Of a stretch of 64,000 nucleotides of DNA, positions 1 to 64,000 are shown one piece after another. The DNA lies in assembly GCF_900105615.1 (NCBI RefSeq), contig NZ_LT630003.1:372001-436000 (forward strand), given 5' to 3'. This DNA is from Lacrimispora sphenoides JCM 1415. GTDB taxonomy: Bacteria; Bacillota; Clostridia; Lachnospirales; Lachnospiraceae. The notes under the pieces are model-generated. The model was not told the origin of the DNA. It was given only the letters and a program-made list of their open reading frames with translations, and did no database searches. Positions within the stretch are counted from its first letter, which is position 1. Every line of letters begins with the position of its first letter. A program made the position numbers and the translations under genes.

Positions 1-2
1 GT

Positions 3-3000
3 GAGGTATATGTGACCTCTGGATCAAGGTTTGACAGGGAAACCGTGGGCGGGGAGGACCGTTACTATCATCTGGTCTTATTGGCGGAGAATAACCAGGG
101 CTACCAGAACTTAATGAAGATTGTCTCAAAGGGCTTTGTAGATGGATTTTACTATAAACCAAGAGTGGATTATGAGATTTTAAAGGAATACAGTGAAGGG
201 ATCATTGCATTAAGTGCCTGTCTGGCAGGAGAGGTACAGAGGCTGGTCGGCCGCGGACAGTATGAGAAGGGAAGGGAAGCGGCCCTTCGCTATCAGGAAA
301 TATTCGGGAAGGGGAATTTCTTTCTGGAGCTTCAGGATCACGGAATACCGGCTCAGAATACGGTAAACCAGAACCTTTTACGGATGAGTCAGGAAACCGG
401 GATCGATTTGGTGGCCACCAATGATATCCACTATACCTATGCAGAGGATGCCACACCTCATGATATCCTGCTGTGTATTCAGACCGGAAAAAAGGTGGCG
501 GATGAGAACCGCATGCGCTACGAGGGGGGCCAATATTACTGCAAATCCGAAGAGGAGATGCGTACGCTCTTCTCCTATGCAGGAGAAGCCATTGACAACA
601 CTTACAAGATTGCAGAGCGCTGTAACGTAGAGATTGAGTTCGGCGTAACCAAACTGCCAAAGTACGATGTGCCGGATGGGTATGATTCCTGGTCCTATTT
701 AAACAAGCTATGCCTGGAGGGCTTTGAGCGCCATTATCCCCAGGATGACGGGGAACTAAAGGAAAGGCTTGATTATGAGCTGGATGTCATTCATACCATG
801 GGGTACGTGGATTATTTCCTGATCGTATGGGATTTCATTCATTACGCCAGGTCCCAGGATATTATCGTGGGGCCGGGACGGGGATCCGCAGCTGGGAGCA
901 TCGTGTCCTACTGTTTGGGGATCACGAACATCGACCCTATCCGCTATAACCTTCTGTTTGAGCGTTTCTTGAATCCGGAGCGAATTTCCATGCCTGATAT
1001 TGACGTGGATTTCTGCTTTGAACGGCGTCAGGAAGTTATCGACTATGTGGTCCGGAAGTATGGAAAGGACCAGGTGGTCCAGATCGTGACCTTTGGTACC
1101 CTGGCGGCCAAGGGTGTGGTAAGGGATGTAGGAAGGGTGCTGGACATGCCCTACGCCCGTTGCGACACCATAGCAAAGATGATCCCGGGAGACCTTGGCA
1201 TGACCCTTGAAAAGGCTTTAAAGCAAAGCCCTGACTTAAGAAATGCATACGAGGAAGATCCTGAGGTCAAATACCTCATTGACATGTCTATGCGTCTGGA
1301 AGGCCTGCCCAGGCACACGTCCATGCATGCTGCCGGAGTTGTGATCAGCCGGACTTCTGTGGATGAATATGTTCCTCTTTCCAGAGCAGCCGACGGAACC
1401 ATTACCACACAGTTTACCATGACGACTCTGGAAGAACTGGGGCTTTTAAAAATGGACTTCCTTGGGCTGCGCACTCTGACCGTTATTCAGAATGCGGTAA
1501 AGGGCATAGAGAAAAACAGGCAATTATCCATTGATATGGACCGGATCAATTATAATGACAAGGCAGTGCTGGATTCCATTGGTACCGGAAAGGACGATGG
1601 AGTGTTCCAGCTGGAAAGTTCCGGTATGAAGAGCTTTATGAAGGAGCTGAAACCGGGAAGCCTGGAAGATATTATTGCCGGAATATCCCTTTACCGCCCA
1701 GGTCCTATGGACTTTATTCCAAAGTATTTAAAGGGGAAGAACGACTTAAGCTCCATAACCTATGAATGCACCCAGTTAGAGCCCATCTTAGGTCCTACTT
1801 ATGGCTGTATCGTATACCAGGAGCAGGTAATGCAGATCGTAAGGGACCTTGCCGGATATACCATGGGCCGCAGCGACTTAGTGCGAAGAGCCATGTCAAA
1901 GAAGAAGACTTCTGTCATGGAAAAGGAACGGCAGAATTTTGTTTATGGGAATCCAGAAGAGGAAGTAACCGGGTGTATCTCCAATGGAATCGATGAAAAG
2001 ACGGCAAATCAAATCTATGACGAGATGATCGATTTTGCCAAATACGCCTTTAATAAGTCCCATGCGGCAGCTTATGCGGTGGTATCTTATCAGACCGCCT
2101 TTTTAAAATATTATTATCCCCAGGAATTTATGGCAGCACTTCTTACTTCGGTCATGGATAACGTAACAAAAGTATCCGAATATATATTAAGCTGCAGACA
2201 GATGGGAATCTCCATTCTTCCGCCGGATATTAACGAGGGAGAAAGCGGGTTTTCCGTTTCAGGAGGATCCATCCGCTACGGCTTGTCGGCCATTAAGAGC
2301 GTAGGAAAGTCCGTGGTAGAGCAGATCGTTGCGGAACGGGAACAAAATGGAATATTTCACGATATGGAAGATTTTATTGACCGGATGAGCAATAAAGAGG
2401 TCAATAAAAGGACTCTGGAAAATTTCATAAAATCCGGATCATTGGATACTCTTCCAGGTACAAGAAAGCAGAAGCTTTTGATTGCACCGGAGCTTTTGGA
2501 GCATAAAGCCAAGGAACGGAAAAATACCATGGAAGGCCAGATGACTCTGTTTGATATTGCAGGGGAAGAAGAAAAGAGCCATTTTCAGATTACGTTCCCT
2601 GATGTGGGAGAATTCATAAAGGAAGATCTTCTGGCATTTGAGAAGGAGACTCTTGGCATTTATTTAAGCGGTCATCCCATGGAAGCTTACGAAACCACCT
2701 GGAGAAATAATATTACCGCAACCACCATAGATTTTGTTGTGGACGAGGAAACTGGAGATGCCGGTGTTTCCGACGGTTCTTACGTGACCATCGGAGGTAT
2801 GATTACAGGAAAGACAGTAAAAACTACTAGAAACAACAAAATGATGGCATTTCTTATCCTGGAGGATCTGGCAGGATCCGTGGAAGTAATCGTGTTCCCC
2901 AAGGATTATGAGAGCAAGAGGGAGCTTTTTGTGGAAGACTCCAAGGTCTTCATACAAGGCAGGGTATCCGTGGGAGAGGATCCGGTGGGAAAACTGATCT

Positions 3001-3290
3001 GTGAGCGGGTAACTCCATTTTCAGCTCTGCCAAAGGAACTGTGGCTGAAATTCCCTGATAAGGAATCCTATATGGTGGTAGAACGGGAAATCTTAAATGA
3101 CCTAAAGGAATCAGAGGGCGATGATTCAGTCATCATCTATCTGGAAAAAGAACGGGCCAGAAAGGTTCTGCCGGCCAACCGGAACGTGAACGCGGGAGAT
3201 GGACTCCTGGATGCTCTGGTTAAAAAACTTGGTGAAAAAAATGTCAAGCTTATAGAAAAAAAACTTGAAAAGATTGGGAAAATGAATTAG
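3..3290 (+). CDS. dnaE: DNA polymerase III alpha subunit, 5' end outside window
   Basis: Catalytic subunit of the replicative DNA polymerase III. The reading frame is open to the left edge (residues EVYVTSGSRFDRE continue the PHP domain), so roughly the first 75-80 residues are missing; the GTG at 12 is internal, not a start. About 1,095 residues are visible. The polymerase catalytic motif PDIDVDF is present (Asp codons at about 996, 1002 and 1008), followed by palm/finger motifs such as FNKSHAAAYA, and a C-terminal OB-fold (around SYVTIGGMITGKTVKTT). There is no 3'-5' exonuclease domain inserted in the PHP domain, so this is the DnaE rather than the PolC type. pfkA follows 65 bases later, a common order in Firmicutes. 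Identification is firm. Confidence 0.97.
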   Translation, partial: EVYVTSGSRFDRETVGGEDRYYHLVLLAENNQGYQNLMKIVSKGFVDGFYYKPRVDYEILKEYSEGIIALSACLAGEVQRLVGRGQYEKGREAALRYQEIFGKGNFFLELQDHGIPAQNTVNQNLLRMSQETGIDLVATNDIHYTYAEDATPHDILLCIQTGKKVADENRMRYEGGQYYCKSEEEMRTLFSYAGEAIDNTYKIAERCNVEIEFGVTKLPKYDVPDGYDSWSYLNKLCLEGFERHYPQDDGELKERLDYELDVIHTMGYVDYFLIVWDFIHYARSQDIIVGPGRGSAAGSIVSYCLGITNIDPIRYNLLFERFLNPERISMPDIDVDFCFERRQEVIDYVVRKYGKDQVVQIVTFGTLAAKGVVRDVGRVLDMPYARCDTIAKMIPGDLGMTLEKALKQSPDLRNAYEEDPEVKYLIDMSMRLEGLPRHTSMHAAGVVISRTSVDEYVPLSRAADGTITTQFTMTTLEELGLLKMDFLGLRTLTVIQNAVKGIEKNRQLSIDMDRINYNDKAVLDSIGTGKDDGVFQLESSGMKSFMKELKPGSLEDIIAGISLYRPGPMDFIPKYLKGKNDLSSITYECTQLEPILGPTYGCIVYQEQVMQIVRDLAGYTMGRSDLVRRAMSKKKTSVMEKERQNFVYGNPEEEVTGCISNGIDEKTANQIYDEMIDFAKYAFNKSHAAAYAVVSYQTAFLKYYYPQEFMAALLTSVMDNVTKVSEYILSCRQMGISILPPDINEGESGFSVSGGSIRYGLSAIKSVGKSVVEQIVAEREQNGIFHDMEDFIDRMSNKEVNKRTLENFIKSGSLDTLPGTRKQKLLIAPELLEHKAKERKNTMEGQMTLFDIAGEEEKSHFQITFPDVGEFIKEDLLAFEKETLGIYLSGHPMEAYETTWRNNITATTIDFVVDEETGDAGVSDGSYVTIGGMITGKTVKTTRNNKMMAFLILEDLAGSVEVIVFPKDYESKRELFVEDSKVFIQGRVSVGEDPVGKLICERVTPFSALPKELWLKFPDKESYMVVEREILNDLKESEGDDSVIIYLEKERARKVLPANRNVNAGDGLLDALVKKLGEKNVKLIEKKLEKIGKMN

Positions 3291-3355
3291 AATACAACAT
3301 GTATGCAATGAAAAACTTACAATAACAGATATCCGTGAATCAGGAGGAAGCTACT

Positions 3356-4330
3356 ATGGCAAAACAAGTGAAAACCATCGGCGTATTAACCAGCGGCGGT
3401 GATGCACCAGGTATGAACGCTGCAATCCGCGCAATTGTCAGGACTGCAATCCATAAAGGATTGGAAGTAAAGGGAATCATGAGGGGATACGCAGGCCTTC
3501 TGCAGGAAGAAATTGTTGATATGAACAGCACCAGTGTATCCGATATTATTCACCGCGGAGGAACCGTTTTATATACAGCCAGATGTCAGGAGTTCACAAC
3601 TGCCGAAGGGCAGAAAAAGGGTGCTGAGATCTGCAGAAAACATAATATCGACGGCATTGTGGTCATCGGAGGAGATGGTTCATTCCGGGGAGCCGGTAAG
3701 CTTTCCGCGCTTGGGATCAATACCATTGGACTTCCTGGAACCATTGACTTAGATATTGCCTGTACGGATTACACCATAGGCTTTGATACGGCTGTCAACA
3801 CAGCCATGGAGGCCATTGATAAGGTACGTGATACATCCACTTCCCACGAGCGCTGCAGCATCATCGAGGTAATGGGACGTAATGCAGGCTATATTGCCCT
3901 TTGGTGCGGTTTTGCAAACGGCGCCGAGGACATTCTCTTGCCGGAGCGCTATGACGGCGATGAACAGGCCCTCATTAACCGTATCATAGAGAACAGAAAG
4001 CGGGGCAAAAAGCATCATATCATCATCAATGCAGAGGGCATCGGCCATTCCTCCTCTATGGCTAAGAGAATCGAGGCTGCCACAGGCATTGAGACCAGAG
4101 CTACCATCCTGGGCCATATGCAGAGAGGCGGCGCGCCTACCTGCAAGGACCGTGTCTATGCTTCCATTATGGGCGCAAGGGCAGTAGAGCTTCTGTGTGA
4201 GGGAAAAAGCAACCGTGTCGTAGGCTATAAGCACGGAGAATTCCAGGATTTCGATATTCAGGAAGCCCTCAGCATGACAAAGGACATCCCGGAAGACCAG
4301 TATCAGATCAGCAAGATGCTTGTAAGATAA
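3356..4330 (+). CDS. pfkA: ATP-dependent 6-phosphofructokinase
   Basis: Phosphorylates fructose 6-phosphate to fructose 1,6-bisphosphate in glycolysis, in the cytoplasm. The start chosen is the ATG at 3356, preceded by AGGAGG at 3342-3347; an upstream in-frame GTG would place the ribosome binding site inside the gene. The product is 324 residues, the usual length. LTSGGDAPGMNAAIR near the N terminus and GGDGS at 105-109 form the nucleotide site; glycine at 108 together with glycine in PGTID (127-131) is the ATP-type rather than the pyrophosphate-type signature. MGRNAGYIAL and GHMQRGGAP are also present. The active-site motif usually written TIDND reads TIDLD here (Leu132). It sits directly behind dnaE and 27 bases before the next gene, probably in one transcript. 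Confidence 0.96.
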   Translation: MAKQVKTIGVLTSGGDAPGMNAAIRAIVRTAIHKGLEVKGIMRGYAGLLQEEIVDMNSTSVSDIIHRGGTVLYTARCQEFTTAEGQKKGAEICRKHNIDGIVVIGGDGSFRGAGKLSALGINTIGLPGTIDLDIACTDYTIGFDTAVNTAMEAIDKVRDTSTSHERCSIIEVMGRNAGYIALWCGFANGAEDILLPERYDGDEQALINRIIENRKRGKKHHIIINAEGIGHSSSMAKRIEAATGIETRATILGHMQRGGAPTCKDRVYASIMGARAVELLCEGKSNRVVGYKHGEFQDFDIQEALSMTKDIPEDQYQISKMLVR

Positions 4331-4357
4331 TTGAGTCAGATTCAGCTGGAGGCGAAT

Positions 4358-4951
4358 ATGGAATATACGGTGATCAGGCAGAATTTTGAAAAACACGGGT
4401 TTTCCACACAGCTTTTTCCTACAAAAGAAGAAGCACGTGATTATCTTGTGGACGCTTTAAAGAACCAGACCATTGGATTTGGCGGAAGCGTGACCCTTTT
4501 GGAAATGGGTCTATATGAAGCACTGCTTAAGAACAATGCCGTGGTATGGCACAACAAGGTGCCTTCCAGAGAAGTGCGGCATCTGGCAAACTGCGCCAAT
4601 ATCTATATAACCAGCGCCAATGCCGTATCGGAGACCGGGCAGATCGTTAATATCGACGGAACTGGAAACCGGGTGGCTATGACCGCTTTTGGACCTCAGA
4701 CATGCTATTATGTTGTGGGCAAAAACAAAATTACCCCCAACTTGGAGGACGCCATTTACCGAAGCAGGAATGTGGCTGCTCCGCAAAATGCCCAAAGAAT
4801 CCATGCGAAGACGCCGTGCGCCCAAAAAGGAGATAAGTGCTATGACTGTAACAGCCCTGAACGGATCTGCCGAATAACGGCGGTGATCGACCGGGCTCCT
4901 ATGGGCATGAAGTGCGAAATCATCTTTGTGGATGAGGCACTGGGTTTTTAA
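4358..4951 (+). CDS. LUD-domain (LutC/YkgG-like, DUF162) protein
   Basis: A stand-alone LUD domain protein of about 197 residues. The family includes LutC/LldG subunits of lactate-utilisation complexes, but single-gene members have no settled role. The glycine-rich core GFGGSVTLLEMGLYEAL and the stretch SANAVSETGQIVNIDGTGNRVAM are typical of the family. A C-terminal segment contains CAQKGDKCYDCNSPERIC, four cysteines that could bind metal. The ATG at 4358 is preceded by GGAGG at 4348-4352; the TTG at 4331 lies before that site and is unlikely. No lutA or lutB neighbour is present, so a lactate role is not supported by context. Confidence 0.8.
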   Translation: MEYTVIRQNFEKHGFSTQLFPTKEEARDYLVDALKNQTIGFGGSVTLLEMGLYEALLKNNAVVWHNKVPSREVRHLANCANIYITSANAVSETGQIVNIDGTGNRVAMTAFGPQTCYYVVGKNKITPNLEDAIYRSRNVAAPQNAQRIHAKTPCAQKGDKCYDCNSPERICRITAVIDRAPMGMKCEIIFVDEALGF

Positions 4952-4972
4952 TGAAATGAAATAGAATGAATT

Positions 4973-5028
4973 GGCGAGAGCAAACGGGATTTTTAGTAAA
5001 TTCCCGGCTGTTTCCCGCCATTTTTTAT
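4973..5028 (+). terminator. Terminator after LUD gene
   Basis: A GC-rich imperfect hairpin with an inner stem CGGGA/TCCCG and outer arms GGCG/CGCC is followed by ATTTTTTATT. It lies between the LUD gene and the promoter of the next gene. Confidence 0.7.
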
Positions 5029-5048
5029 TGTCTGTTTTTTAATGCAAT

Positions 5049-5077
5049 TTGACAACCGGGTTTTTTCCGGTTATGCT
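5049..5077 (+). promoter_or_regulatory. Sigma-A-type promoter for GH105 gene
   Basis: TTGACA at 5049-5054 and TATGCT at 5072-5077 with a 17-base spacer, 72 bases before the GH105 start. The -35 is perfect and the -10 matches four of six positions. Confidence 0.6.
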
Positions 5078-5148
5078 TGTATTAAAATGACCATAGCGAA
5101 ACGAACGCTTAAGGGGAGAAAAGGGAAGAAAATAAGGAGAAGAAGAAC

Positions 5149-6285
5149 ATGGATGCAATTGAAAGGTATATCAATGAACTGATGGAGAAGAGTACACCGG
5201 ACCGTCCGTTATGGAACGTTGAGAAGCTGCTTCAGGGGGAGAAGACCGGATGGAATTACATAGACGGCTGTATGATCAAATCCATTTTAGAAATGTACGC
5301 CATTACCGGGGATTTAAAATATCTGAATTTTGCGGACACATTTATCGATTACAGGGTGAGAGAGGATGGGACCATTGACGGATATGATGTGGAAGAACGG
5401 AACATTGACAATGTCAATGCAGGAAAAACCCTGTTCGAGCTTTACGACCTGACGGGTAAGGAAAAATACAGAAAAGCCATTGATCTGGTTTACAGCCAGA
5501 TCGGAAAGATGCCGCGGACAAAAGAGGGAAACTTCTGGCATAAGAATATTTATCCAAACCAGGTTTGGCTTGACGGTCTGTACATGTGTCAGCCATTTTA
5601 TATGGAATACGAAACCCGGTTTAATCAAAAGGAAAACTGCGGCGATATTTACAGCCAGTTTGCCAATGCGATGAGGATCATGAGGGATACGGAAACCGGT
5701 CTTTACTACCATGCGTACGATTCTTCCAGAGAGATGTTCTGGTGTGACAAGGTGACCGGGCTGTCCCAGAATTTCTGGCTGAGAGCGTTGGGCTGGTACG
5801 CCATGGCTCTTTTAGATACCATGGACAAGTCAGATCCGTCGGATAAGGAAAGCTTAAAGGAGATGGAGGAAGCCTTCCGTGACCTGATAGACTCTATGTT
5901 AAAGTACCAGGATGAAAGCGGTATGTGGTATCAGGTGGTAAACTTAGGCGGCATGGACCGGAATTATCTGGAAACCAGCGGAAGCGCCATTTTCTCTTAT
6001 GCCATTTTAAAGGGAGTCCGTTTGGGTTATCTTCCGGAGTCCTATGCCGGTTCAGGCAAAAAGGCCTTTGAGGGAATCTGCAATACCTATCTTCATCTGG
6101 AAGAGGGGGATATAAGCCTGGGAGGAATCTGCCTGGTGGCCGGACTTGGCGGCAAAGAGAGAAGAGACGGAACTTTTGATTATTACATGTCCGAGCCCAT
6201 TGTTAAAGATGATGCCAAAGGGGTAGGACCCTTCCTTCTTGCCTATACGGAGATGAAAAGAACCGGCTGGGTATACAATCAATAA
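5149..6285 (+). CDS. GH105 unsaturated rhamnogalacturonyl/glycuronyl hydrolase
   Basis: Hydrolyses the unsaturated uronic acid left at the non-reducing end of pectin fragments by lyases (YteR/YesR family). At 378 residues it has normal family length and no signal peptide, so it is cytoplasmic. The (alpha/alpha)6-barrel motifs are visible: NIDNVNAGK with Asp87, QVWLDGLYMCQPFY with Asp142 (the general acid position known from YteR), QNFWLRALGWYAMAL, and SGSAIFSYAILKG. The ATG at 5149 has an upstream AGGAGAAG. It opens the pectin locus, with its own promoter at 5049, and ends convergent with the AraC gene. The exact sugar specificity (rhamnogalacturonan or another uronide) cannot be read from the sequence. 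Confidence 0.9.
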   Translation: MDAIERYINELMEKSTPDRPLWNVEKLLQGEKTGWNYIDGCMIKSILEMYAITGDLKYLNFADTFIDYRVREDGTIDGYDVEERNIDNVNAGKTLFELYDLTGKEKYRKAIDLVYSQIGKMPRTKEGNFWHKNIYPNQVWLDGLYMCQPFYMEYETRFNQKENCGDIYSQFANAMRIMRDTETGLYYHAYDSSREMFWCDKVTGLSQNFWLRALGWYAMALLDTMDKSDPSDKESLKEMEEAFRDLIDSMLKYQDESGMWYQVVNLGGMDRNYLETSGSAIFSYAILKGVRLGYLPESYAGSGKKAFEGICNTYLHLEEGDISLGGICLVAGLGGKERRDGTFDYYMSEPIVKDDAKGVGPFLLAYTEMKRTGWVYNQ

Positions 6286-6303
6286 AGAAACAGGAATATA
6301 AAT

Positions 6304-6339
6304 GGGGATTGGGTCCCGGATTACCGGGTTCCAATCCCC
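6304..6339. terminator. Hairpin between convergent GH105 and AraC genes
   Basis: GGGGATTGG and CCAATCCCC flank an inner CCCGG/CCGGG stem. The hairpin lies between two convergent genes and could serve both; the T-rich tail is weak on either side. Confidence 0.6.
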
Positions 6340-6347
6340 AAATCATA

Positions 6348-7214
6348 TTATCTTAAACTATTCTGTGAATATTTCTTCGGTGAAATCCCCACTTTTCTTG
6401 TAAAAGCTTTAAAAAAATTACTGTAGTCGTTAAACCCGCACATGCTGTAAACCTCATTGACGCTGTAGCCGCCTGACAGAAGTTTCTGGGCCAGTTCGAT
6501 GCGGCGGGAGATTATGTAGGAATTGATGGTTGTACCGGTGCTTTTCTTGAACAGCCTGCAAAGATAAGAGGTACTTAAATAAAAATGGGCCGCAATATCT
6601 CCGATGCTTAGCTGGGAATCGATGTTGTGGTGGATATAGGCGATGATGTCGGTCACCTTACTGCTGAAATACTGTTTCTGTTCTACCGATTCCTTTCCAA
6701 GAAAGGCCTCTGCAGCCAATTTTGTCATGAAAACCATATACTCGGCAAAGGCAGAACGTTCCACCACATCCTGACCGAATCCCTCTTCCACAGCTATTTT
6801 ATTAAAAAAATACATGAAATGCCGCTGCTGTCCATGGTTTAAGGCGATACGGTGGGAAAATCTCTCAGGTCTGTGGGTAAAACAGTAGGTCAGATCCGTC
6901 TGCGGCGTTGAGATGCTCTCCAGATAGGAGGGGTCTATGAATATAACAAAACGTTCCTGAGGGCTGGTGGTATCCATCTGCAGCAAATGATGCTTTTCAT
7001 ATTGGCTGATCATGAACAGGCTCCCCGGTTCAATCAGGTAATTTTTATTATCGATCAAGAATGTGCTGCCTCCGCTTAAGGAAAAGTGAAACTCGTGGCA
7101 GCGATGACTGTGCATGCTTAAAACTCCCAACTCGTTGTGGAGATGTACAATCGAGAATGACCGGGAGGCAATGCATTGATCTATTCCATCTGAAAAAGAG
7201 GTAAGTACTTTCAT
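6348..7214 (-). CDS. AraC-family transcriptional regulator
   Basis: A 288-residue AraC/XylS regulator: an N-terminal cupin-like sensor domain (HSHRCHEFHFSLSGGSTFLID around residues 36-57) and two helix-turn-helix motifs at the C terminus (SIGDIAAHFYLSTSYLCRLFKKSTG, then SVNEVYSMCGFNDYSNFFKAFTRKVGISPKKY). Such proteins bind a sugar or oligosaccharide and activate neighbouring catabolic genes. It is transcribed away from the ABC operon at 7445 and toward the GH105 gene, so it most likely activates one or both. The ligand is not known. Confidence 0.92.
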   Translation of the reverse strand: MKVLTSFSDGIDQCIASRSFSIVHLHNELGVLSMHSHRCHEFHFSLSGGSTFLIDNKNYLIEPGSLFMISQYEKHHLLQMDTTSPQERFVIFIDPSYLESISTPQTDLTYCFTHRPERFSHRIALNHGQQRHFMYFFNKIAVEEGFGQDVVERSAFAEYMVFMTKLAAEAFLGKESVEQKQYFSSKVTDIIAYIHHNIDSQLSIGDIAAHFYLSTSYLCRLFKKSTGTTINSYIISRRIELAQKLLSGGYSVNEVYSMCGFNDYSNFFKAFTRKVGISPKKYSQNSLR

Positions 7215-7295
7215 AAACCATAAATTCCTTAGCTATTTATACTAAAGTTATACCATAGGATGTCAATATTTGCAATGTTTTGTGCGAGATTTGAA

Positions 7296-7324
7296 ATGAA
7301 ATATAAGTAGATGGATGTTATAAT
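7296..7324 (+). promoter_or_regulatory. Promoter of the sugar ABC operon
   Basis: ATGAAA at 7296-7301 and a perfect TATAAT at 7319-7324 with a 17-base spacer. The LacI-type operator at 7341 begins 16 bases after the -10, where a bound repressor would block initiation or escape. Confidence 0.6.
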
Positions 7325-7340
7325 AAGGAAAAAGCTGAGT

Positions 7341-7352
7341 GTAAGCGCTTAC
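7341..7352. promoter_or_regulatory. LacI-family operator upstream of ABC operon
   Basis: Perfect 12-base palindrome GTAAGCGCTTAC. The identical sequence (with the same TGTAAGCGCTTACGC context) stands before the lacI gene at 17271, and a variant stands before uxaA. The central CG palindrome is the classic form bound by LacI/GalR-family dimers. A second near-palindrome AGTGG-AA-CCACT lies at 7379-7390. Confidence 0.8.
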
Positions 7353-7444
7353 GCAAACATGTTAAAAAATGTAGAAAAAGTGGAACCACTTACACAGGGC
7401 TTTGAAGAACTCAATTATGAGGGTAAGAAAAAGGAGAGAAAACT

Positions 7445-8827
7445 ATGAAAAAAATCAAACAGTGGGCTGCGATGGGGTTAGCAACTGTTATGACAGTGTC
7501 CTTAAGCGCCTGCGGCGGGGGAAAGAGCACAAGTGGGACAGCAGCTTCTACAGCGGCAGAGACAACTGCTGCAGCGGCAGGTGAAGCGACAACGGCGGAG
7601 CCAACTACTTCCGGAGAGCCGGTAGAGCTTAAGTTTTCCTGGTGGGGCGGCGATACCAGACATGCTGCAACAGAAGAAGCGATTAAGGCATTTGAAGCGA
7701 AATATCCAAACATCAAGGTGACCCCTGAGTATGGCGCATGGACCGGCTGGGAAGAGAAGCAGTCTTTAAATATTTTAGGCGGAAATGCTGCTGATGTTAT
7801 GCAGATCAACTGGAACTGGATCGAATCCTATAGCCAGGGCGGAACAGCATTTGCCAATCTGGAGGATTACTCCGATGTTCTTGATTTAAAACAGTTTACA
7901 CCGGAAAGCCTTGACCTCTGTAAGGTTGACAATAAGTTAATGGCTGTTCCGATTTCATTAACAGGACGTGTATTTTATTGGAATAAAACTGCATTTGAAG
8001 AAGTAGGCTGTGACATTCCTACTGATCTGGATTCCCTGTATGCAGCAGGTGCAGCATTTAAAGCAAAAGATCCGGATATGTATCCTTTAGCCCTTGGCGA
8101 ATACGATCGTATGATTTTAATGGTTTATTATCTGGAATCCAAGTACGGTAAAAACTGGGTTGAAGGCGGAGAGGTCAACTATACGGAAGATGAAGTTAAG
8201 GACGGAATGGATTTCATTACCGAACTGGAAACGAAGCATGTCATTCCGACGTTGGCAACCATTCAGGGTGATATGGCTGACTCTCTTGACAAGAATGCAA
8301 AATGGATCGATGGCAAGTATGCAGGTATCTTTGAGTGGGATTCCTCTGCTTCTAAATTCATGGCAGCACTGGAAGGCAGCGTAAACAAGCCTGGCCAAAA
8401 GTTCGTAGTCGGTGAGTTCGTTAAGATGGGCGATAACAACGGAGGCTTTACAAAGATTTCCATGGCATTTGCTGTTGCAGGTAATTCCAAGCATCCAAAG
8501 GAAGCAGCAATGTTAATCAACTTCTTGTTAAATGATGAGGAAGGCGTTAAGATCGTTTCCACAGAGAGAGGGATTCCTTGCTCTACAGAGGGCTTAAAGA
8601 TTCTTGAGGCGAACAAACTTGGCGATTCTCTGACCATTGAAGCTAATACAAAGGTTATGAATTACAGCAAGTTCAACTTAGACAGCAAGTTCGAGCACAA
8701 TGATTTAAAAGCAAATCCTGATGGCGTTTACTATAAAGTATTTGGTAAGTTAAGCACAGGGGAAATTGATTCCAAACAGGCAGCAAGTGAACTGATTAAG
8801 GGCATTACAGAGACTCTTGAGAGTTAG
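7445..8827 (+). CDS. Sugar ABC transporter substrate-binding lipoprotein
   Basis: Extracellular solute-binding protein (family 1) that captures an oligosaccharide for the permeases at 9596 and 10501. It has a lipoprotein signal: basic start, hydrophobic stretch, and lipobox LSAC with Cys23, then a Thr/Ala-rich linker. The mature domain opens with VELKFSWWGGDTRHAATEEAIKAFEAKYPNIKV, typical of this family. It is 460 residues long. The position between GH105, GH28 and uronate genes suggests a pectin-derived oligogalacturonide or rhamnogalacturonide as substrate; that is inference. No ATPase gene is in the cluster, so a shared MsmX/MsiK-type ATPase elsewhere probably energises it. Confidence 0.93.
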   Translation: MKKIKQWAAMGLATVMTVSLSACGGGKSTSGTAASTAAETTAAAAGEATTAEPTTSGEPVELKFSWWGGDTRHAATEEAIKAFEAKYPNIKVTPEYGAWTGWEEKQSLNILGGNAADVMQINWNWIESYSQGGTAFANLEDYSDVLDLKQFTPESLDLCKVDNKLMAVPISLTGRVFYWNKTAFEEVGCDIPTDLDSLYAAGAAFKAKDPDMYPLALGEYDRMILMVYYLESKYGKNWVEGGEVNYTEDEVKDGMDFITELETKHVIPTLATIQGDMADSLDKNAKWIDGKYAGIFEWDSSASKFMAALEGSVNKPGQKFVVGEFVKMGDNNGGFTKISMAFAVAGNSKHPKEAAMLINFLLNDEEGVKIVSTERGIPCSTEGLKILEANKLGDSLTIEANTKVMNYSKFNLDSKFEHNDLKANPDGVYYKVFGKLSTGEIDSKQAASELIKGITETLES

Positions 8828-8870
8828 TTAAGAATTCTGACAGTTTGAATAAGTGATACATATTTCATAC

Positions 8871-8896
8871 GAGCCGCCATAATTTTATGGCGGCTC
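8871..8896 (+). promoter_or_regulatory. Intercistronic hairpin after the binding-protein gene
   Basis: GAGCCGCCATAA/TTATGGCGGCTC forms a perfect stem with almost no loop and no T-tract. Hairpins at this place often stabilise the 5' mRNA segment so that binding protein is made in excess of the permeases. It may act that way here. Confidence 0.5.
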
Positions 8897-8923
8897 CCAT
8901 AAAGAAAAGGGCAGACAAAAGTT

Positions 8924-9592
8924 ATGGAATGCAGAATTAAGAGAATAAAACCATACCAGCTGACGGGGGCAATACAGATGTATGAAGCTACCGGCGAAGA
9001 GGTCTGTAAGGAGGCTGTAATGACTTATCTAAGCGGACTGGAAGCTCCGGAAGGATTGGCAGAAGGTCTGCCGATACAGGATAGCCTGGCCTGCTTTTTT
9101 GCTTTGGATCAGACAGGGAATGATAAATACAGACAGACGATAGAGTCATTCATCGGGCAGAATGATTGGACCTTAGATTTTATGCCCTTTGTAACAGCAT
9201 ACGAGACAAGGTATAAAAGAAAAGAACATTATAATGAGATTGCAGCTTTGTTCCGGGGGGAAGAAAGGCTTGCAGGAAGTGATCTGATAGCTCTAATAGA
9301 AACAATTGGCCAGATGTCAGAAGAAATCTATGAATATTATAGGGAATTAAGGGATTTATTTAAAACCGCAGTCAAGGAAAAAGTAAAGGAACTCCCGGAT
9401 TCTTCTGAAGCCCTGGAAATCGGTTATTCCATCTTGAGAGCATGCAATATGGGCGTGCTTCAAAAAGAGAAATACAGTGATTTCGGGGAATTAATATGGA
9501 AAACGATCGAAAGTAACGATAAAGATACATGCGCAGGCCTACAGGAAATGCTCAAAGCGCAACATACTATATTAAAAAAACAGGAGGAATAA
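8924..9592 (+). CDS. Short degenerate GH88/GH105-like protein
   Basis: A 222-residue protein with no named function. Segments resemble the GH105 protein encoded at 5149: YQLTGAIQMYEATGEE matches the first helical hairpin, FMPFVTAYETRYKRKEHYNEI matches QPFYMEYETRFNQKENCGDI, and EIGYSILRACNMGVLQKEKY matches the GSAIFSYAILKGVRLGYLPESY region. The catalytic segments (NVNAGK and VWLDGLYM) are absent and the protein is about 150 residues shorter. It is therefore probably not a hydrolase. It lies inside the ABC operon, ending three bases before the first permease start, so it is likely co-translated and may bind or sense the imported sugar. The homology is judged by eye. Confidence 0.6.
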   Translation: MECRIKRIKPYQLTGAIQMYEATGEEVCKEAVMTYLSGLEAPEGLAEGLPIQDSLACFFALDQTGNDKYRQTIESFIGQNDWTLDFMPFVTAYETRYKRKEHYNEIAALFRGEERLAGSDLIALIETIGQMSEEIYEYYRELRDLFKTAVKEKVKELPDSSEALEIGYSILRACNMGVLQKEKYSDFGELIWKTIESNDKDTCAGLQEMLKAQHTILKKQEE

Positions 9593-9595
9593 AGT

Positions 9596-10495
9596 ATGAA
9601 GTCAAAAGGTATCCGTAAGGTTCTGGCAGACAATGCAGGATTCTTTTTCATCTTACCATGGCTGGTCGGATTTATACTTTTCAAAGTTTATCCGTTCGCC
9701 TCTTCCCTATACTATAGCTTTACAAACTATGATTTGTTTAATGGCATATCGAAGACAGGTATGATGAACTATAATAAAATTTTCACAGATTCCGACATTA
9801 AAAAAGCATTTTATGTTACATTTAAATATGCAATTTTCGATGTTCCCTTAAAGTTGATGTTCGCATTGTTCATCGCATATATCCTGAACTTTAAATTAAA
9901 AGGAGTTAATTTCTTCCGGACTGCGTATTATGTTCCGTCTATTCTGGGAGGATCCATTGCCATCGCAATTTTATGGAGAGCCGTATTCAATACAGACGGC
10001 CTGATTAATACCGTTCTTGGCGTATTTGGTGTTGAAAAGATCAACTGGATGGCAAGCGGAGGCGGTGCCCTGACCGTGATTGTACTTTTAAGGGTCTGGC
10101 AGTTTGGTTCTGCCATGGTGATCTTCCTCGCAGCCTTAAAGGGTGTCTCTGAAGACTTATACGAAGCAGCTTCCATTGACGGGGCAGGAAAGTGGACACA
10201 GTTCTTTAAAATTACGGTTCCTTTAATTACACCGGTTATTTTCTACAACCTGATCACTCAGTTATGCCAGGCGTTCCAGGAATTCAACGGGCCATTCCTT
10301 GTAACAAAGGGAGGACCTAACGGTGCGACTACTTTGATCTCCATCCTGATTTATAACAACGCATTCTTACGGCATAAGATGGGTATGGCAAGTGCACAGG
10401 CCTGGATCCTGTTCCTCATTGTTATGACCTTTACGGTAGTAGCGTTTGTAAGCCAGAAGAAGTGGGTTTATTATTCAGATGAGGATGGGAGGTAA
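9596..10495 (+). CDS. Sugar ABC transporter permease (MalF/UgpA type)
   Basis: Inner-membrane permease of 299 residues with six predicted transmembrane segments (for example AGFFFILPWLVGFILF near the N terminus). The cytoplasmic EAA loop that contacts the ATPase reads EAASIDGAGKWTQFFKITVPLITP. A strong AGGAGG lies at 9583-9588 before the ATG. It pairs with the permease at 10501. Confidence 0.94.
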   Translation: MKSKGIRKVLADNAGFFFILPWLVGFILFKVYPFASSLYYSFTNYDLFNGISKTGMMNYNKIFTDSDIKKAFYVTFKYAIFDVPLKLMFALFIAYILNFKLKGVNFFRTAYYVPSILGGSIAIAILWRAVFNTDGLINTVLGVFGVEKINWMASGGGALTVIVLLRVWQFGSAMVIFLAALKGVSEDLYEAASIDGAGKWTQFFKITVPLITPVIFYNLITQLCQAFQEFNGPFLVTKGGPNGATTLISILIYNNAFLRHKMGMASAQAWILFLIVMTFTVVAFVSQKKWVYYSDEDGR

Positions 10496-10500
10496 ATGAC

Positions 10501-11352
10501 ATGACGAAAGAGACTAAGAGAAAGATCAGTGCAGCGATCCGTTATGCATTACTGATTCTTGTCGGATTTATTATGGTATACCCCCTGATCTGGATGGTAG
10601 GTGCTACTTTTAAGACAAATTCGGAGATTTTTACCAGCGCATGGTTTTGGCCTAAAAAGCCTGTGACCGATGGTTATGCCAATGCATTTGTAGATTACGG
10701 CGGAAAGATCAATCTGATCAAATCCATGCTCAATACATACAAGATTGTTGTGCCAAAGGTTCTTTTCACCGTTGTATCAGCCACGATCACGGCTTATGGT
10801 TTCGGCCGGTTTGAATTTAAGGGAAAGGGAATCCTGTTTTCTCTTATGATTTCCACCCTGTTTCTGCCTCAGGTAGTGTTAAATGCTCCCCAGTATATCA
10901 TGTTCAATAAATGGGGCTGGACCAACTCCTATTTACCGTTAGTGGTTCCCTCCCTGTTTGCAGGAGATACCTATTTCTTATTCATGCTGATACAGTTTTT
11001 AAGAGGTGTGCCAAAGGAACTGGAGGAAGCTGCCAAAATTGATGGCTGCAGTTCCATTAAAACCTTATGGCATGTGATTGTTCCCATGTTAAAGCCATCG
11101 CTGGTGTCCGTTGCACTGTTTCAGTTTATGTGGACGTCCAATGACTTTATGGGACCGCTTATTTACGTTTCCGATATGCCCAAATATACGAATTCCATAT
11201 ATTTGCGCATGTCCATGGATGGTGATGTAGGATTCCAGTGGAACCGGATTCTGGCGATGTCTTTAATCTCCATTATTCCTTCCCTGATTGTATTCTTCTG
11301 TGCCCAGGATGCCTTTATTGATGGTATCGCAGCAGGAGGCGTGAAAGGATAA
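10501..11352 (+). CDS. Sugar ABC transporter permease (MalG/UgpE type)
   Basis: Second permease of the heterodimer, 283 residues. It has an N-terminal membrane segment (YALLILVGFIMVYPLIWMVG), further membrane helices, and the EAA loop EEAAKIDGCSSIKTLWHVIVPMLKPSL. It begins five bases after the previous gene, so translation is coupled. The operon appears to end at the terminator at 11363. Confidence 0.94.
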   Translation: MTKETKRKISAAIRYALLILVGFIMVYPLIWMVGATFKTNSEIFTSAWFWPKKPVTDGYANAFVDYGGKINLIKSMLNTYKIVVPKVLFTVVSATITAYGFGRFEFKGKGILFSLMISTLFLPQVVLNAPQYIMFNKWGWTNSYLPLVVPSLFAGDTYFLFMLIQFLRGVPKELEEAAKIDGCSSIKTLWHVIVPMLKPSLVSVALFQFMWTSNDFMGPLIYVSDMPKYTNSIYLRMSMDGDVGFQWNRILAMSLISIIPSLIVFFCAQDAFIDGIAAGGVKG

Positions 11353-11362
11353 TGAAAAGTAC

Positions 11363-11394
11363 GGGCGTGGTAAGTAATTGCCGCGCCCTTTTTA
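11363..11394 (+). terminator. Rho-independent terminator of ABC operon
   Basis: GGGCGTGG pairs with CCGCGCCC (one G-U pair) and is followed directly by TTTTT. Confidence 0.85.
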
Positions 11395-11463
11395 ACATCA
11401 TCAAGTAGGATCACGGATTGCTAATATCCGATTGACGCAGGAAAAAGTAGAGGTGAAGTCAGA

Positions 11464-13017
11464 ATGGAAATAAAAATTGTCTTTAAAACGGCACGGTCCG
11501 TAACCCTGGAGACTGTTACGGAGCAGATTTATGAATTTGAAAAACCGGGAAAGATTCTGGTAAACGGAAATGTTTATGGAGAAACGAAACGGGTTGTCTT
11601 TACGTTGTTTGACTTAAAACCTGATATGGATTATAATATTTCTCTGGAAAGAAATGGGGAAAGGGCGGAAGCCAGTTTCCATACCGACTATGAATTTGTA
11701 ACATTAAATGTAAAAGATATGGGAGCCAGGGGCGATGGAATCCAGGATGATACCTCCTTTATCCAGGCGGCTGTCATGGCTTGTCCGAAGGACAGCCGGG
11801 TACTGATTCCAAAAGGAAAATACCGTATTACCAGCCTGTTTCTAAAAAGCCATTTAAGGCTTGAGCTGGCGGAGGGAGCGGAACTTCTGGCAGATACGGA
11901 CCGGAACAAATATCCCAGATTTCCTGGAATGATCGAGAGCTATGATGAAAAAGAGGATTACAATCTGGGGACCTGGGAAGGTAATCCTCTCCCGATGTTT
12001 GCAGGAATCATAACCGGTATCGATGTGGAAGATGCGGTGGTCTATGGCAGCGGCCTCATCAATGGTCAGGCTTCCTTTGATAACTGGTGGGATAATGTCC
12101 GCCGGATGAAGGTGGCATTCCGTCCACGCATGGTATTTTTAGAAAGGTGTAAAAACGTTACCCTTCAGGGCTTTTCCTTAAAAAACAGCCCTGCCTGGGT
12201 GCTTCATCCATATTTCAGCCAGGACTTAAAATTCCTCAATCTGGATGTTTATAATCCGGCAGATTCTCCCAATACGGATGGTCTGGACCCGGAATCCTGC
12301 AAGAACGTGGAAATACTGGGCCTTCACTTTTCTTTAGGAGATGACTGCATAGCAATCAAGTCTGGAAAAATCTACATGGGCCGCAGGTATCAAACACCTT
12401 CTGAAAACATCGTGATCCGCCAGTGTCTGATGGAAGACGGCCATGGGGCGGTGACTGTGGGAAGCGAAGTGGGTGCAGGTGTTAGGAATATCCGAGTGGA
12501 GCGCTGCCTGTTTTCCAATACGGACAGAGGCCTTCGGATCAAGACAAGAAGAGGCCGGGGAAAGGACTCTGTGCTTTCTGAAATTTATTTTGACCACATA
12601 CACATGGATCATGTCATGACACCATTTGTTGTAAACAGCTTTTATTTCTGTGATCCCGATGGAAAGTCTGATTATGTACAGTGCAGAGAGGCCCTTCCTG
12701 TTGATGAACGGACCCCAGAGATCAAGAGGCTGTACTTTACCAACATCAAGGCGGAAAACTGCCATGTGGCGGCTTCCTTTCTCTATGGGCTGCCGGAGAA
12801 AAAAATTGAGCGCATTGAATTTAAAAATGTTGATATTTCCTTTGCGTACGAGGCAAAGACAGGAGCCCCCGCCATGCTGTCCGGAGTAGGAGAGTGCAGG
12901 AAAAAAGGATTTCTCATCAGTAACGTAGACACCCTGATCTGTGATCATGTGAAGATTTCCGGCCAGGAAGGGGAAGCCTTTGAGTTAAGCAGTATCAATC
13001 ATTACGAAGTGAGATAA
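11464..13017 (+). CDS. GH28 family glycoside hydrolase (polygalacturonase-like)
   Basis: A right-handed beta-helix enzyme that cleaves galacturonide bonds in pectin, 517 residues. The four GH28 motifs are present in order: NTDG at 270-273, GDDC at 292-295 with the paired catalytic Asp293/Asp294, GHG at 326-328, and RIK at 358-360. An N-terminal beta domain of about 80 residues precedes the VKDMGARGDGIQDDT motif that begins the helix. There is no signal peptide, so it should act on imported oligogalacturonides in the cytoplasm. The following gene starts 14 bases later. Confidence 0.92.
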   Translation: MEIKIVFKTARSVTLETVTEQIYEFEKPGKILVNGNVYGETKRVVFTLFDLKPDMDYNISLERNGERAEASFHTDYEFVTLNVKDMGARGDGIQDDTSFIQAAVMACPKDSRVLIPKGKYRITSLFLKSHLRLELAEGAELLADTDRNKYPRFPGMIESYDEKEDYNLGTWEGNPLPMFAGIITGIDVEDAVVYGSGLINGQASFDNWWDNVRRMKVAFRPRMVFLERCKNVTLQGFSLKNSPAWVLHPYFSQDLKFLNLDVYNPADSPNTDGLDPESCKNVEILGLHFSLGDDCIAIKSGKIYMGRRYQTPSENIVIRQCLMEDGHGAVTVGSEVGAGVRNIRVERCLFSNTDRGLRIKTRRGRGKDSVLSEIYFDHIHMDHVMTPFVVNSFYFCDPDGKSDYVQCREALPVDERTPEIKRLYFTNIKAENCHVAASFLYGLPEKKIERIEFKNVDISFAYEAKTGAPAMLSGVGECRKKGFLISNVDTLICDHVKISGQEGEAFELSSINHYEVR

Positions 13018-13031
13018 AGGAGGAGTTTATT

Positions 13032-13868
13032 ATGCAGATCGGAATCCGGTTACATGATGTCGCACCTGGAACCCTGGAGGAACGGGTGAAGATTGCCCAC
13101 GAACAGGGATTTACCTGTGCCCATTTGGCCCTGGCAAAAACTGTGCAGGAACATTCCGTGGAGAATTCCGCGCTGACGCCAGGCTATGCTTCACATTTGC
13201 GTAAAAAATTCGCAGAACATGATGTGGATATCGCAGTTTTGGGCTGCTATTTAAATCTGGCTCATCCAGATCCGGAAGAAATCAAAAAAATCCAGGAGCG
13301 TTATTTCGCGCATCTGCGTTTTGCCTCTATTTTAAGCTGCAGCGTTGTCGGAACCGAAACTGGCGCACCGAATAAGGAATATTGTTATGAACCGGCCTGC
13401 CACACAGAGGAAGCCCTTCAGACATTTATCACCAATTTACGTCCGGTTGTGAAGTGTGCGGAAAAATTCGGTGTGATTCTGGCAATCGAACCGGTGTGGA
13501 GCCATATTGTATACAATTCGAAACAGGCACTAAAGGTACTTAAAGCCATTGATTCGCCTAATTTAAGAATTATCCTGGATCCGGTTAATCTTTTGTCAGT
13601 AGAAAACAGCGGTAATTACGAGCAGGTAATAAGAGAAGCCATTGAGGATTTAGGCTGCTATACAGATGTTCTTCATATGAAAGACTTTGTAGTGGAAGAT
13701 GGCCGCATCATATCCGGCGCTCCGGGAACCGGTGTTATGAAATACGATGCGATCCTGGATTTTGTGAAAAAGGAAAAGCCGTATATCCAGATGACCATTG
13801 AGGACAGCAGGCCGGATAATGCAGAATGGTCAAGGAAATTTCTTGAAAGCTACGCTGCGGACTCATAA
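13032..13868 (+). CDS. Sugar phosphate isomerase/epimerase-like TIM barrel protein
   Basis: A 278-residue AP-endonuclease-2 / xylose-isomerase-like TIM barrel. Metal-ligand-type segments are visible: VGTETG, ILAIEPVW, RIILDPVNLL, DVLHMKDFV and QMTIEDSRPD. The family covers isomerases and epimerases of sugars, inositols and ketouronates; the substrate cannot be chosen from sequence. It is placed behind GH28 and faces uxaB, so a step in uronate interconversion is likely but unproven. AGGAGG precedes the start by about 8 bases. Confidence 0.82.
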   Translation: MQIGIRLHDVAPGTLEERVKIAHEQGFTCAHLALAKTVQEHSVENSALTPGYASHLRKKFAEHDVDIAVLGCYLNLAHPDPEEIKKIQERYFAHLRFASILSCSVVGTETGAPNKEYCYEPACHTEEALQTFITNLRPVVKCAEKFGVILAIEPVWSHIVYNSKQALKVLKAIDSPNLRIILDPVNLLSVENSGNYEQVIREAIEDLGCYTDVLHMKDFVVEDGRIISGAPGTGVMKYDAILDFVKKEKPYIQMTIEDSRPDNAEWSRKFLESYAADS

Positions 13869-13878
13869 TAAATAAAAA

Positions 13879-13918
13879 AAGAAACCGGGTCCTTGTTCAG
13901 GACTTCCGGTTTCTTTTG
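13879..13918. terminator. Bidirectional terminator between convergent genes
   Basis: AAAGAAACCGG and CCGGTTTCTTTT flank an inner GTCCT/AGGAC stem. The hairpin has an A-tract before and a T-tract after, so it can serve the plus-strand isomerase gene and the minus-strand uxaB. Confidence 0.85.
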
Positions 13919-13984
13919 ATTTGTGGGAGATATGTCTTATTAATCAAGAAATGCTTTGCTACGCATGGCTACACTTTCTTCCAA

Positions 13985-15475
13985 TCAGTTTAAACATTCC
14001 TTCATAACTTCATATGCGCCTTTTTCTTTAATACCTGTTAAATAACCAGCTACGGCTTCTTCAAATCCTGGAATTTCACTTAAATCCTCATCCCAGAAGT
14101 CTGCATTGGTGCAAACCGCGTGAACAAGGGAAGCCGCATCGTCATCCTTATGATCATAGAAGAACTGAAGAATCGGCTTATCATCCTTGATGGTGTATTC
14201 ATCACCAGCAGGACGTACTGCAACAAGGCCGTCGACCGTAAGGTTCATTCCGTTGTAGAATGCAATGTAGAAAGCGAAGGAGGCTGTTATACATTTAGGT
14301 AGTGTGCCTGTTTTCTCCACGTAGCTTTTAAGGGAAGGCATAACACGGGCTTTCCATTTGGAGGTGGTATTTAAGGAAATGGATAACAGGGCATGATCAA
14401 TAAATGGGTTTTTGAAACGCTCCGTAACAGAGGATGCAAAACTCATTAATTCTTCCTTTGGAAGGGTCAGGGTAGGAATGATCTCATCATAAATGGTCTT
14501 ATTCATAAAGCCGCAGATCACTTCGTCATCCATGCAGTTGCGGACAATATCCTGTCCGGCAAGGTAAGCGCCTAATACAAAAGATGTATGTGCGCCGTTT
14601 AATATGCGGACCTTTCTCTGCTTATATGGCTTGTGATCGTTACAGATGATAACAGGGAGGCCTGCTTCTTCAAAAGGCAGTTCTTTCTTTAAGCTGTCCG
14701 GTCCTTCGATGACCCAGAAGCCGAAGACTTCACCGGTATCGATGATGTTATCCTGATAGCCTAATTCTTCACAGATGGCAGCAGCTTCATTTCTCGGATA
14801 TCCGGTTACGATGCGGTCTACCAGAGTGGAGCAGAAGATGTTCTCCTCTTTGATCCAGTGAATGAATTCATCGCCCAGGTTCCATTGCTCTGCGTATTTT
14901 AAAACACACTTTTCCAGCTCTTTTCCGTTGTTATCGATCAGCTCGCAGGAGAGGATAACAAAGCCCTTTCCGGCTTCCTTTCCGAACTTTTCAAATCTTC
15001 TGTAAAGGAACTGGGTCAGTTTTCCAGGGTAGCTGTCAGCCGGAACATCTGTAAACTGGCAGGAAGGATCGTAGGTAATACCTGCTTCAGTGGTATTGCA
15101 GGCAATGTAACGCAGGTCAGGATTATCCGCACAAGCCAATACGGACTCATAATCTGCATAAGGATTTAAGCATCTGCTTACACAGGAGATCACCCGTTTG
15201 GCATTTACCTTCTGCCCGTTTTCAAAACCACGGAGAAAGAGGGTATAAAGTCCTTCCTGTTCGTTGATCATATCCGCAAGACCTGGTGCAATGGGCTGGC
15301 ATAAAACAACCTTGGAATTAAATCCGGTTTTTTCATTCAGGACATCGATAAAATAATCCACAAATGCCCTTAAGAAATTGCCTTCGCCGAACTGCAGCAC
15401 ACGTTCCGGGGCTTCCTTTAAAAGATATCCGTCATACCCAGGTTTTTCCAGTGTTTTATAACATAACTTTTCCAT
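13985..15475 (-). CDS. uxaB: Tagaturonate reductase (altronate oxidoreductase)
   Basis: NAD-dependent reductase that converts D-tagaturonate to D-altronate, the second step of galacturonate breakdown. It has 496 residues and is a member of the mannitol dehydrogenase family. The N-terminal Rossmann motif is visible in VLQFGEGNFLRAFVDYFIDVLNE, and the C-terminal catalytic domain has KVRILNGAHTSFVLGAYLAG (family K-x(4)-N-x-x-H motif). It follows uxaA on the minus strand with an 85-base gap and is probably the second gene of that operon. Confidence 0.93.
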   Translation of the reverse strand: MEKLCYKTLEKPGYDGYLLKEAPERVLQFGEGNFLRAFVDYFIDVLNEKTGFNSKVVLCQPIAPGLADMINEQEGLYTLFLRGFENGQKVNAKRVISCVSRCLNPYADYESVLACADNPDLRYIACNTTEAGITYDPSCQFTDVPADSYPGKLTQFLYRRFEKFGKEAGKGFVILSCELIDNNGKELEKCVLKYAEQWNLGDEFIHWIKEENIFCSTLVDRIVTGYPRNEAAAICEELGYQDNIIDTGEVFGFWVIEGPDSLKKELPFEEAGLPVIICNDHKPYKQRKVRILNGAHTSFVLGAYLAGQDIVRNCMDDEVICGFMNKTIYDEIIPTLTLPKEELMSFASSVTERFKNPFIDHALLSISLNTTSKWKARVMPSLKSYVEKTGTLPKCITASFAFYIAFYNGMNLTVDGLVAVRPAGDEYTIKDDKPILQFFYDHKDDDAASLVHAVCTNADFWDEDLSEIPGFEEAVAGYLTGIKEKGAYEVMKECLN

Positions 15476-15560
15476 TGAATTTATCTCCTTTTTTCTTCAT
15501 TGCATATTTCAATCCGCATTCTGCATTCATATAGGGACACAGAATGGCATAGTAGTTGAA

Positions 15561-17042
15561 TTATAAGGTCACGCCTTGCTTAAAGATAGCCATGTCATGG
15601 AAACCTGCTTCTTCGGATTTTACCTTTTTGCCGGAAGCTACCTCGATGACAAAATCAAAGAATTCATTTTTAAGGGTATCCATATCCGTACCCTCGACCA
15701 GTACGCCGCAGTTGAAATCAATCCAGTTACTTTTCTTTGTGCTTAAGGCAGTGTTGGTGGAAATCTTCATGGTCGGTACCGGGCAGGCAAATGGTGTACC
15801 GCGGCCTGTGGTGAACAGAACGATGTGGGCACCGGAAGCGGCCAGTGCCGTGGAGGCCACTAAGTCGTTACCGGGAGCACTTAAGAGATTTAAGCCCTTA
15901 TCGCGTACCGGTTCCCCGTATTTTAATACATCTACGACCGGAGCGCTGCCGGATTTCTGGACACAGCCTAAGGATTTGTCCTCCAGGGTAGAGATACCGC
16001 CCTTTTTGTTGCCAGGGGAAGGATTTTCGTAAATGGTCTGGTTATGGCTGGTGAAATAGTTCTTGAAATCATTGATCAGATCCACGGTTTTATCAAAGGT
16101 CTCTTCATTCTGGCAGCGGTTCATAAGAAGCGTTTCCGCACCGAACATCTCGGGAACCTCCGTCAGGATGGTTGTTCCGCCTTTGGAAACCAGCATATCG
16201 GAGAATGCTCCTACCGTGGGATTGGCCGTGATTCCGGATAAACCGTCGGAACCGCCGCATTTCATACCAATGATGAGTTCGCTGCAGCTTACAGGCTCTC
16301 TGTGGAACGTGCCTGCGTATTCAGCCAGCTGTCCGATGAGCTCCATGGCATCAACCATTTCATCCTCAGACTCCTGAGTTACCAGGAATTTCACTCTGTT
16401 CTCGTCGTAATCGCCGATATAGGGTTTCAGTTCGGAAACGCTGCTGTTTTCACAGCCAAGTCCCAGGACCAGAACGCCTCCGGCGTTGGGATGGTTGATT
16501 AAATCAGCCAGAATGGTTCTTGTATATTCCTGGTCGTCACCCATCTGGGAACAGCCGTAAGGATGAGGGAATGCGGCGATTTCGTCAATGGAGCCGCCTA
16601 CGTATTTCTTAGCCATACGCTCCAGAGCAGTGGCTATGTTATTGACACAGCCAACAGTGGGAATGATCCAGATTTCATTGCGCACACCCACTTTACCGTC
16701 CGGCCTACGGTAGCCTTGAAAGAAACGTTCTTCTGTGGGGATAACAGCCGTTTCCTGTTTCTCGTACGTATAAGCAAGTAAATCCCCCAAACCTGTTTTT
16801 AAATTATGCGTGTGAATCCAGGCCCCTGTCTTAATATGTTCCTTTGCCATGCCAATGGCACAGCCGTATTTGATGACGGATGAGCCGGCAGGTATATCGG
16901 CGAGGGCGAATTTATGACCCTGTGGGATATCTTCCAGGAGTGTAACGGTATTTCCGCCTATCTCTGCGGCAGTGCCGGAAGAAAGCGGCTTTAATGCAAC
17001 TGCTACATTATCTCCGGAATGAATTTTGATAAAATCCTGCAT
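15561..17042 (-). CDS. uxaA: Altronate dehydratase
   Basis: Dehydrates D-altronate to 2-keto-3-deoxygluconate, following UxaB in galacturonate catabolism. The start chosen is the ATG at 17042 (MQDFIKIHSGDNVAVAL), preceded on the minus strand by AAAGGAAAGGAAG; the open frame extends to 17114 but would cover the operator. The 493-residue product has the N-terminal SAF-type domain (about 1-90) and the large dehydratase domain with GYRRPDGKVGVRNEIWIIPTVGCVN, FPHPYGCSQMGDD and MKCGGSDGLSGITANPTVG, whose cysteines ligate iron in this family. It is the first gene of the uxaA-uxaB operon. Confidence 0.95.
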   Translation of the reverse strand: MQDFIKIHSGDNVAVALKPLSSGTAAEIGGNTVTLLEDIPQGHKFALADIPAGSSVIKYGCAIGMAKEHIKTGAWIHTHNLKTGLGDLLAYTYEKQETAVIPTEERFFQGYRRPDGKVGVRNEIWIIPTVGCVNNIATALERMAKKYVGGSIDEIAAFPHPYGCSQMGDDQEYTRTILADLINHPNAGGVLVLGLGCENSSVSELKPYIGDYDENRVKFLVTQESEDEMVDAMELIGQLAEYAGTFHREPVSCSELIIGMKCGGSDGLSGITANPTVGAFSDMLVSKGGTTILTEVPEMFGAETLLMNRCQNEETFDKTVDLINDFKNYFTSHNQTIYENPSPGNKKGGISTLEDKSLGCVQKSGSAPVVDVLKYGEPVRDKGLNLLSAPGNDLVASTALAASGAHIVLFTTGRGTPFACPVPTMKISTNTALSTKKSNWIDFNCGVLVEGTDMDTLKNEFFDFVIEVASGKKVKSEEAGFHDMAIFKQGVTL

Positions 17043-17089
17043 AAGCTTCCTTTCCTTTCTTGGTACCAGAATCAATCGGTACATGTAAT

Positions 17090-17101
17090 GTAAGTACTTA
17101 C
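17090..17101. promoter_or_regulatory. LacI-type operator upstream of uxaA
   Basis: Perfect palindrome GTAAGTACTTAC, differing from the 7341 and 17271 operators only at the two central bases (TA for CG). It lies between the uxaA -10 box (17106-17111) and the start codon, at about +5 to +16 of the transcript. Confidence 0.7.
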
Positions 17102-17105
17102 ATAA

Positions 17106-17134
17106 AACATACACTATTTTGGTGCAGACGTCAA
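17106..17134 (-). promoter_or_regulatory. Promoter of uxaA-uxaB
   Basis: On the minus strand, TTGACG (17134-17129) and TATGTT (17111-17106) are separated by 17 bases. The palindromic operator follows immediately downstream. Confidence 0.65.
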
Positions 17135-17227
17135 TAGGGAAAGAAAAAAAGAGATTTTTCTTTTTATTTAGGGGAACAATTTAAGAAAAAAACAGATTTT
17201 TTTAAGAAATAAAATCAACAATAACAG

Positions 17228-17256
17228 TTGCTTTACAGAAATTTATCCTGTATAAT
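17228..17256 (+). promoter_or_regulatory. Promoter of the lacI-type gene
   Basis: TTGCTT at 17228-17233 and a perfect TATAAT at 17251-17256 with a 17-base spacer. The operator at 17271 starts 14 bases after the -10 box. Confidence 0.6.
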
Positions 17257-17270
17257 GAAGCGAGAAAAGT

Positions 17271-17282
17271 GTAAGCGCTTAC
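17271..17282. promoter_or_regulatory. LacI-family operator upstream of its own gene
   Basis: GTAAGCGCTTAC, identical to the site at 7341, just upstream of the regulator gene. This is the arrangement expected for autoregulation. Confidence 0.8.
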
Positions 17283-17329
17283 GCTTGCTTTGTGTGTGGA
17301 AATTTTGATGAGTAAAAGGGACTACCAGG

Positions 17330-18337
17330 ATGAACATTTATGACATTGCAGAACTTGCAGGAGTTTCCATCGCTACCGTATCCCGGGTGGTGAACGACAG
17401 CCCCCGTGTGAGTGAGAAAACAAAACAAAAAGTCAGGACGATTATGGAAGAACATGGCTATACTCCCAATGTATTTGCCAGAGGCCTTGGGCTTGATTCC
17501 ATGAAGACCATTGGGATTTTATGTCCAGATGTATCAGATGCATATATGGCTACAGCGGTAGCCCATTTAGAGAGCCGCATGCACGAGCATGGTTACGACT
17601 GTATTTTGTGCTGCAGCGGATTTGAACAGTCCGTAAAAGAAAAGTATGTCAGCCTTCTTCTTGCGAAGCGGATTGATGCGCTCCTCATGGTTGGTTCTAC
17701 TTATGCAGGAACAGGGGAATCGGATAAAAATACGCAGTATGTCCGCGATGCAGCAAAGCAGATTCCGGTATTTTTGATCAACGGATTTTTGGATGGTGAG
17801 AATATTTATTGTGCTTATGGAGATGATTATCAGGCAACCTACGATGTGACCAGCCAGATGATTGAGACAGGACGGAAGAGAATCTTGTTTCTATGTGACT
17901 CCCATTCTTACAGTGCAAATCAGAAATTGGCAGGCTATGAATCCGCTTTAAAAGCCCACGGGCTTCCTGTGCTGGGAGATTTAAAGCTTTATGTAAAGAA
18001 CCGGATCCATACGGTAAGGGATATTCTTCTGGAACGCCGTGATTTACGATTTGACAGCGTGGTAGCTACAGATGACGGTCTTGCCGTAGGTGCGATTAAG
18101 TATGCCAATGCAAAGCTATTAAAGGTACCGGAAAATTTGTGTATTACCGGATTTAATAATTCCGCCCTGTCGATCTGCAGCGATCCGGAGCTTTCTTCCA
18201 TTGATAACCGGGTCGAGGAATTATGCAACATCTCCGTCGATAATATGATGAAAATTCTTCTGGGAGAAGAAACGGAAGTTAACAGGAATAACCGGATTCC
18301 ATGCCGGCTAATCAAGCGGTGTACCACTGATTTTTAG
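17330..18337 (+). CDS. LacI-family transcriptional regulator of the uronate locus
   Basis: A 335-residue LacI/GalR repressor. The N-terminal HTH reads MNIYDIAELAGVSIATVSRV, with the hinge helix around GYTPNVFARGL. A periplasmic-binding-protein-like sensor domain follows (IGILCPDVSDAYMATAV; SVVATDDGLAVGAIKYA; ITGFNNSALSICSDPELSSID). The family binds a sugar or sugar acid and leaves the operator. The three matching palindromes at 7341, 17090 and 17271 suggest it controls sugar import, altronate/tagaturonate metabolism and itself; a galacturonate-pathway intermediate is the obvious inducer, by inference. Confidence 0.93.
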   Translation: MNIYDIAELAGVSIATVSRVVNDSPRVSEKTKQKVRTIMEEHGYTPNVFARGLGLDSMKTIGILCPDVSDAYMATAVAHLESRMHEHGYDCILCCSGFEQSVKEKYVSLLLAKRIDALLMVGSTYAGTGESDKNTQYVRDAAKQIPVFLINGFLDGENIYCAYGDDYQATYDVTSQMIETGRKRILFLCDSHSYSANQKLAGYESALKAHGLPVLGDLKLYVKNRIHTVRDILLERRDLRFDSVVATDDGLAVGAIKYANAKLLKVPENLCITGFNNSALSICSDPELSSIDNRVEELCNISVDNMMKILLGEETEVNRNNRIPCRLIKRCTTDF

Positions 18338-18428
18338 CCTATTGTCATTTCTTTCCGTGTATGCTAAAATATAATCTCAGTAAATATTGGAAATGCGCAT
18401 TAATAAGGAAAGAGCGGTGGCAGAAACG

Positions 18429-18785
18429 ATGGAGCATGATGGAGATAATGTGGTGCTTTGCGGCGCCAATTCCTATGAGCAGAAATATTATTTTAACCAG
18501 CAGTTTGTGGCCCTCCCCGAAAGCATCAAGCAGGATCTTCAAATTATGTGCGTGCTTTATACCGAAGATGTAGGAGGAATCCTTATCATGGAATACGATG
18601 AGGATGGCACCCTGGAATTTAAGGTAACAGCAGAGGAGGGGGATTATCTGTTTGATGAGATCGGAAGCGTGCTGAAGATCAAACAGTACCGGAAAGAGAA
18701 AAGAGAACTTCTGGAATCTTTGGAAATGTATTACCGGGTGTTTTATCTGGGAGAAGAATTGGAAGGCGGAGAAATAGATACGTGA
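18429..18785 (+). CDS. DUF1292 family protein
   Basis: A small acidic protein of about 118 residues, of the DUF1292 type common in Firmicutes and without known function. Characteristic features are the VLCGANSYEQKYYFNQQFVAL core, LIMEYDEDGTLEF, and an acidic C terminus. The start is uncertain: the ATG at 18429 gives a family-like length, while in-frame ATG 18393 or TTG 18387 would add 12-14 residues. Its stop overlaps the GTG start of dusB (GTGA), so the two are translationally coupled. Confidence 0.7.
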   Translation: MEHDGDNVVLCGANSYEQKYYFNQQFVALPESIKQDLQIMCVLYTEDVGGILIMEYDEDGTLEFKVTAEEGDYLFDEIGSVLKIKQYRKEKRELLESLEMYYRVFYLGEELEGGEIDT

Positions 18786-19762
18786 AGCTTAGAATTGGAA
18801 ATTTGACGTTGGACAACAACCTGATACTGGCACCGATGGCAGGAGTTACGGACCTGCCATTTCGTTTTCTCTGCAGGGAGCAGGGCTGCGGTATGGCAGT
18901 AACGGAGATGGTCAGCGCCAAGGCAATTTTATATAAAAACAGAAATACAAATGAGCTGCTAAAGGTGGCCGATGGGGAAGGCCCTGTCAGCCTCCAGCTT
19001 TTTGGTTCTGATCCGGATATCATGGCGGATATCGCTGCTAAGGTGGAAGAAGGGCCCTATGCATTCATTGATGTGAACATGGGATGTCCCATGCCGAAGA
19101 TCGTTAATAACGGCGAGGGGTCGGCGCTGATGAAGGATATCAGGCTTGCAGAGCGTATTTTAACCGCTATGGTAAAGACCGTTAAAAAGCCTGTGACCGT
19201 AAAATTCAGAAAAGGCTTTACAGATGAGGATTGCAATGCCGTGGAATTTGCCAAAATGGCGGAAAGCTGCGGAGTGGCGGCAGTTGCTGTTCATGGCAGG
19301 ACCAGGGAACAGTATTATTCAGGAACAGCGGACTGGAATATTATAAGGAAGGTAAAGGAAGCTGTCTCAATTCCGGTCATTGGAAACGGCGACGTATTTA
19401 AGCCGGAGGATGCCAAGGCTCTTCTGGAGGAAACCGGCTGTGACGGGGTGATGATCGCCAGAGGAGCCAAGGGGAATCCCTGGATCTTTAAAAGGACCCT
19501 TCATTATCTGGAAACAGGAGAACTGCTTCCAGCACCCACCAGAGAAGAGATTTCTAATATGATCATCCGCCATGGTGCCCTGGAGATGGAGCACAAAGGG
19601 GAAGCGGTGGCCATGCGTGAAATGCGCGGGCATATGGCGTGGTATACAGCCGGACTTCCTCATTCTGCAAAGCTTAGAAATGATATCAACCAGGTGGGAA
19701 CCATGGACGAATTAAGGCATTTTGCGGAAGATAGGATCGGAAAATTCCGATCAGAGAAGTAG
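18782..19762 (+). CDS. dusB: tRNA-dihydrouridine synthase
   Basis: FMN-dependent enzyme that reduces uridines in tRNA to dihydrouridine, 326 residues. N-terminal LAPMAGVTDLPFR binds FMN; the catalytic cysteine is Cys102 in VNMGCPMPKI; VAVHGRTREQYYSG and IPVIGNGDV line the barrel. It starts with GTG overlapping the previous stop. The GMITRGAKGNPWIF-like segment (here MIARGAKGNPWIF) marks it as DusB/NifR3 type. Confidence 0.94.
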   Translation: MKLRIGNLTLDNNLILAPMAGVTDLPFRFLCREQGCGMAVTEMVSAKAILYKNRNTNELLKVADGEGPVSLQLFGSDPDIMADIAAKVEEGPYAFIDVNMGCPMPKIVNNGEGSALMKDIRLAERILTAMVKTVKKPVTVKFRKGFTDEDCNAVEFAKMAESCGVAAVAVHGRTREQYYSGTADWNIIRKVKEAVSIPVIGNGDVFKPEDAKALLEETGCDGVMIARGAKGNPWIFKRTLHYLETGELLPAPTREEISNMIIRHGALEMEHKGEAVAMREMRGHMAWYTAGLPHSAKLRNDINQVGTMDELRHFAEDRIGKFRSEK

Positions 19763-19782
19763 AATAAGGAATAGTTACATTC

Positions 19783-19811
19783 TTGACATTTTTAGATGTT
19801 TACGCTATAAT
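19783..19811 (+). promoter_or_regulatory. Consensus promoter of greA
   Basis: A perfect TTGACA at 19783-19788 and a perfect TATAAT at 19806-19811 with a 17-base spacer, 49 bases before the greA start. This is the strongest sigma-A-type promoter in the window. Confidence 0.9.
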
Positions 19812-19859
19812 ATTTGGAATGCGAATGAGCGAGTATGAAACCAGGAGGAATCAAAAACC

Positions 19860-20342
19860 ATGGTAGACAAGAAAAATATTTTAACCTACGAAGGCCTTAA
19901 AAGATACGAGGATGAGCTTCATAATTTAAAGGTAGTAAAAAGACAAGAGGTCGCCCAGAAGATCAAGGAAGCCAGGGAGCAAGGTGACTTATCCGAGAAC
20001 GCTGAGTATGATGCCGCTAAGGATGAGCAGAGAGACATTGAGATGCGTATTGAAGAGCTGGAGAAGCTCCTTAAAAATGCAGAGGTAGTGGTTGAGGATG
20101 AGATTGATTTAGATAAGATTAATATTGGCTGCAAGGTAAAAGTCTACGATGTTGATGAAGACGAAGAAATGGAATTCAAAATCGTGGGTTCCACAGAGGC
20201 AAACAGCCTTCAGAATAAAATTTCTAACGAATCCCCGGTTGGTCATGCACTGATGGGCAGGAAAGTTGGAGATGTGGTAGACGTTGAGACACAGTCCGGC
20301 GTGATCCAGTATAAAGTTCTGGAAATCCAGAGAGTGTCTTAG
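19860..20342 (+). CDS. greA: Transcription elongation factor GreA
   Basis: Binds backtracked RNA polymerase and stimulates transcript cleavage so that elongation can resume. It has 160 residues, the usual length. The N-terminal coiled coil carries the acidic tip ([17 protein letters not shown]), and the C-terminal FKBP-like domain has the [17 protein letters not shown] motif. AGGAGG lies 11 bases before the ATG. lysS follows 72 bases downstream, a common order in Firmicutes; a small inverted repeat GTTCGAT/ATCGAAC (20353-20380) lies between them. Confidence 0.96.
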
Positions 20343-20414
20343 AAAATTAGCCGTTCGATGAGCCGATTGGCGAATCGAACTTCCTTAACATAGTTCACAA
20401 AGGAGTGCAAACAG

Positions 20415-21920
20415 GTGGCAGAACAGCAGAATCAAAACCAGAATCAGGTGAAAGAAGAGGACTTAAACCATTTGCTGAAGGTCCGCCGGGAAAAGCTGGC
20501 AGAGCTTCAGGAATCGGGAAAGGATCCGTTTAAAGTTACAAAGTACGATGTTAACGTACACAGCGGTGAAATCAAAGAGCATTATGAAGAATGGGAAGGT
20601 AAGGAAGTATCCATCGCAGGACGTCTTATGTCAAAGCGTGTAATGGGGAAAGCTTCCTTCTGTAATGTACAGGATTTAAAGGGCAATATTCAGTCCTATG
20701 TGGCCAGAGACAGTATCGGAGAAGAGGAATACAAGGAATTCAAGAAGCTGGATATCGGTGATATCGTAGGCATTAAGGGAACTGCGTTTACAACAAAGAC
20801 GGGAGAGGTTTCCATCCATGCTGAGAGCGTTATCCTGCTTACCAAGAGCCTTCAGATTCTTCCGGAGAAATTCCACGGTCTGACCAATACGGACATTCGT
20901 TATAGACAGAGATATGTGGATCTGATCATGAACCCTGAAGTAAGGGATACGTTTGTAAAACGTTCCCAGATCATCAAGTCCATCCGTGACCATCTGGATG
21001 CCCAGGGCTTTATGGAGGTGGAGACACCTATGCTGGTTGCTAATGCAGGCGGCGCTGCGGCAAGACCATTTGAAACTCACTACAATGCTCTTGATGAAGA
21101 TGTAAAGCTGCGTATTTCTTTGGAACTTTACTTAAAGAGACTGATCGTAGGCGGTCTGGAAAGAGTTTATGAAATCGGACGCGTTTTCCGTAATGAAGGC
21201 GTGGATACCCGTCATAACCCAGAGTTTACTTTAATGGAATTATATCAGGCTTATACCGATTACCACGGCATGATGGATCTGGTAGAGGATTTATTCCGGT
21301 CAGTTGCCCTTAAGGTCCTTGGAACGGCTGTGGTGAACTATGATGGTGTGGAAATTGACTTATCAAAGCCATTTGAACGCATTACCATGGTAGATGCTTT
21401 AAAGAAATACAAGGATATTGATTTTACCACCATTCATACGGATGAGGAAGCTAAGGCTCTCGCAGACCAGTACCATGTGGAGTATGGGGCACACCATAAG
21501 AAGGGCGATATTTTAAGCATGCTTTTTGAGGAATTTGTTGAAGAGCATCTGGTACAGCCGACCTTTATTATGGACCATCCGGTAGAGATTTCTCCTCTTA
21601 CCAAGAAAAAGCCTGATGATCCGGAATATACGGAGCGTTTTGAGCTGTTCATTACAAAGCGTGAGATGGCAAATGCTTACTCTGAGTTAAATGATCCTCT
21701 GGATCAGATCGAGCGCTTTAAGGCTCAGGAAGCACTTCTTGCAGCTGGAGACGATGAAGCGAATTCTATGGATGATGATTTTGTAAATGCACTCATGATC
21801 GGTATGCCTCCTACTGGCGGTATTGGTATCGGTATTGACAGGTTTGTTATGCTGCTTACGGATTCTTATGCGATCAGGGATGTGTTGTTGTTCCCGACGA
21901 TGAAGTCACTTGAGAAGTAA
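20415..21920 (+). CDS. lysS: Lysyl-tRNA synthetase, class II
   Basis: Charges tRNA-Lys. The 501-residue protein starts with GTG at 20415, preceded by AAAGGAG. The N-terminal OB-fold anticodon-binding domain ([26 protein letters not shown]) is followed by the class II catalytic core: motif 1 with [10 protein letters not shown], motif 2 with [18 protein letters not shown] and motif 3 with [13 protein letters not shown]. It is the last clearly core gene; base composition falls sharply after it. Confidence 0.97.
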
Positions 21921-21994
21921 TAGATTGCGAAAAGCTAGTATAATCAAGGCTTTTAAGCAAGATGGCTATTTGATTAATTATACTTTTTTACCAA

Positions 21995-22005
21995 TTTTGT
22001 ACCAA
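21995..22005. other. Possible left attachment-site core
   Basis: TTTTGTACCAA matches TTTTGTACTAA at 46113-46123, directly after the integrase gene, at 10 of 11 positions. The two sites bracket the AT-rich element. The match is short and imperfect, so this is only a suggestion. Confidence 0.25.
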
Positions 22006-22032
22006 TTAGAACAGAATTAATGCAACTTAGTA

Positions 22033-22088
22033 AATGAATGAGCTATTATACGACATTGCTTGTATAATAGCTCATTCATTATTTTTTT
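22033..22088 (+). terminator. Strong terminator downstream of lysS
   Basis: A perfect 19-base inverted repeat (22033-22051 and 22062-22080) with a 10-base loop, followed by ATTTTTTT. It either ends lysS transcription or isolates the element from the chromosome. The rest of 21921-22242 holds no gene that I can support. Confidence 0.85.
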
Positions 22089-22181
22089 GTCATATAGGGA
22101 CTATCTATTTGATGTAGAATAAAGAGTAGCAAAGATAGAAAGCTGTGAATAATCTGAAATTGAAAATGGATAAAGAAATGA

Positions 22182-22212
22182 CCCCCTGGTAGGATACAAT
22201 TCTATCAGGGGG
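22182..22212 (-). terminator. Hairpin downstream of Xis-like gene
   Basis: CCCCCTGGTAG pairs with CTATCAGGGGG (one G-T pair), loop of nine bases. It lies just after the stop of the minus-strand gene; the T-tract is broken. Confidence 0.65.
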
Positions 22213-22242
22213 TTATTATGGTGAAAATATAGAGTCATTGCA

Positions 22243-22428
22243 CTACTTCATATTTGCTGCCGCCAAAATATAAGATTCCACAGCTTTTTTGGGAATCTTG
22301 TAAATTCGACCAACTTTAAAGGCAGAAATGGATTTTTCTCTAATTAGCCGATAGGCAACATTCTCACTGATTTTTAAAACTTCACAAAGCTCGTTTAGTG
22401 TTAGGATATCTCCGTAGTCATTAAGCAT
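22243..22428 (-). CDS. Excisionase-family HTH DNA-binding protein
   Basis: A 61-residue protein with a MerR-like/HTH_17 fold: ILTLNELCEVLKISENVAYRLIREKSISAFKVGRIYKIPKKAVESYI. This family includes excisionases and small element regulators. The ATG at 22428 has AAAGGA nine bases upstream; the open frame extends to a TTG at 22446 without support. It is divergent from the mobilization genes and may control them, or serve as a second recombination directionality factor besides the one at 44582. Confidence 0.75.
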   Translation of the reverse strand: MLNDYGDILTLNELCEVLKISENVAYRLIREKSISAFKVGRIYKIPKKAVESYILAAANMK

Positions 22429-22562
22429 TTTATTTTTTCCTTTCAAGTTTATTTGATAATTATTATATAAGATGTTCGTATTCTAATATGTAAAAATGCT
22501 AATAAAGGTCACATGATTTTAGATACTGCTGTTTTATTTTAAATATGGCATAACATATTTGT

Positions 22563-22627
22563 AAGCAAAGATAATAGACTGTCCGACAGTTTTCCTTTGC
22601 TTGCCAGAGTATGTATCCCAGAGATAC
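22563..22627. other. Candidate origin of transfer (oriT)
   Basis: Nested inverted repeats upstream of the mobilization genes: AAGCAAAG (22563-22570) with CTTTGCTT (22595-22602) enclosing ACTGTC-C-GACAGT (22578-22590), followed by GTATC/GATAC (22613-22627). Inverted repeats beside a mobC-relaxase pair are the usual oriT layout. No nick-site consensus was recognised. Confidence 0.4.
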
Positions 22628-22698
22628 AAAAGTATTAGAATCATGAATATTGATATGTAACCAATGAATGTAATAATTTAAAGTAACAGGAGGAAAAA

Positions 22699-22980
22699 AT
22701 GGAAGTTACAAAGAAAATAACTATACGCTGTCCCCAAGATAGATATATAAATCTGAAGGAGAAACTGGAGAAGTTAAATATGACGCAATCAGAATATTTA
22801 AATACTCTGATTGAAAATGACTTAAAGGATAATAATGTTGTATTAAATCAAAAAGAGCTAATATGTGCAATAAGTAGGATATCTACATGTATAAATCACC
22901 TGGGAGAAAATTATCCAGAAGATGAAGATGTCAGGGAATTAAAAGAGGAGGTACGTTCATCATGGCGAATATTATCATAG
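22699..22980 (+). CDS. MobC-like mobilization accessory protein
   Basis: A 93-residue protein with a ribbon-helix-helix-like N terminus (KKITIRCPQDRYINLKEKLEKLNMTQSEYLNTLIENDL). Such proteins bind oriT and help the relaxase to nick. Context supports this: its end overlaps the relaxase start by 19 bases, and AGGAGG precedes its ATG. Family assignment is by pattern and context. Confidence 0.65.
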   Translation: MEVTKKITIRCPQDRYINLKEKLEKLNMTQSEYLNTLIENDLKDNNVVLNQKELICAISRISTCINHLGENYPEDEDVRELKEEVRSSWRILS

Positions 22981-23501
22981 TAAACCAAGATTATCAGAAT
23001 GAAGATGCAATTTATAATACAATTAATTATGTATTTGGCTCTGAATATTATCAGTATTCCGGAGCGGTAGGCTTATTATGGTATCCATCCTTAAGACAAT
23101 GCCAAACTGACAAAGTATTGGGTGTAAATGAAATAGACAGTAATATAAAGTATTTAGCAGATTCGTTTCGAGCTGTAAAAACGGCATATAACAAATTGGA
23201 TGGTCAGCAGGTGGTTCATATTGTAGTGGGATTTGAATGCAAAGATATTATGAATCCGACGTTGGCTTATATTTTTGCAGAACGGTTTGCTAATTACATA
23301 GGGCAGAGATTTCAAGTGATATATGGTGTTCATCAAGGCAGTGATTATAGTAAATATTATCTTCATGTGCATTTTATAATTAATACAATTAGCTATGTGG
23401 ACGGGAATAGATTCTATGATCGGCGAGGAGATTATTATGATCTCGGTAATGCTGCAAAAGAAATCATGCCAAACGCTAAGTGGAATGTCTATAAGAAGTA
23501 A
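22962..23501 (+). CDS. Short relaxase/mobilization nuclease domain protein
   Basis: A 179-residue protein equal to the N-terminal nuclease domain of MobA/VirD2-type relaxases, which nick oriT and attach covalently by tyrosine. The metal-binding histidine motif is visible as HQGSDYSKYYLHVHFIIN followed by GNRFYD. Candidate tyrosines lie in the N-terminal third. The usual C-terminal helicase or long extension is absent: the frame stops right after the domain. Either it is a natural short form or the 3' part has been lost. It overlaps the mobC-like gene, so the two are coupled. Confidence 0.75.
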   Translation: MANIIIVNQDYQNEDAIYNTINYVFGSEYYQYSGAVGLLWYPSLRQCQTDKVLGVNEIDSNIKYLADSFRAVKTAYNKLDGQQVVHIVVGFECKDIMNPTLAYIFAERFANYIGQRFQVIYGVHQGSDYSKYYLHVHFIINTISYVDGNRFYDRRGDYYDLGNAAKEIMPNAKWNVYKK

Positions 23502-23526
23502 AATGAGTCGTTTAATAAAGCATAAA

Positions 23527-23597
23527 GGAAATCTAAGCAGCCGAAGCGTAGGAGCCATGAAGGCGCTACGGAGCGGAGAGAGTCTGCTTAGGTTTCT
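23527..23597 (+). ncRNA. Structured RNA or DNA element after the relaxase gene
   Basis: A 12-pair outer stem (23529-23540 with 23584-23595, one G-T pair) encloses an inner stem CGTAG/CTACG (23547-23551 with 23566-23570) topped by GCC/GGC. The segment is more GC-rich than its surroundings. It could be a regulatory RNA, an attenuator or part of the transfer origin. No known RNA family was recognised. The rest of 23502-23818 shows no supported gene. Confidence 0.4.
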
Positions 23598-23818
23598 TAT
23601 ATGAGCAATGTAACAAGGATATTGATGTATGGATATACTGAAAGAGATTAGTTATATATTATATAAATGGCACTGCTGAGTGCCTCAACAGCTGCACCGG
23701 TTCATAGAAATAGGGTTCGTACTATGTATAGAGATGAACTAAAAAGCATAATTTTAAAATCTCACTAAAATAAAATATATAGTAAATTTTATTTTAAGAA
23801 GCTACGTAAACACTGAAT

Positions 23819-24127
23819 TTATTTTTTCAATCTTTTAGCCAGATATACTAATGCTAAAAGATCACTTTCGGATAGAGAAGAAGCTTCTTCAACTAACTGT
23901 GAAATGAGAATTGGATTTTCTCCATCCGAATCAAAGAAATATTTCGGAGTAACTTCAAGGTATTCGCATATGTATAAAAATTCCGTCATGGACGGCAGTG
24001 ATTTTCCTGTTACAATTCCGTGAATATATGACCGAGAGTGACCTAAATCAAGGCTCATGCGGTGTTCGGAAACATCTTTTTTAATTCTAAGTTCTGTAAT
24101 TTTCTTACGTATATAATCTGCATCCAT
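23819..24127 (-). CDS. XRE-family transcriptional regulator
   Basis: A 102-residue repressor-like protein. The helix-turn-helix lies at SEHRMSLDLGHSRSYIHGIVTGKSLPSMTEFLYICEYLEVTPKYFF. The C-terminal 35 residues are helical. It is divergent from the WYL regulator at 24336 across a 208-base region, so it may repress that promoter or maintain the element's quiescent state. Confidence 0.8.
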   Translation of the reverse strand: MDADYIRKKITELRIKKDVSEHRMSLDLGHSRSYIHGIVTGKSLPSMTEFLYICEYLEVTPKYFFDSDGENPILISQLVEEASSLSESDLLALVYLAKRLKK

Positions 24128-24275
24128 TACTTTACCACCCCTTTGTCTATCATAAGGCTTGATCGTTAATATTGCGCATTTTTAAAAACTCTATTTTAAA
24201 TCATATTGAACGCTATAAGAATCAATGATATACTATTATCATAAAATTTGTGGAAATTTGTAAGATTTTGATAGA

Positions 24276-24304
24276 GTGACATATTCTGTCCATGGTAATA
24301 TGCT
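24276..24304 (+). promoter_or_regulatory. Promoter of the WYL-headed operon
   Basis: GTGACA at 24276-24281 and TATGCT at 24299-24304 with a 17-base spacer, 32 bases before the WYL gene start. Confidence 0.45.
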
Positions 24305-24335
24305 ATAAAATAGTCATAATAGCAAGGAGGGTACG

Positions 24336-25286
24336 ATGGGGAAATATGAATATGATAGAAAACAGGAACGCCTTTTAACGTTGTACACAAAATTAATAGA
24401 AGGAGAGGTTATATGTAAGAAAACCGAAGCAGAATACTTTCATGTCAGCCCCCGTTCATTACAGAGAGATATTGATGATTTGAGAATATTTTTGGCAAAT
24501 CGTTCGGTTAAGACTGGAAGTATGCAGCAACTTATCTATGATAAGAAGTTAAAAGGTTACAGGCTTGTAGACATCCGGAATTTAAAAATGACAAATGGAG
24601 AACTTTTGGCATTGTGTAAGATTCTTTTAGAAAGTCGTTCTCTTACCAAAGAAGAATTTTTTCCACTTATTGAAAAGCTGTTAGAAAATTGTTCTTCTCC
24701 AGAAAATAAGCGGGATATATCTACTCTGATTGCAAATGAAAAGCATCACTACATAGAACCTCATCACCATACAAAAATTATTGATGCAATATGGAATCTT
24801 GGGGAAGCAGTTCGCAATCAAAAGTGTGTAAAAATAGAATATAAGAAGCTTAAAAGCAAAGATACTGTAAATCGGATGGTGAAACCGGTAGGAATTATGT
24901 TTTCAGAATATTATTTTTATTTAATAGCCTTTATCGGTGATAATAAGAAGGAAAGTGAGAGTCAAGTAGATCTATTTCCCGCAATCTATCGAATTGACCG
25001 GATTCAGAATTTTACTGTTTTGGAAAAGCATTTTTTCCTTCCATATAAAGGGAGGTTTGAGGAAGGAGAGTTTAGAAAGAGAGTGCAGTTCATGTATGGA
25101 GGGAGTCTTCAGCGGATTACTTTTCAGTATTCGGGACTTTCTATTGAGGCGGTTTTGGATCGCTTGCCTACAGCGCAGATTTTGGAAGAAAAGGATGGGG
25201 TTTATACGGTAACAGCGGAAGTGTTTGGAAACGGGATTGAAATTTGGCTTAGAAGCCAGGGAGATGTTGTAAAGATTAAAAATTGA
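24336..25286 (+). CDS. WYL-domain transcriptional regulator
   Basis: A 316-residue regulator: N-terminal winged helix (RLLTLYTKLIEGEVICKKTEAEYFHVSPRSLQRDIDDLRIFL), central WYL domain (around VKIEYKKLKSKDTVNRMVKPVGIMFSEYYFYLIAF) and a C-terminal WCX-like segment ending EIWLRSQGDVVKI. WYL proteins often sense nucleic-acid or nucleotide ligands and frequently control phage-defence operons. AAGGAGG precedes the ATG. The gene at 25315 starts 28 bases downstream, so this is probably the dedicated regulator of the next genes. Confidence 0.85.
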   Translation: MGKYEYDRKQERLLTLYTKLIEGEVICKKTEAEYFHVSPRSLQRDIDDLRIFLANRSVKTGSMQQLIYDKKLKGYRLVDIRNLKMTNGELLALCKILLESRSLTKEEFFPLIEKLLENCSSPENKRDISTLIANEKHHYIEPHHHTKIIDAIWNLGEAVRNQKCVKIEYKKLKSKDTVNRMVKPVGIMFSEYYFYLIAFIGDNKKESESQVDLFPAIYRIDRIQNFTVLEKHFFLPYKGRFEEGEFRKRVQFMYGGSLQRITFQYSGLSIEAVLDRLPTAQILEEKDGVYTVTAEVFGNGIEIWLRSQGDVVKIKN

Positions 25287-25314
25287 AAATATATTTGAAA
25301 AGAAGGTGATATCC

Positions 25315-26574
25315 ATGGATGATGAAAAAATTGTTTTTTCATATTCTTCAGCATATGGAGTCTTAGACGATTCTAAAAAAAAGGTACGTTATTATCAAGC
25401 TTTAAAAAATACTCAAAAGCAATTGGAAACCTTAAATATGTCAAGAGGTGGTAAAAATACGAGTGGTTTTGTTTTTGAAGCATTGGATTCTGCGGATACA
25501 ACAGTAAAAGGCATATCTTCTGGGAAAATTCGGATGATGGTCAATGATAATGGGGTTGCTGATTTCACGACTATTAGATCTGATGGAACTACTACTTTAC
25601 AACAAGCTAAAATGGGATATGAAAATAACCCGTATCAAATTCACGTTGATAAATATAAAGAGCAGACATTTGTAATTAATAAGGGAAACACCAAGGTAAA
25701 AACTTATCTTGAAAGAAAAGGGGTTATTGTAGAGGAATCTCCAATTTCAAAAGGCCAAGCTGATCTGACCACTAATATCATGAAAAACGAAGCAAAAGTC
25801 AATCAAAAGATTACTGGTAATAATACAGCACCTATTACGAGTAAATTGGTTGGTATGGTTAATCAAATGCAAGCTGCTCATCAATTTGGTATATCTGCAG
25901 CAAAATGTACTGCTGCATTTACTGCGGGCTTTAGCTTTGGCAATAATGTGTATGAATATATTGAAGGTAATAAAGCTTTTCAAGATTTAATATTAGAAAC
26001 AGCGAAAGACATTACTCTTTCTGCTGGTGCTACCTATGCTTCGACTACAGGTGGATATCTAATTGCTGGTGCTTTAGCGGACACTGTCATAGGAACCACA
26101 ATTGGAACAGTTGCTTCTCAAGCCACAGCAGTCATGGTTAGCACAAGCATTGGTTCAACATTGGTTTCTGTAGGCTCAATAATAGTATCAATGTCAGCGG
26201 CCATGGGGCCTGCATTTATTTTTGGGATGGCAATAGGTACAGGATATTCTACTATAAAGCTATTGAAAGACAGTTCCGAAAAAATTAGTTATAAGATGTC
26301 AGGTATTAATCATGTAATTAATGAAGCGCTAGAGAGCATGGAATATGCTCAAAAAGAGGTGGCTACTTTGATTGATGAGACTTTTAGAATTTGGGATTGT
26401 AAGTTTGAAGCTAGTTTTAGACAAATCCTCAAAGCTACTCTTGATAATGATTTTGAGGAAATGTCATCTGGTTTAAACACCATTTTAGAGGTATTTGGAG
26501 AGTCTGTTATGTTTAAGACCATAGATGAATTTGATGATTTTTTCTTTGACGATAATACTATATTAAATTTATAA
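25315..26574 (+). CDS. Unrecognised protein with glycine/alanine-rich membrane segments
   Basis: No family recognised. The ATG at 25315 is chosen because AGAAGG precedes it; three more codons upstream are open. The 419-residue product has a soluble, beta-rich N-terminal half (to about residue 180), then a run of Ala/Gly/Thr/Ser-rich hydrophobic helices (about 195-320: GISAAKCTAAFTAGFSFG, TGGYLIAGALADTVIGTT, VSVGSIIVSMSAAMGPAFIF), and a charged C-terminal tail with an acidic end. The pattern resembles pore-forming or glycine-zipper proteins. It is followed 18 bases later by another such gene. Confidence 0.6.
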   Translation: MDDEKIVFSYSSAYGVLDDSKKKVRYYQALKNTQKQLETLNMSRGGKNTSGFVFEALDSADTTVKGISSGKIRMMVNDNGVADFTTIRSDGTTTLQQAKMGYENNPYQIHVDKYKEQTFVINKGNTKVKTYLERKGVIVEESPISKGQADLTTNIMKNEAKVNQKITGNNTAPITSKLVGMVNQMQAAHQFGISAAKCTAAFTAGFSFGNNVYEYIEGNKAFQDLILETAKDITLSAGATYASTTGGYLIAGALADTVIGTTIGTVASQATAVMVSTSIGSTLVSVGSIIVSMSAAMGPAFIFGMAIGTGYSTIKLLKDSSEKISYKMSGINHVINEALESMEYAQKEVATLIDETFRIWDCKFEASFRQILKATLDNDFEEMSSGLNTILEVFGESVMFKTIDEFDDFFFDDNTILNL

Positions 26575-26592
26575 CTGTATTGGAGGAAGGAT

Positions 26593-27429
26593 ATGATAGA
26601 TCCTATAACTGGCGCCATTGTAGCAGGTGTCCTGGGGAAAGTAGTCAATGATTTTTGTCAAAGTGATAAACTTAGTTCCCAAGCATCAGAAAAAAACTTA
26701 AAATCAATGAATCAAATTGGAGAAGCCAGAGCGGCACAACGTCTAAAACAGGAAGAGACAAGGCAGGCAATGATAAGATTAGGCAATCGTAAAAAAGGAA
26801 TATTGTCTAGTTCTATGAAAAAATTTTTAGGTGTTTATGAACAATTAAAAAAAATAAATTTTGTAGTTACAGATGGAATTGCTGAACTATCAAATTTGCC
26901 TTCCACTTTAACTGAAGAAGTTTCTGGTCAAATTTTATATGTCAGTACCCACATGACTGAGAAAGAGCTGATCTCAACTTTTGTTTTTAATTCTCTCATT
27001 TGGGGTGTGGTAGGGGGAATCAGCACTTCTATTAAAAAGGACTCTCAAAGAAAATTAGATATGGCACAGGCTAGGGCTAAGCAAGCCAGAGCAATAGCTG
27101 AACAGGCGACTACGATAGGTATGGCTTATGAAGCAGTCTTTGAACGTGCAAGCAGGATTACAGATGTATTAACAAAATTAAATTTACTTTTTCTAAAAAG
27201 CCTATCAAATACACAGGATATTATAGAAAAGAATGGAACTGATAAAAATAATTATTCTTTGCAAGAACGTGAAAGCTTGGCTACTTGTATTAATTTGGCA
27301 AAGGCAGTTAAATCTATAATTGATACTCCGCTATTGGATGAATCTGGTAAAATTACCATTCAGTCTTTAAAAGCAATTGAAACTGGTCAGAACTATCTTC
27401 AAAAGATTAATTGTGAAATGAATCAATAA
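26593..27429 (+). CDS. Unrecognised protein with glycine-zipper-like N terminus and coiled coil
   Basis: No family recognised. The 278-residue product begins MIDPITGAIVAGVLGKVVND, a short glycine-zipper-like stretch, and has a second hydrophobic segment (ISTFVFNSLIWGVVGGISTSI, about 135-155) followed by a long Ala/Gln/Arg coiled coil (MAQARAKQARAIAEQATTIG). It has a strong GGAGG and lies 18 bases behind the preceding gene, so the two are surely one operon and may form a complex. A terminator follows at 27509. Confidence 0.6.
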   Translation: MIDPITGAIVAGVLGKVVNDFCQSDKLSSQASEKNLKSMNQIGEARAAQRLKQEETRQAMIRLGNRKKGILSSSMKKFLGVYEQLKKINFVVTDGIAELSNLPSTLTEEVSGQILYVSTHMTEKELISTFVFNSLIWGVVGGISTSIKKDSQRKLDMAQARAKQARAIAEQATTIGMAYEAVFERASRITDVLTKLNLLFLKSLSNTQDIIEKNGTDKNNYSLQERESLATCINLAKAVKSIIDTPLLDESGKITIQSLKAIETGQNYLQKINCEMNQ

Positions 27430-27508
27430 GTTATGAGAAGAAACTCCGCTATTAATTTAAATACGCTAAAAAAGATAACAATATTATCTGCCACTAAATA
27501 ACTAATAT

Positions 27509-27532
27509 GGGCTTGTTGTAGAAGCCTTTTTA
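27509..27532 (+). terminator. Terminator after the two membrane-protein genes
   Basis: GGCTT/AAGCC stem with a seven-base loop followed by TTTTT. It separates the gene at 26593 from that at 27611 and could be partly read through. Confidence 0.65.
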
Positions 27533-27610
27533 ACAGTTTGTTTTTTTCGTTCATACAAACGTATTGAGTGTATTTAAAAATAATTCTAATGTAAGAAGGA
27601 GATTTATATT

Positions 27611-29173
27611 ATGGGATCACATTCACAGACATATTACGGAAGAAGAGTCTCTATTGCAACGGCAGGAAGTTCTGATAGAGTTGCGAGAGAAGCTCTTGCA
27701 AGATCATTTAAACTCACAAAAGTACCACCATTAAATATTGAAGTAACAAAAGATGCCAATGATACTAATTGGGAGAAATTTACATTTAATGGCGGCGGAA
27801 TAAGATATTCAGAAATCATCAATAGTATTACCTGCTTTGATGCAAATGCAAAGATACTTGAGGTTGAGGATGATATGATTGGACTTGGTATTAATACGGA
27901 TGAAGATCTTGAGTACATTATGAAGTATTATGAGACTGAGCTGAATAAAAAACTAAAAGAGGTTTCTACAGATCAGCCTGAATTCTTGGTGACTATAGAA
28001 GAGCTAAAAGTCTTACCAGAGGTTTTGTTAGAAGATGAGATAAGTATACCAGAAAACGAAGATATGATAAAAGAAAATGCAAATGAAATATCTGATCATT
28101 CTCCAAAGTTTATAAGTAAAAAGGTTAAGGAAAAACCAATTGTTGATAGTTTGCAAGCATCTCACAGGATTAGAATTGATTCTGGCTGTATTGCATGTGG
28201 AATTTGTCTGGCTTCTAGTAATTTTTTTCAAGAGAATACAAATGGTACTGTTAAGGTTTGTGGAGCAGGTATCATAGATGCGATAGAACTTCCTACTGCT
28301 CAACAAATCATAGATGATTGTCCTGTACATGTTATTCGCTTGGAAACGATAAAGGGAAAATTAAGACAAGAAGTTGAAATGCTAATTCATGATAAATTAG
28401 AGAATTATAGTTTGCCTATTCCTGTACGTTCAGAATTTGAATTTGACAAAAAAAATATACATGTTTCTATACCATGGTCTCAAAATGAGAGAAAATATAT
28501 TTATTCAAGCGATAATCGAGCAAAGGCTGCAGGGCTAGAGGAATTTAACCGATTAATGTTTACGCAAAGGGAGAATATCATTCAACAAATTTTTGTTGAA
28601 TATAAGGCTAATAAACTTCTTCCTTATTCTCGTTATGAGAAAACCAGCAATAATTTTTATTTTAAGGTTGAACAACAAATCAGTGAGCTACTGGAAAATG
28701 TAAGCGCAGAAGTAAAAACATTGAATTCTCATATAAAGATTTCTAAAGATTTTTCTAATTTTACATTGAAGTTTAATCCAAATGAAGCCGACGTGATAGG
28801 TTATTTTAAAACGGGTTTGGAGATATTGCAATCCAATCGAGTATTACAATATCTTTCAGGAGAGTACTATTCCCTTTCTTCCTATGAAATTTATTTTAAT
28901 ACTGATGATTCAGAGGAATATGTGGGTACGGGACTGTTTGGAAATGATAAATACATTACTAAATACTGTTTTTATAATCTAAAAGAGGCTTTTGAAACAT
29001 TGGCTAAGGATATTACTGATGGCTGTCAAATAAAAGGATCCGAAGCAGTTGAAGATGCATATGGAATGCTAAGGTCTTTTTTTGAAGAAGCGGAAAAAGA
29101 TATCAAGCAGCAGCTTTTATTAAAAGCTTCACAGTTAAAGCAAGCAATAAAATCGGTTGAAGCATGTATTTAG
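27611..29173 (+). CDS. Unrecognised protein with a single 4Fe-4S ferredoxin motif
   Basis: A 520-residue protein of unknown function. The centre holds a ferredoxin-like motif CIACGICLA (Cys193, Cys196, Cys199) with a later CP (Cys237), the ligand pattern for one 4Fe-4S cluster. The N-terminal 180 residues (MGSHSQTYYGRRVSIATAG) and the C-terminal 280 residues (SIPWSQNERKYIYSS, then long helices) match nothing I recognise. An electron-transfer or redox-sensing part inside a larger scaffold is likely. It has AGAAGGAG upstream. It follows the WYL-headed genes and may belong to the same cargo system despite the intervening terminator. Confidence 0.6.
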   Translation: MGSHSQTYYGRRVSIATAGSSDRVAREALARSFKLTKVPPLNIEVTKDANDTNWEKFTFNGGGIRYSEIINSITCFDANAKILEVEDDMIGLGINTDEDLEYIMKYYETELNKKLKEVSTDQPEFLVTIEELKVLPEVLLEDEISIPENEDMIKENANEISDHSPKFISKKVKEKPIVDSLQASHRIRIDSGCIACGICLASSNFFQENTNGTVKVCGAGIIDAIELPTAQQIIDDCPVHVIRLETIKGKLRQEVEMLIHDKLENYSLPIPVRSEFEFDKKNIHVSIPWSQNERKYIYSSDNRAKAAGLEEFNRLMFTQRENIIQQIFVEYKANKLLPYSRYEKTSNNFYFKVEQQISELLENVSAEVKTLNSHIKISKDFSNFTLKFNPNEADVIGYFKTGLEILQSNRVLQYLSGEYYSLSSYEIYFNTDDSEEYVGTGLFGNDKYITKYCFYNLKEAFETLAKDITDGCQIKGSEAVEDAYGMLRSFFEEAEKDIKQQLLLKASQLKQAIKSVEACI

Positions 29174-29601
29174 TGATTTAAAACCAGACTTCATAAGCTA
29201 TATGGTAATTATTTAATCGAGCAATTACATATGTATTTATCATGATTTGATTTTGGATATCGAAATTTCATTTCTGGAACTGGAGAAGTTTGAATAGAAC
29301 AATTACCAAAAAATACTTACAGTGAAGATACAAAACAATTCATCCAGGATTTCAACAGATGCAGACTAATTATTACGCGATGATTCTATTTGGAAGTAAA
29401 TATAAGTAATTTCATTTATATATTATCTTATTGAATAAGTAAAAAACTATTCAATAAAAATAATTAGTGAGGTTTTATATGAGGAGAAGAAAACGTTATG
29501 AAGTGGTATCTGGAATTTACGAGAGGGGGATTCCACCCTAAAGAAAAGTAAGCGTAAGCTATTGTGTGGTTAAAAGAGCCATAATATAAAGGAGACAAAA
29601 G
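29174..29601. other. AT-rich intergenic region with inverted repeat
   Basis: No supported gene of normal size. TTATTGAATA (29428-29437) and TATTCAATAA (29448-29457) form a 10-base inverted repeat that may terminate transcription from the left. A 17-codon reading frame (29497-29550) has a good GGAGAAG site and could be a leader peptide, but this is weak. Confidence 0.4.
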
Positions 29602-31617
29602 ATGAGAAAAAATTATAAAAGGTTGATTGGTACAGTTTGTAGTACTGTGGTGCTGTGCTCTGCCATAGGGTTTAATGCATTTGCTGATAAATCTGAGGGC
29701 TTTAAAGAGGATGGAGTCCCGATAGCAACAGGAAGCACAGCTTCACCTAATATAACCACACCCGAAAGTGGTACAGAAGAGATTCGAGGAGAGCAAGAAG
29801 ATGCAACAAGTAATACTGAATCTGGAGAGGCAAAACCGAAAGAAACAGAGACAGAAACAACAGTACAGGAAAAAAATGTGTTAAATAATAAGACTTTAAA
29901 GGATAAACAATTCCCCACTTATACAAAAGGCGATATTAATGCAGGTCTATTGGAAGAAACGCCCCAATTTATACCTGTTACAAATCCACATTGGATATCA
30001 GATCAACCAGGAATGGCAACGTGGGATGAATTAGAATCAGAACAACAGCAAAATGTAAAGGGAATTTTTCTGGTTATTTATAAGGATGGTAAAAAGATCG
30101 GACAAAGAAATGCTAATGTTGGATATGCAACAAGTTTGAAACTATTTGAAAGTTTTGATGGGGATGGATCCTATCAGTTTAAAGCTGTATACCGCATGTC
30201 GGATCAATATGACGGAGAAGAGGATTATTTATCTGATTTGAGTGATAGTTTTGAATATTCACTTACCGGAAAGACCATGCCTATTCCGACCGGATTCCAC
30301 TGGAATAAAGACGGCAGCGTTACATGGAACTCTATTAATACGTCTGATTTACCAGGCTGGGACACCAATAGCTTCATAACTTATAGCGTCTCATTTTATG
30401 AGGGCAATGCCGATAAACCTTGGGATACATGGTTTATGAATGCAGCTCCCAGTGTACGCCAGATTCTAAAGATGCAACCTGGAAAATCATACAGATTTCG
30501 TATTTCAGCAACAGGAGATGGACTTAACTATAACAACAGCGAATTGTCTGATTTTAGTGAATTCTTCGTTATGCCTGTTTCAGAGTCTACAGTAAAAGTT
30601 AAACTGGATGCTCTTAACCAAGTTGGGGATGCAAAATTAAGTGCGACAATTAATAATTTCGCTTTAACTGATGATGAACGAGAAGCGATGAAAACTGCCA
30701 TCCAAAACAATGAATCTGCTGCGGAGCAACTAAAGGAATTGGAAAATCGTTATAAGGCAGCCAATGGAAAAAATATTTTTATTCAAGCAGAAAGCAGTAT
30801 CGTAGACAGCAGCCAGATTAACATAGCAGGTGCGGTCCTTAACAATGCGTCCAAGATAATGTTCACACCCACCCAGTCAACGGATACCACATTAAACCAA
30901 TACCGCAATCAGGTATCTATGAATATATCTCTTGACACCAATGAATTGAAATTTCCGGTACTGATTACTATGCCTGTTCCTGATAATATGAATGTAGAAA
31001 AAGTGAAAATTTATCATTACCATGAATCTGGACCTACTGAAATAATTATCCCAAGGATTTTTGTTGACAATGGCGTAAAAAAAGTAGAGTTTGCTGTTAG
31101 TGGTTTCAGTGTATTTACCTTTGTAGATACATCGTCCGCTAACACTTCGTCTGGAGGAAGTTCATCCGGAGGAAGTTCGTCTGGCGGCGGTGGAGGAATG
31201 ACTTCATCAAAAACAACTTCTGGTGTTCCTAGTTCCGCTCCTGCGCTTACTGGAATATGGGTAAAGAATGAGACAGGTTGGTGGTTTGAAAAGACAGATA
31301 AAAGCTATCCCAAAAATCAATGGGCTAAAATTAACAATACTGTTTATCGCTTTAATGAATCTGGATATATGGTGGAGGGCTGGTTTGTACTAAATGGAAA
31401 ATGGTATTACCTTATCCCGTCTTCTGGGGCTATGGCCACTGGCTGGGTAGATATTCAAAATAAATGGTATTATCTTAACAATGATGGAAGTATGGCTGTT
31501 GGTTGGATCAAAATTGCAGATAAATGGTATTATTTGAATGCAGATGGAAAAATGGCAGCAAATACCGTGACACCAGATGGTTATCATGTAGACGTAAATG
31601 GAGTATGGATTCAATAA
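29602..31617 (+). CDS. Secreted cell-wall-binding repeat protein
   Basis: A 671-residue exported protein. Residues 1-28 form a signal peptide (basic start, LIGTVCSTVVLCSAIGFNAFA with cleavage likely after AFA). A Glu/Thr-rich linker follows, then two fibronectin-III-like segments (about 110-330), a beta-rich domain, a Gly/Ser linker, and C-terminal choline-binding-type repeats (about 550-671) with the WYYL-N-x-DG-x-MA-x-GW pattern, for example DKWYYLNADGKMA. Such repeats hold proteins at the cell surface. Its role in a mobile element is unknown; adhesion or mating-pair contact is possible. It has its own terminator. Confidence 0.82.
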   Translation: MRKNYKRLIGTVCSTVVLCSAIGFNAFADKSEGFKEDGVPIATGSTASPNITTPESGTEEIRGEQEDATSNTESGEAKPKETETETTVQEKNVLNNKTLKDKQFPTYTKGDINAGLLEETPQFIPVTNPHWISDQPGMATWDELESEQQQNVKGIFLVIYKDGKKIGQRNANVGYATSLKLFESFDGDGSYQFKAVYRMSDQYDGEEDYLSDLSDSFEYSLTGKTMPIPTGFHWNKDGSVTWNSINTSDLPGWDTNSFITYSVSFYEGNADKPWDTWFMNAAPSVRQILKMQPGKSYRFRISATGDGLNYNNSELSDFSEFFVMPVSESTVKVKLDALNQVGDAKLSATINNFALTDDEREAMKTAIQNNESAAEQLKELENRYKAANGKNIFIQAESSIVDSSQINIAGAVLNNASKIMFTPTQSTDTTLNQYRNQVSMNISLDTNELKFPVLITMPVPDNMNVEKVKIYHYHESGPTEIIIPRIFVDNGVKKVEFAVSGFSVFTFVDTSSANTSSGGSSSGGSSSGGGGGMTSSKTTSGVPSSAPALTGIWVKNETGWWFEKTDKSYPKNQWAKINNTVYRFNESGYMVEGWFVLNGKWYYLIPSSGAMATGWVDIQNKWYYLNNDGSMAVGWIKIADKWYYLNADGKMAANTVTPDGYHVDVNGVWIQ

Positions 31618-31634
31618 CAGATTTCATAGGTTAC

Positions 31635-31669
31635 AAAAAGGGTATGGCTCAATTAGTCATACCCTTTTT
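31635..31669 (+). terminator. Rho-independent terminator
   Basis: AAAAAGGGTATGGCT pairs with AGTCATACCCTTTTT (one mismatch or G-T near the loop), T-tract included. It closes the cell-wall-binding protein gene. Confidence 0.9.
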
Positions 31670-31750
31670 GCATTATTGGTTGATTACGTACCTGTTTTTG
31701 AACAGCCATTAAGTTGTAACTATTAACATTTGTGAATGTCAATGAAAATA

Positions 31751-31886
31751 TTTACCACCTGACATTTTGAAAGTTTACCAGGTTGATACCGAATTAGTTT
31801 ACCATTCCAACGATTTTGACATTCAAAAAGTTTACCACTCGTGACACTGAAAAAGTTTACCATTTGACAGTGAAAGAGTTTACCAC
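31751..31886 (-). repeat. IS21 terminal multiple repeats (transposase-binding sites)
   Basis: Six copies of a TTTACCA core, mostly preceded by AAG or AGA and spaced 22-34 bases. The same core occurs in inverse orientation at the other end of the element. Repeated transposase-binding sites at both ends are a hallmark of IS21. Confidence 0.8.
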
Positions 31887-32081
31887 TTTGCTTCTGATAA
31901 AGGGGAATACCCTGGAGCATTCCCCATATGTTATTACATTGTAACAACGACATCTGTCAATTCATCAAGTGCCTGGCAGTAATCATCGATTTCCTGTTAC
32001 AGTTCTTTGATCTCCATCTGCTGATCAAAAATGGTTTCAAGCGCCTCTTGGTATTTGATATACAACTGGTTGTATGGTAGG

Positions 32082-32876
32082 TTATTCATGAACAGATTCC
32101 TCCTTCCCGTTTTCTGATACCACAGCGGCATGTTCTGCACGGTAAGGATTATCCGAATTCATATTTAATACATGTGACCGAAAAGTAAGCCTGTCAATTA
32201 ATGCAGTTACCATGGTCTGGTTTTCAAACATGGTAGTCCATTCGGAGAACCGTAGATTTGTTGAAACGATGACACTTTTCCGCTCTGCACGGTCTGCCAC
32301 GACTTTGAATAGTAGCTCTGACTGATGCCGGTTAAAGGTCAGATAGCTCAGCTCATCAATAATAAGTAATTCAGCTTTGGATATCTGTTTTTCCAATCGA
32401 ACCAACCGATGATTGTCCTGAGCTTCAATGAGCTCATTGGAAAGATTAGCTGCTGTATAGAACTTTACATTCATGCCCTGCATACAGGCCTTCACGCCAA
32501 GCCCTATGGACAGGTGGGTCTTGCCGGTTCCAGGATTGCCTATCATTACGATATTCTGTTTCTTTGTAACAAAGTCGCAGGAGGCAAGTTCTTTTAAAAA
32601 TGCTTCGTCCATGTGTTCGAAGCGGGAAAGATCCAGTTCATCCATGGTCTTTATATAAGGGAAAGAAGCCACTTTTATTTTTCGTTTGCGAGTGCTTTCC
32701 TGTCTGGAATCCAGTTCCAGTTTCATCAACTGTATGAGGAAATACTCATAGCCCTGATTCTTATCTAACTGTCGTATAACATCGGCGTAATTGTTGAACA
32801 TCGGTGTCCGCAACTGCTTAGAATACATTTCAATGGTTTGTACCTGCAATTCTTTCAATGTATAGCCACCCCACAT
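32082..32876 (-). CDS. istB: IS21-family ATP-binding helper protein
   Basis: A 264-residue DnaA/DnaC-like AAA+ ATPase that assists the transposase in target selection. The Walker A motif is GNPGTGKTHLSIGLG and Walker B is LLIIDELSYL; a sensor region ADRAERKSVIVSTN follows. The length is normal and no interruption is seen, so it looks functional. It overlaps the end of istA by 22 bases, as usual in the family. Confidence 0.93.
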   Translation of the reverse strand: MWGGYTLKELQVQTIEMYSKQLRTPMFNNYADVIRQLDKNQGYEYFLIQLMKLELDSRQESTRKRKIKVASFPYIKTMDELDLSRFEHMDEAFLKELASCDFVTKKQNIVMIGNPGTGKTHLSIGLGVKACMQGMNVKFYTAANLSNELIEAQDNHRLVRLEKQISKAELLIIDELSYLTFNRHQSELLFKVVADRAERKSVIVSTNLRFSEWTTMFENQTMVTALIDRLTFRSHVLNMNSDNPYRAEHAAVVSENGKEESVHE

Positions 32877-34333
32877 TTCTCATCGTATTTGGTGAGATCC
32901 ATCTGAGTAACCGGAATTTCATTACTTAGATATACGATATTTGATTCTGGGTTCTCATGGAGCTGGCTCCGTATCATATCCACGGACGGCACGATGTTTT
33001 TTGGAAGCTGTTCCCTGATGGAAAGGATTCTTTCTTCGCCATAGTCAACGCATAGACGCAGGAGCTTTACCATCTCCTTATTGCCGCCCGGAAGCAGTCT
33101 TCCCCAGTCGAGCAGTTCCTTGGTCACATTTCGTCTGACAGGCTTTGCCTGAAATACAGCGCGTGGCTTTCTTTCCAGAAGGTCGATGTAATGCTCCAAA
33201 CGGTATTCTATTTTACCGGATCCATAGAGCCGACAAAAGGTTGAAGCCAACTCCCCCTCATGGAAGATACATACCTCATTGGCATAGCCTTTTACAGTCA
33301 TCTGTTTACGTAGATAGCGGACAGGGACCGAGTAATCATTCTTATCAAACCGGAGGGTTGAATAATCTCCAACTGTTGGAGTAGCAATACGGCTGGTATC
33401 GTAGCGGTAAGCTGGGATCTGCTTTAAATAGTACCATTCTTCCTCATAAGCTTCCTTTACGGTGCAGGAGCGTGAATCTACCTTGTGAGCGTTCCGATAA
33501 TTCAGACAATCCTTGATAAGATGTTCATTCAACTCTGCAAGGTTAGCGACTCTTGGAACCGGCACCATGAAATTTCGGCGGGCATAACCCACCAGATTTT
33601 CTACCAGACCTTTTTCATTACCACTGGCAATGTTACAGAAATCTGTTTGGAAAGCATAGTGGGCGGCAAATGACCTATACCCTTTCGTAGCTCTGGCATG
33701 CAGACCAAAACCGTCACTTACAGCTACCTTGGCATTGTCAAAGATGAGCCTTTTAGGAATGCCCTTGAAATAATCAAACATTCTCTGCTGGGCTTCCAGA
33801 AAGGACTCCAGATTCTGTGAATAAAATGCCTGTACAAAAATGTCGCAGCTGTAGCAGAGCCTTCCGCAGAAGAAGTTGATTTTTGTTTTCTTACCATCCA
33901 GATAGATGGTGGCTTCACCCCAGTCGATTTGAATGGCATCGCCTGCATCGTATTCCAATGGGATATCGGCCTGGGGAGGGACAAGATGTTCAGCCCGTAG
34001 ATTTCGTACTACTTCCCGAACTGTAGAGTAGGAACCAGTAAAGTTTTTTTCTACAACAAGCCGGTCATATATTCGTTTGGCAGTATGCTGTTGTTTGGAC
34101 AGCTTTTCTTCCATGTCCTGCTTTATGCAGGCAATGATAAAGCTTTTGATGTCATTTGTAATGACGTTGTTTGTGCGGGTGTAAGATTTGCGCACATTTG
34201 GATGTGTACTGCCTTCGCAATACTTTTTGACGGTCTGTCTGGAAATGCCTAGACGTTTGGCAATAGACCGCTGGGATTCACCCTCCGTATGGAGAGTGCG
34301 GATTTGGGAGTATAAATCCACTTCAATAATCAC
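32855..34333 (-). CDS. istA: IS21-family transposase
   Basis: DDE transposase of about 492 residues. The N-terminal HTH (GESQRSIAKRLGISRQTVKKYCEG) binds the terminal repeats; the catalytic domain shows IQIDWGEATIYLDG (first Asp), RLIFDNAKVAV (second Asp) and NEKGLVENLVGYARR (Glu). A GTG at 34333 follows AAGGAG at a spacing of about 11; the frame is open up to a TTG at 34372. The gene appears intact. Confidence 0.92.
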   Translation of the reverse strand: MIIEVDLYSQIRTLHTEGESQRSIAKRLGISRQTVKKYCEGSTHPNVRKSYTRTNNVITNDIKSFIIACIKQDMEEKLSKQQHTAKRIYDRLVVEKNFTGSYSTVREVVRNLRAEHLVPPQADIPLEYDAGDAIQIDWGEATIYLDGKKTKINFFCGRLCYSCDIFVQAFYSQNLESFLEAQQRMFDYFKGIPKRLIFDNAKVAVSDGFGLHARATKGYRSFAAHYAFQTDFCNIASGNEKGLVENLVGYARRNFMVPVPRVANLAELNEHLIKDCLNYRNAHKVDSRSCTVKEAYEEEWYYLKQIPAYRYDTSRIATPTVGDYSTLRFDKNDYSVPVRYLRKQMTVKGYANEVCIFHEGELASTFCRLYGSGKIEYRLEHYIDLLERKPRAVFQAKPVRRNVTKELLDWGRLLPGGNKEMVKLLRLCVDYGEERILSIREQLPKNIVPSVDMIRSQLHENPESNIVYLSNEIPVTQMDLTKYDEKCGVAIH

Positions 34334-34523
34334 CTTTCTTTCATCTCCTTGTAAGATTTTTGTACTTCTCAATCTTACAGGAATTTATTTCAAGGTGGTA
34401 AACTAATTCAGTGTCAAATAGTGTTGAAGTGGTACACTTTTATAATATCATTTACAAACATTCATGGATATATATTATCTCCTTGAATATTAATCAATAG
34501 ATCAATTCAAGGAGGTAATTTTT

Positions 34524-35456
34524 ATGTCAGCAAATGTAGAAACAATGTTTTACACAAGAGAAAGACCCTGGCACGGATTGGGGAAGATGGTAATGGAAGC
34601 TCCTACATCAAAAGAAGCACTGGCTTTGGCGGGACTGGACTGGCAGGTAATACAAAAGCCGATTGTAACAGAAGATGACATTCCCATTCCAGGCTTTAAG
34701 GTAAACATCCGAAATATCGATGAAAAAATTTTGGGAGTCGTTACAGATCGCTATAAAGTGGTTCAAAATGAGGAGGCTTTTGCTTTTACAGATGAGCTTC
34801 TTGGCGAAGGAGTCACCTATGAAACTGCAGGGAGTCTTCAGGAAGGGAGGCGTACATGGATATTAGCAAAACTCCCTCACCGCTATATTATCTCTGGGGA
34901 TGAGGCTATTCCGTATCTTGTTTTTATGAATAGCCATGATGGAACTGGGGCGATTAAAGCTGCCATGACTCCTATCCGGGTGGTTTGTAATAACACACTA
35001 AACCTTGCACTAAAAAATGCAAAACGGATATGGTCCACAAACCATACTGGAAATATTTCCAGAAAATTAGATGATGCCAGAAATACATTGTTTTATGCAC
35101 ATCTTTATATGGGAGAGTTAGGAAAAGAAATTGACAGGTTGAATCAGATCAAATTATCAGAAAGACAGGTGTATGAATATATTGATGCTTTATTTCCACT
35201 CTTAGAGCAGCCAACCGAACAGCAAAAAAAGAACCTGATGCAGATGAAAGAAGATATGAAGCTTCGATATTTTGAAGCACCGGATCTTGCCCATATAGGA
35301 AAAAACGCCTATCGGTTTCTTAATTCTGTCTCTGACTTCGCAACGCATGCTAAACCACTTCGCGAACGTGCCAATTATAAAGAAAGTCTGTTTTCCCGAA
35401 CCGTAGAAGGAAATGCTATGATTGACAGAGCCTATGAACTGGTACGGGCATCTTAA
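34524..35456 (+). CDS. DUF932 phage/plasmid-like protein
   Basis: A 310-residue DUF932 protein (phage/plasmid-like TIGR03299 type), recognised by the start METMFYTRERPWHGLGK, DWQVIQKPI, TDRYKVVQNEEAFAFTDEL and the MTPIRVVCNNTLNLAL core. Members are common on plasmids, ICEs and phages, often next to RecT and YqaJ genes, with no proven biochemical role. An AAGGAGG lies before the ATG. It starts 60 bases from the right end of the IS21 element, which may have separated it from its original promoter. Confidence 0.85.
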   Translation: MSANVETMFYTRERPWHGLGKMVMEAPTSKEALALAGLDWQVIQKPIVTEDDIPIPGFKVNIRNIDEKILGVVTDRYKVVQNEEAFAFTDELLGEGVTYETAGSLQEGRRTWILAKLPHRYIISGDEAIPYLVFMNSHDGTGAIKAAMTPIRVVCNNTLNLALKNAKRIWSTNHTGNISRKLDDARNTLFYAHLYMGELGKEIDRLNQIKLSERQVYEYIDALFPLLEQPTEQQKKNLMQMKEDMKLRYFEAPDLAHIGKNAYRFLNSVSDFATHAKPLRERANYKESLFSRTVEGNAMIDRAYELVRAS

Positions 35457-35679
35457 GTGTCCTGAAAAGTGGCCCAATCTTCAACAGTGCAAGGACTATT
35501 CTGAGATATGCAGTCATTTTAGTGTGGAAGAAATGAATCGTTTTGAAGAACAATTAACAGAATATTTATGTATGGGTGATATAACGGAAGAATTTTTGCT
35601 TGTCGTTCCAAGGGTAGTGTGCTGGTATGAAGGGCTGCTGGAAACAAAGGATTTTATAGAAGAAGCAATATTGTTATGA
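35434..35679 (+). CDS. Small hypothetical protein of the recombination module
   Basis: An acidic protein of about 81 residues with no recognised domain (MNWYGHLKCPEKWPNLQQC at the start, three cysteines in the first half). The ATG at 35434 overlaps the DUF932 gene by 23 bases; a TTG four codons upstream is an alternative. The coupled position between DUF932 and RadC-like genes supports it as real. Confidence 0.5.
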   Translation: MNWYGHLKCPEKWPNLQQCKDYSEICSHFSVEEMNRFEEQLTEYLCMGDITEEFLLVVPRVVCWYEGLLETKDFIEEAILL

Positions 35680-35680
35680 G

Positions 35681-35704
35681 GGGATACCATGAAAGCGGTA
35701 TCCC
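35681..35704 (+). promoter_or_regulatory. Intercistronic hairpin before the RadC-like gene
   Basis: GGGATACC (35681-35688) and GGTATCCC (35697-35704) form a perfect 8-base stem followed by TGATTATTTTAG. It covers an in-frame ATG at 35689, so that codon is probably not the start and the hairpin is an attenuator or weak terminator. Confidence 0.6.
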
Positions 35705-35730
35705 TGATTATTTTAGAGAGGGAAAGATTA

Positions 35731-36252
35731 ATGAAAGAAAAAACTCAGATAGAAAGAATTACGGATTTGATGAGAAAGCCTGAAATCAAGAAGAGAATAG
35801 GAATTGTTCATCTACAAATGGTAAAAGACAGCAAAAGCTTATGTGGATTATCACCGTTTACAAGTCCCCAAAAAGCAGTGGATATGATGAGGCCTTTGTT
35901 TGAAATGTCGGACCGGGAAATAGTTGCCGTATTGTCTTTGAATGTAAAATTGGAACCTATGGCAGTGGAAATTGTGGCAGTAGGTGGAATTAGTACCTGT
36001 ATGGTGGATGTGAGAAATATTTTCAAACATGCACTTCTTAACAATGCTTCCTATGTAATCTGTTTTCACAACCATTTATCTGGAGATCCACAGCCGAGTC
36101 ATGAGGATCATATGGTTACAGAAAGAATCCAAGAAAGCGGAAAATTGCTTGGTATTCCTCTGCTTGATCACCTAATAATAGGAGCGTTTAGCTTTTATAG
36201 CTTCAAGAAATCGGGGCTGATTGAACCGTACAATTCTAATGATGCAGCATAA
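35731..36252 (+). CDS. RadC-like JAB/MPN domain protein
   Basis: A 173-residue RadC-family protein. The JAMM zinc motif is complete: His113, His115 and Asp126 in HNHLSGDPQPSHED. The N-terminal region has SPFTSPQKAVDMMRPLFEMSDREIVAVLSLNVKLEP. Such plasmid or ICE-borne proteins are common; their role in DNA metabolism remains unproven. The ATG at 35731 is preferred because a GAGAGGGAAAG site precedes it and the earlier ATG lies inside a hairpin. Confidence 0.8.
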   Translation: MKEKTQIERITDLMRKPEIKKRIGIVHLQMVKDSKSLCGLSPFTSPQKAVDMMRPLFEMSDREIVAVLSLNVKLEPMAVEIVAVGGISTCMVDVRNIFKHALLNNASYVICFHNHLSGDPQPSHEDHMVTERIQESGKLLGIPLLDHLIIGAFSFYSFKKSGLIEPYNSNDAA

Positions 36253-36314
36253 GAGGAAAATTTCAAAAGAGTAAATAAGAGAGCAAAATGATTTTAGAAA
36301 AATAGGAGGCATCT

Positions 36315-37244
36315 ATGTCTATAAAAATTTCAACAACAGATTTAACTCATGAAGAGTGGCGTCGATTAAGAAAGGCAGGGATTGGTGGGTCAGATGCCGG
36401 GGCGATTTGCGGACTGAATCCCTATTCGAGTCCAATGAGCGTTTACTATGAAAAGACATGCTTAGAGACAGAAGATTTTGATAATGAATTTATGAGACAA
36501 GGGCGTGATCTGGAAGATTATGTGGCTCGGCGTTTTATGGAAGAAACTAGTTTGAAGGTACGCCGTTCTAACGTCATGTATCAAAGTGAGACATATCCGT
36601 TTATGCTGGCAAATGTAGACCGTTTAATATCCGGAGAAAATATGGGATTGGAATGTAAAACGGCAAGCGCATACAGTGCAGATAAATGGGTGGAAAATTC
36701 CGTACCGGCTCATTATGAACTCCAATGTCACCATTATATGGCTGTGACTGGCGCTAAAGCGTGGTATCTGGCTGTCGTAATACTTGGAAAGGAGTTTAAG
36801 TATAAAAGAATCGACAGGGATGAGGAACTGATACAAAATCTTATTACTATAGAGCAGGACTTCTGGGAGAATCATGTTTTAACCCGAAATATGCCTGATC
36901 CTGATGGCAGTGGCATTTCAAATGAAGTGATTAACCGTTATTTTCCTTCAGCTGTTAAAAAGTCTATCCCTCTTTCCGCTAACTTAAATGAACAGCTTAA
37001 AAGGCGAGAAGAAATTATTCATCTGACAAATAAACTAACACAGGAGCAGAACCAAATTGAGCAGCAGATCAAGCTTTACATGGGAGAATATGAAATAGCA
37101 TTTAATGAGAATTACAGAGTTACCTGGAGTAATGTGGATACGGTCAGGATTGATAGCAAGCGGTTAAAGGAGGAACGTCCAGATCTTTACCGGAATTTTG
37201 CAAAAAGTAGCCAATCCAGGCGTTTTACTGTAAAGGTTGCTTAA
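36315..37244 (+). CDS. YqaJ-family viral recombinase (exonuclease)
   Basis: A 309-residue lambda-exonuclease-like nuclease that partners RecT in phage-type recombination. The core is RKAGIGGSDAGAICGLNPYSSP at the N terminus, with PD-(D/E)XK residues Asp102 (ANVDR) and Glu113-Cys-Lys115 (GLECKTAS), and QCHHYMAVTG. The C-terminal 90 residues form a coiled coil. AGGAGG precedes the ATG. It lies directly upstream of recT, the usual pairing. Confidence 0.88.
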   Translation: MSIKISTTDLTHEEWRRLRKAGIGGSDAGAICGLNPYSSPMSVYYEKTCLETEDFDNEFMRQGRDLEDYVARRFMEETSLKVRRSNVMYQSETYPFMLANVDRLISGENMGLECKTASAYSADKWVENSVPAHYELQCHHYMAVTGAKAWYLAVVILGKEFKYKRIDRDEELIQNLITIEQDFWENHVLTRNMPDPDGSGISNEVINRYFPSAVKKSIPLSANLNEQLKRREEIIHLTNKLTQEQNQIEQQIKLYMGEYEIAFNENYRVTWSNVDTVRIDSKRLKEERPDLYRNFAKSSQSRRFTVKVA

Positions 37245-37331
37245 ACAATGCTAATTTAGTTTTTGGATTATTAGAGAGGGACCATCTTACGGAAAGCAGG
37301 ATGGTTCTGTTTTAGTGAAGGAGTGATATAT

Positions 37332-38133
37332 ATGGCAGATGTAAAGCAGGAGTTGGAGAAAAGGGCGGCAGGAAGTGGAGGACAATCCGTAAAATTGACA
37401 AAAAACATGACAATTGTTGACATGGTAAAGGCATTGGAGCCAGAAATCAAGCGAGCACTTCCCTGCATACTTACACCCGAAAGGTTTTCTCGTATGGCAT
37501 TGTCAGCAATTAACAATACTCCTAAGTTGGGGGAATGTACTCCTATGAGTTTTATTGCGGCTTTGATGAATGCAGCACAACTTGGACTAGAACCTAATAC
37601 ACCACTGGGGCAGGCATATCTGATTCCCTATAAAAACAAGGGTGTGCTGGAGTGCCAATTCCAGTTGGGATATCGGGGATTGATAGACTTAGCATATCGT
37701 AACGAACGGATGCAGAGTATTGAGGCGCAGGTGGTCTATGACAATGATGAATTTTCCTATGAACTGGGACTTCATCCGTCTTTGATACATCGTCCAACTT
37801 TTGATGAGCCGGGAGAAATCCAGGCTTTTTATGCTATATTCAGGCTAGATAACGGCGGTTTTCGATTTGAGGTTATGAGTAAGAACTATGTTGACTCTTT
37901 ATGCCATGCGCTATTCAAAAGCATTTACTTCAGATTTCAGTCCCTGGAAAAATAATTACGAAGGAATGGCAAAAAAGACTGTGATTAAACAACTTCTCAA
38001 GTATGCTCCCATCAAGTCAGATTTTCAAAAAGCCATTACTCTGGATGAGACAGTAAAAACGCAGCTATCTGTTGACATGAGTGAGGTTCATAATGAAGAA
38101 TTTATGGAAGGTGATAATTCTACAACAGTTTAG
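37332..38133 (+). pseudogene. recT: RecT single-strand annealing protein, frameshifted
   Basis: Encodes the annealing partner of the YqaJ exonuclease. The first frame gives RecT-typical MTIVDMVKALEPEIKRALP, MSFIAALMNAAQLGLEPNTPLGQAYLIPYKN and FQLGYRGLIDLAYRN, then leaves the family sequence after VMSKNYVDS near 37,895. The next frame continues it with YAMRYSKAFTSDFSPWKNNYEGMAKKTVIKQLLKYAP. One extra T in the CTCTTTATG tract (about 37,892-37,900) explains the shift. Both halves are otherwise intact. It may be a recent mutation, a sequencing error in a short homopolymer, or, less likely, a programmed shift. The ATG at 37332 follows GAAGGAG. Confidence 0.85.
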
Positions 38134-38250
38134 CAGGTAAGGATAAGATAGGTGGCTGAGAATAGTTGGTAATAAGAAAAAGGTTAAAATATGTAAAGGA
38201 GCATATCTGACAGTAGGCTTCTTTTTATTTACATAAAAACAGGAGAAAAT

Positions 38251-39195
38251 ATGGAGGAAGAACAAATGAGTTACAATCAATTTTTGGAAGAAATAAGGGT
38301 GGCAGTACAGGAGATATTAGGGAGAGGTTATAATATTCAGATTCAGCAGATCAGAAAAAATAATGGCGTCTTGCTGGATGGACTGATTATTGGGAAAGCA
38401 AAAAACAGTGTTGCACCTACCATTTATTTAAATTCCTATTATATGGACTACTCTCAGGGAAAATCAATAGATAAGATTTTGGAAGACATTATGTTCATAT
38501 ATAAGGAAAATTCAGATGTGAACCTTGGAGAAATGAGAAAGCTTTTGGACTTTAGCAATTTGAAAGATAGGGTTGCTTTTAAACTAATACAGAAGGAAAA
38601 AAATCAGGAACTCTTGAAGGAAATACCATATTTTGAATTTTTGGATCTGGCAGTAGTGTTTTATCTTCTTTTGGATGAAAATCACGGAGGGCAGATGACA
38701 GCATTGATTCATAATTCCCATATGGAACAGTGGGGATTAACTATAAAGGAGTTAAGTTGTTTTGCCAAGAAAAATACTCCTGTCCTGTTGCCACCTGAGA
38801 TTCGAACAATGGAGGAGGTAATAAGAGATATATTTACAAAGCAGTTAAGCGAGTTCAGTGATGATTTGTTTGAGGACTTGTTTGGAATGGATCAGAGCAA
38901 TCCCTCTATTTATGTGCTTTCAAATAAAAACCAGATCAATGGTGCAGTATGTATTTTATATGAAGACTTATTGAAACATTTTGCTGAAGAACAGAAATCG
39001 GATATAATTATTTTACCATCGAGTGTGCATGAAACCTTGTTAATTCTGGACCGAGAAAATCTGAAGTATGAAGAACTGAAAGAAATGGTTTGTCAGATCA
39101 ATCAAAGTGAAGTACCGGAAGAAGATATGTTATCTAATAGTATATACCGCTATGAAAGAAACATGGAACATATTGTCCTTGTTAAGGTAGAGTAA
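38251..39195 (+). CDS. DUF5688-like protein
   Basis: A 314-residue cytoplasmic protein resembling the DUF5688 family frequent on Lachnospiraceae elements. Family-like features are the start YNQFLEEIRVAVQEILG, VAPTIYLNSYYMDYSQGKSIDKILEDI, and the C-terminal FAEEQKSDIIILPSSVHETLLI. Function unknown; a wide role in element maintenance or regulation has not been shown. AGGAG precedes the ATG at 38251; an ATG five codons later with GGAGG is equally possible. Confidence 0.65.
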   Translation: MEEEQMSYNQFLEEIRVAVQEILGRGYNIQIQQIRKNNGVLLDGLIIGKAKNSVAPTIYLNSYYMDYSQGKSIDKILEDIMFIYKENSDVNLGEMRKLLDFSNLKDRVAFKLIQKEKNQELLKEIPYFEFLDLAVVFYLLLDENHGGQMTALIHNSHMEQWGLTIKELSCFAKKNTPVLLPPEIRTMEEVIRDIFTKQLSEFSDDLFEDLFGMDQSNPSIYVLSNKNQINGAVCILYEDLLKHFAEEQKSDIIILPSSVHETLLILDRENLKYEELKEMVCQINQSEVPEEDMLSNSIYRYERNMEHIVLVKVE

Positions 39196-39336
39196 AATGA
39201 TTATAGAAGTCGTTTTATCCGATTTATTAGATTTAAGGACTATACAAAAAAAGATGAGTAAAGAATTGAATTAGTGGCAAGAGCCATGTATAATAGTGGC
39301 ACAAAAGAATACTTTATAGGAAATTTTCTATTCATA

Positions 39337-39378
39337 AAAAGGCTTCAATTTTATGGAGTAATAATTGGAGCCTTTATA
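39337..39378 (+). terminator. Terminator after DUF5688-like gene
   Basis: AAAGGCTTCAATT pairs with AATTGGAGCCTTT (one T-G pair), loop of 12 bases, followed by ATAAT. It ends the recombination module. Confidence 0.7.
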
Positions 39379-39446
39379 ATGTATGAGGAATGATGAAGAA
39401 ATTATGAGCTGTTACAATAAGAACATTTAAGGCAGGAGCATAAAAA

Positions 39447-41315
39447 GTGAAGGATAATAAAGCAAAAGAAAGCATCCAGAAGACCGTTTTCATAAATTTT
39501 ATATTAGAAGAATTGGAAAAGAAAGGATTAGATATAACAAAGGATGCTTACAACCAAAAATCAGCATCTAAAGAGCTTGAACATGAGTTTGTAATGGAGG
39601 AAGGAGTATTGATATCAAAAGCATGGTGGATTGAGAAGAACATTGTTGGTCAAGATCGCTTAAGAAAAATTTATGGAAAGTATACTCTAGGGATTACGCA
39701 TAGTTTTTCTGCTTTAGAATTAAATGATAGTATTTGGATTAGGGATCTCGTAGATACGTTAGATAATGATGAATGGGATGAATTTGAAATAGAAAGATAT
39801 TTTTATCGAAAAGAGGAAGATGGATGCGGACTTGTGTGTCGGTTACAAAAGTTGGGAATTGATTTACAAAGGTTTCCAAATGACGGAGAAAAAGTGAAAT
39901 TATTATTTTTTCTATGCTGTTTTGAGAAACAACGTCGTATTAAAATGATACCATTTCTCTCTAATCCAACTCTTGAAAATGTTGACAATGGAATTATAGG
40001 TGGCATTACAAGAAATGGTGCATTAATATCAGAAATTAAAATCAATATCCAAAAGGAAATCACTAATAGGTATATAAAAGACTCAAAAGAGAAGTTGAAA
40101 AATATTTCATACCAATGGCAGAATATAATTGAGCGAGTATTGTATAAGTTGGATTTAGATGTGGGGGGATGGAATGAAAAAGACTTGGAACGTATTGATT
40201 TACAACTCCAGTTTGTTCAATCTATGTTTCTAAGTAATAAAATTATACAATATAAGGATACTTTATTAGAAACGTTTTATTTAAAAATATTGCAGCATGA
40301 GAATCTTGGTCGAGAAAACGATATTATAGATATTCAAGAAGTAGACAGACAAGGAGATGATCCAGATGCAAGTTGGGTTAATCAATATAAAAAATTGTTG
40401 AACCAGGTAGTGAATGAAGGAGAAATAAAAGAATTTATTAAAGATAATAGAAAAAAGCTGGCAAACATGGTTTTTCGCAAAAAAACATCAAGTAATGATT
40501 TAAAAAAATTTGATGGGGCCTCAAATAAGATTGTTTTTTACCTGGGAATGTTAGAGGATAATACGCTATGGAAAAGAGAAGATGGGATTCCGGTGTTAAT
40601 AATTATAAGTTGTATTCAGGAAATTATTGAGTTAAATAAAAACGAAAAGGTTAAAAATCAGTTTTATCGATATAAAACGGAAGATTTGAGGACCTTGAAT
40701 ACTGAATTATATCGGGGTAAGGAGGCATACGCAAAAAGTCAGATTGCATGGGTTGAAAAAGTTCGATACCGCTATAATAGTAATTTGGGAAAAAGGGACA
40801 GAGCTATAATTACATATAAAATCATAACTCATTTGGACAATCTTATAATAAAGATTTACGAAAGCAACAGTTTGGAGGATATGCAGGTTCTGCATTCATA
40901 TTTGTTGATGCTTGTGCATGCTATTGTGGATGATAATGAGGTGATTGAAAAGAAGTTCACATGGTTTTCTGATATTGCAAGTAGAGAGTGTGTAGGGTAT
41001 AAATTAATTGCTGATGATCAAATAAAACAGTTTTTTATTGGGATATTGGGTAAGATGCCTTATTTTGATAATTTAGCAGAGCAGACAGGTGATTTTATTA
41101 AAGAGGTAGAGAAAGGAAGTCGTAAGGGAGAAAAGTATTGGCCGTTTGAAATAACAACAATACCATATTTAGACAGACTGGAAGGTTATTTGTGCGTTAC
41201 AGTTGATTCTATTCAAAAAATTATTGTTTTAAGAAAATTGAAGCTCACATCATCGGAAAACATAAGACTTATATTATATTCGGCAGGATATTCTGTTGGT
41301 TTTTGTCTGGAGTAA
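39447..41315 (+). CDS. Large unrecognised protein (622 residues)
   Basis: No family recognised. It is a long, charged, mostly helical cytoplasmic protein without membrane segments or an obvious nucleotide-binding loop. The first 60 residues (KESIQKTVFINFILEELEKKGLDITKDAY) look like a small helical recognition domain. The central part is Lys/Glu-rich, and the last 60 residues are more hydrophobic (LEGYLCVTVDSIQKIIVLRKLK). It starts with GTG, with AGGAG nine bases before. It stands alone between two terminators, so it is an independently expressed cargo gene, a position typical of accessory or defence genes. Confidence 0.6.
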   Translation: MKDNKAKESIQKTVFINFILEELEKKGLDITKDAYNQKSASKELEHEFVMEEGVLISKAWWIEKNIVGQDRLRKIYGKYTLGITHSFSALELNDSIWIRDLVDTLDNDEWDEFEIERYFYRKEEDGCGLVCRLQKLGIDLQRFPNDGEKVKLLFFLCCFEKQRRIKMIPFLSNPTLENVDNGIIGGITRNGALISEIKINIQKEITNRYIKDSKEKLKNISYQWQNIIERVLYKLDLDVGGWNEKDLERIDLQLQFVQSMFLSNKIIQYKDTLLETFYLKILQHENLGRENDIIDIQEVDRQGDDPDASWVNQYKKLLNQVVNEGEIKEFIKDNRKKLANMVFRKKTSSNDLKKFDGASNKIVFYLGMLEDNTLWKREDGIPVLIIISCIQEIIELNKNEKVKNQFYRYKTEDLRTLNTELYRGKEAYAKSQIAWVEKVRYRYNSNLGKRDRAIITYKIITHLDNLIIKIYESNSLEDMQVLHSYLLMLVHAIVDDNEVIEKKFTWFSDIASRECVGYKLIADDQIKQFFIGILGKMPYFDNLAEQTGDFIKEVEKGSRKGEKYWPFEITTIPYLDRLEGYLCVTVDSIQKIIVLRKLKLTSSENIRLILYSAGYSVGFCLE

Positions 41316-41334
41316 AAATATTGCTTATGTGACT

Positions 41335-41402
41335 AAAGAGGGCATCTTTATGATTCATCGTTAATTTACAAATTAATGATAGATCATAAAGATGCCCTCT
41401 TT
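41335..41402. terminator. Long near-perfect hairpin terminator
   Basis: The 20-base arms AAAGAGGGCATCTTTATGAT and the reverse complement (41383-41402) pair perfectly, and the inner sequence CGTTAATTT/AAATTAATG continues the stem almost to the tip. The T-tract at the end is short. It can act in both directions. Confidence 0.75.
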
Positions 41403-41695
41403 ATTGGCATATCTAAAGTTTAATTGCTATTTTCCATTTTAACTTATGCTTTGTAAGAATAAGTTAAAACTTTACATTTTTGTGGTTTTCGATTAAATCA
41501 AAATTCTGGTACCATCGCATATGTAGCAAGGTTAAGGCAAAAAGGATTTCTAATCTGCTTTTTTATATAAACCCACAAAAAGCAGAAAAAGGAAAGAAAT
41601 TTCTTAAATAACAGCCTTTTACCACAAAAAAACCAAGAATAAAAATTATTTCTGTGGGTTTTGGCAGAAATAATTTCTCAAAGGAGGAAAAGCAG
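41403..41695. promoter_or_regulatory. Intergenic region with hairpin before the ATPase cluster
   Basis: AAATTATTTCTG (41643-41654) and CAGAAATAATTT (41665-41676) form a perfect 12-base inverted repeat with a 10-base loop, ending just before AAAGGAGG of the next gene. A distant partner of the loop (AAACCCAC near 41,570 against GTGGGTTT in the loop) could form an alternative pairing, which would suit an attenuator. No gene is supported here. Confidence 0.45.
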
Positions 41696-42349
41696 ATGGG
41701 CAATATACCAGTGTTTAGAAATCATGGCTATAATGAAATACAAAGTCAGATAATGCGTCAGACGTCTATGCAGGAGGCAGAAGATCGCTTATGGTTCCAA
41801 AATGAATCGGCAAGAATTGAATTGCAGAAGCAGGCGGAACTTTCGACAATAAAGGTGTATGAAAGCGAGCATAAAGCAAAGGTCTGCGCTGATATTGCAA
41901 CGAGGAGAGAATTTTTGTGTACAAAAATCCTTGTTGGAAAGGACGGAACTGTAAGTCTTAATAAAGAACTGTTTGGTGCTGATGCAAAAGGGAAACTTCC
42001 GATAAAAATTTTGCAGGCGAAGAAGTTGATGGCTATGGGAAGTAGGCATGGCTCTGGCATTCTTATTATTCAGGTAGAAAGTAATATAGGCCTGGAGTGC
42101 GATTTGATTTTTAGTCCAGACCATCTGGACAATCGGTTTATTAACAGGCAATTTGATAAAAGGGGAATCTCTTTCGGCTTTGGCTTGAAAAAAGAACTTG
42201 AGGTTAGAAGAGAACTGATTCTTCACCTGTTACGCGAAGCTGAGGTAATAGAAATTCCTGTAAAACATGGCTGGTATCAGGAACAAGGGGTGTGGCAATA
42301 TGCTTTTCCTGAGAGTACAACTTGGAAAGAGGTGTTAGCATGGATGTGA
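41696..42349 (+). CDS. Unrecognised protein, first gene of the ATPase cluster
   Basis: A 217-residue protein without a recognised domain. Residues 15-60 are a predicted coiled coil (QIMRQTSMQEAEDRLWFQNESARIELQKQAEL), followed by a beta-rich domain with ILVGKDGTVSLNKELFG and a C-terminal segment ending HGWYQEQGVWQYAFPE. The ATG at 41696 has AAAGGAGG eight bases upstream; the open frame extends upstream through the hairpin and is not used. It overlaps the next gene by 10 bases. Confidence 0.55.
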   Translation: MGNIPVFRNHGYNEIQSQIMRQTSMQEAEDRLWFQNESARIELQKQAELSTIKVYESEHKAKVCADIATRREFLCTKILVGKDGTVSLNKELFGADAKGKLPIKILQAKKLMAMGSRHGSGILIIQVESNIGLECDLIFSPDHLDNRFINRQFDKRGISFGFGLKKELEVRRELILHLLREAEVIEIPVKHGWYQEQGVWQYAFPESTTWKEVLAWM

Positions 42350-43530
42350 AAGATGTATTTAGTACATATATTCAAGAGTTATATACAAGGTATGAAAAAG
42401 AAGAGGGGGATAAAGCTATGATTACTAAAATTGCTTTTCTTATTTATCCGATTTTAAAAGAGATGGGATTCGGTAGTACTGGTTCGGTTGCTCTTGTGAC
42501 AAATACAGAAAATGCAAGAAAAATAGTAATGCGTGATTTAAGTGGGCTATCGGAATACAGTTTATATCCAATTACAATTTCGCCGAAAGAGATTAAGAAA
42601 CTCATGAATGATGCGGAATATGAACTACTAGCTTTTGCATATGTAAGAGGTTCAAACAGCAAAAGTAATCTTGAAATGCTGAAGGCAGCGTGCCATGCTG
42701 AAGCGATTCCAGACCATAAGTTCACAGCGTTGCCAATAATTACTTTTTGTGGGGGGATTCCAGATGATGCCAAAGACTTTTTAACTGGACAGATAAGTAT
42801 TCAACCGAAAGCAGACGCCATACTTGCAGGAGTTCACAATAATGACTGTGGAGTAAATTTCTCGAGGATGATAATAGAATTTGTTTGCTGCAATTGGGCT
42901 GTATTGCAAATGGGGATAAGCAGATTGTCAGAGGACAGCTCCTTCCAAAGGACAGAGCTTGATAATCCAGGGGTGGGTATGTTTTTTATCGCAGAAAAAC
43001 TGTTAGAAGTGTTTCTAGAGTGCAACAAATATTCTCCTGAAGAAAGAGAGATGCTTGCTTTGCAATGGCAAAGTTCTTTGAAGAGTATTGTAAATGAGTG
43101 GCAGATTATTTCGGATGGCTTGCCATGGCTGGAGGTTCTATGTAATATGATTCGCGGTGCGAACACAAAAGTTTCAGGAATCCTTGACCGAAATCAGGTG
43201 AGTGCTTGTGAAATAGTTAACGTTGAGACAAAGCCGCTATACGATGATCATTATTATTATTTGTCCAGCAATATTTTTGATGAACTCTGTTTGCCAATTA
43301 CTGAGTCGATAAGTCTGAAACAAATAAAGGGGTTATTGAACGAATCAGGAATTTTGATAGGAGAGGGAAGGGAAAGGCAATACCTAACTGTAAAAGTACC
43401 TGTTATCACGGAATATGGTACGATTCTATATCCAAGAAAGATTCGATTGTGTAGGGAGTGGCTTGATCCTGTCGGCGAATTGACCTGGAAAGAAATAATA
43501 GAGGCTAATGTAGAAAGTGAGGAAGATTAA
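42340..43530 (+). CDS. Unrecognised protein, second gene of the ATPase cluster
   Basis: A 396-residue cytoplasmic protein without a recognised family. The central part (LPIITFCGGIPDDAKDFLTGQ; ADAILAGVHNNDCGVNFSRMIIEFVCCNWAVLQ) is unusually rich in Cys and hydrophobic residues, while the C-terminal third is beta-rich. The ATG at 42340 overlaps the preceding gene, and the next gene starts one base after its stop, so all three are made together. The tight coupling to a HerA-like ATPase suggests a complex. Confidence 0.55.
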   Translation: MDVKDVFSTYIQELYTRYEKEEGDKAMITKIAFLIYPILKEMGFGSTGSVALVTNTENARKIVMRDLSGLSEYSLYPITISPKEIKKLMNDAEYELLAFAYVRGSNSKSNLEMLKAACHAEAIPDHKFTALPIITFCGGIPDDAKDFLTGQISIQPKADAILAGVHNNDCGVNFSRMIIEFVCCNWAVLQMGISRLSEDSSFQRTELDNPGVGMFFIAEKLLEVFLECNKYSPEEREMLALQWQSSLKSIVNEWQIISDGLPWLEVLCNMIRGANTKVSGILDRNQVSACEIVNVETKPLYDDHYYYLSSNIFDELCLPITESISLKQIKGLLNESGILIGEGRERQYLTVKVPVITEYGTILYPRKIRLCREWLDPVGELTWKEIIEANVESEED

Positions 43531-43531
43531 T

Positions 43532-44557
43532 ATGATAACACCAACACTGGGACATGTATTAGGATTAAATAAAAATATTAAGTTATCTCCGTCTGCTTTA
43601 AATCAACATATTCTTATTACTGGGAAATCGGGAAGTGGAAAGACTGTGGCGCTAAAAAAGATAGAGGAAGGTATTGCGTTACAGGGCGGGCGCGTTCTGG
43701 TATTGAATTTTAGCGGAACACATGATTCGTTGCAGGATAAGAGTGGAGTAAAATTCATCAACGCACGTACAGATGGAATTCCCTTATCGTTATTCTCTCC
43801 TGTAATTCGTTCGGATGGGAACAGGGAAGATGCCGATGATATTTGTGAAGCAGTAGTTGACGTGTTTTCAAATCTAGGGAAATTTGGAAGCAACCAGAAA
43901 CGTATTCTTTCAAGGGCCTGTTATAAAGCAATAGAAAATCATATGCTTTGGGATAATGATATGGATTGCTTGTATGCTTTTCTTGAAGAGAGCGATGATG
44001 ATGGAAGCCAGGGAATTATCGACAAATTCTGGAATGTGTTGAGAAAAGGGAAGTTTATAGAAAATGGTACATTATGGGAAAAAGAAGCGATTACCGTAAT
44101 AGACTTTTCAGAATTTAATTTATCATCACAAGTGCAGCTTGCCGAGATGGTCATTGCAATTCTGTGGCGTCAGCATAGAATTAACGGAAAGCAGGCAGAG
44201 GAACCCGTATGGCTTGTTTGTGATGAATTCCAATCTCTGAATTTAAAAGAAGGGTCTGTGCTAACGCAAATTCTTCGTGAAGGCAGAAAGTTTAAGCTAT
44301 TTCTTCTGATGGCTACGCAGACGCTATCATCATTTGATGTCGGCTGTCGTGCTATTCTGCAGCAAGCTGGGACGAAGCTCTATTTTCGCCCATCCGAAAG
44401 TGATGTTCGAAAGGTATCAAAGGATATTCCGGGTATTCAACAGGAGAAAGTACAGCAGTTACTTCATGGTTTGACAGTTGGTGAATGCGTTGCCATAGGA
44501 GAATTCCTGATTGGAACTCTCAGTGTGGAAAAGGTTTTAAAACTATCTTTTCGTTAG
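43532..44557 (+). CDS. HerA/FtsK/TraG-like P-loop ATPase
   Basis: A 341-residue ATPase of the HerA-FtsK group, which includes DNA-pumping and coupling proteins. Walker A is LITGKSGSGKTVALKKI near residue 31; Walker B is VWLVCDEFQSLN with the catalytic acidic residue; LMATQTLSSFD is the sensor-type motif typical of VirD4/TraG/HerA proteins. No membrane helix is present, so it is cytoplasmic. Placed next to the excisionase and integrase genes with a relaxase at the far end of the element, it could be a coupling-type protein for transfer or part of a separate defence or maintenance module. Confidence 0.75.
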   Translation: MITPTLGHVLGLNKNIKLSPSALNQHILITGKSGSGKTVALKKIEEGIALQGGRVLVLNFSGTHDSLQDKSGVKFINARTDGIPLSLFSPVIRSDGNREDADDICEAVVDVFSNLGKFGSNQKRILSRACYKAIENHMLWDNDMDCLYAFLEESDDDGSQGIIDKFWNVLRKGKFIENGTLWEKEAITVIDFSEFNLSSQVQLAEMVIAILWRQHRINGKQAEEPVWLVCDEFQSLNLKEGSVLTQILREGRKFKLFLLMATQTLSSFDVGCRAILQQAGTKLYFRPSESDVRKVSKDIPGIQQEKVQQLLHGLTVGECVAIGEFLIGTLSVEKVLKLSFR

Positions 44558-44581
44558 AGGATATTGTAAGGAGGAATCACT

Positions 44582-44779
44582 ATGAAAGTGGAAGTGCCAT
44601 TGTGGGAAAAATCTAATTTAACGCTGGAGGAGGCTGCACTTTATTCCGGAATTGGACAGGCTAAACTAAGAGAATTGACCAATGACGAAAAGTGTCCGTT
44701 TGTTCTCTGGAATGGCTCTAAACGGTTGCTAAAACGCCGAAAGTTGGATGAATATACCGATAAGGCGTATTCGCTCTAA
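44582..44779 (+). CDS. Tn916-type excisionase
   Basis: A 65-residue basic winged-helix protein: NLTLEEAALYSGIGQAKLRELTNDEKCPFVLWNGSKRLLKRRKLDEYTD matches the Tn916 Xis pattern. It bends DNA at attachment sites and directs the integrase toward excision. AGGAGG lies eight bases before the ATG. It immediately precedes the integrase gene, the typical xis-int order. Confidence 0.88.
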   Translation: MKVEVPLWEKSNLTLEEAALYSGIGQAKLRELTNDEKCPFVLWNGSKRLLKRRKLDEYTDKAYSL

Positions 44780-44783
44780 AGTC

Positions 44784-44830
44784 AAGGAGTCATATGGTAA
44801 TATGAAAATTGCCTTATGGCTCCTCTTTAT
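44784..44830 (+). promoter_or_regulatory. Hairpin between xis and int
   Basis: AGGAGTCATATGG pairs imperfectly with CCTTATGGCTCCT, followed by CTTTAT. It may attenuate integrase expression relative to excisionase. Confidence 0.5.
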
Positions 44831-44852
44831 AAAAAGGAAGGGGATTAGTTAC

Positions 44853-46109
44853 ATGGCAGGAAATGACAAAAGAAAAGATAAGGATAGAAAGGTACTCCGC
44901 ACAGGAGAAGGCCAGAGGAAAGACGGTTATTATATTTACCGTTGGACTTCCAGAAACGGAAAGCGTCATTGCTTAACAGCAAAAACTTTGACAGAACTCA
45001 GGGAAAAAGAAGATGCCATCACGAAAGATAAGAGTGATGGCATCAGAGTAGATGCTCAAAATGTGACGGTAAATGATATATTCAATTTATGGTGTAGCAT
45101 GAAGCGTGGCTTGAAAGATAACACATTTCAAAATTATAAATATATGTATGGAATGTTTGTTGAACCGGATTTTGGAAAGCTTCGCATAGTCATCTTGAAA
45201 AAATCTGATGTAAAGCATTTTTATAATCTTCTGGCAGAGGAAAGATATCTTAAAGTCAGTACGATAGATTCCATACATACTGTGCTTCATCAGGTACTGA
45301 CTGTTGCTGTAGATGATGGATATATTCGCAATAATCCGGCTGATAATGTTCTAAAAGAGTTAAAGCTCTCACACAACTTTGATACTGAAAAGAGAAAAGC
45401 TCTGACGGTTGAGGAACAGGAACTTTTTCTGAATTATTTAAGACGGAATAATCAATACAGCCATTGGCATCCTATATTTGCAGTAATGATAGGGACTGGT
45501 ATGAGAGTCGGAGAAGTGACCGGGCTAAGGTGGGAAGATGTAAACCTGGAAGATGGTCTAATTGATATTAATCACACGCTGGTGTATTATAATCATGAGG
45601 TCGATGGGTGCTATTTCAATATCCATACGCCAAAGACTAAGGCAGGAAAAAGACAGATTCCCATGCTTAACTATGTAAAAGAAGCATTTCTGGAAGAAAA
45701 GCAGTATCAGGAGTTTAATAATATTCATTGTGAGGTAACGATTGATGGATATACGAATTTTATATTCGTTAATCGTTTCGGATCGGTTCAGCATCAAGGT
45801 ACATTAAATAAAGCTTTGCGCCGGATTATAAGAGATTGTAATGATGAACAGCTGGCTAAGAATATAAAGAATCCTGTTTTGCTGCCAAGATTTAGCTGTC
45901 ATTCACTGCGTCATACGTTTACAACACGCCTTATAGAGAACAATGTTAATCTGAAGGTTATCCAGGATGCTTTGGGACATAAAGATGTCCAGACTACATT
46001 AAATATATACGCTGATGTAACGACTGCATTGAAAAAGAAAGAATTTAGCAGCTTGGAAAATAAAATGATGTGGAAAGAAGTTATTGAAGAAGGGAATGAT
46101 GTGGAATAG
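44853..46109 (+). CDS. Tyrosine-type site-specific integrase (Tn916-like)
   Basis: Integrates and excises the element by site-specific recombination. The 418-residue product begins MAGNDKRKDKDRKVLRTGEGQRKDGYYIYRW, an AP2-like arm-binding domain as in Tn916 Int, then a SAM-like core-binding domain (about 70-180) and the catalytic domain. Catalytic residues are Arg218 (GMRVGEVTGLRW), His350 and Arg353 (CHSLRHTF), His376 (LGHKDVQTT) and the nucleophile Tyr386 (NIYAD). ATG 44853 follows GGAAGGGG; the frame extends upstream to 44748, overlapping xis, but lacks support. An int gene at the edge of the AT-rich block marks the right end of the element. Confidence 0.93.
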   Translation: MAGNDKRKDKDRKVLRTGEGQRKDGYYIYRWTSRNGKRHCLTAKTLTELREKEDAITKDKSDGIRVDAQNVTVNDIFNLWCSMKRGLKDNTFQNYKYMYGMFVEPDFGKLRIVILKKSDVKHFYNLLAEERYLKVSTIDSIHTVLHQVLTVAVDDGYIRNNPADNVLKELKLSHNFDTEKRKALTVEEQELFLNYLRRNNQYSHWHPIFAVMIGTGMRVGEVTGLRWEDVNLEDGLIDINHTLVYYNHEVDGCYFNIHTPKTKAGKRQIPMLNYVKEAFLEEKQYQEFNNIHCEVTIDGYTNFIFVNRFGSVQHQGTLNKALRRIIRDCNDEQLAKNIKNPVLLPRFSCHSLRHTFTTRLIENNVNLKVIQDALGHKDVQTTLNIYADVTTALKKKEFSSLENKMMWKEVIEEGNDVE

Positions 46110-46112
46110 GTT

Positions 46113-46123
46113 TTTTGTACTAA
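46113..46123. other. Possible right attachment-site core
   Basis: TTTTGTACTAA, four bases after the integrase stop, nearly matches TTTTGTACCAA at 21995-22005. See that entry; weak evidence. Confidence 0.25.
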
Positions 46124-46398
46124 GGTAAACAGGCTTCTATAAATATTTTGGAAATTTATGTATTGACTGAAAAGAGTGATGGTTTTGAAATTAGGGGGAT
46201 GCCGTACTAGCCAAAATGTTTAGCTGGGCGGCAGCCCCTTCCAATGATGAAAAGTTTAGACAGGTAAAAGCCCTTGCGATTAAGTGTAAATGGTAAATAA
46301 CCAGTCTACTTTTGGTTTTCTCGTTTGAGGCAATAATGATGTAAAGTTTAAAAAGTTTCTAACAAACTTTTCACACAGAACTTAAGGAGAAACTCCAA

Positions 46399-46770
46399 AT
46401 GGACACACGACTTGCAATCAACCAGATCCGACTCAGTAAGTGGACCAGAATTATTAAAGACCGTTGTCAAAGTGGTCTGAAAATCGATAAATACTGTGAG
46501 CAACACTAGTTATCACGTCATGCCAATTGCTGGCTAAGAAAAGTGAAAGAAGCAGCTCTGATACATAAGCAGTTTTATTGAACTGCCGGTACTCCCGGAA
46601 AAAAATGGTCCCAACAACAAGTGAAAATCTTTTTACTTATTAAATGACCATTGCTATTGAAAATACTATATTGGTAGTCTGCGTATCCACTCCAATGGAA
46701 CTTCTTTCTAAAGTTCTGGAGGTGGTTAGTAATGCTTAATGAACAAGGGCATTTTTTGTTTGGATAAATT
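46399..46770 (+). pseudogene. IS66-family insertion sequence remnant
   Basis: The frame from 46399 (MDTRLAINQIRLSKWTRII, then SGLKIDKYCEQH, an in-frame TAG, LSRHANCWLRKVKEAAL, stop at 46581) is the short TnpA protein of IS66 with an internal stop. A later fragment (about 46,640-46,735) ends MELLSKVLEVVSNA, like the TnpA C terminus. The rest of the element is missing. Nothing else is recognisable in 46110-46986 apart from the qatA promoter. Confidence 0.75.
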
Positions 46771-46927
46771 TTTTTAGTACTGGACCTGTGTCAATACTTT
46801 GGACACAGAAAGTTGATCTTCTCCTCCCCACCTAGAATAATACGGAGAGTATTAGATTAACGACTGTTTTGCTGGCGATTGCTGATTAGTTTTATCGCGT
46901 TTATGACAGTTCATGAATGTAAAAAAC

Positions 46928-46956
46928 TATACATGGATTACAAATAATGATATAAT
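46928..46956 (+). promoter_or_regulatory. Promoter of the qat operon
   Basis: TATACA at 46928-46933 and a perfect TATAAT at 46951-46956 with a 17-base spacer, 30 bases before qatA. Confidence 0.55.
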
Positions 46957-46986
46957 TTTTTATAAAGTTAAGGGGTGGTGAAGCAA

Positions 46987-49041
46987 ATGATTTTATCAGA
47001 TAATGAAACAAGAATAGATCGTTTGAATAACATGGCAATTGCTAAGACAATTGTAGCTATTATTAAAGACAGTAATAAATCAATTTCGATTGGGGTACAT
47101 GGAGACTGGGGAGCAGGTAAATCAAGCGTATTGGCTATGGTTGAAGATCAAACGACATTAATTTGTCAAGATAATGCATCAATGTATGCAATTGTTCGAT
47201 TTAATAGTTGGCAATATCAAGGATTTGAGGACGCAAAAATTGCGTTAATGAGTGCTATCGTGTCACAGCTAGAAGAGATGGCTGAATTATATTATAAGGA
47301 ACATAAAGTTGAAGATAATAAAGAAGATATAAAAGAAATTGGAAAAAGATTGTGGAAGAATCTTGATAAGCTAAGTCTTGCCAAGGGGGTTGGCAAAATT
47401 GGTGTTTCTTTAGTGACCGGAACAGCACCATTAGTTATAGCGGAGAGTATTATTGGCGTAATAAAAGAAAATGTAACAGATCCAGATAAGGCAGGAACAT
47501 TAATAGAAAAAATAGGAAGTTTAGTTAAAAATCCATCAGAAGAACCATCAGGATATAAAGAGATAGACGAGTTTCGTCAGAATTTTAAAGAATTGTTTAA
47601 AGCCGCTCATGTTAACAAACTTGTTGTACTAATTGATGATTTAGATCGTTGTTTACCTAAGGTTGCAATAGAAACGCTTGAGGCTGTGCGTATGTTTCTG
47701 ACTTTGGAAAATGCAGCTTTTATCATTGCAGCTGATGATGCGATGATTCGCTATTCTGTAAAGGAGTATTTTCCAGGAATATTAGAACAAAATAATTTAA
47801 GCTTAGATGCTGATTTGAGATCAGATTATAATCTGTTCGCAGATAAATATTTGGAAAAGCTTATTCAGATTCCATTACATATACCGAGAATTGGACTAAA
47901 AGAAGCGCAATTGTATATCATGCTTTTACTAATAGAATCTAAATTAGGTGAATCAGATAAATTAGAAAGAATTGGAGATGTTGTCATTGAAAAACTTCAC
48001 AAGCCATGGGCACTGGAACAACTATCTACAGAAGAGATTAAAGAAGCTTTAGTGGATAAGTATGATGAGGCAATTGAGAATATCAAAATTGCAAAAAGCA
48101 TTGATAAAATATTATCTAAACACACAAATGGAAACCCGAGGAATATTAAACGCTTTATTAATATGCTTCTATTAAGAAATGAGATTGCTCAGAATCGCGG
48201 ATTTGATGCAAATGATTTGCAAATGGCGGTATTGGCTAAAATGATGTTAGCAGAGCAGTACAATAGTGAATTTTATAAAGCCCTGGCAGGAGAATTAGAT
48301 GAGAACGGACATTGTAAAGCATTTGAAACCTTTGTGGAGCAGGAGGAACAGGAAGATCATCTAGATAATGAAACTACGAAGAAAGTTGTTAATACAAAGC
48401 TTACAAGTACTATAGTATCTAAGATGAATTCACAAAATGCAAAAGAAGTTGAGCAAGAAGTAAAAAAAGAAATGAAAGAGGATAATAAGCGTACTATAGT
48501 AAAACAAGAAACATTTAAATATTTTCTTGGGCAAAGAGACGTTATTAATTGGATACAAATTCCGCCATCCTTAGTTAAAGTCGATTTAAGACCCTATTTT
48601 TTTGCTTGTACAGAAAAAGTTGATTTCTTCTTTAGCAATTCCACAGAGCAGTTACAGGAATTAGTTTCTATAGTTCGATCGGGTAAGTTGAACACTGCAA
48701 GAAAAAAGGAAGATATTTTAGCTTTAAATAGTACAGATGCCAAGAAATTATTTAAAATAGTGTCACAGGATGTATTCACTCAAAATTTATCGGATACTAA
48801 ACCGCCTAGAAGTATAGAAGGAATTAGACTTTTGGTTGAGTATCGATCAGAACTTCAAAATGATTTGGTTGAATTCCTTTTGACATTACAACCTGATAAA
48901 TTAGGCATATGGGCTACGGGTGAATGGGATTCATGTATTCCTAAAAAATCAGAAGCACGCGAAAAATTAAAAAAGTTTTTAAATGGCATCGCAGAGAATA
49001 GTAGCGATCCAATTACTAGAAGAGCTGCAAAATATGTATAG
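46987..49041 (+). CDS. qatA: QatA, KAP-family P-loop NTPase
   Basis: ATPase of the Qat anti-phage system. The 684-residue product has the KAP fold: Walker A GDWGAGKS at 39-46, FNSWQYQGFEDAKIALMSAIV (KAP-typical), and Walker B VVLIDDLDRC with Asp217, Asp218 and Asp220. NGNPRNIKRFINMLLLRNEI follows as the sensor/lid. Two short hydrophobic stretches lie between Walker A and B (around GVGKIGVSLVTGTAPLVIAESIIGVI), common in KAP proteins. The C-terminal 200 residues are specific to this group. ATG 46987 is preferred, eight bases behind GGGGTGG; GTG 46975 or 46978 are possible. It is the first of four adjacent genes. Confidence 0.9.
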   Translation: MILSDNETRIDRLNNMAIAKTIVAIIKDSNKSISIGVHGDWGAGKSSVLAMVEDQTTLICQDNASMYAIVRFNSWQYQGFEDAKIALMSAIVSQLEEMAELYYKEHKVEDNKEDIKEIGKRLWKNLDKLSLAKGVGKIGVSLVTGTAPLVIAESIIGVIKENVTDPDKAGTLIEKIGSLVKNPSEEPSGYKEIDEFRQNFKELFKAAHVNKLVVLIDDLDRCLPKVAIETLEAVRMFLTLENAAFIIAADDAMIRYSVKEYFPGILEQNNLSLDADLRSDYNLFADKYLEKLIQIPLHIPRIGLKEAQLYIMLLLIESKLGESDKLERIGDVVIEKLHKPWALEQLSTEEIKEALVDKYDEAIENIKIAKSIDKILSKHTNGNPRNIKRFINMLLLRNEIAQNRGFDANDLQMAVLAKMMLAEQYNSEFYKALAGELDENGHCKAFETFVEQEEQEDHLDNETTKKVVNTKLTSTIVSKMNSQNAKEVEQEVKKEMKEDNKRTIVKQETFKYFLGQRDVINWIQIPPSLVKVDLRPYFFACTEKVDFFFSNSTEQLQELVSIVRSGKLNTARKKEDILALNSTDAKKLFKIVSQDVFTQNLSDTKPPRSIEGIRLLVEYRSELQNDLVEFLLTLQPDKLGIWATGEWDSCIPKKSEAREKLKKFLNGIAENSSDPITRRAAKYV

Positions 49042-49054
49042 GGGGAGATAGATT

Positions 49055-49855
49055 ATGGGAACATCTACAAGGAACAAAGGCCAATCTGGACACACGCCGT
49101 TAGTACCTTCTTGGTTAGAGGAGGATGATATAGAAGGACAGACACAATCAGATGAACAAATACCTCAAGATGGAGACGAAAATCGATTTTCAGGACCTAG
49201 AAAATCATTTACACAATATGTAAATGGTGGAGGTCGTGATGGTAGCTCAATGAGGAGCTCAGTATCGAGGTATATTAGTCATTCGTTAGGCGGGAGCTAT
49301 AGAGCAACTACTCGTCTAGGATCTGCAAGAAGTAGCACTGCAAAACTGTATAATATATTATATACGTTGTCAGGAAGTAATGGTGTAAGAAAAGTTGGAC
49401 AACAACTTTCACTGAATAATTTGACCAATCTTCCTGCATCAGAATTTTTCGTAGAAATAGCATTATTTATTTGTCCAGATGGAGGACCAAATGATGAGGG
49501 GATTGCAAGAGCTGCATATTATGATGCAATAGCAGAAAACCCGGAATTATATGGAAAACTAACAGAAGAATTGACTGCTGAAGATTGTTTTTCGGTTTTG
49601 CAAAATTATATGGAAAAGGTAGTCTTAGAACACGTTATAAATGATATTGCTAATAAAACAATAGTTCTTCCAGATGACATTGATCAGGTTTCAAATATTG
49701 AAAAAAAGTTAGAGCAGTTGATTAAACAGGGTATATCAGATGCTTGTGCAGAGGTTACACAAAACAAAATAGAAATGACAGGTGATAAAGCGCAGGAAAT
49801 TACAGATTCGATTTATCAGAGGACATATGAAATATTAGAAAGTCAGGAGGATTAA
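49055..49855 (+). CDS. qatB: QatB
   Basis: Second component of the Qat system, of unknown biochemical role. The 266-residue product has the family's N-terminal signature MGTSTRNKGQSGHTPLVPSW, a disordered acidic stretch, FTQYVNGGGRDGSSMRSSVSRYISHSLGG (Gly/Ser-rich with conserved arginines), and a helical C-terminal half. GGGGGAG precedes the ATG, 13 bases behind qatA; qatC begins two bases after its stop. Confidence 0.88.
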   Translation: MGTSTRNKGQSGHTPLVPSWLEEDDIEGQTQSDEQIPQDGDENRFSGPRKSFTQYVNGGGRDGSSMRSSVSRYISHSLGGSYRATTRLGSARSSTAKLYNILYTLSGSNGVRKVGQQLSLNNLTNLPASEFFVEIALFICPDGGPNDEGIARAAYYDAIAENPELYGKLTEELTAEDCFSVLQNYMEKVVLEHVINDIANKTIVLPDDIDQVSNIEKKLEQLIKQGISDACAEVTQNKIEMTGDKAQEITDSIYQRTYEILESQED

Positions 49856-49857
49856 GT

Positions 49858-51216
49858 ATGTACAGATATCATTTGATAGCTTCGTTTAACAAAGAGCTAA
49901 AACTGCCAAAATATAAAATAATTTCGGAAAAAAGTAAAGTTCAAGCACAACTGCCAATGTTGACAACTGCTGGGAATTTTCGATATGGTCTTCAAACAAC
50001 CATTAATGAACTTAAGAGGCAGAATATATATCCTTCAGAAACTGGATATGATGCAATTATCTTTGGATTAATGGTATATATTGCAGATATGAAAATATCT
50101 AGGATTAAACAATCACAGGATTCGTGGACAAGGGAAATTATCTTGTCTATACCAGTTTATGATAATCGTTGGGAAAAACATAAAGAAATTTTAGAACGAA
50201 TGCTTAGATTTTTAACAGGAGATATATGGACAATAGAATTCAGTAAAAGAGGATCAGAGTTTGTTCAAAAAGAGAAACGGAGTATACGTACAGAAAAATA
50301 TGAAACAGCATCATTATTTTCCGGAGGTATGGATAGCCTCATAGCTTCTATAAATTATATGGAGCAAAAGCAACCAACACTTCTGGTAAGTCATGCTGGA
50401 GAATCAAGGGTAAGAAGTTGGCAAACGAATTTGTTAAAAATTTTGGATCACGAGTATCCAGATGTGTGCCATGAAAATGCATATTTATGGACTAGTCTTA
50501 GAGATATTGAATTACCAGAAGCGGATCAAGATAAAAATCAGCGAAGTAGATCTTTTCTATTTATTGCAATAGCAATGTTTGCAATGAGTGGAACAAAAAA
50601 TTGTACAAGATTGTTTATGCCAGAGAACGGATTAATAGCATTAAATGTACCACTAGACTCCACTCGTGTTGGTTCACATAGTACAAAGACGACACATCCT
50701 TTTTATCTTAAGTTATGGAATGAAATTAGTCAGGATATGTTTGGTATTTCTATCACAAATCCATACTGGAATAAAACAAAGGGTGAGATGGCAGCGGAAT
50801 GTTTAAATAAAGACATACTCAAGGTTGCAATGGGTGAATCGTTTTCCTGTTCGTCAGTTAATAATGCTAGTATTAGGGGGGGACATTCTCAGCATTGTGG
50901 GCACTGCTTACCGTGCATTATTAGAAGGGCTGCAATGTATCATGCGTTTGGAGCTTATGATCCATCGGAGTACTTATATTCTGAAATTAAAAATATTGAG
51001 AACAATCGAGAATTAGTGGGTGAACAGTTGCGTTCTTTTCAATACGCAATTCGGAAAGTAACACAAACACCAAATGCTAAAAAAATATTAATTCATAAGT
51101 CAGGTCCACTAAAAAATGATGAGAAATATCTTACAGAGCTATCGGATATGTATTACCGAGGCCTTATGGAAGTAGAACAATGGATTCAGGATAATGGAGG
51201 AAAGAATAATTGCTAG
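49858..51216 (+). CDS. qatC: QatC, QueC-like nucleotide-modifying enzyme
   Basis: Related to QueC (7-cyano-7-deazaguanine synthase, an ATP pyrophosphatase). The 452-residue product has the PP-loop SGGMDS at 155-160 and a C-terminal zinc site CGHCLPC (Cys347, Cys350, Cys353) with Cys331 upstream, the ligand spacing of QueC. It is about twice the length of housekeeping QueC, with an extra 150-residue N-terminal domain. No other queuosine genes are nearby. In the Qat system it is thought to modify a nucleotide, protein or DNA target; the substrate is not established. Confidence 0.9.
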   Translation: MYRYHLIASFNKELKLPKYKIISEKSKVQAQLPMLTTAGNFRYGLQTTINELKRQNIYPSETGYDAIIFGLMVYIADMKISRIKQSQDSWTREIILSIPVYDNRWEKHKEILERMLRFLTGDIWTIEFSKRGSEFVQKEKRSIRTEKYETASLFSGGMDSLIASINYMEQKQPTLLVSHAGESRVRSWQTNLLKILDHEYPDVCHENAYLWTSLRDIELPEADQDKNQRSRSFLFIAIAMFAMSGTKNCTRLFMPENGLIALNVPLDSTRVGSHSTKTTHPFYLKLWNEISQDMFGISITNPYWNKTKGEMAAECLNKDILKVAMGESFSCSSVNNASIRGGHSQHCGHCLPCIIRRAAMYHAFGAYDPSEYLYSEIKNIENNRELVGEQLRSFQYAIRKVTQTPNAKKILIHKSGPLKNDEKYLTELSDMYYRGLMEVEQWIQDNGGKNNC

Positions 51217-51938
51217 TTGACACACATTTTCATTTGGATTTGATGGAAAATATGCAGTCTTTAATAAAACAATTTCGTGGAGTGGATGTTGGAATAATTG
51301 CTGTTGGTACAACACCATTGGCTTATAGTAGAGAATTAGAATTTGTTTCTGGAATTAATAATATTAGGGTTGGACTAGGGTTTCACCCTCAGCTTGTGGA
51401 ACAAAGAGAGTATGAAATTGATTTGTTTTTACAAGAATTAAAAAAGACAAGATACGTTGGTGAAGTTGGACTTGATTTCAATAAAGACAATATTAGATCG
51501 AAAAAACAACAACTTTATTTTTTTCGAAAAATAGCTCAAACATGTGCAAAACAGGGAGAAAAAGTTATATCTATTCACAGTGTTAATGCTACTAATGAAG
51601 TAATCAACATTCTTGAAGAAGAAGGTACATTTAAAAACTGTATATGTATATTGCATTGGTTTACTGGAACAGCAATACAGAGAAAAAGAGCAGTTGAGAA
51701 TGATGCTTATTTTTCCATTAATCAAAAAATGGCGAAAACAAAGTCAGGTCAACAAACAATTCGCAATATTCCTGCTGATAAATTATTATTAGAGACAGAT
51801 GCTCCATTTACGGGAATGATTAGTTCGGTAAATAATTTACAAAACGAACTTGAAAGTATTATTCAAGATATTTCACTGATTCGTCGTGAAAATATGATGC
51901 AACAGATAAAATGTAATTCTGAAAATATTTTTGATTAA
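51210..51938 (+). CDS. qatD: QatD, TatD-like metal-dependent hydrolase
   Basis: TatD-family nuclease, last component of Qat, 242 residues. All metal ligands of the TatD fold are present: His6 and His8 (DTHFHLD), Glu85 (GEVGLDFN), His123 (SIHSVNA), His149 (ILHWFTG) and Asp197 (LLLETDAPF). It starts with TTG at 51210, nine bases behind GGAGG and overlapping the end of qatC by seven bases. An intact active site argues for a functional system. Confidence 0.9.
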   Translation: MLVDTHFHLDLMENMQSLIKQFRGVDVGIIAVGTTPLAYSRELEFVSGINNIRVGLGFHPQLVEQREYEIDLFLQELKKTRYVGEVGLDFNKDNIRSKKQQLYFFRKIAQTCAKQGEKVISIHSVNATNEVINILEEEGTFKNCICILHWFTGTAIQRKRAVENDAYFSINQKMAKTKSGQQTIRNIPADKLLLETDAPFTGMISSVNNLQNELESIIQDISLIRRENMMQQIKCNSENIFD

Positions 51939-52678
51939 ATAGGTGTGTTTAATTGCATTTCTTGTTATGTGCTGGGGATCTTCAAGCCAATTAACAGTGT
52001 TTATGGTCCTATGTCAAGATTTAGCACAAGTTAAAATGAGAATCGAATCCTCATATTAATCAGCATGCAAGATTCCATCTTTCAGACTCTTTTGATAAAG
52101 TTTCTCATAATCGTCTAGTGACATATAATTGCAGTGACTGTGAATCTGCTTGGTATTATAAAAAGCTTCCAGATATTCAAAAACAAGCTGATATGTGTGT
52201 TTGAAATTCTGGATTTTAAGAGTGTGTGATGAAAAGTTTGTAAATGCAGATCTTCTATGATAATTACTGAGCTGGAGGGCTATGAATGTAGCTTCCAGCT
52301 TGAGACCGTTTCAAGTTTTGAGTAAACAAAACAAACTGATATAAGATAAGTTAATAGTTATGAAAGGGCAGAGCTGATTTGTATTGGATCTGCCCTTATC
52401 TGCGTGTGCCCGGTGGGCACACGTTCCAACGAGTGTAGGTCTTGTCCGATACGGTATTGCAGCTTATTGTCATGACTTTTTGCCTCCAATTAAGAAAAGC
52501 CGACAAAAGCACTTGAACCATAGAATGCAACTCTATTTCAAAAGAAAAACTATGATGATTAATTTGCGTTCTAAATTTGAGATTCTCAAATCTAGATTTT
52601 TTTTTGAATTTCATTGAGAAAATGGAGGTATTCTGATATAATTTCTATGTCGTTAGATTAAGGATAAGGAGAAGAAGA
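51939..52678. other. IS-wrecked intergenic region between Qat and restriction-modification genes
   Basis: Apart from the IS3 fragment noted separately, this stretch holds two hairpins: AAGGGCAGA/TCTGCCCTT (52363-52397) and GTGTGCCC/GGGCACAC (52404-52422). Their composition differs from the surroundings, as for the end of a lost insertion sequence. A TATAAT at about 52636 probably serves the HTH gene at 52679. No gene is supported. Confidence 0.5.
52056..52215 (-). pseudogene. IS3-family transposase C-terminal fragment
   Basis: Read on the minus strand it gives TYQLVFEYLEAFYNTKQIHSHC, then MSLDDYEKLYQ, and a stop at 52056. This is the end of an IS3/IS150-type integrase-core transposase (FEYIE-x-FYN-x-KR-x-HS pattern). 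The rest of the gene is absent. Confidence 0.8.
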
Positions 52679-52888
52679 ATGAGTGTAAATTATGACAAAT
52701 TATGGAAACTCCTCATAGATAAAAAAATGAAAAAAACTGATTTCATGAGAGAAGCAGGAATAAGTTCTAATGCTTTAGCACATATGGGAAAAAATGAGTC
52801 GGTTTCACTTGATTGCATTGAAAGAGCATGTAGACTGTTTGGTTGTAAAGTCGATGATTTATTAGATTTTGTTGAAGAAGAAAAGTGA
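52679..52888 (+). CDS. XRE-type small HTH protein, control-like gene of the R-M unit
   Basis: A 69-residue Cro/C1-type protein: VNYDKLWKLLIDKKMKKTDFMREAGISSNALAHMGKNESVSLDCIERACRLFGCKVDDLLDF. The same compact type is often encoded just before C5 methyltransferases and acts as a controller of restriction-modification expression. It ends 15 bases before the methyltransferase gene and has an AAGGAG site. Control of the downstream genes is inferred from position. Confidence 0.8.
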   Translation: MSVNYDKLWKLLIDKKMKKTDFMREAGISSNALAHMGKNESVSLDCIERACRLFGCKVDDLLDFVEEEK

Positions 52889-52903
52889 ATGTGAGGTAAG
52901 AGA

Positions 52904-54769
52904 ATGAAAGACAAGCATACAATTCGTACATTGAGTTTGTTCTCAGGTGCGGGTGGCTTAGATATAGGTTTTCATAAGGCGGGATATGATATTGTTGGTT
53001 GCGTAGAGATAGAAAAACAGTATTGTGATACTTTGATTGCAAATCGAAATATGAAGAGATATTTTAATCCAAATGCAAAAATATATTGTCAGGATATAAG
53101 ACAATTTGATGCAAACGAATTTGTTAATATGGGAATTGAATGTGTTATTGGAGGACCACCATGTCAACCTTTTTCAGCAGCTGGGAGAAGAGCAGGTGGC
53201 GTTCCGGGAATGCAAGATGAAAGAGGAATGTTATTTGAAAGTTATTGTAATGTATTAAGGATTCTTAAGCCAAAAGTATTTGTGTTTGAAAATGTTTATG
53301 GATTAAAGGGTGCAAATAATGGAGAAGCATGGAATGAGATAGTAGCTTCTTTTTCTGAAATAGGGTATATAATAGAAGCAGAAATTTTAGATGCAGCCGA
53401 TTACGGAGTTCCGCAACACAGAGAGAGATTGATTCTTGTAGGAAGACTTGACGGAGATTATTCGTTTCCAGAGCCAACTAATGGACCAGATTCTTCATCA
53501 GGTAAACAATTAGTTTCAATTTTCGATGCAATAAAGGATCTAAAAGACGAAGCAAGTGGGAGTGAGGATTTAGGTGGCATGTACGGTCATCTTTTACCAC
53601 TTATACCAGAAGGATTAAATTATTCCTTTTTTACAAAGGAAATGGGGTATCCAGAACCATATTTTGCTTGGAGATCCAAATTTCATGATTTTTTGTATAA
53701 GGCAGATAGGAATAAACCTAGTAGAACATTAAAAGCACAGCCAGGCAAATTTACAGGACCATTTCATTGGGATAATAGGCATTTTTCAATACATGAATTA
53801 AAAAGGATTCAAAGTTTTCCTGATGATTATGAATTAACAGGAACAAATACACAAGTCATAGCACAGATTGGTAATTCAGTCCCACCAAAGCTTGCTGAGG
53901 TAATTGCAGTATCAGTTCGGGAACAATTACTGCGTCCTACTGATAATCTAACATATAAGACTCGAGATGTTGGATTTAAATCAACATTCAGAAAACGTCA
54001 AAGAGAAACAAGTAATTATTATAAACAAGTTGCAGAAAACGAAATAATTAAAAGATTTGGTTCAATAAATGCTGATAAAATAATTGGTGCGTACTTTGGT
54101 TTCGATAATAGTTATTATATTGGATATATATCAAAATTTTCGAAGGAGACACTAAAAAAGAAACCAAGTATAAAGCAGACGGAAAAATATCAATCTGTAT
54201 ATAAAATCCAATCAAAATGCCAAAACGAGAATATTGATATTGATATGACAATGTGTAATGGTAAAAATTTACTAAAGGGAACAATATGTATTAGAGGTCT
54301 TCGTAAATACTTGTTAAAAGTTGATACTCTTCAATTGACATTTAAAATAGGAGATATATGTAATATATTTGATGTGTGGGATGTAATTCAAAAAGAGTTA
54401 GTAGACATGAGTCAGTTCTATTCATTAATTGATATTTATGGTCATTATGCAAATCGTGGAGATACAGTTAAAGTTTCTACATTATTCCAAGAGATACCAG
54501 ATAATGAAACATTAATAAAAGAAATTAATTTTTTCGGCGACTCGGATAACTGTGGTTTATATATATCAAGAGCAGATGTATCGGAAAAAATGGGATTATC
54601 AATCGAAGATATAGACAAATTTGTTGAGAAAATGAGAAATCTACGTTTTGATGTACGAACCGCAAAAACACATCCTACAATACGAACAGATGAAATTATT
54701 TGTACTTATCCATTTCCAATGTTATCAGAAAGAGTTTTATTTAATAAAAAAAGTGTGAGGGAGGCATAA
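52904..54769 (+). CDS. DNA cytosine-5 methyltransferase with long C-terminal extension
   Basis: Modification enzyme of a type II system. Motif I is LSLFSGAGGLDIGFHKAGY, motif IV is GGPPCQPFSAAGRR with the catalytic Cys87, motif VI is ENVYG, motif VIII is QHRERLILVG, and motif X is AQIGNSVPPKLAEVIAVSV near residue 330. The catalytic part thus ends at about 340, and 280 further residues without recognised similarity follow (predicted helical plus a winged-helix-like end, DKFVEKMRNLRFDVRTA). The extension might bind DNA or the partner endonuclease. The target site cannot be read from the sequence. The endonuclease gene starts four bases after its stop. Confidence 0.9.
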   Translation: MKDKHTIRTLSLFSGAGGLDIGFHKAGYDIVGCVEIEKQYCDTLIANRNMKRYFNPNAKIYCQDIRQFDANEFVNMGIECVIGGPPCQPFSAAGRRAGGVPGMQDERGMLFESYCNVLRILKPKVFVFENVYGLKGANNGEAWNEIVASFSEIGYIIEAEILDAADYGVPQHRERLILVGRLDGDYSFPEPTNGPDSSSGKQLVSIFDAIKDLKDEASGSEDLGGMYGHLLPLIPEGLNYSFFTKEMGYPEPYFAWRSKFHDFLYKADRNKPSRTLKAQPGKFTGPFHWDNRHFSIHELKRIQSFPDDYELTGTNTQVIAQIGNSVPPKLAEVIAVSVREQLLRPTDNLTYKTRDVGFKSTFRKRQRETSNYYKQVAENEIIKRFGSINADKIIGAYFGFDNSYYIGYISKFSKETLKKKPSIKQTEKYQSVYKIQSKCQNENIDIDMTMCNGKNLLKGTICIRGLRKYLLKVDTLQLTFKIGDICNIFDVWDVIQKELVDMSQFYSLIDIYGHYANRGDTVKVSTLFQEIPDNETLIKEINFFGDSDNCGLYISRADVSEKMGLSIEDIDKFVEKMRNLRFDVRTAKTHPTIRTDEIICTYPFPMLSERVLFNKKSVREA

Positions 54770-54772
54770 ACT

Positions 54773-55933
54773 ATGTGTGACAATTCAGAAAAGAAAGAAA
54801 TTGCTTCAGACGTTTCGGAACAACAAGAGAAAGAGTTGCTAAATAATATTCTTTCAAAATGTTATGATGAAGCTGAGAATGAATTTAAAAAAGATAATCA
54901 GACAGACTTAATAACCTATATTGGTGATGAGGATGCAAAAACAATTATTGAGTTAGCAAACATAAAACATGCATCAAGAGGAGCGGCACTTACGCTTGCA
55001 ATCTATAAAATTCTTCATCCAGAGCAGGATATTAGAAATCATAAGTCCGAATATGAAAACGGCTTTTCAGCAAGGGGGGTAGATACAAAAGTAACAGTTC
55101 CTTTTTTACTTGAACACGGATTACCATATAATGTAGAGTCGCATTGGCTTAGTCAGACATTGTCATTTGCTGGTCCATTTTTGCCGGATTCAGTTCTTAA
55201 AACAGTTCCCAAAAAAGCAGGACCTGATTTAATCATAACTGCTAATCTAATACAGAATGCAGACAGTAATGAACGTTTAGAAAAAATTGTTATCTTAATT
55301 TTAGAGAAAATGATTGAGGAGAGGAACAAAGGGAAAATACCACTAACGAAGCCAAAAAACTTAAGTATAGACCAAGTGATGCAATTATTGCATGAACATT
55401 TTAAGAGTCCTTATCAGAAAAATGCTCCTAGACTCCCTCAAGTTGCATTGTATGCAATGTACCAATGTCTAATGAAGGACGTTGGAAGATATTCTGATTT
55501 TGAGTTAAAACCGTTGGAGAGAATGAAGACTGCAAATAGAAAAAGTGGTACTGTAGGTGACATTGATATCTGGAAAGATGGGAGACCGATTGAAGCTGTA
55601 GAAATAAAATTTGAAATTCCAATTAATAAGTCACATGTAAGTGAAACAATGCAAAAAGTTAGAGCAGAATCAGTTGAAAGGTATTTTATTTTATCTACGG
55701 CAGAGACATTACCTAGCGATATAGATGAAATACAGAGAATGAAAGATGATTTTATGAAAACAAATGGATGCGAAATAATAGTAAATGGTGTTTATGGTAC
55801 ATTAAAATATTATTTACGTTTACTAGAATCAACAAATGAGTTTATAAATTCATATACGGATTTATTGTCTATTGATGAAGATGTTAATTATGAGCATAAG
55901 AGTGCGTGGAATAAAATATGTGCTGAAAGATAG
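54773..55933 (+). CDS. Type II restriction endonuclease, SacI/HaeII-like
   Basis: Restriction partner of the methyltransferase, 386 residues. Family-like segments are HASRGAALTLAIYKILHPEQDIRNHKSE, NGFSARGVDTKVTVPFL and ESHWLSQTLSFAGPF, then ANRKSGTVGDIDIWKDGRPIEAVEIKFE, which holds the PD-(D/E)XK site (Asp in GDIDI, Glu-Ile-Lys in VEIKFE). I associate it with the SacI/HaeII group from memory of these segments; the recognition sequence is not determined. GAGGGAGG precedes the ATG, and a strong terminator follows, so the three-gene unit ends here. Confidence 0.8.
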   Translation: MCDNSEKKEIASDVSEQQEKELLNNILSKCYDEAENEFKKDNQTDLITYIGDEDAKTIIELANIKHASRGAALTLAIYKILHPEQDIRNHKSEYENGFSARGVDTKVTVPFLLEHGLPYNVESHWLSQTLSFAGPFLPDSVLKTVPKKAGPDLIITANLIQNADSNERLEKIVILILEKMIEERNKGKIPLTKPKNLSIDQVMQLLHEHFKSPYQKNAPRLPQVALYAMYQCLMKDVGRYSDFELKPLERMKTANRKSGTVGDIDIWKDGRPIEAVEIKFEIPINKSHVSETMQKVRAESVERYFILSTAETLPSDIDEIQRMKDDFMKTNGCEIIVNGVYGTLKYYLRLLESTNEFINSYTDLLSIDEDVNYEHKSAWNKICAER

Positions 55934-55940
55934 TGAGTGT

Positions 55941-55974
55941 AAAATAACCAGAGTAATATTCTGGTTATTTTTTT
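55941..55974 (+). terminator. Rho-independent terminator of the R-M unit
   Basis: AAAATAACCAG and CTGGTTATTTT form a perfect stem, loop of nine bases, followed by a T-tract. Confidence 0.92.
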
Positions 55975-56171
55975 GTGTGCAGAGGTGCAACCTTTGACGG
56001 AGTTGAGAGGCAGAGCCTTCAACAAGTTAAGGGCGGTAACCATTGCCCAGGTTAATAATGCTTGCGTCATTAAATACTGGGTATTACGATGACGTATAAT
56101 TAATTACGCAAATTTTTTTTAATAGACATGGTCTATAGTCGTTTGGTAAAATTAAGTCACCACAACCAAAT
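55975..56171. other. Short decayed region before IS256 fragment
   Basis: A stretch translating as LRGRAFNKLRAVTIAQVNNACVIKYWVLR on the plus strand (about 56,005-56,091) reads like a remnant of a protein gene, but I cannot name it. Nothing else is supported here. Confidence 0.3.
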
Positions 56172-56710
56172 ACTCTCAACGCCTTGCTGGATCATGAAGC
56201 AGATGAACTCGTTAATGCTGAAAAATACGAACCTTCCGGTGATCACAAAGGGTATCGTTCCGGACATAACAGCAGAAACTTTCAACCACTGCCGGTGAGG
56301 TCAAATTGAAGATGCCAAAGTTAAAAGGCGTTCCGTTTGAAACTGCCTTTATTGAGCGATATTGCCGCAGAGAATGCTCTGTGGAAGAAGCCCTCATTGA
56401 AATGTACCCCGCGGGTGTTTCTGTCCGCCGCGTTGAAGACATTACCGAGGCGTTATGGGGAACCAAGATTTCACCTGGAACTATAAGCAATCTAAATAAA
56501 AAGGCCTATGAACATATTGAAACGTGGAGAAGCCGCAAACTTACCGGTTCTTATCCGTATGTCTTTATAGATGGTGTTTACTTAAAGCGTAGCTGGGACG
56601 GCGAAATACAAAACGTCTCTATCCTTGTTGCCATTGGAGTCAACGAGGATGGATGTCGTGAAATTATTGGCGCGGCCGAAGGCATGAAGGAAGACCGTGA
56701 AAGCTGGTGA
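56172..56710 (+). pseudogene. IS256-family transposase fragment
   Basis: The first frame (TLNALLDHEADELVNAEKYE) and, after a frameshift near 56,285, the second frame (TTAGEVKLKMPKLKGVPFETA; VEEALIEMYPAGVSVRRVEDITEALWG; YVFIDGVYLKRSW with the first catalytic Asp; GAAEGMKEDRESW) are the N-terminal half of a Mutator/IS256 transposase. A stop follows at 56708 and the second half, including the rest of the DDE site, is lost. Confidence 0.88.
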
Positions 56711-57280
56711 CATTCTTTGTATAATTATCCTGAAAGGATTGCCTAATGGGTATTAGTCGAAAAACCGGAAGCTTGCAGCAAATATGTCAATGGTGCAATT
56801 GATAATGAACTTTATCGTGCGATTGAACAAATTAATTTGTTGTTTGAAGAATATACAAAAACTATTATATAGTCTTTGATTAATGTTATCTCTACCCTCC
56901 TGGGAGTCGGGCAGATGGGTTGGGTGGTCGGAATGGTATACAAAGAAAAGGGAATCTTTGATAAATATACAAGTTTTTGGAACTAAAAAAATGTAATGAA
57001 ACAAAGAAGTTAGAGAGATATTTTAGAACCCAGCATTCAATATCAGCTAATTGATATGATTGAAAAAAGCTAAAGAAAAGGTGAATTTGTCGACGTTTTA
57101 AACACAAATGGAGACCTAGATCCCTGGCCCTTTTATAATATATTGCTGGTGGTAAAAAGAGAAAAAATTCTTGAAAATCAACATTAAATTAAAACTGCAA
57201 TTGTCAGAAATGGAAAACTTATAAACATTGATTATCATATGAAACATTGGACAACATGGACATAAAAAAGGAAATAAAAT
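56711..57280. other. Gene-free region with decayed coding remnants
   Basis: Several short frames resemble pieces of former genes (for example CSKYVNGAIDNELYRAIEQI around 56,773-56,835 and EFVDVLNTNGDLDPWPFYNI around 57,085-57,145), but all carry stops and none can be identified. It has no clear promoter, apart from AAAGGAA before the next start. Confidence 0.45.
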
Positions 57281-57799
57281 ATGATTCTTTCAGATAAACA
57301 TCAAGCAAGAAAATTAATTGAAATTATTGAATCAAACATTAAAAAAACAAAGGATCAAATTGTAGCTATTCTTGCTGAAAATGAAGCAAAAGATGCCCTT
57401 GCAAATCTTAAATTTGATAAAACATCTTTTGATCCATTAAGTGGTGAGCCAATTAACTTTATTGAAATGCTTAACCAGGCGTATTCAGATCTTGTGGTAC
57501 TAAAGGCTGTTGAAGATCTTATGAGTAGATACGAGGACAAAGCCTTAGAGCTTAATATGGGTGCATTAACTGGCTTTGATATTGTATCTACAGACAAGAA
57601 AGTTGTTGCAGAGTGTTTTGCAACAGTAACAGCCTTCAATAACCAAAAAATAAAAAAGGATTCTAAGAAGCTGATGCAGTTAAATGATGACGTTAAAAGA
57701 TACATATATTTCTATTCAAGAGAAGATTCACAAGATAGAATAGTAGCTTTTACTGAAAAATATGGAAGCATAAAATACATAAGAATTGAGGCGTTTTAA
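57281..57799 (+). CDS. Unrecognised protein, possible nuclease-like fold
   Basis: A 172-residue protein without an assigned family. The N-terminal half is a helical/coiled segment (ARKLIEIIESNIKKTKDQIVAILAE). The C-terminal half reads LTGFDIVSTDKKVVAECFATVTAFNNQKIKKDSKKL, where Asp, a beta strand and a following Glu with a downstream Lys are in the order of a PD-(D/E)XK fold, but the E-x-K element is not canonical, so this is a guess. AAAGGAAAT precedes the ATG. It abuts the next gene without a gap. Confidence 0.5.
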   Translation: MILSDKHQARKLIEIIESNIKKTKDQIVAILAENEAKDALANLKFDKTSFDPLSGEPINFIEMLNQAYSDLVVLKAVEDLMSRYEDKALELNMGALTGFDIVSTDKKVVAECFATVTAFNNQKIKKDSKKLMQLNDDVKRYIYFYSREDSQDRIVAFTEKYGSIKYIRIEAF

Positions 57800-58432
57800 G
57801 TGAGTGAATCAATTACACTTAGTGAAGTTAAAAAAATATGTTCTACAATTAATGTAGGTAAGCTATTGAAAGACAGTAAACAGAGTTACGCTGAGATTTG
57901 TCGATTTGGGAGTATTACTGATAGGAATCAAATAAAAAGCATTCAGAAAACAATAAGAAAACATAAATTATTTGATTATGTTGATGAAGATCAAAAACAT
58001 TTATGGGCTTTTTATGGTTATATCGGAGCTGATGATTGGGTTTGTATTGAAGTTGGGAGTAGCGATGATATTTTAGAAGAGATCTGTGGAATTGTGAAGT
58101 TGATGTATGAACCTTCTTGTGATGTGGATAAAAGATCTGTTCTTCATAAGGATGTAGTAATATATAAATCAAAGAGTTATACGGATAAGATTTGCTATAA
58201 ATATCGATACATGAACAAATTGTTTAATGAATTCTGGTGGATTGAAATTAATGTAGATAATCACCAAGATGGTAATGATAATGGATATGATAAAATTAAT
58301 TTTGCAGAAGTGTCATATGCAGTTAAGAATAAGGCTCTGATTTGGAATCCGGCACCAACTACTACAGATAGAAAAAATAGAACAAATACAGAAAAACAGA
58401 TTTTAGCTGAGGTTTACAAAATAAATTCGTAA
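57800..58432 (+). CDS. Unrecognised protein paired with the preceding gene
   Basis: A 210-residue protein with no recognised family. It starts with GTG directly after the TAA of the previous gene, so translation is coupled. It has a helical N terminus (SESITLSEVKKICSTINVGKLLKDSKQSYAEICRFG), a beta-rich centre with many aromatic residues (KHLWAFYGYIGADDWVCIEVGSSDD; YRYMNKLFNEFWWIEINVDN), and a Thr/Arg/Lys-rich C terminus. The pair may form a two-component accessory or defence module. Confidence 0.5.
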   Translation: MSESITLSEVKKICSTINVGKLLKDSKQSYAEICRFGSITDRNQIKSIQKTIRKHKLFDYVDEDQKHLWAFYGYIGADDWVCIEVGSSDDILEEICGIVKLMYEPSCDVDKRSVLHKDVVIYKSKSYTDKICYKYRYMNKLFNEFWWIEINVDNHQDGNDNGYDKINFAEVSYAVKNKALIWNPAPTTTDRKNRTNTEKQILAEVYKINS

Positions 58433-58563
58433 ATAAGTAGAATATATATTTGACGTAAATAAGAGATCTTAGAATTTTGCAAAAAGGAAAAGCGCAAGGT
58501 AACAGCGAAGGATATTATTAATGCTTTGTTTCCCGGTAAACCACAGCCGTTTTTAAAGCAAAT

Positions 58564-58878
58564 ATGAAGGTGGCCTTTATCAATTTAATTCCAGTTATTA
58601 TCTATGCTGCTGTTATTACAGGTCAGTTTATGGATAAGTTCTCTGGAGGTATTAAAATCGGTGTGGGAATTGTTTTTGTTATTGCGTATATGGCATTAAC
58701 ATTGATTCCTTATGTTCCTTTTGCAGTAAACATTGCAAGCACGATAATGTATGCAGGTCTGCTTTGGGCTTTGTGTGATAAGGTTGGAGCTACTGTGGTA
58801 AGAATCTTTTTGAAGGTGATTACCGCTGGATTTGTTGGTTTATTAGAGCTTAGCATTGCAATGGCGAGGAAAGATTAA
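58564..58878 (+). CDS. Small integral membrane protein
   Basis: A 104-residue, almost wholly hydrophobic protein with three or four predicted transmembrane helices (INLIPVIIYAAVITGQFM; IKIGVGIVFVIAYMALTLI; FAVNIASTIMYAGLLWALC; VVRIFLKVITAGFVGLLELSI). No family recognised. No good Shine-Dalgarno site precedes the ATG. Just upstream (58,470-58,566) another frame gives VTAKDIINALFPGKPQPFLKQI, a likely remnant of a broken gene. Small membrane proteins occur as effectors in defence islands, but function here is unknown. Confidence 0.5.
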   Translation: MKVAFINLIPVIIYAAVITGQFMDKFSGGIKIGVGIVFVIAYMALTLIPYVPFAVNIASTIMYAGLLWALCDKVGATVVRIFLKVITAGFVGLLELSIAMARKD

Positions 58879-58940
58879 ACCTTGTTATGCTTAACGATGC
58901 AGTTCCTGCAGGAGTTAAATTAGAGTAGGTTATAAAACTA

Positions 58941-59002
58941 GTGTCTTAGATTAAATATCGATATCAAATATATTAAATATCTAGGACGCATTTTATTTTT
59001 AT
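58941..59002 (+). terminator. Terminator upstream of mcrB
   Basis: GTGTCTTAGAT pairs with ATCTAGGACGC (with G-T pairs) around a long loop and is followed by ATTTTATTTTTATT. Confidence 0.65.
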
Positions 59003-59134
59003 TGAAAGTATTCGCTAAGACGAATATAATCAAAAATAGGTATATTGTTGTCTAATCGGAGGATAGATAATGGATAATGGGACATAAAAACAAATAGAAT
59101 AGAAGCTGGTAATAAATGTAAAGGAGGAAGAACA

Positions 59135-61213
59135 ATGGCTATTCCAAAATTTGATGAGAAAAGTATAATTGAGGCACTTAAGTTCATTGATGAGAATGGT
59201 GTACCTGACAAAAATAAAAGTACACAGTATGTGCTCGTAACAGAAGACGGAAAAAAGTATCCTCCTAAATATGTAATTGCAGTGGCAGATCATATTGAAA
59301 ACGGAGTAGAAATAGCAACTGACGGATATAATGCAGTTGAAGCAAAGGGATACTTTGAGGCACGTGGATATAAAATTGAAATTAAACAGGAGAAGTTTGA
59401 GCTTACGATCACAGCTGAGTCTATTGTTTCAACAGATAATAGATTTATTATTGATGATCTTGGCTTGGGAGATAACTATGAGCCAATAGATGCTTATTTT
59501 ATATCCGCAAATAAAGAGACTATTCGAAGAAAAAGAAATAAAAGTGAAAATAGAATATCAAATCAGTCTTTACCAAGATTGGCTTTCCAGATTTATGAAA
59601 AGCAGATTGTGTCTTTGTCTGATTTAGATAAAAAGGAGTTCCCTGTATGTAAGTATAATCCTAACCAGGATTATGTTCGTGGAATATTCCCAAGTGAAGA
59701 AGCGTATAAACAGTACAAAAATTCTATGGAGTTTTTAACATACTGGAGAGAAAATGGTCCTAAGTTTATTATCTACTCTTGGAATGTATTTTCAACACTT
59801 ATCTTTGTTCAGGAGTGCTTAAAACGATTCGGAAATACAGGAGATAAGTTCATTTTGGTTTATAGAGATAAGACCAAGACTGAAAATACTGTAGCAAAGG
59901 CTGTAGAAGCAGAAGAGAAAAAATCTTCACAAGAGTGTAAGAATCCTTATTCTAAACTGTTATTAGAATCGAAGAATATCATCTTCAGAGGAGCTCCTGG
60001 TACAGGAAAGTCTTATCTTGCCAAGCAAATTGCTGCAGATATTATTAGTAATGGGTACACCAATCAGTATGCTGATTTAACTGACGAACAGAGAAGACAG
60101 GTTGAATTTGTTCAATTTCATCCAAGCTATGACTATTCGGATTTTGTGGAAGGTCTTCGTCCAAAGATGAATGAAGATGGAAGCATGGGATTTGAATTAC
60201 AAGATGGTATCTTTAAGAGCTTTGTTGATAAAGCAAGAAGCAACTTTGAGGATTCTCAGAAGTCAAAAGAAATCAGAGAACAAGAGGTTTCTGCAAAAAC
60301 CATTATGGCTAATTTCTTTGCCAATATTGAATATGGAGACAATGAGTATCAGACAATTAAGGGAAGTAAGTTCTCTATTACAAATGTAGATGATAAACAT
60401 ATTTACATTTCAATTCCAGGTAATGAAACAGCTGACAAGCTTAGTTTGAATATTGCTGAAGTTCGTAAGATGCTAGAATCAGGCATGGAGTTTAATAAGG
60501 TCAGTGATATCACAAACTTTTTTGGAAAGCAGTTTGCAACTCAGTCTTATTCATATGACTTTGCACTTTTTAAGGCAATTAAAGAGGCTGGATCAGATGG
60601 GATAAAAGCTTCTGTTGCACCGGAAGAGTTGAAAAAATATATCTTCATTATCGATGAGATTAACCGTGGTGAGATTTCAAAGATTTTTGGAGAATTATTC
60701 TTCTCAATCGATCCTGGTTATCGTGGTAAATCAGGTGAGGTTGCTACACAGTATTCAAATATGCATGCAAATCCTGATGAGAAGTTCTATATCCCAGAGA
60801 ATGTATATATTATTGGAACAATGAACGATATTGATAGATCTGTGGATAGCTTTGACTTCGCAATGCGTAGAAGATTTAGATTTATTGAAATCAAAGCAGA
60901 TGATACGCAGGACATGCTGGAATCATTAGAGAATGAAGAACTTAAGAATGATGCTGTTAATAGAATGGATAAGCTGAATGCAGAGATTCTTAAGGTAGAT
61001 GACTTGAATGAGAACTATCAGATTGGTGCTTCATATTTCCTTAAATTAAAGACATTAAGCTTTGATGATCTTTGGACTGACTACCTGCATCCGTTATTAC
61101 AAGATTATGTTCGTGGATTATACGACGAAGAGGGCATCATGAAGAGATTTGCCAGAGCATATGGATATCAAGCTTTAGGTGAAGGTGATGCAGATGAAGC
61201 AACTGAAAATTAA
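59135..61213 (+). CDS. mcrB: McrB-type AAA+ GTPase/ATPase of a McrBC restriction system
   Basis: Motor subunit of a modification-dependent restriction enzyme, 692 residues. The N-terminal region (about 1-90, with KYPPKYVIAVADHI) resembles the head domain of ScoMcrA-like proteins; residues 90-250 would form the specificity domain that reads modified DNA. The AAA+ motor has Walker A GAPGTGKS at 286-293, Walker B IDEINRGE with Asp507/Glu508, and the McrB signature MNDIDRS (Asn564) followed by FAMRRRFRF with the arginine finger. AAAGGAGG lies before the ATG. The gene overlaps mcrC by 20 bases. Confidence 0.9.
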   Translation: MAIPKFDEKSIIEALKFIDENGVPDKNKSTQYVLVTEDGKKYPPKYVIAVADHIENGVEIATDGYNAVEAKGYFEARGYKIEIKQEKFELTITAESIVSTDNRFIIDDLGLGDNYEPIDAYFISANKETIRRKRNKSENRISNQSLPRLAFQIYEKQIVSLSDLDKKEFPVCKYNPNQDYVRGIFPSEEAYKQYKNSMEFLTYWRENGPKFIIYSWNVFSTLIFVQECLKRFGNTGDKFILVYRDKTKTENTVAKAVEAEEKKSSQECKNPYSKLLLESKNIIFRGAPGTGKSYLAKQIAADIISNGYTNQYADLTDEQRRQVEFVQFHPSYDYSDFVEGLRPKMNEDGSMGFELQDGIFKSFVDKARSNFEDSQKSKEIREQEVSAKTIMANFFANIEYGDNEYQTIKGSKFSITNVDDKHIYISIPGNETADKLSLNIAEVRKMLESGMEFNKVSDITNFFGKQFATQSYSYDFALFKAIKEAGSDGIKASVAPEELKKYIFIIDEINRGEISKIFGELFFSIDPGYRGKSGEVATQYSNMHANPDEKFYIPENVYIIGTMNDIDRSVDSFDFAMRRRFRFIEIKADDTQDMLESLENEELKNDAVNRMDKLNAEILKVDDLNENYQIGASYFLKLKTLSFDDLWTDYLHPLLQDYVRGLYDEEGIMKRFARAYGYQALGEGDADEATEN

Positions 61214-62504
61214 GGATAATCAATATAAATTAAAAGAAGAGTTCTTTGAAGTTAAATCCGTAGTAGATCGAGTTGCAGATAAAACATTAGAACAGCTTGA
61301 GCGAGAGGGCATTTTTGTATTTCCTGATATAATTAAAGAAGCAGAGGATATAACAAAGGATCAGATGATTCTTCAAAGCTATAATGATATGTATTGCTCT
61401 GGAAATGTCATGGGATTCCTTGGCTCAGGTGATGAACGTCTCGCAATCGAGTCCAGATTTAGCTTGGGTGAGAATGATTATTTCTTTCAGTATCTATTAG
61501 AAAAAGTGCTGGATTTTCCCAACTTTATTAACTTAAATACTAATGCTAATCAGGACGACAGAATGTTTAACTTGCTGTTATTCCTCTTCCCACATTACCT
61601 CAAGAGTGCTGCGCGCAAAGGAGCATATAAGACTTATATCCGTAATGAATATAATGATGGGAATGTAAGAGGAACAATCGATGTGGCAAGGCATATTAAA
61701 AAGAATATTCCGTTTGTGGGGAATATAGCTTATAGTCAGAGAGAATATTCATTTGATAATTATTTGATGGAGCTCATTCGTCATACAATCGAGTTTATAA
61801 AGAGCAAACCTTATGGTTATAAGCTGCTTAATACAGCAAAAGATGAGGTTAAACTGATAGTAGACTCGACACCGGAATATCATGTTGCCGATATAAGATC
61901 AATTATTGAAGCAAATAAAAAGAAAACGCTTAGGCATGCATATTATCATGAGTATAGAGATCTTCAAAGATTATGTATTTTAATCTTACAGAATCAGAAG
62001 CATCAGTTTGGATTCGTTAATCGAAAAGTATATGGCATTCTCTTTGATGGAGCTTGGCTTTGGGAAGAGTATGTTAATACGCTTATTGGAGATATCTTCT
62101 ATCATCCAATGAATAAAGCTGGAGCAGGTGCTCAACGCTTATTTGCTGGTGGAATTGGTTTGATCTATCCGGATTTTATCGGAAGAGATTCAGAAAACAG
62201 AATCATTGCAGATGCTAAGTATAAGCCAATAGATAATATAGGAAACAAGGATTATCTTCAGGTGCTAGCATATATGTTCAGATTCGATGCAAAGAAGGCA
62301 TATTACCTATATCCAGATGCAAAGGAGTCTGGTGATTTTCTTTTGATGCTCAATTCGGGTTCTACATACGAAAAGAATGTATTAGCCAGAGAAGACATTA
62401 GTATTACTAAGCATGGCTTAAAAATACCGAGTGACTGCGCAAATTATAATGACTTTGTAGAACAAATAAAGATTAGTGAAAGGACTTTTAGTTCATCATT
62501 GTAG
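61194..62504 (+). CDS. mcrC: McrC-type nuclease subunit
   Basis: Endonuclease partner of McrB, 436 residues. The C-terminal PD-(D/E)XK site is intact: Asp327 in YPDFIG and Asp340-Ala-Lys342 in IIADAKYKP, followed by a conserved Gln-containing helix (DYLQVLAYMFRF). The N-terminal half contains the region that docks to the McrB hexamer (GNVRGTIDVARHIKKNIPF is typical). The ATG at 61194 is preferred inside the mcrB 3' end; GTG 61179 and ATG 61188 are alternatives. Confidence 0.9.
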   Translation: MKQLKIKDNQYKLKEEFFEVKSVVDRVADKTLEQLEREGIFVFPDIIKEAEDITKDQMILQSYNDMYCSGNVMGFLGSGDERLAIESRFSLGENDYFFQYLLEKVLDFPNFINLNTNANQDDRMFNLLLFLFPHYLKSAARKGAYKTYIRNEYNDGNVRGTIDVARHIKKNIPFVGNIAYSQREYSFDNYLMELIRHTIEFIKSKPYGYKLLNTAKDEVKLIVDSTPEYHVADIRSIIEANKKKTLRHAYYHEYRDLQRLCILILQNQKHQFGFVNRKVYGILFDGAWLWEEYVNTLIGDIFYHPMNKAGAGAQRLFAGGIGLIYPDFIGRDSENRIIADAKYKPIDNIGNKDYLQVLAYMFRFDAKKAYYLYPDAKESGDFLLMLNSGSTYEKNVLAREDISITKHGLKIPSDCANYNDFVEQIKISERTFSSSL

Positions 62505-62528
62505 TACTAGTTAAAGGGGGAAATAAGC

Positions 62529-63332
62529 TTGAGTGAACAGAAAGTACAATGTAGACTGTGCGAGCAGTTTTTCGATGATCTGGATATGAGTGAAGAGCAT
62601 TATCCTGCTCATAGTGTTGGAAATGATGATATTATTCAGTTAGATTTTATTAAGCTCGCAGATGATTTCATGGGTGAAAACAAAGAATTAAATAGAAAGA
62701 TTGGAAATGCGATTAGGAATGGAGAGAATTTGCAAAGTACAGCGGAAGAATACTTTGATAATAGTCTAGCGGAAGATTTGTATCCAAAAGGAAGAACTGC
62801 ACGTACATTATGTCGGAAATGTAATATGTTTTTTGGCAAATATGACGAGGCATATAAAAAATTCTTTGATGAAGATGGTAATCCAAAGAAGATAAAGGGT
62901 TTTCAAGAGCAGACGAAGCTTCAAATTGTAAAGGCATTATACGCTAAGTTTTTATCGATACCTGAGACACAAGGAATAAAGTTTGATTTTTTAGATTTTC
63001 TGAGAGATCCAGATGCTAAGAAATACAACGGAGAATGGCGGCTTTACTTTGTAAAGCGTGATTATTCTACAGATCCAATGGGATTTAAAGATATTCAAAC
63101 AGGTAAGATTGACTGGAATATGGATGGTAAGATGCTAGTATTCGAGTTATCTGATGAAAAGTTCATATTCAATTTACTTAACTTCGAAAAACATGATGCA
63201 TTTGAAATGAATAATATTTTTGACATCATGGAAAAAAACTACTCTTTGGTTGTAGGATGTCATGATATGTCAGGGGGATATCATGGTCAAATGATGCTTA
63301 AAAGAGCATTTAGCGGTATGGAGATGACTTAA
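62529..63332 (+). CDS. HNH-type putative endonuclease behind McrBC
   Basis: A 267-residue protein with a split zinc/HNH-like site at the N terminus: Cys8-x2-Cys11, EEHYPAH (His24, His28), and CRKCN (Cys95, Cys98, Asn99) followed by FFGKYDEAY. This is the pattern of HNH/beta-beta-alpha-metal nucleases. The C-terminal 150 residues are unassigned. It starts with TTG at 62529, well placed behind AAGGGGG, 24 bases after mcrC, so it is the third gene of the operon. It may supply an extra nuclease. Confidence 0.72.
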   Translation: MSEQKVQCRLCEQFFDDLDMSEEHYPAHSVGNDDIIQLDFIKLADDFMGENKELNRKIGNAIRNGENLQSTAEEYFDNSLAEDLYPKGRTARTLCRKCNMFFGKYDEAYKKFFDEDGNPKKIKGFQEQTKLQIVKALYAKFLSIPETQGIKFDFLDFLRDPDAKKYNGEWRLYFVKRDYSTDPMGFKDIQTGKIDWNMDGKMLVFELSDEKFIFNLLNFEKHDAFEMNNIFDIMEKNYSLVVGCHDMSGGYHGQMMLKRAFSGMEMT

Positions 63333-63340
63333 TGTAATAG

Positions 63341-63363
63341 CTTGTGGTCACGATGACCACAAG
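63341..63363 (+). terminator. Hairpin after the HNH gene
   Basis: CTTGTGGTCA-CGA-TGACCACAAG is a perfect 10-base stem with a 3-base loop, nine bases after the stop. There is no T-tract, so it may be a transcript-stabilising hairpin or a protein-binding palindrome. Confidence 0.5.
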
Positions 63364-63391
63364 TGACCTAAGATGGTGTGAGGTGAAAAGA

Positions 63392-63932
63392 ATGTATGAA
63401 GCATTAACTGAGTATATTACTAAATTAGATCGTTCAGAATACGGTGGTGAAAATACCTAATGATGAAGTGATGTCAGAATTTCAAGTATTGATCGCAGAA
63501 ATATCAGGTGTTGACGGACTGGACTTGCAACAAATGCTTTCTTGTCTGATTAATAAAGATATGAAACGGTTTTTTGAATTGTATCAGGATATTGTAATAT
63601 CCTGTACCAGTTATATGAATGCAAAGGAAAATGCATATCATATGCTGTTTTTAGGGATGTGCATTGCACTTAGAGGAGCTTATAAAGTAACAAGTAATAT
63701 AGAGGCTGGATATGGAAGAAGCGATATCACCCTGGAAGCATTAATGAATGCTCGCAGCCATGTAATTATTGAATTTAAGCAAGGGGAAGATCTGGAACGT
63801 CTGAAAGAGGAGGCGTTAGAGCAGATTATTGAGAACCAATATTATACAGGATTAAAGGGGGAAGTTATTTGCATTGGACTAGCGCATGATAAAAAACGAT
63901 GTAGTATGGTGCATAAGACTTTGCAGATTTAA
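63392..63932 (+). pseudogene. Remnant of an AAA-ATPase-like/PD-(D/E)XK nuclease gene
   Basis: The ORF from 63444 (VKIPNDEVMSEFQVLIAEI, then YHMLFLGMCIALRGAYKVTSNIEAGYGRSDITLEA, HVIIEFKQGED, ENQYYTGLKGEVICIGLAHDKKRCS) is the C-terminal nuclease half of the DUF1703-type proteins (PD-(D/E)XK: Asp in RSDI, Glu-x-Lys in EFKQ). A short preceding frame (MYEALTEYITKLDRSEYGG, from 63392) looks like part of the same gene in another frame. The usual 300-residue N-terminal ATPase-like domain is missing. The nuclease motif survives, so a short functional form cannot be ruled out. Confidence 0.7.
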
Positions 63933-64000
63933 TAAATATATATTGAAGAAAGTTATTTAAGGTTAGGAGCTTATTTCATGTAATTTTAAAAATAGTTGTA

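What the first reader, a model, noticed from the sequence alone, without database searches (positions are those of the whole stretch)
24276..29173. WYL-regulated cargo of three unrecognised genes: two membrane-segment proteins and a 4Fe-4S protein
A WYL regulator, the type often placed in front of defence operons, is followed by two tightly spaced genes (18-base gap) whose products carry Gly/Ala-rich hydrophobic helices and a coiled coil, then by a 520-residue protein with a single CxxCxxC...CP cluster motif. I recognise no family for the last three. A redox-cluster protein together with two possible pore-forming proteins could be a sensor plus membrane effector, a combination I do not know as a named system. 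A terminator at 27509 makes the membership of the third gene less certain.
Basis: partly seen in the sequence, partly recalled or inferred. Interest (0 to 1): 0.8.

Follow-up and report, generated by a model that had tools for sequence, protein, structure and literature searches.

The report
Nuclease–ferredoxin defence-like operon
A four-gene bacterial operon, found again in the same order in several distant bacteria, pairs a probable membrane-bound DNA-cutting protein with an iron-sulphur protein under a WYL-type regulator; it looks like a redox-linked version of an untested candidate virus-defence system.

Summary
P2 (25315), P3 (26593) and ferredoxin protein P4 (27611) occur in that order in 11 of 13 ferredoxin loci, window included (12 distinct). 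P3-P4 are adjacent in 13 of 13; WYL is directly upstream in 6. So the doubtful third gene belongs. P2-P3 are distant relatives of PDC-M09B/A, an untested PADLOC candidate. The three ferredoxin-type P4s scanned match no PADLOC model.

P2 has a swappable head: HNH/GmrSD_C-like in 10 loci, PD-(D/E)XK-like in the window; its tail is glycine-rich and hydrophobic. P4 is a one-cluster ferredoxin (four Cys in 13 of 13) fused to a helical domain that elsewhere follows a kinase or stands alone beside WYL. In relative G1015 the same flanks enclose WYL, a CxxCxxCC protein, a PDC-M09A-like and a P2-like protein: one subtype swapped for another. QatABCD lies downstream.

Best reading: a WYL-controlled nuclease/membrane effector gated by an iron-sulphur protein, probably anti-phage. 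Architecture shown; function inferred.

The parts
24336..25286 (+). P1: WYL-domain regulator (316 aa), same subfamily directly upstream of P2 in other loci
   Evidence: Pfam WYL 1.2e-10; subfamily directly upstream of P2 in L029, L057, L059, L061, L066, L067; 48% identical over 251 residues to the WYL of the swapped allele in L096
25315..26574 (+). P2: putative effector, PD-(D/E)XK-like head + Gly-rich hydrophobic tail (419 aa)
   Evidence: one-frame homologues before P3 in 11 of 13 ferredoxin loci incl. window and in part of the PDC-type loci; relatives match PDC-M09B
25465..25611 (+). P2 head motif G51-x3-E55 ... D83 ... Q97-x-K99 (PD-(D/E)XK-like, inferred)
   Evidence: same pattern in L028, L029, L033, L034, L035, L096; helix 50-68 and strands 72-76, 82-87, 93-96 in a LOW-confidence model (mean pLDDT 44)
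26032..26244 (+). P2 Gly/Ala-rich hydrophobic region (residues ~240-310), putative membrane insertion
   Evidence: hydropathy; family alignment
26593..27429 (+). P3: helical/coiled-coil partner (278 aa), PDC-M09A-related, without the Gly-rich hairpin
   Evidence: ferredoxin-type P3s form one side of a branch, 12 rows, 100/100; PDC-M09A only E=0.0039 for the window copy
27611..29173 (+). P4: ferredoxin-helical fusion (520 aa)
   Evidence: adjacent to P3 in 13 of 13 loci; model mean pLDDT 71
27611..28156 (+). P4 N-terminal extension (residues 1-182), alpha/beta domain plus linker, absent from the 10 other ferredoxin-type P4s aligned
   Evidence: alignment; low-confidence model
28160..28351 (+). 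P4 single-cluster ferredoxin domain (residues 184-247; Cys 193, 196, 199, 237)
28361..29167 (+). P4C: helical C-terminal domain with a beta hairpin (residues 251-519), not named in the libraries searched
   Evidence: also fused to a protein kinase (L063) and stand-alone beside WYL (L064, L065)
27510..27531 (+). weak terminator-like hairpin between P3 and P4
   Evidence: not better than shuffles
23708..29429 (.). cassette interval that is replaced by another subtype in relative G1015 (L096)
   Evidence: flanks 20393-23707 (95%) and 29430-30310 (86%) shared, interior not, apart from a 213-column 69% match inside the WYL gene

Best explanation
The locus is a four-gene, horizontally exchanged conflict module, most likely anti-phage. 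SHOWN: WYL-P2-P3-P4 is a recurring operon; P2 has a swappable head and a glycine-rich hydrophobic tail; P4 joins a one-cluster ferredoxin to a domain that elsewhere is joined to a kinase; the core pair P2-P3 is shared, at a distance, with PADLOC candidate PDC-M09. INFERRED: the WYL protein, a ligand-responsive regulator, keeps expression low until infection or stress. P2 is the effector: its nuclease head (PD-(D/E)XK-like here, HNH/GmrSD_C-like in the other ferredoxin loci with an intact P2) is tethered to or delivered at the membrane by the tail, with P3 as assembly/coiled-coil partner. P4 is the gate: its [4Fe-4S] cluster reads cellular redox, iron or damage state (or electron supply), and P4C passes that state to P2-P3. 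When the cluster is oxidised, lost or reduced during infection, the complex is released, cuts nucleic acid and perhaps perturbs the membrane, stopping phage or killing the cell. Some other subtypes have a CxxCxxCC metal-binding protein and/or TerB in the companion place.
For: Gene order: P2-P3-P4 in 11 of 13 ferredoxin loci incl. window, P3-P4 in 13 of 13, WYL directly upstream in 6. P2-P3 relate to PDC-M09B/A; the ferredoxin-type P2 of L060 itself matches PDC-M09B at 5.2e-18. HNH/GmrSD_C above Pfam cut-off in L026, L059, L066, 3 of 7 ferredoxin-type P2 scanned. Ferredoxin: 13 of 13 keep four Cys, fold match. Swap at one site with a PDC-M09A-type allele that has a CxxCxxCC protein and no P4. 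P4C fused to kinase. Type I RM beside L009 and L059, AbiL/PDC-M38A-like ATPase beside L027; QatABCD downstream in the window.
Against: I found no experiment on this system or on PDC-M09 in the papers searched. The window's own P3 barely matches and its P2 misses the PDC-M09 models. The PD-(D/E)XK call rests on a motif and a model of pLDDT 44; Pfam sees no nuclease in the window P2. 4 of the 7 ferredoxin-type P2s scanned do not reach the GmrSD_C cut-off, three of them without any GmrSD_C match. Nothing shows what P4 senses; a ferredoxin could equally donate electrons or be structural. The window P3-P4 gap of 181 bases with a weak hairpin may uncouple P4. WYL was not found directly upstream of P2 in 7 of 13 ferredoxin loci. 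P2 is missing or split in 2 of 13 (L027, L062), and of the 17 PDC-type loci the P2 profile matched only 5. No PADLOC match for 5 of the 10 neighbours scanned, which I had picked by eye. Qat begins about 18 kb away. The family is rare: besides the window, 3 of 397 phylum genomes hold P4C.
Confidence: 0.5

Rival explanations
1. P4 is not a sensor but a working electron carrier: it feeds electrons to an unknown redox step (maturation, activation or protection of P2-P3), and defence is carried by P2-P3 alone.
For: The domain is an ordinary single-cluster ferredoxin fold, best matches being electron-transfer ferredoxins; PDC-type loci show the P3-type gene, often with P2, and no ferredoxin-P4C protein among the ORFs printed around it.
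Against: I noticed no reductase or redox enzyme recurring beside it in the ORF lists, though not every neighbour was scanned; P4C also occurs without ferredoxin, once on a kinase, which suits signalling better than electron transport.
Confidence: 0.2
2. A toxin-antitoxin-like or island-maintenance module: P2 is a toxic nuclease/membrane protein, P3 and/or P4 its inhibitors, and the unit mainly stabilises the mobile island that carries it.
For: Close spacing, mobile context (NikA-like and relaxase N-terminal ORFs 22699-23501), patchy occurrence: this P2 in 1 of 25 genus genomes, swapped cargo at the same site.
Against: Four genes with a ligand-type WYL regulator and a separate redox protein are unlike a two-gene TA pair. 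P3-P4 persist in L027, where no P2 was found, and in L062, where P2 is split over frames; this is neutral if P3/P4 are antitoxins.
Confidence: 0.15
3. Stress-response (metal/redox) module unrelated to phage, akin to the Ter-type networks that combine TerB, metal-binding and DNA-processing proteins (recalled).
For: CxxCxxCC proteins in 5 and TerB in 7 of 26 PDC-type loci examined, ferredoxin in the other clade.
Against: Some neighbours match defence models: type I RM, AbiL-like, Qat at a distance; kinase-P4C matches PD-T4-6 kinases and the L064 neighbour of P4C matches CARF-HEPN models.
Confidence: 0.15

Closest known systems
PADLOC candidate PDC-M09 (PDC-M09A + PDC-M09B)
   Same: P3 and P2 are distant homologues of A and B; same adjacency; WYL nearby in several PDC-type loci
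   Different: No PADLOC model matched the three ferredoxin-type P4s scanned (window, L056, L059); P3 lacks the Gly-rich hairpin; ferredoxin-type P3s are a separate group in the tree. No paper in the held library names PDC-M09.
GmrSD / type IV restriction HNH domain (PF07510)
   Same: P2 heads of L026, L059, L066 score above its cut-off
   Different: Window P2 has no such head; in P2 the domain is fused to a membrane-type tail
BrxR-type WYL regulators of defence islands
   Same: WYL regulator in front of a defence-like operon; 164 of 347 BrxR homologues co-localise with defence systems downstream (PMC9122601, abstract and section 22 read)
   Different: Window WYL subfamily not compared to BrxR sequence, structure or operators here
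Ferredoxin-type [4Fe-4S] region in some BREX/Ssp PAPS-reductase-like proteins
   Same: a defence-linked protein with a ferredoxin-type cluster region (PMC12839542, passages only)
   Different: there part of a DNA-modification enzyme; no P2, P3 or P4C mentioned in the passages seen
Bunzi / TerB-containing systems
   Same: companion proteins in L028 and L029 carry a region matching BnzA (3.5e-9, 1.5e-5) and TerB partners recur
   Different: Neither is among the four genes of the window operon
Small ferredoxins (Fer4_13/Fer4_15)
   Same: fold and four Cys
   Different: fused to P4C; window copy below Pfam cut-offs

Membership tests
PDC-M09 | PDC-M09A match | tested here: inconclusive
   window P3 E=0.0039; relatives up to 5.4e-27
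PDC-M09 | PDC-M09B match | tested here: not met
   window P2: none at E<=1; ferredoxin-type L060 P2 matches at 5.2e-18
PDC-M09 | A and B genes adjacent | tested here: met
   P2-P3 18 bases apart
WYL regulators | WYL domain above Pfam cut-off | tested here: met
   41.7 bits vs 21.8
WYL regulators | DNA-binding HTH | tested here: inconclusive
   HTH_11 E=0.12, below cut-off
Single-cluster ferredoxin | four cluster cysteines | tested here: met
   13 of 13 loci
Single-cluster ferredoxin | ferredoxin fold | tested here: met
Single-cluster ferredoxin | Pfam cut-off | tested here: not met
   Fer4_13 18.1 vs 24.5 bits in window; met by L026 Fer4_15 38.6 vs 22.4
PD-(D/E)XK nucleases | E, D and (D/E/Q)xK on an alpha-beta-beta-beta core | tested here: inconclusive
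   motif in 7 loci incl. window; model pLDDT 44; no Pfam match
GmrSD_C HNH | DH...N...N..K motif / PF07510 | tested here: not met
   absent from window P2; present in relatives
Dynamin-type stalk (P4C) | fold of the stalk | tested here: inconclusive
Anti-phage system | protection against phage | not testable with these tools
   needs a plaque assay

The most novel reading that the evidence does not exclude
A redox-gated immune system: an iron-sulphur ferredoxin acts as the infection sensor that licenses a membrane-tethered nuclease with exchangeable cutting heads, under WYL control; P4C is a general adaptor joining different sensors (ferredoxin, kinase) to such effectors.
Probability: 0.3. Interest if true: 0.9.

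Novelty: new variant of a known kind. Interest (0 to 1): 0.72.

Why it matters
If true, an iron-sulphur protein would be a core part of a bacterial immune module, raising the directly testable question whether cells detect infection by a redox or iron change. It also gives an untested catalogue candidate (PDC-M09) a fuller anatomy: effector with exchangeable heads, partner, metal- or redox-binding companion and WYL regulator. And it gives a natural allele swap at one site in two close relatives as a ready-made comparison.

Tried and rejected
Viral contigs: five scans found no relative. Phage records: two protein searches, with a P3 and a P4 relative, found none; P2 was not searched there. So phage-structural or prophage origin is not supported. 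Plasmids: eight protein searches; searches found nothing, searches found the same single record, an Azospirillum plasmid with WYL-P2-P3.

Rejected: polymorphic secreted toxin (there the N terminus is constant and the C terminus variable, recalled; here the reverse; no secretion signal was sought). Conjugation role: no family match for P2-P4 above a cut-off. Rfam: nothing at gathering score in 21900-32000. Fold search for P2: not run, since the model has pLDDT 44. Dynamin-stalk likeness of P4C: kept only as a weak lead. P2-P3 homology to each other: hhalign probability 11%, rejected. WYL operators: one 13-base palindrome upstream (24166-24185), not tested further. The CxxCxxCC and TerB profiles were trained on some of the loci counted (L029, L033, L096; L029, L031, L033), so the independent finds are L125, L126 and L032, L124, L125, L126. 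My HNH pattern missed L056, L057, L059, L067 because of shorter spacing; those four (and L066, same genes as L067) were read by eye from the alignment and the ORFs. 18 short ferredoxin-only matches and six short matches were not followed. Papers: searches (PDC-M09, 0 papers; 0); only listings were seen except the abstract and section 22 of PMC9122601 and passages of PMC12839542 and PMC12988326.
Full report
What is there. The four ORFs stand as described: WYL 24336-25286, P2 25315-26574, P3 26593-27429, P4 27611-29173. They lie in a low-G+C stretch that begins just after lysS, behind a NikA-like gene and a 179-residue relaxase N-terminal ORF (22699-23501). Pfam sees WYL (41.7 bits, cut-off 21.8) and, below cut-off, a single-cluster ferredoxin in P4; P2, P3 and P4 have no family above a curated cut-off in Pfam or NCBIfam and nothing convincing in PHROGs.

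The operon recurs. A search of 391 genomes of the class with P4 gave 8 genomes at E<=0.001; besides the window only one, G300, is a long homologue, and there P2, P3 and P4 follow one another, next to type I restriction genes. P3 as a two-row profile gave 8 of 398 phylum genomes, own included. P4 as a profile gave 30 of 250 genomes of another class: 9 full-length, 3 with the C-terminal domain but no ferredoxin, 18 short ferredoxin-like matches that I did not follow. All 9 full-length ones have P3 directly upstream. In total 13 ferredoxin loci, window included, 12 distinct since L066 and L067 carry the same genes. P3-P4 adjacency 13 of 13; P2 before P3 as one frame in 11 (no P2 found in L027, split in L062). 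WYL directly before P2 in 6: window, L057 (there two ORFs match WYL), L059, L061, L066, L067; not in the other 7. P3-P4 gaps are -52 to 36 bases elsewhere, 181 in the window.

Relation to a known candidate. Relatives of P3 match PADLOC PDC-M09A (L034 5.4e-27, L029 2.7e-22, L096 5.1e-21) and relatives of P2 match PDC-M09B (L060 5.2e-18, L033 5.5e-16, L031 1e-14). The window's own P3 scores 0.0039 and its P2 has no PDC-M09B match, so it is not filed as a member; the link runs through intermediates. In a tree of 26 P3 proteins the 12 ferredoxin-type rows form one side of a branch with support 100/100. PDC names are candidates from a guilt-by-embedding approach, most without experimental validation (PMC12988326, passages seen). 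No paper in the held library names PDC-M09.

P2. The C-terminal half is the conserved part, with a Gly/Ala-rich hydrophobic stretch. The N-terminal half is exchanged. Ten ferredoxin-type P2s have an HNH-like DH...N...N..K motif (five by pattern, five by eye); three of the seven scanned pass the GmrSD_C cut-off (L026, L059, L066). The window instead has G-x3-E55...D83...Q97-x-K99, the pattern seen in PDC-type L028, L029, L033, L034, L035 and L096 and, by eye, in Azospirillum. I infer a PD-(D/E)XK-type nuclease head; the predicted helix-strand order fits but the model is poor (pLDDT 44).

Subtype swap. Of 25 genomes of the genus, only the window's has a match to this P2 (the diverged P2-like protein of G1015 is missed by that query), and only one other, G1015, has the left flank at length (94%). 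In G1015 (L096) window 20393-23707 and 29430-30310 are matched at 95% and 86%, but in between lie WYL, a CxxCxxCC protein (PF03692, 30.3 bits, cut-off 23), a PDC-M09A-type protein and a P2-like protein (P2 profile 2e-19, no PDC-M09B match). The two WYL proteins are 48% identical over 251 residues; the G1015 frame as called begins at about residue 58-68 of the window's and so lacks its N-terminal part. So two subtypes, one with a ferredoxin and one with a CxxCxxCC protein, occupy the same place. Among 26 PDC-type loci examined (L028-L035, L096, L121-L137), CxxCxxCC proteins lie within three ORFs of the pair in 5 and TerB in 7; some of these trained the profiles. In the 17 loci the P2 profile matched a neighbour in 5; a 440-510 residue protein of unknown kinship often stands there in the rest.

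Surroundings. The window holds QatABCD (46975-51938) and a type II methylase (52904) downstream. Among ten neighbours of ferredoxin loci that I picked by eye, five match PADLOC models (type I RM beside L009 and L059, AbiL/PDC-M38A-like ATPase beside L027) and five do not. On an Azospirillum ramasamyi plasmid an annotated WYL gene and P2 and P3 homologues follow one another, with different downstream partners.

Mechanism. Shown: operon recurrence, exchangeable P2 heads, ferredoxin domain, subtype swap. Inferred: WYL control, nuclease activity, membrane action, gating by the cluster, anti-phage purpose. The WYL regulator BrxR is a repressor, and its family is linked to defence systems (PMC9122601, abstract and one section read). 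I put 0.5 on the gated-effector defence reading, 0.2 on P4 as plain electron carrier, 0.15 each on island maintenance and on a non-phage stress role.

Verdict. I found no description of the ferredoxin arm in the papers searched; a ferredoxin-type cluster region has been noted in some BREX/Ssp enzymes, a different setting (PMC12839542, passages).

Noticed in passing
window 46975-62504: QatA-QatB-QatC-QatD (E 1.5e-166 to 4.2e-68), a type II cytosine methylase, and an McrB/McrC-like pair at 59135-62504 (named from recall; PADLOC gives only REase_II 3.5e-14 for the first and nothing for the second).
   Followed up: partly
L096 (G1015), junction matching window 30310 / 49778: The relative keeps QatC-QatD and the methylase at 99.6% but lacks, in the stretch fetched, the window's 30310-49778, which includes QatA and nearly all of QatB.
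   Followed up: no
L063 8646-10217: Protein kinase fused to the P4C domain, without a P2-P3 pair beside it (only a weak P2-profile hit, 9e-5, about 7 kb away).
   Followed up: partly
L064 756-4861, L065 8348-12449: Stand-alone P4C between a same-subfamily WYL gene and a protein with CARF-HEPN-type PADLOC matches (scanned for L064 only).
   Followed up: partly
L138 5003-10822: Azospirillum plasmid: WYL, P2, P3, a hypothetical protein and a PD-(D/E)XK family protein in a row.
   Followed up: partly
L027 7360-12070: P3-P4 without a P2; a 241-residue protein and an AbiL/PDC-M38A-like ATPase lie upstream instead.
   Followed up: no
L028 6955-7452, L029 9004-9705: Companion proteins with a region resembling Bunzi BnzA.
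   Followed up: no
window 27611-28156: 182-residue N-terminal extension of P4 with a low-confidence ferredoxin-like alpha/beta fold, absent from the 10 other ferredoxin-type P4s aligned.
   Followed up: partly
window 29602-31617: Protein with choline-binding repeats just downstream of the cassette; its first part is shared with G1015.
   Followed up: no
window 32082-34372: Insertion-sequence pair that looks like IS21 istB/istA (recalled, not scanned).
   Followed up: no
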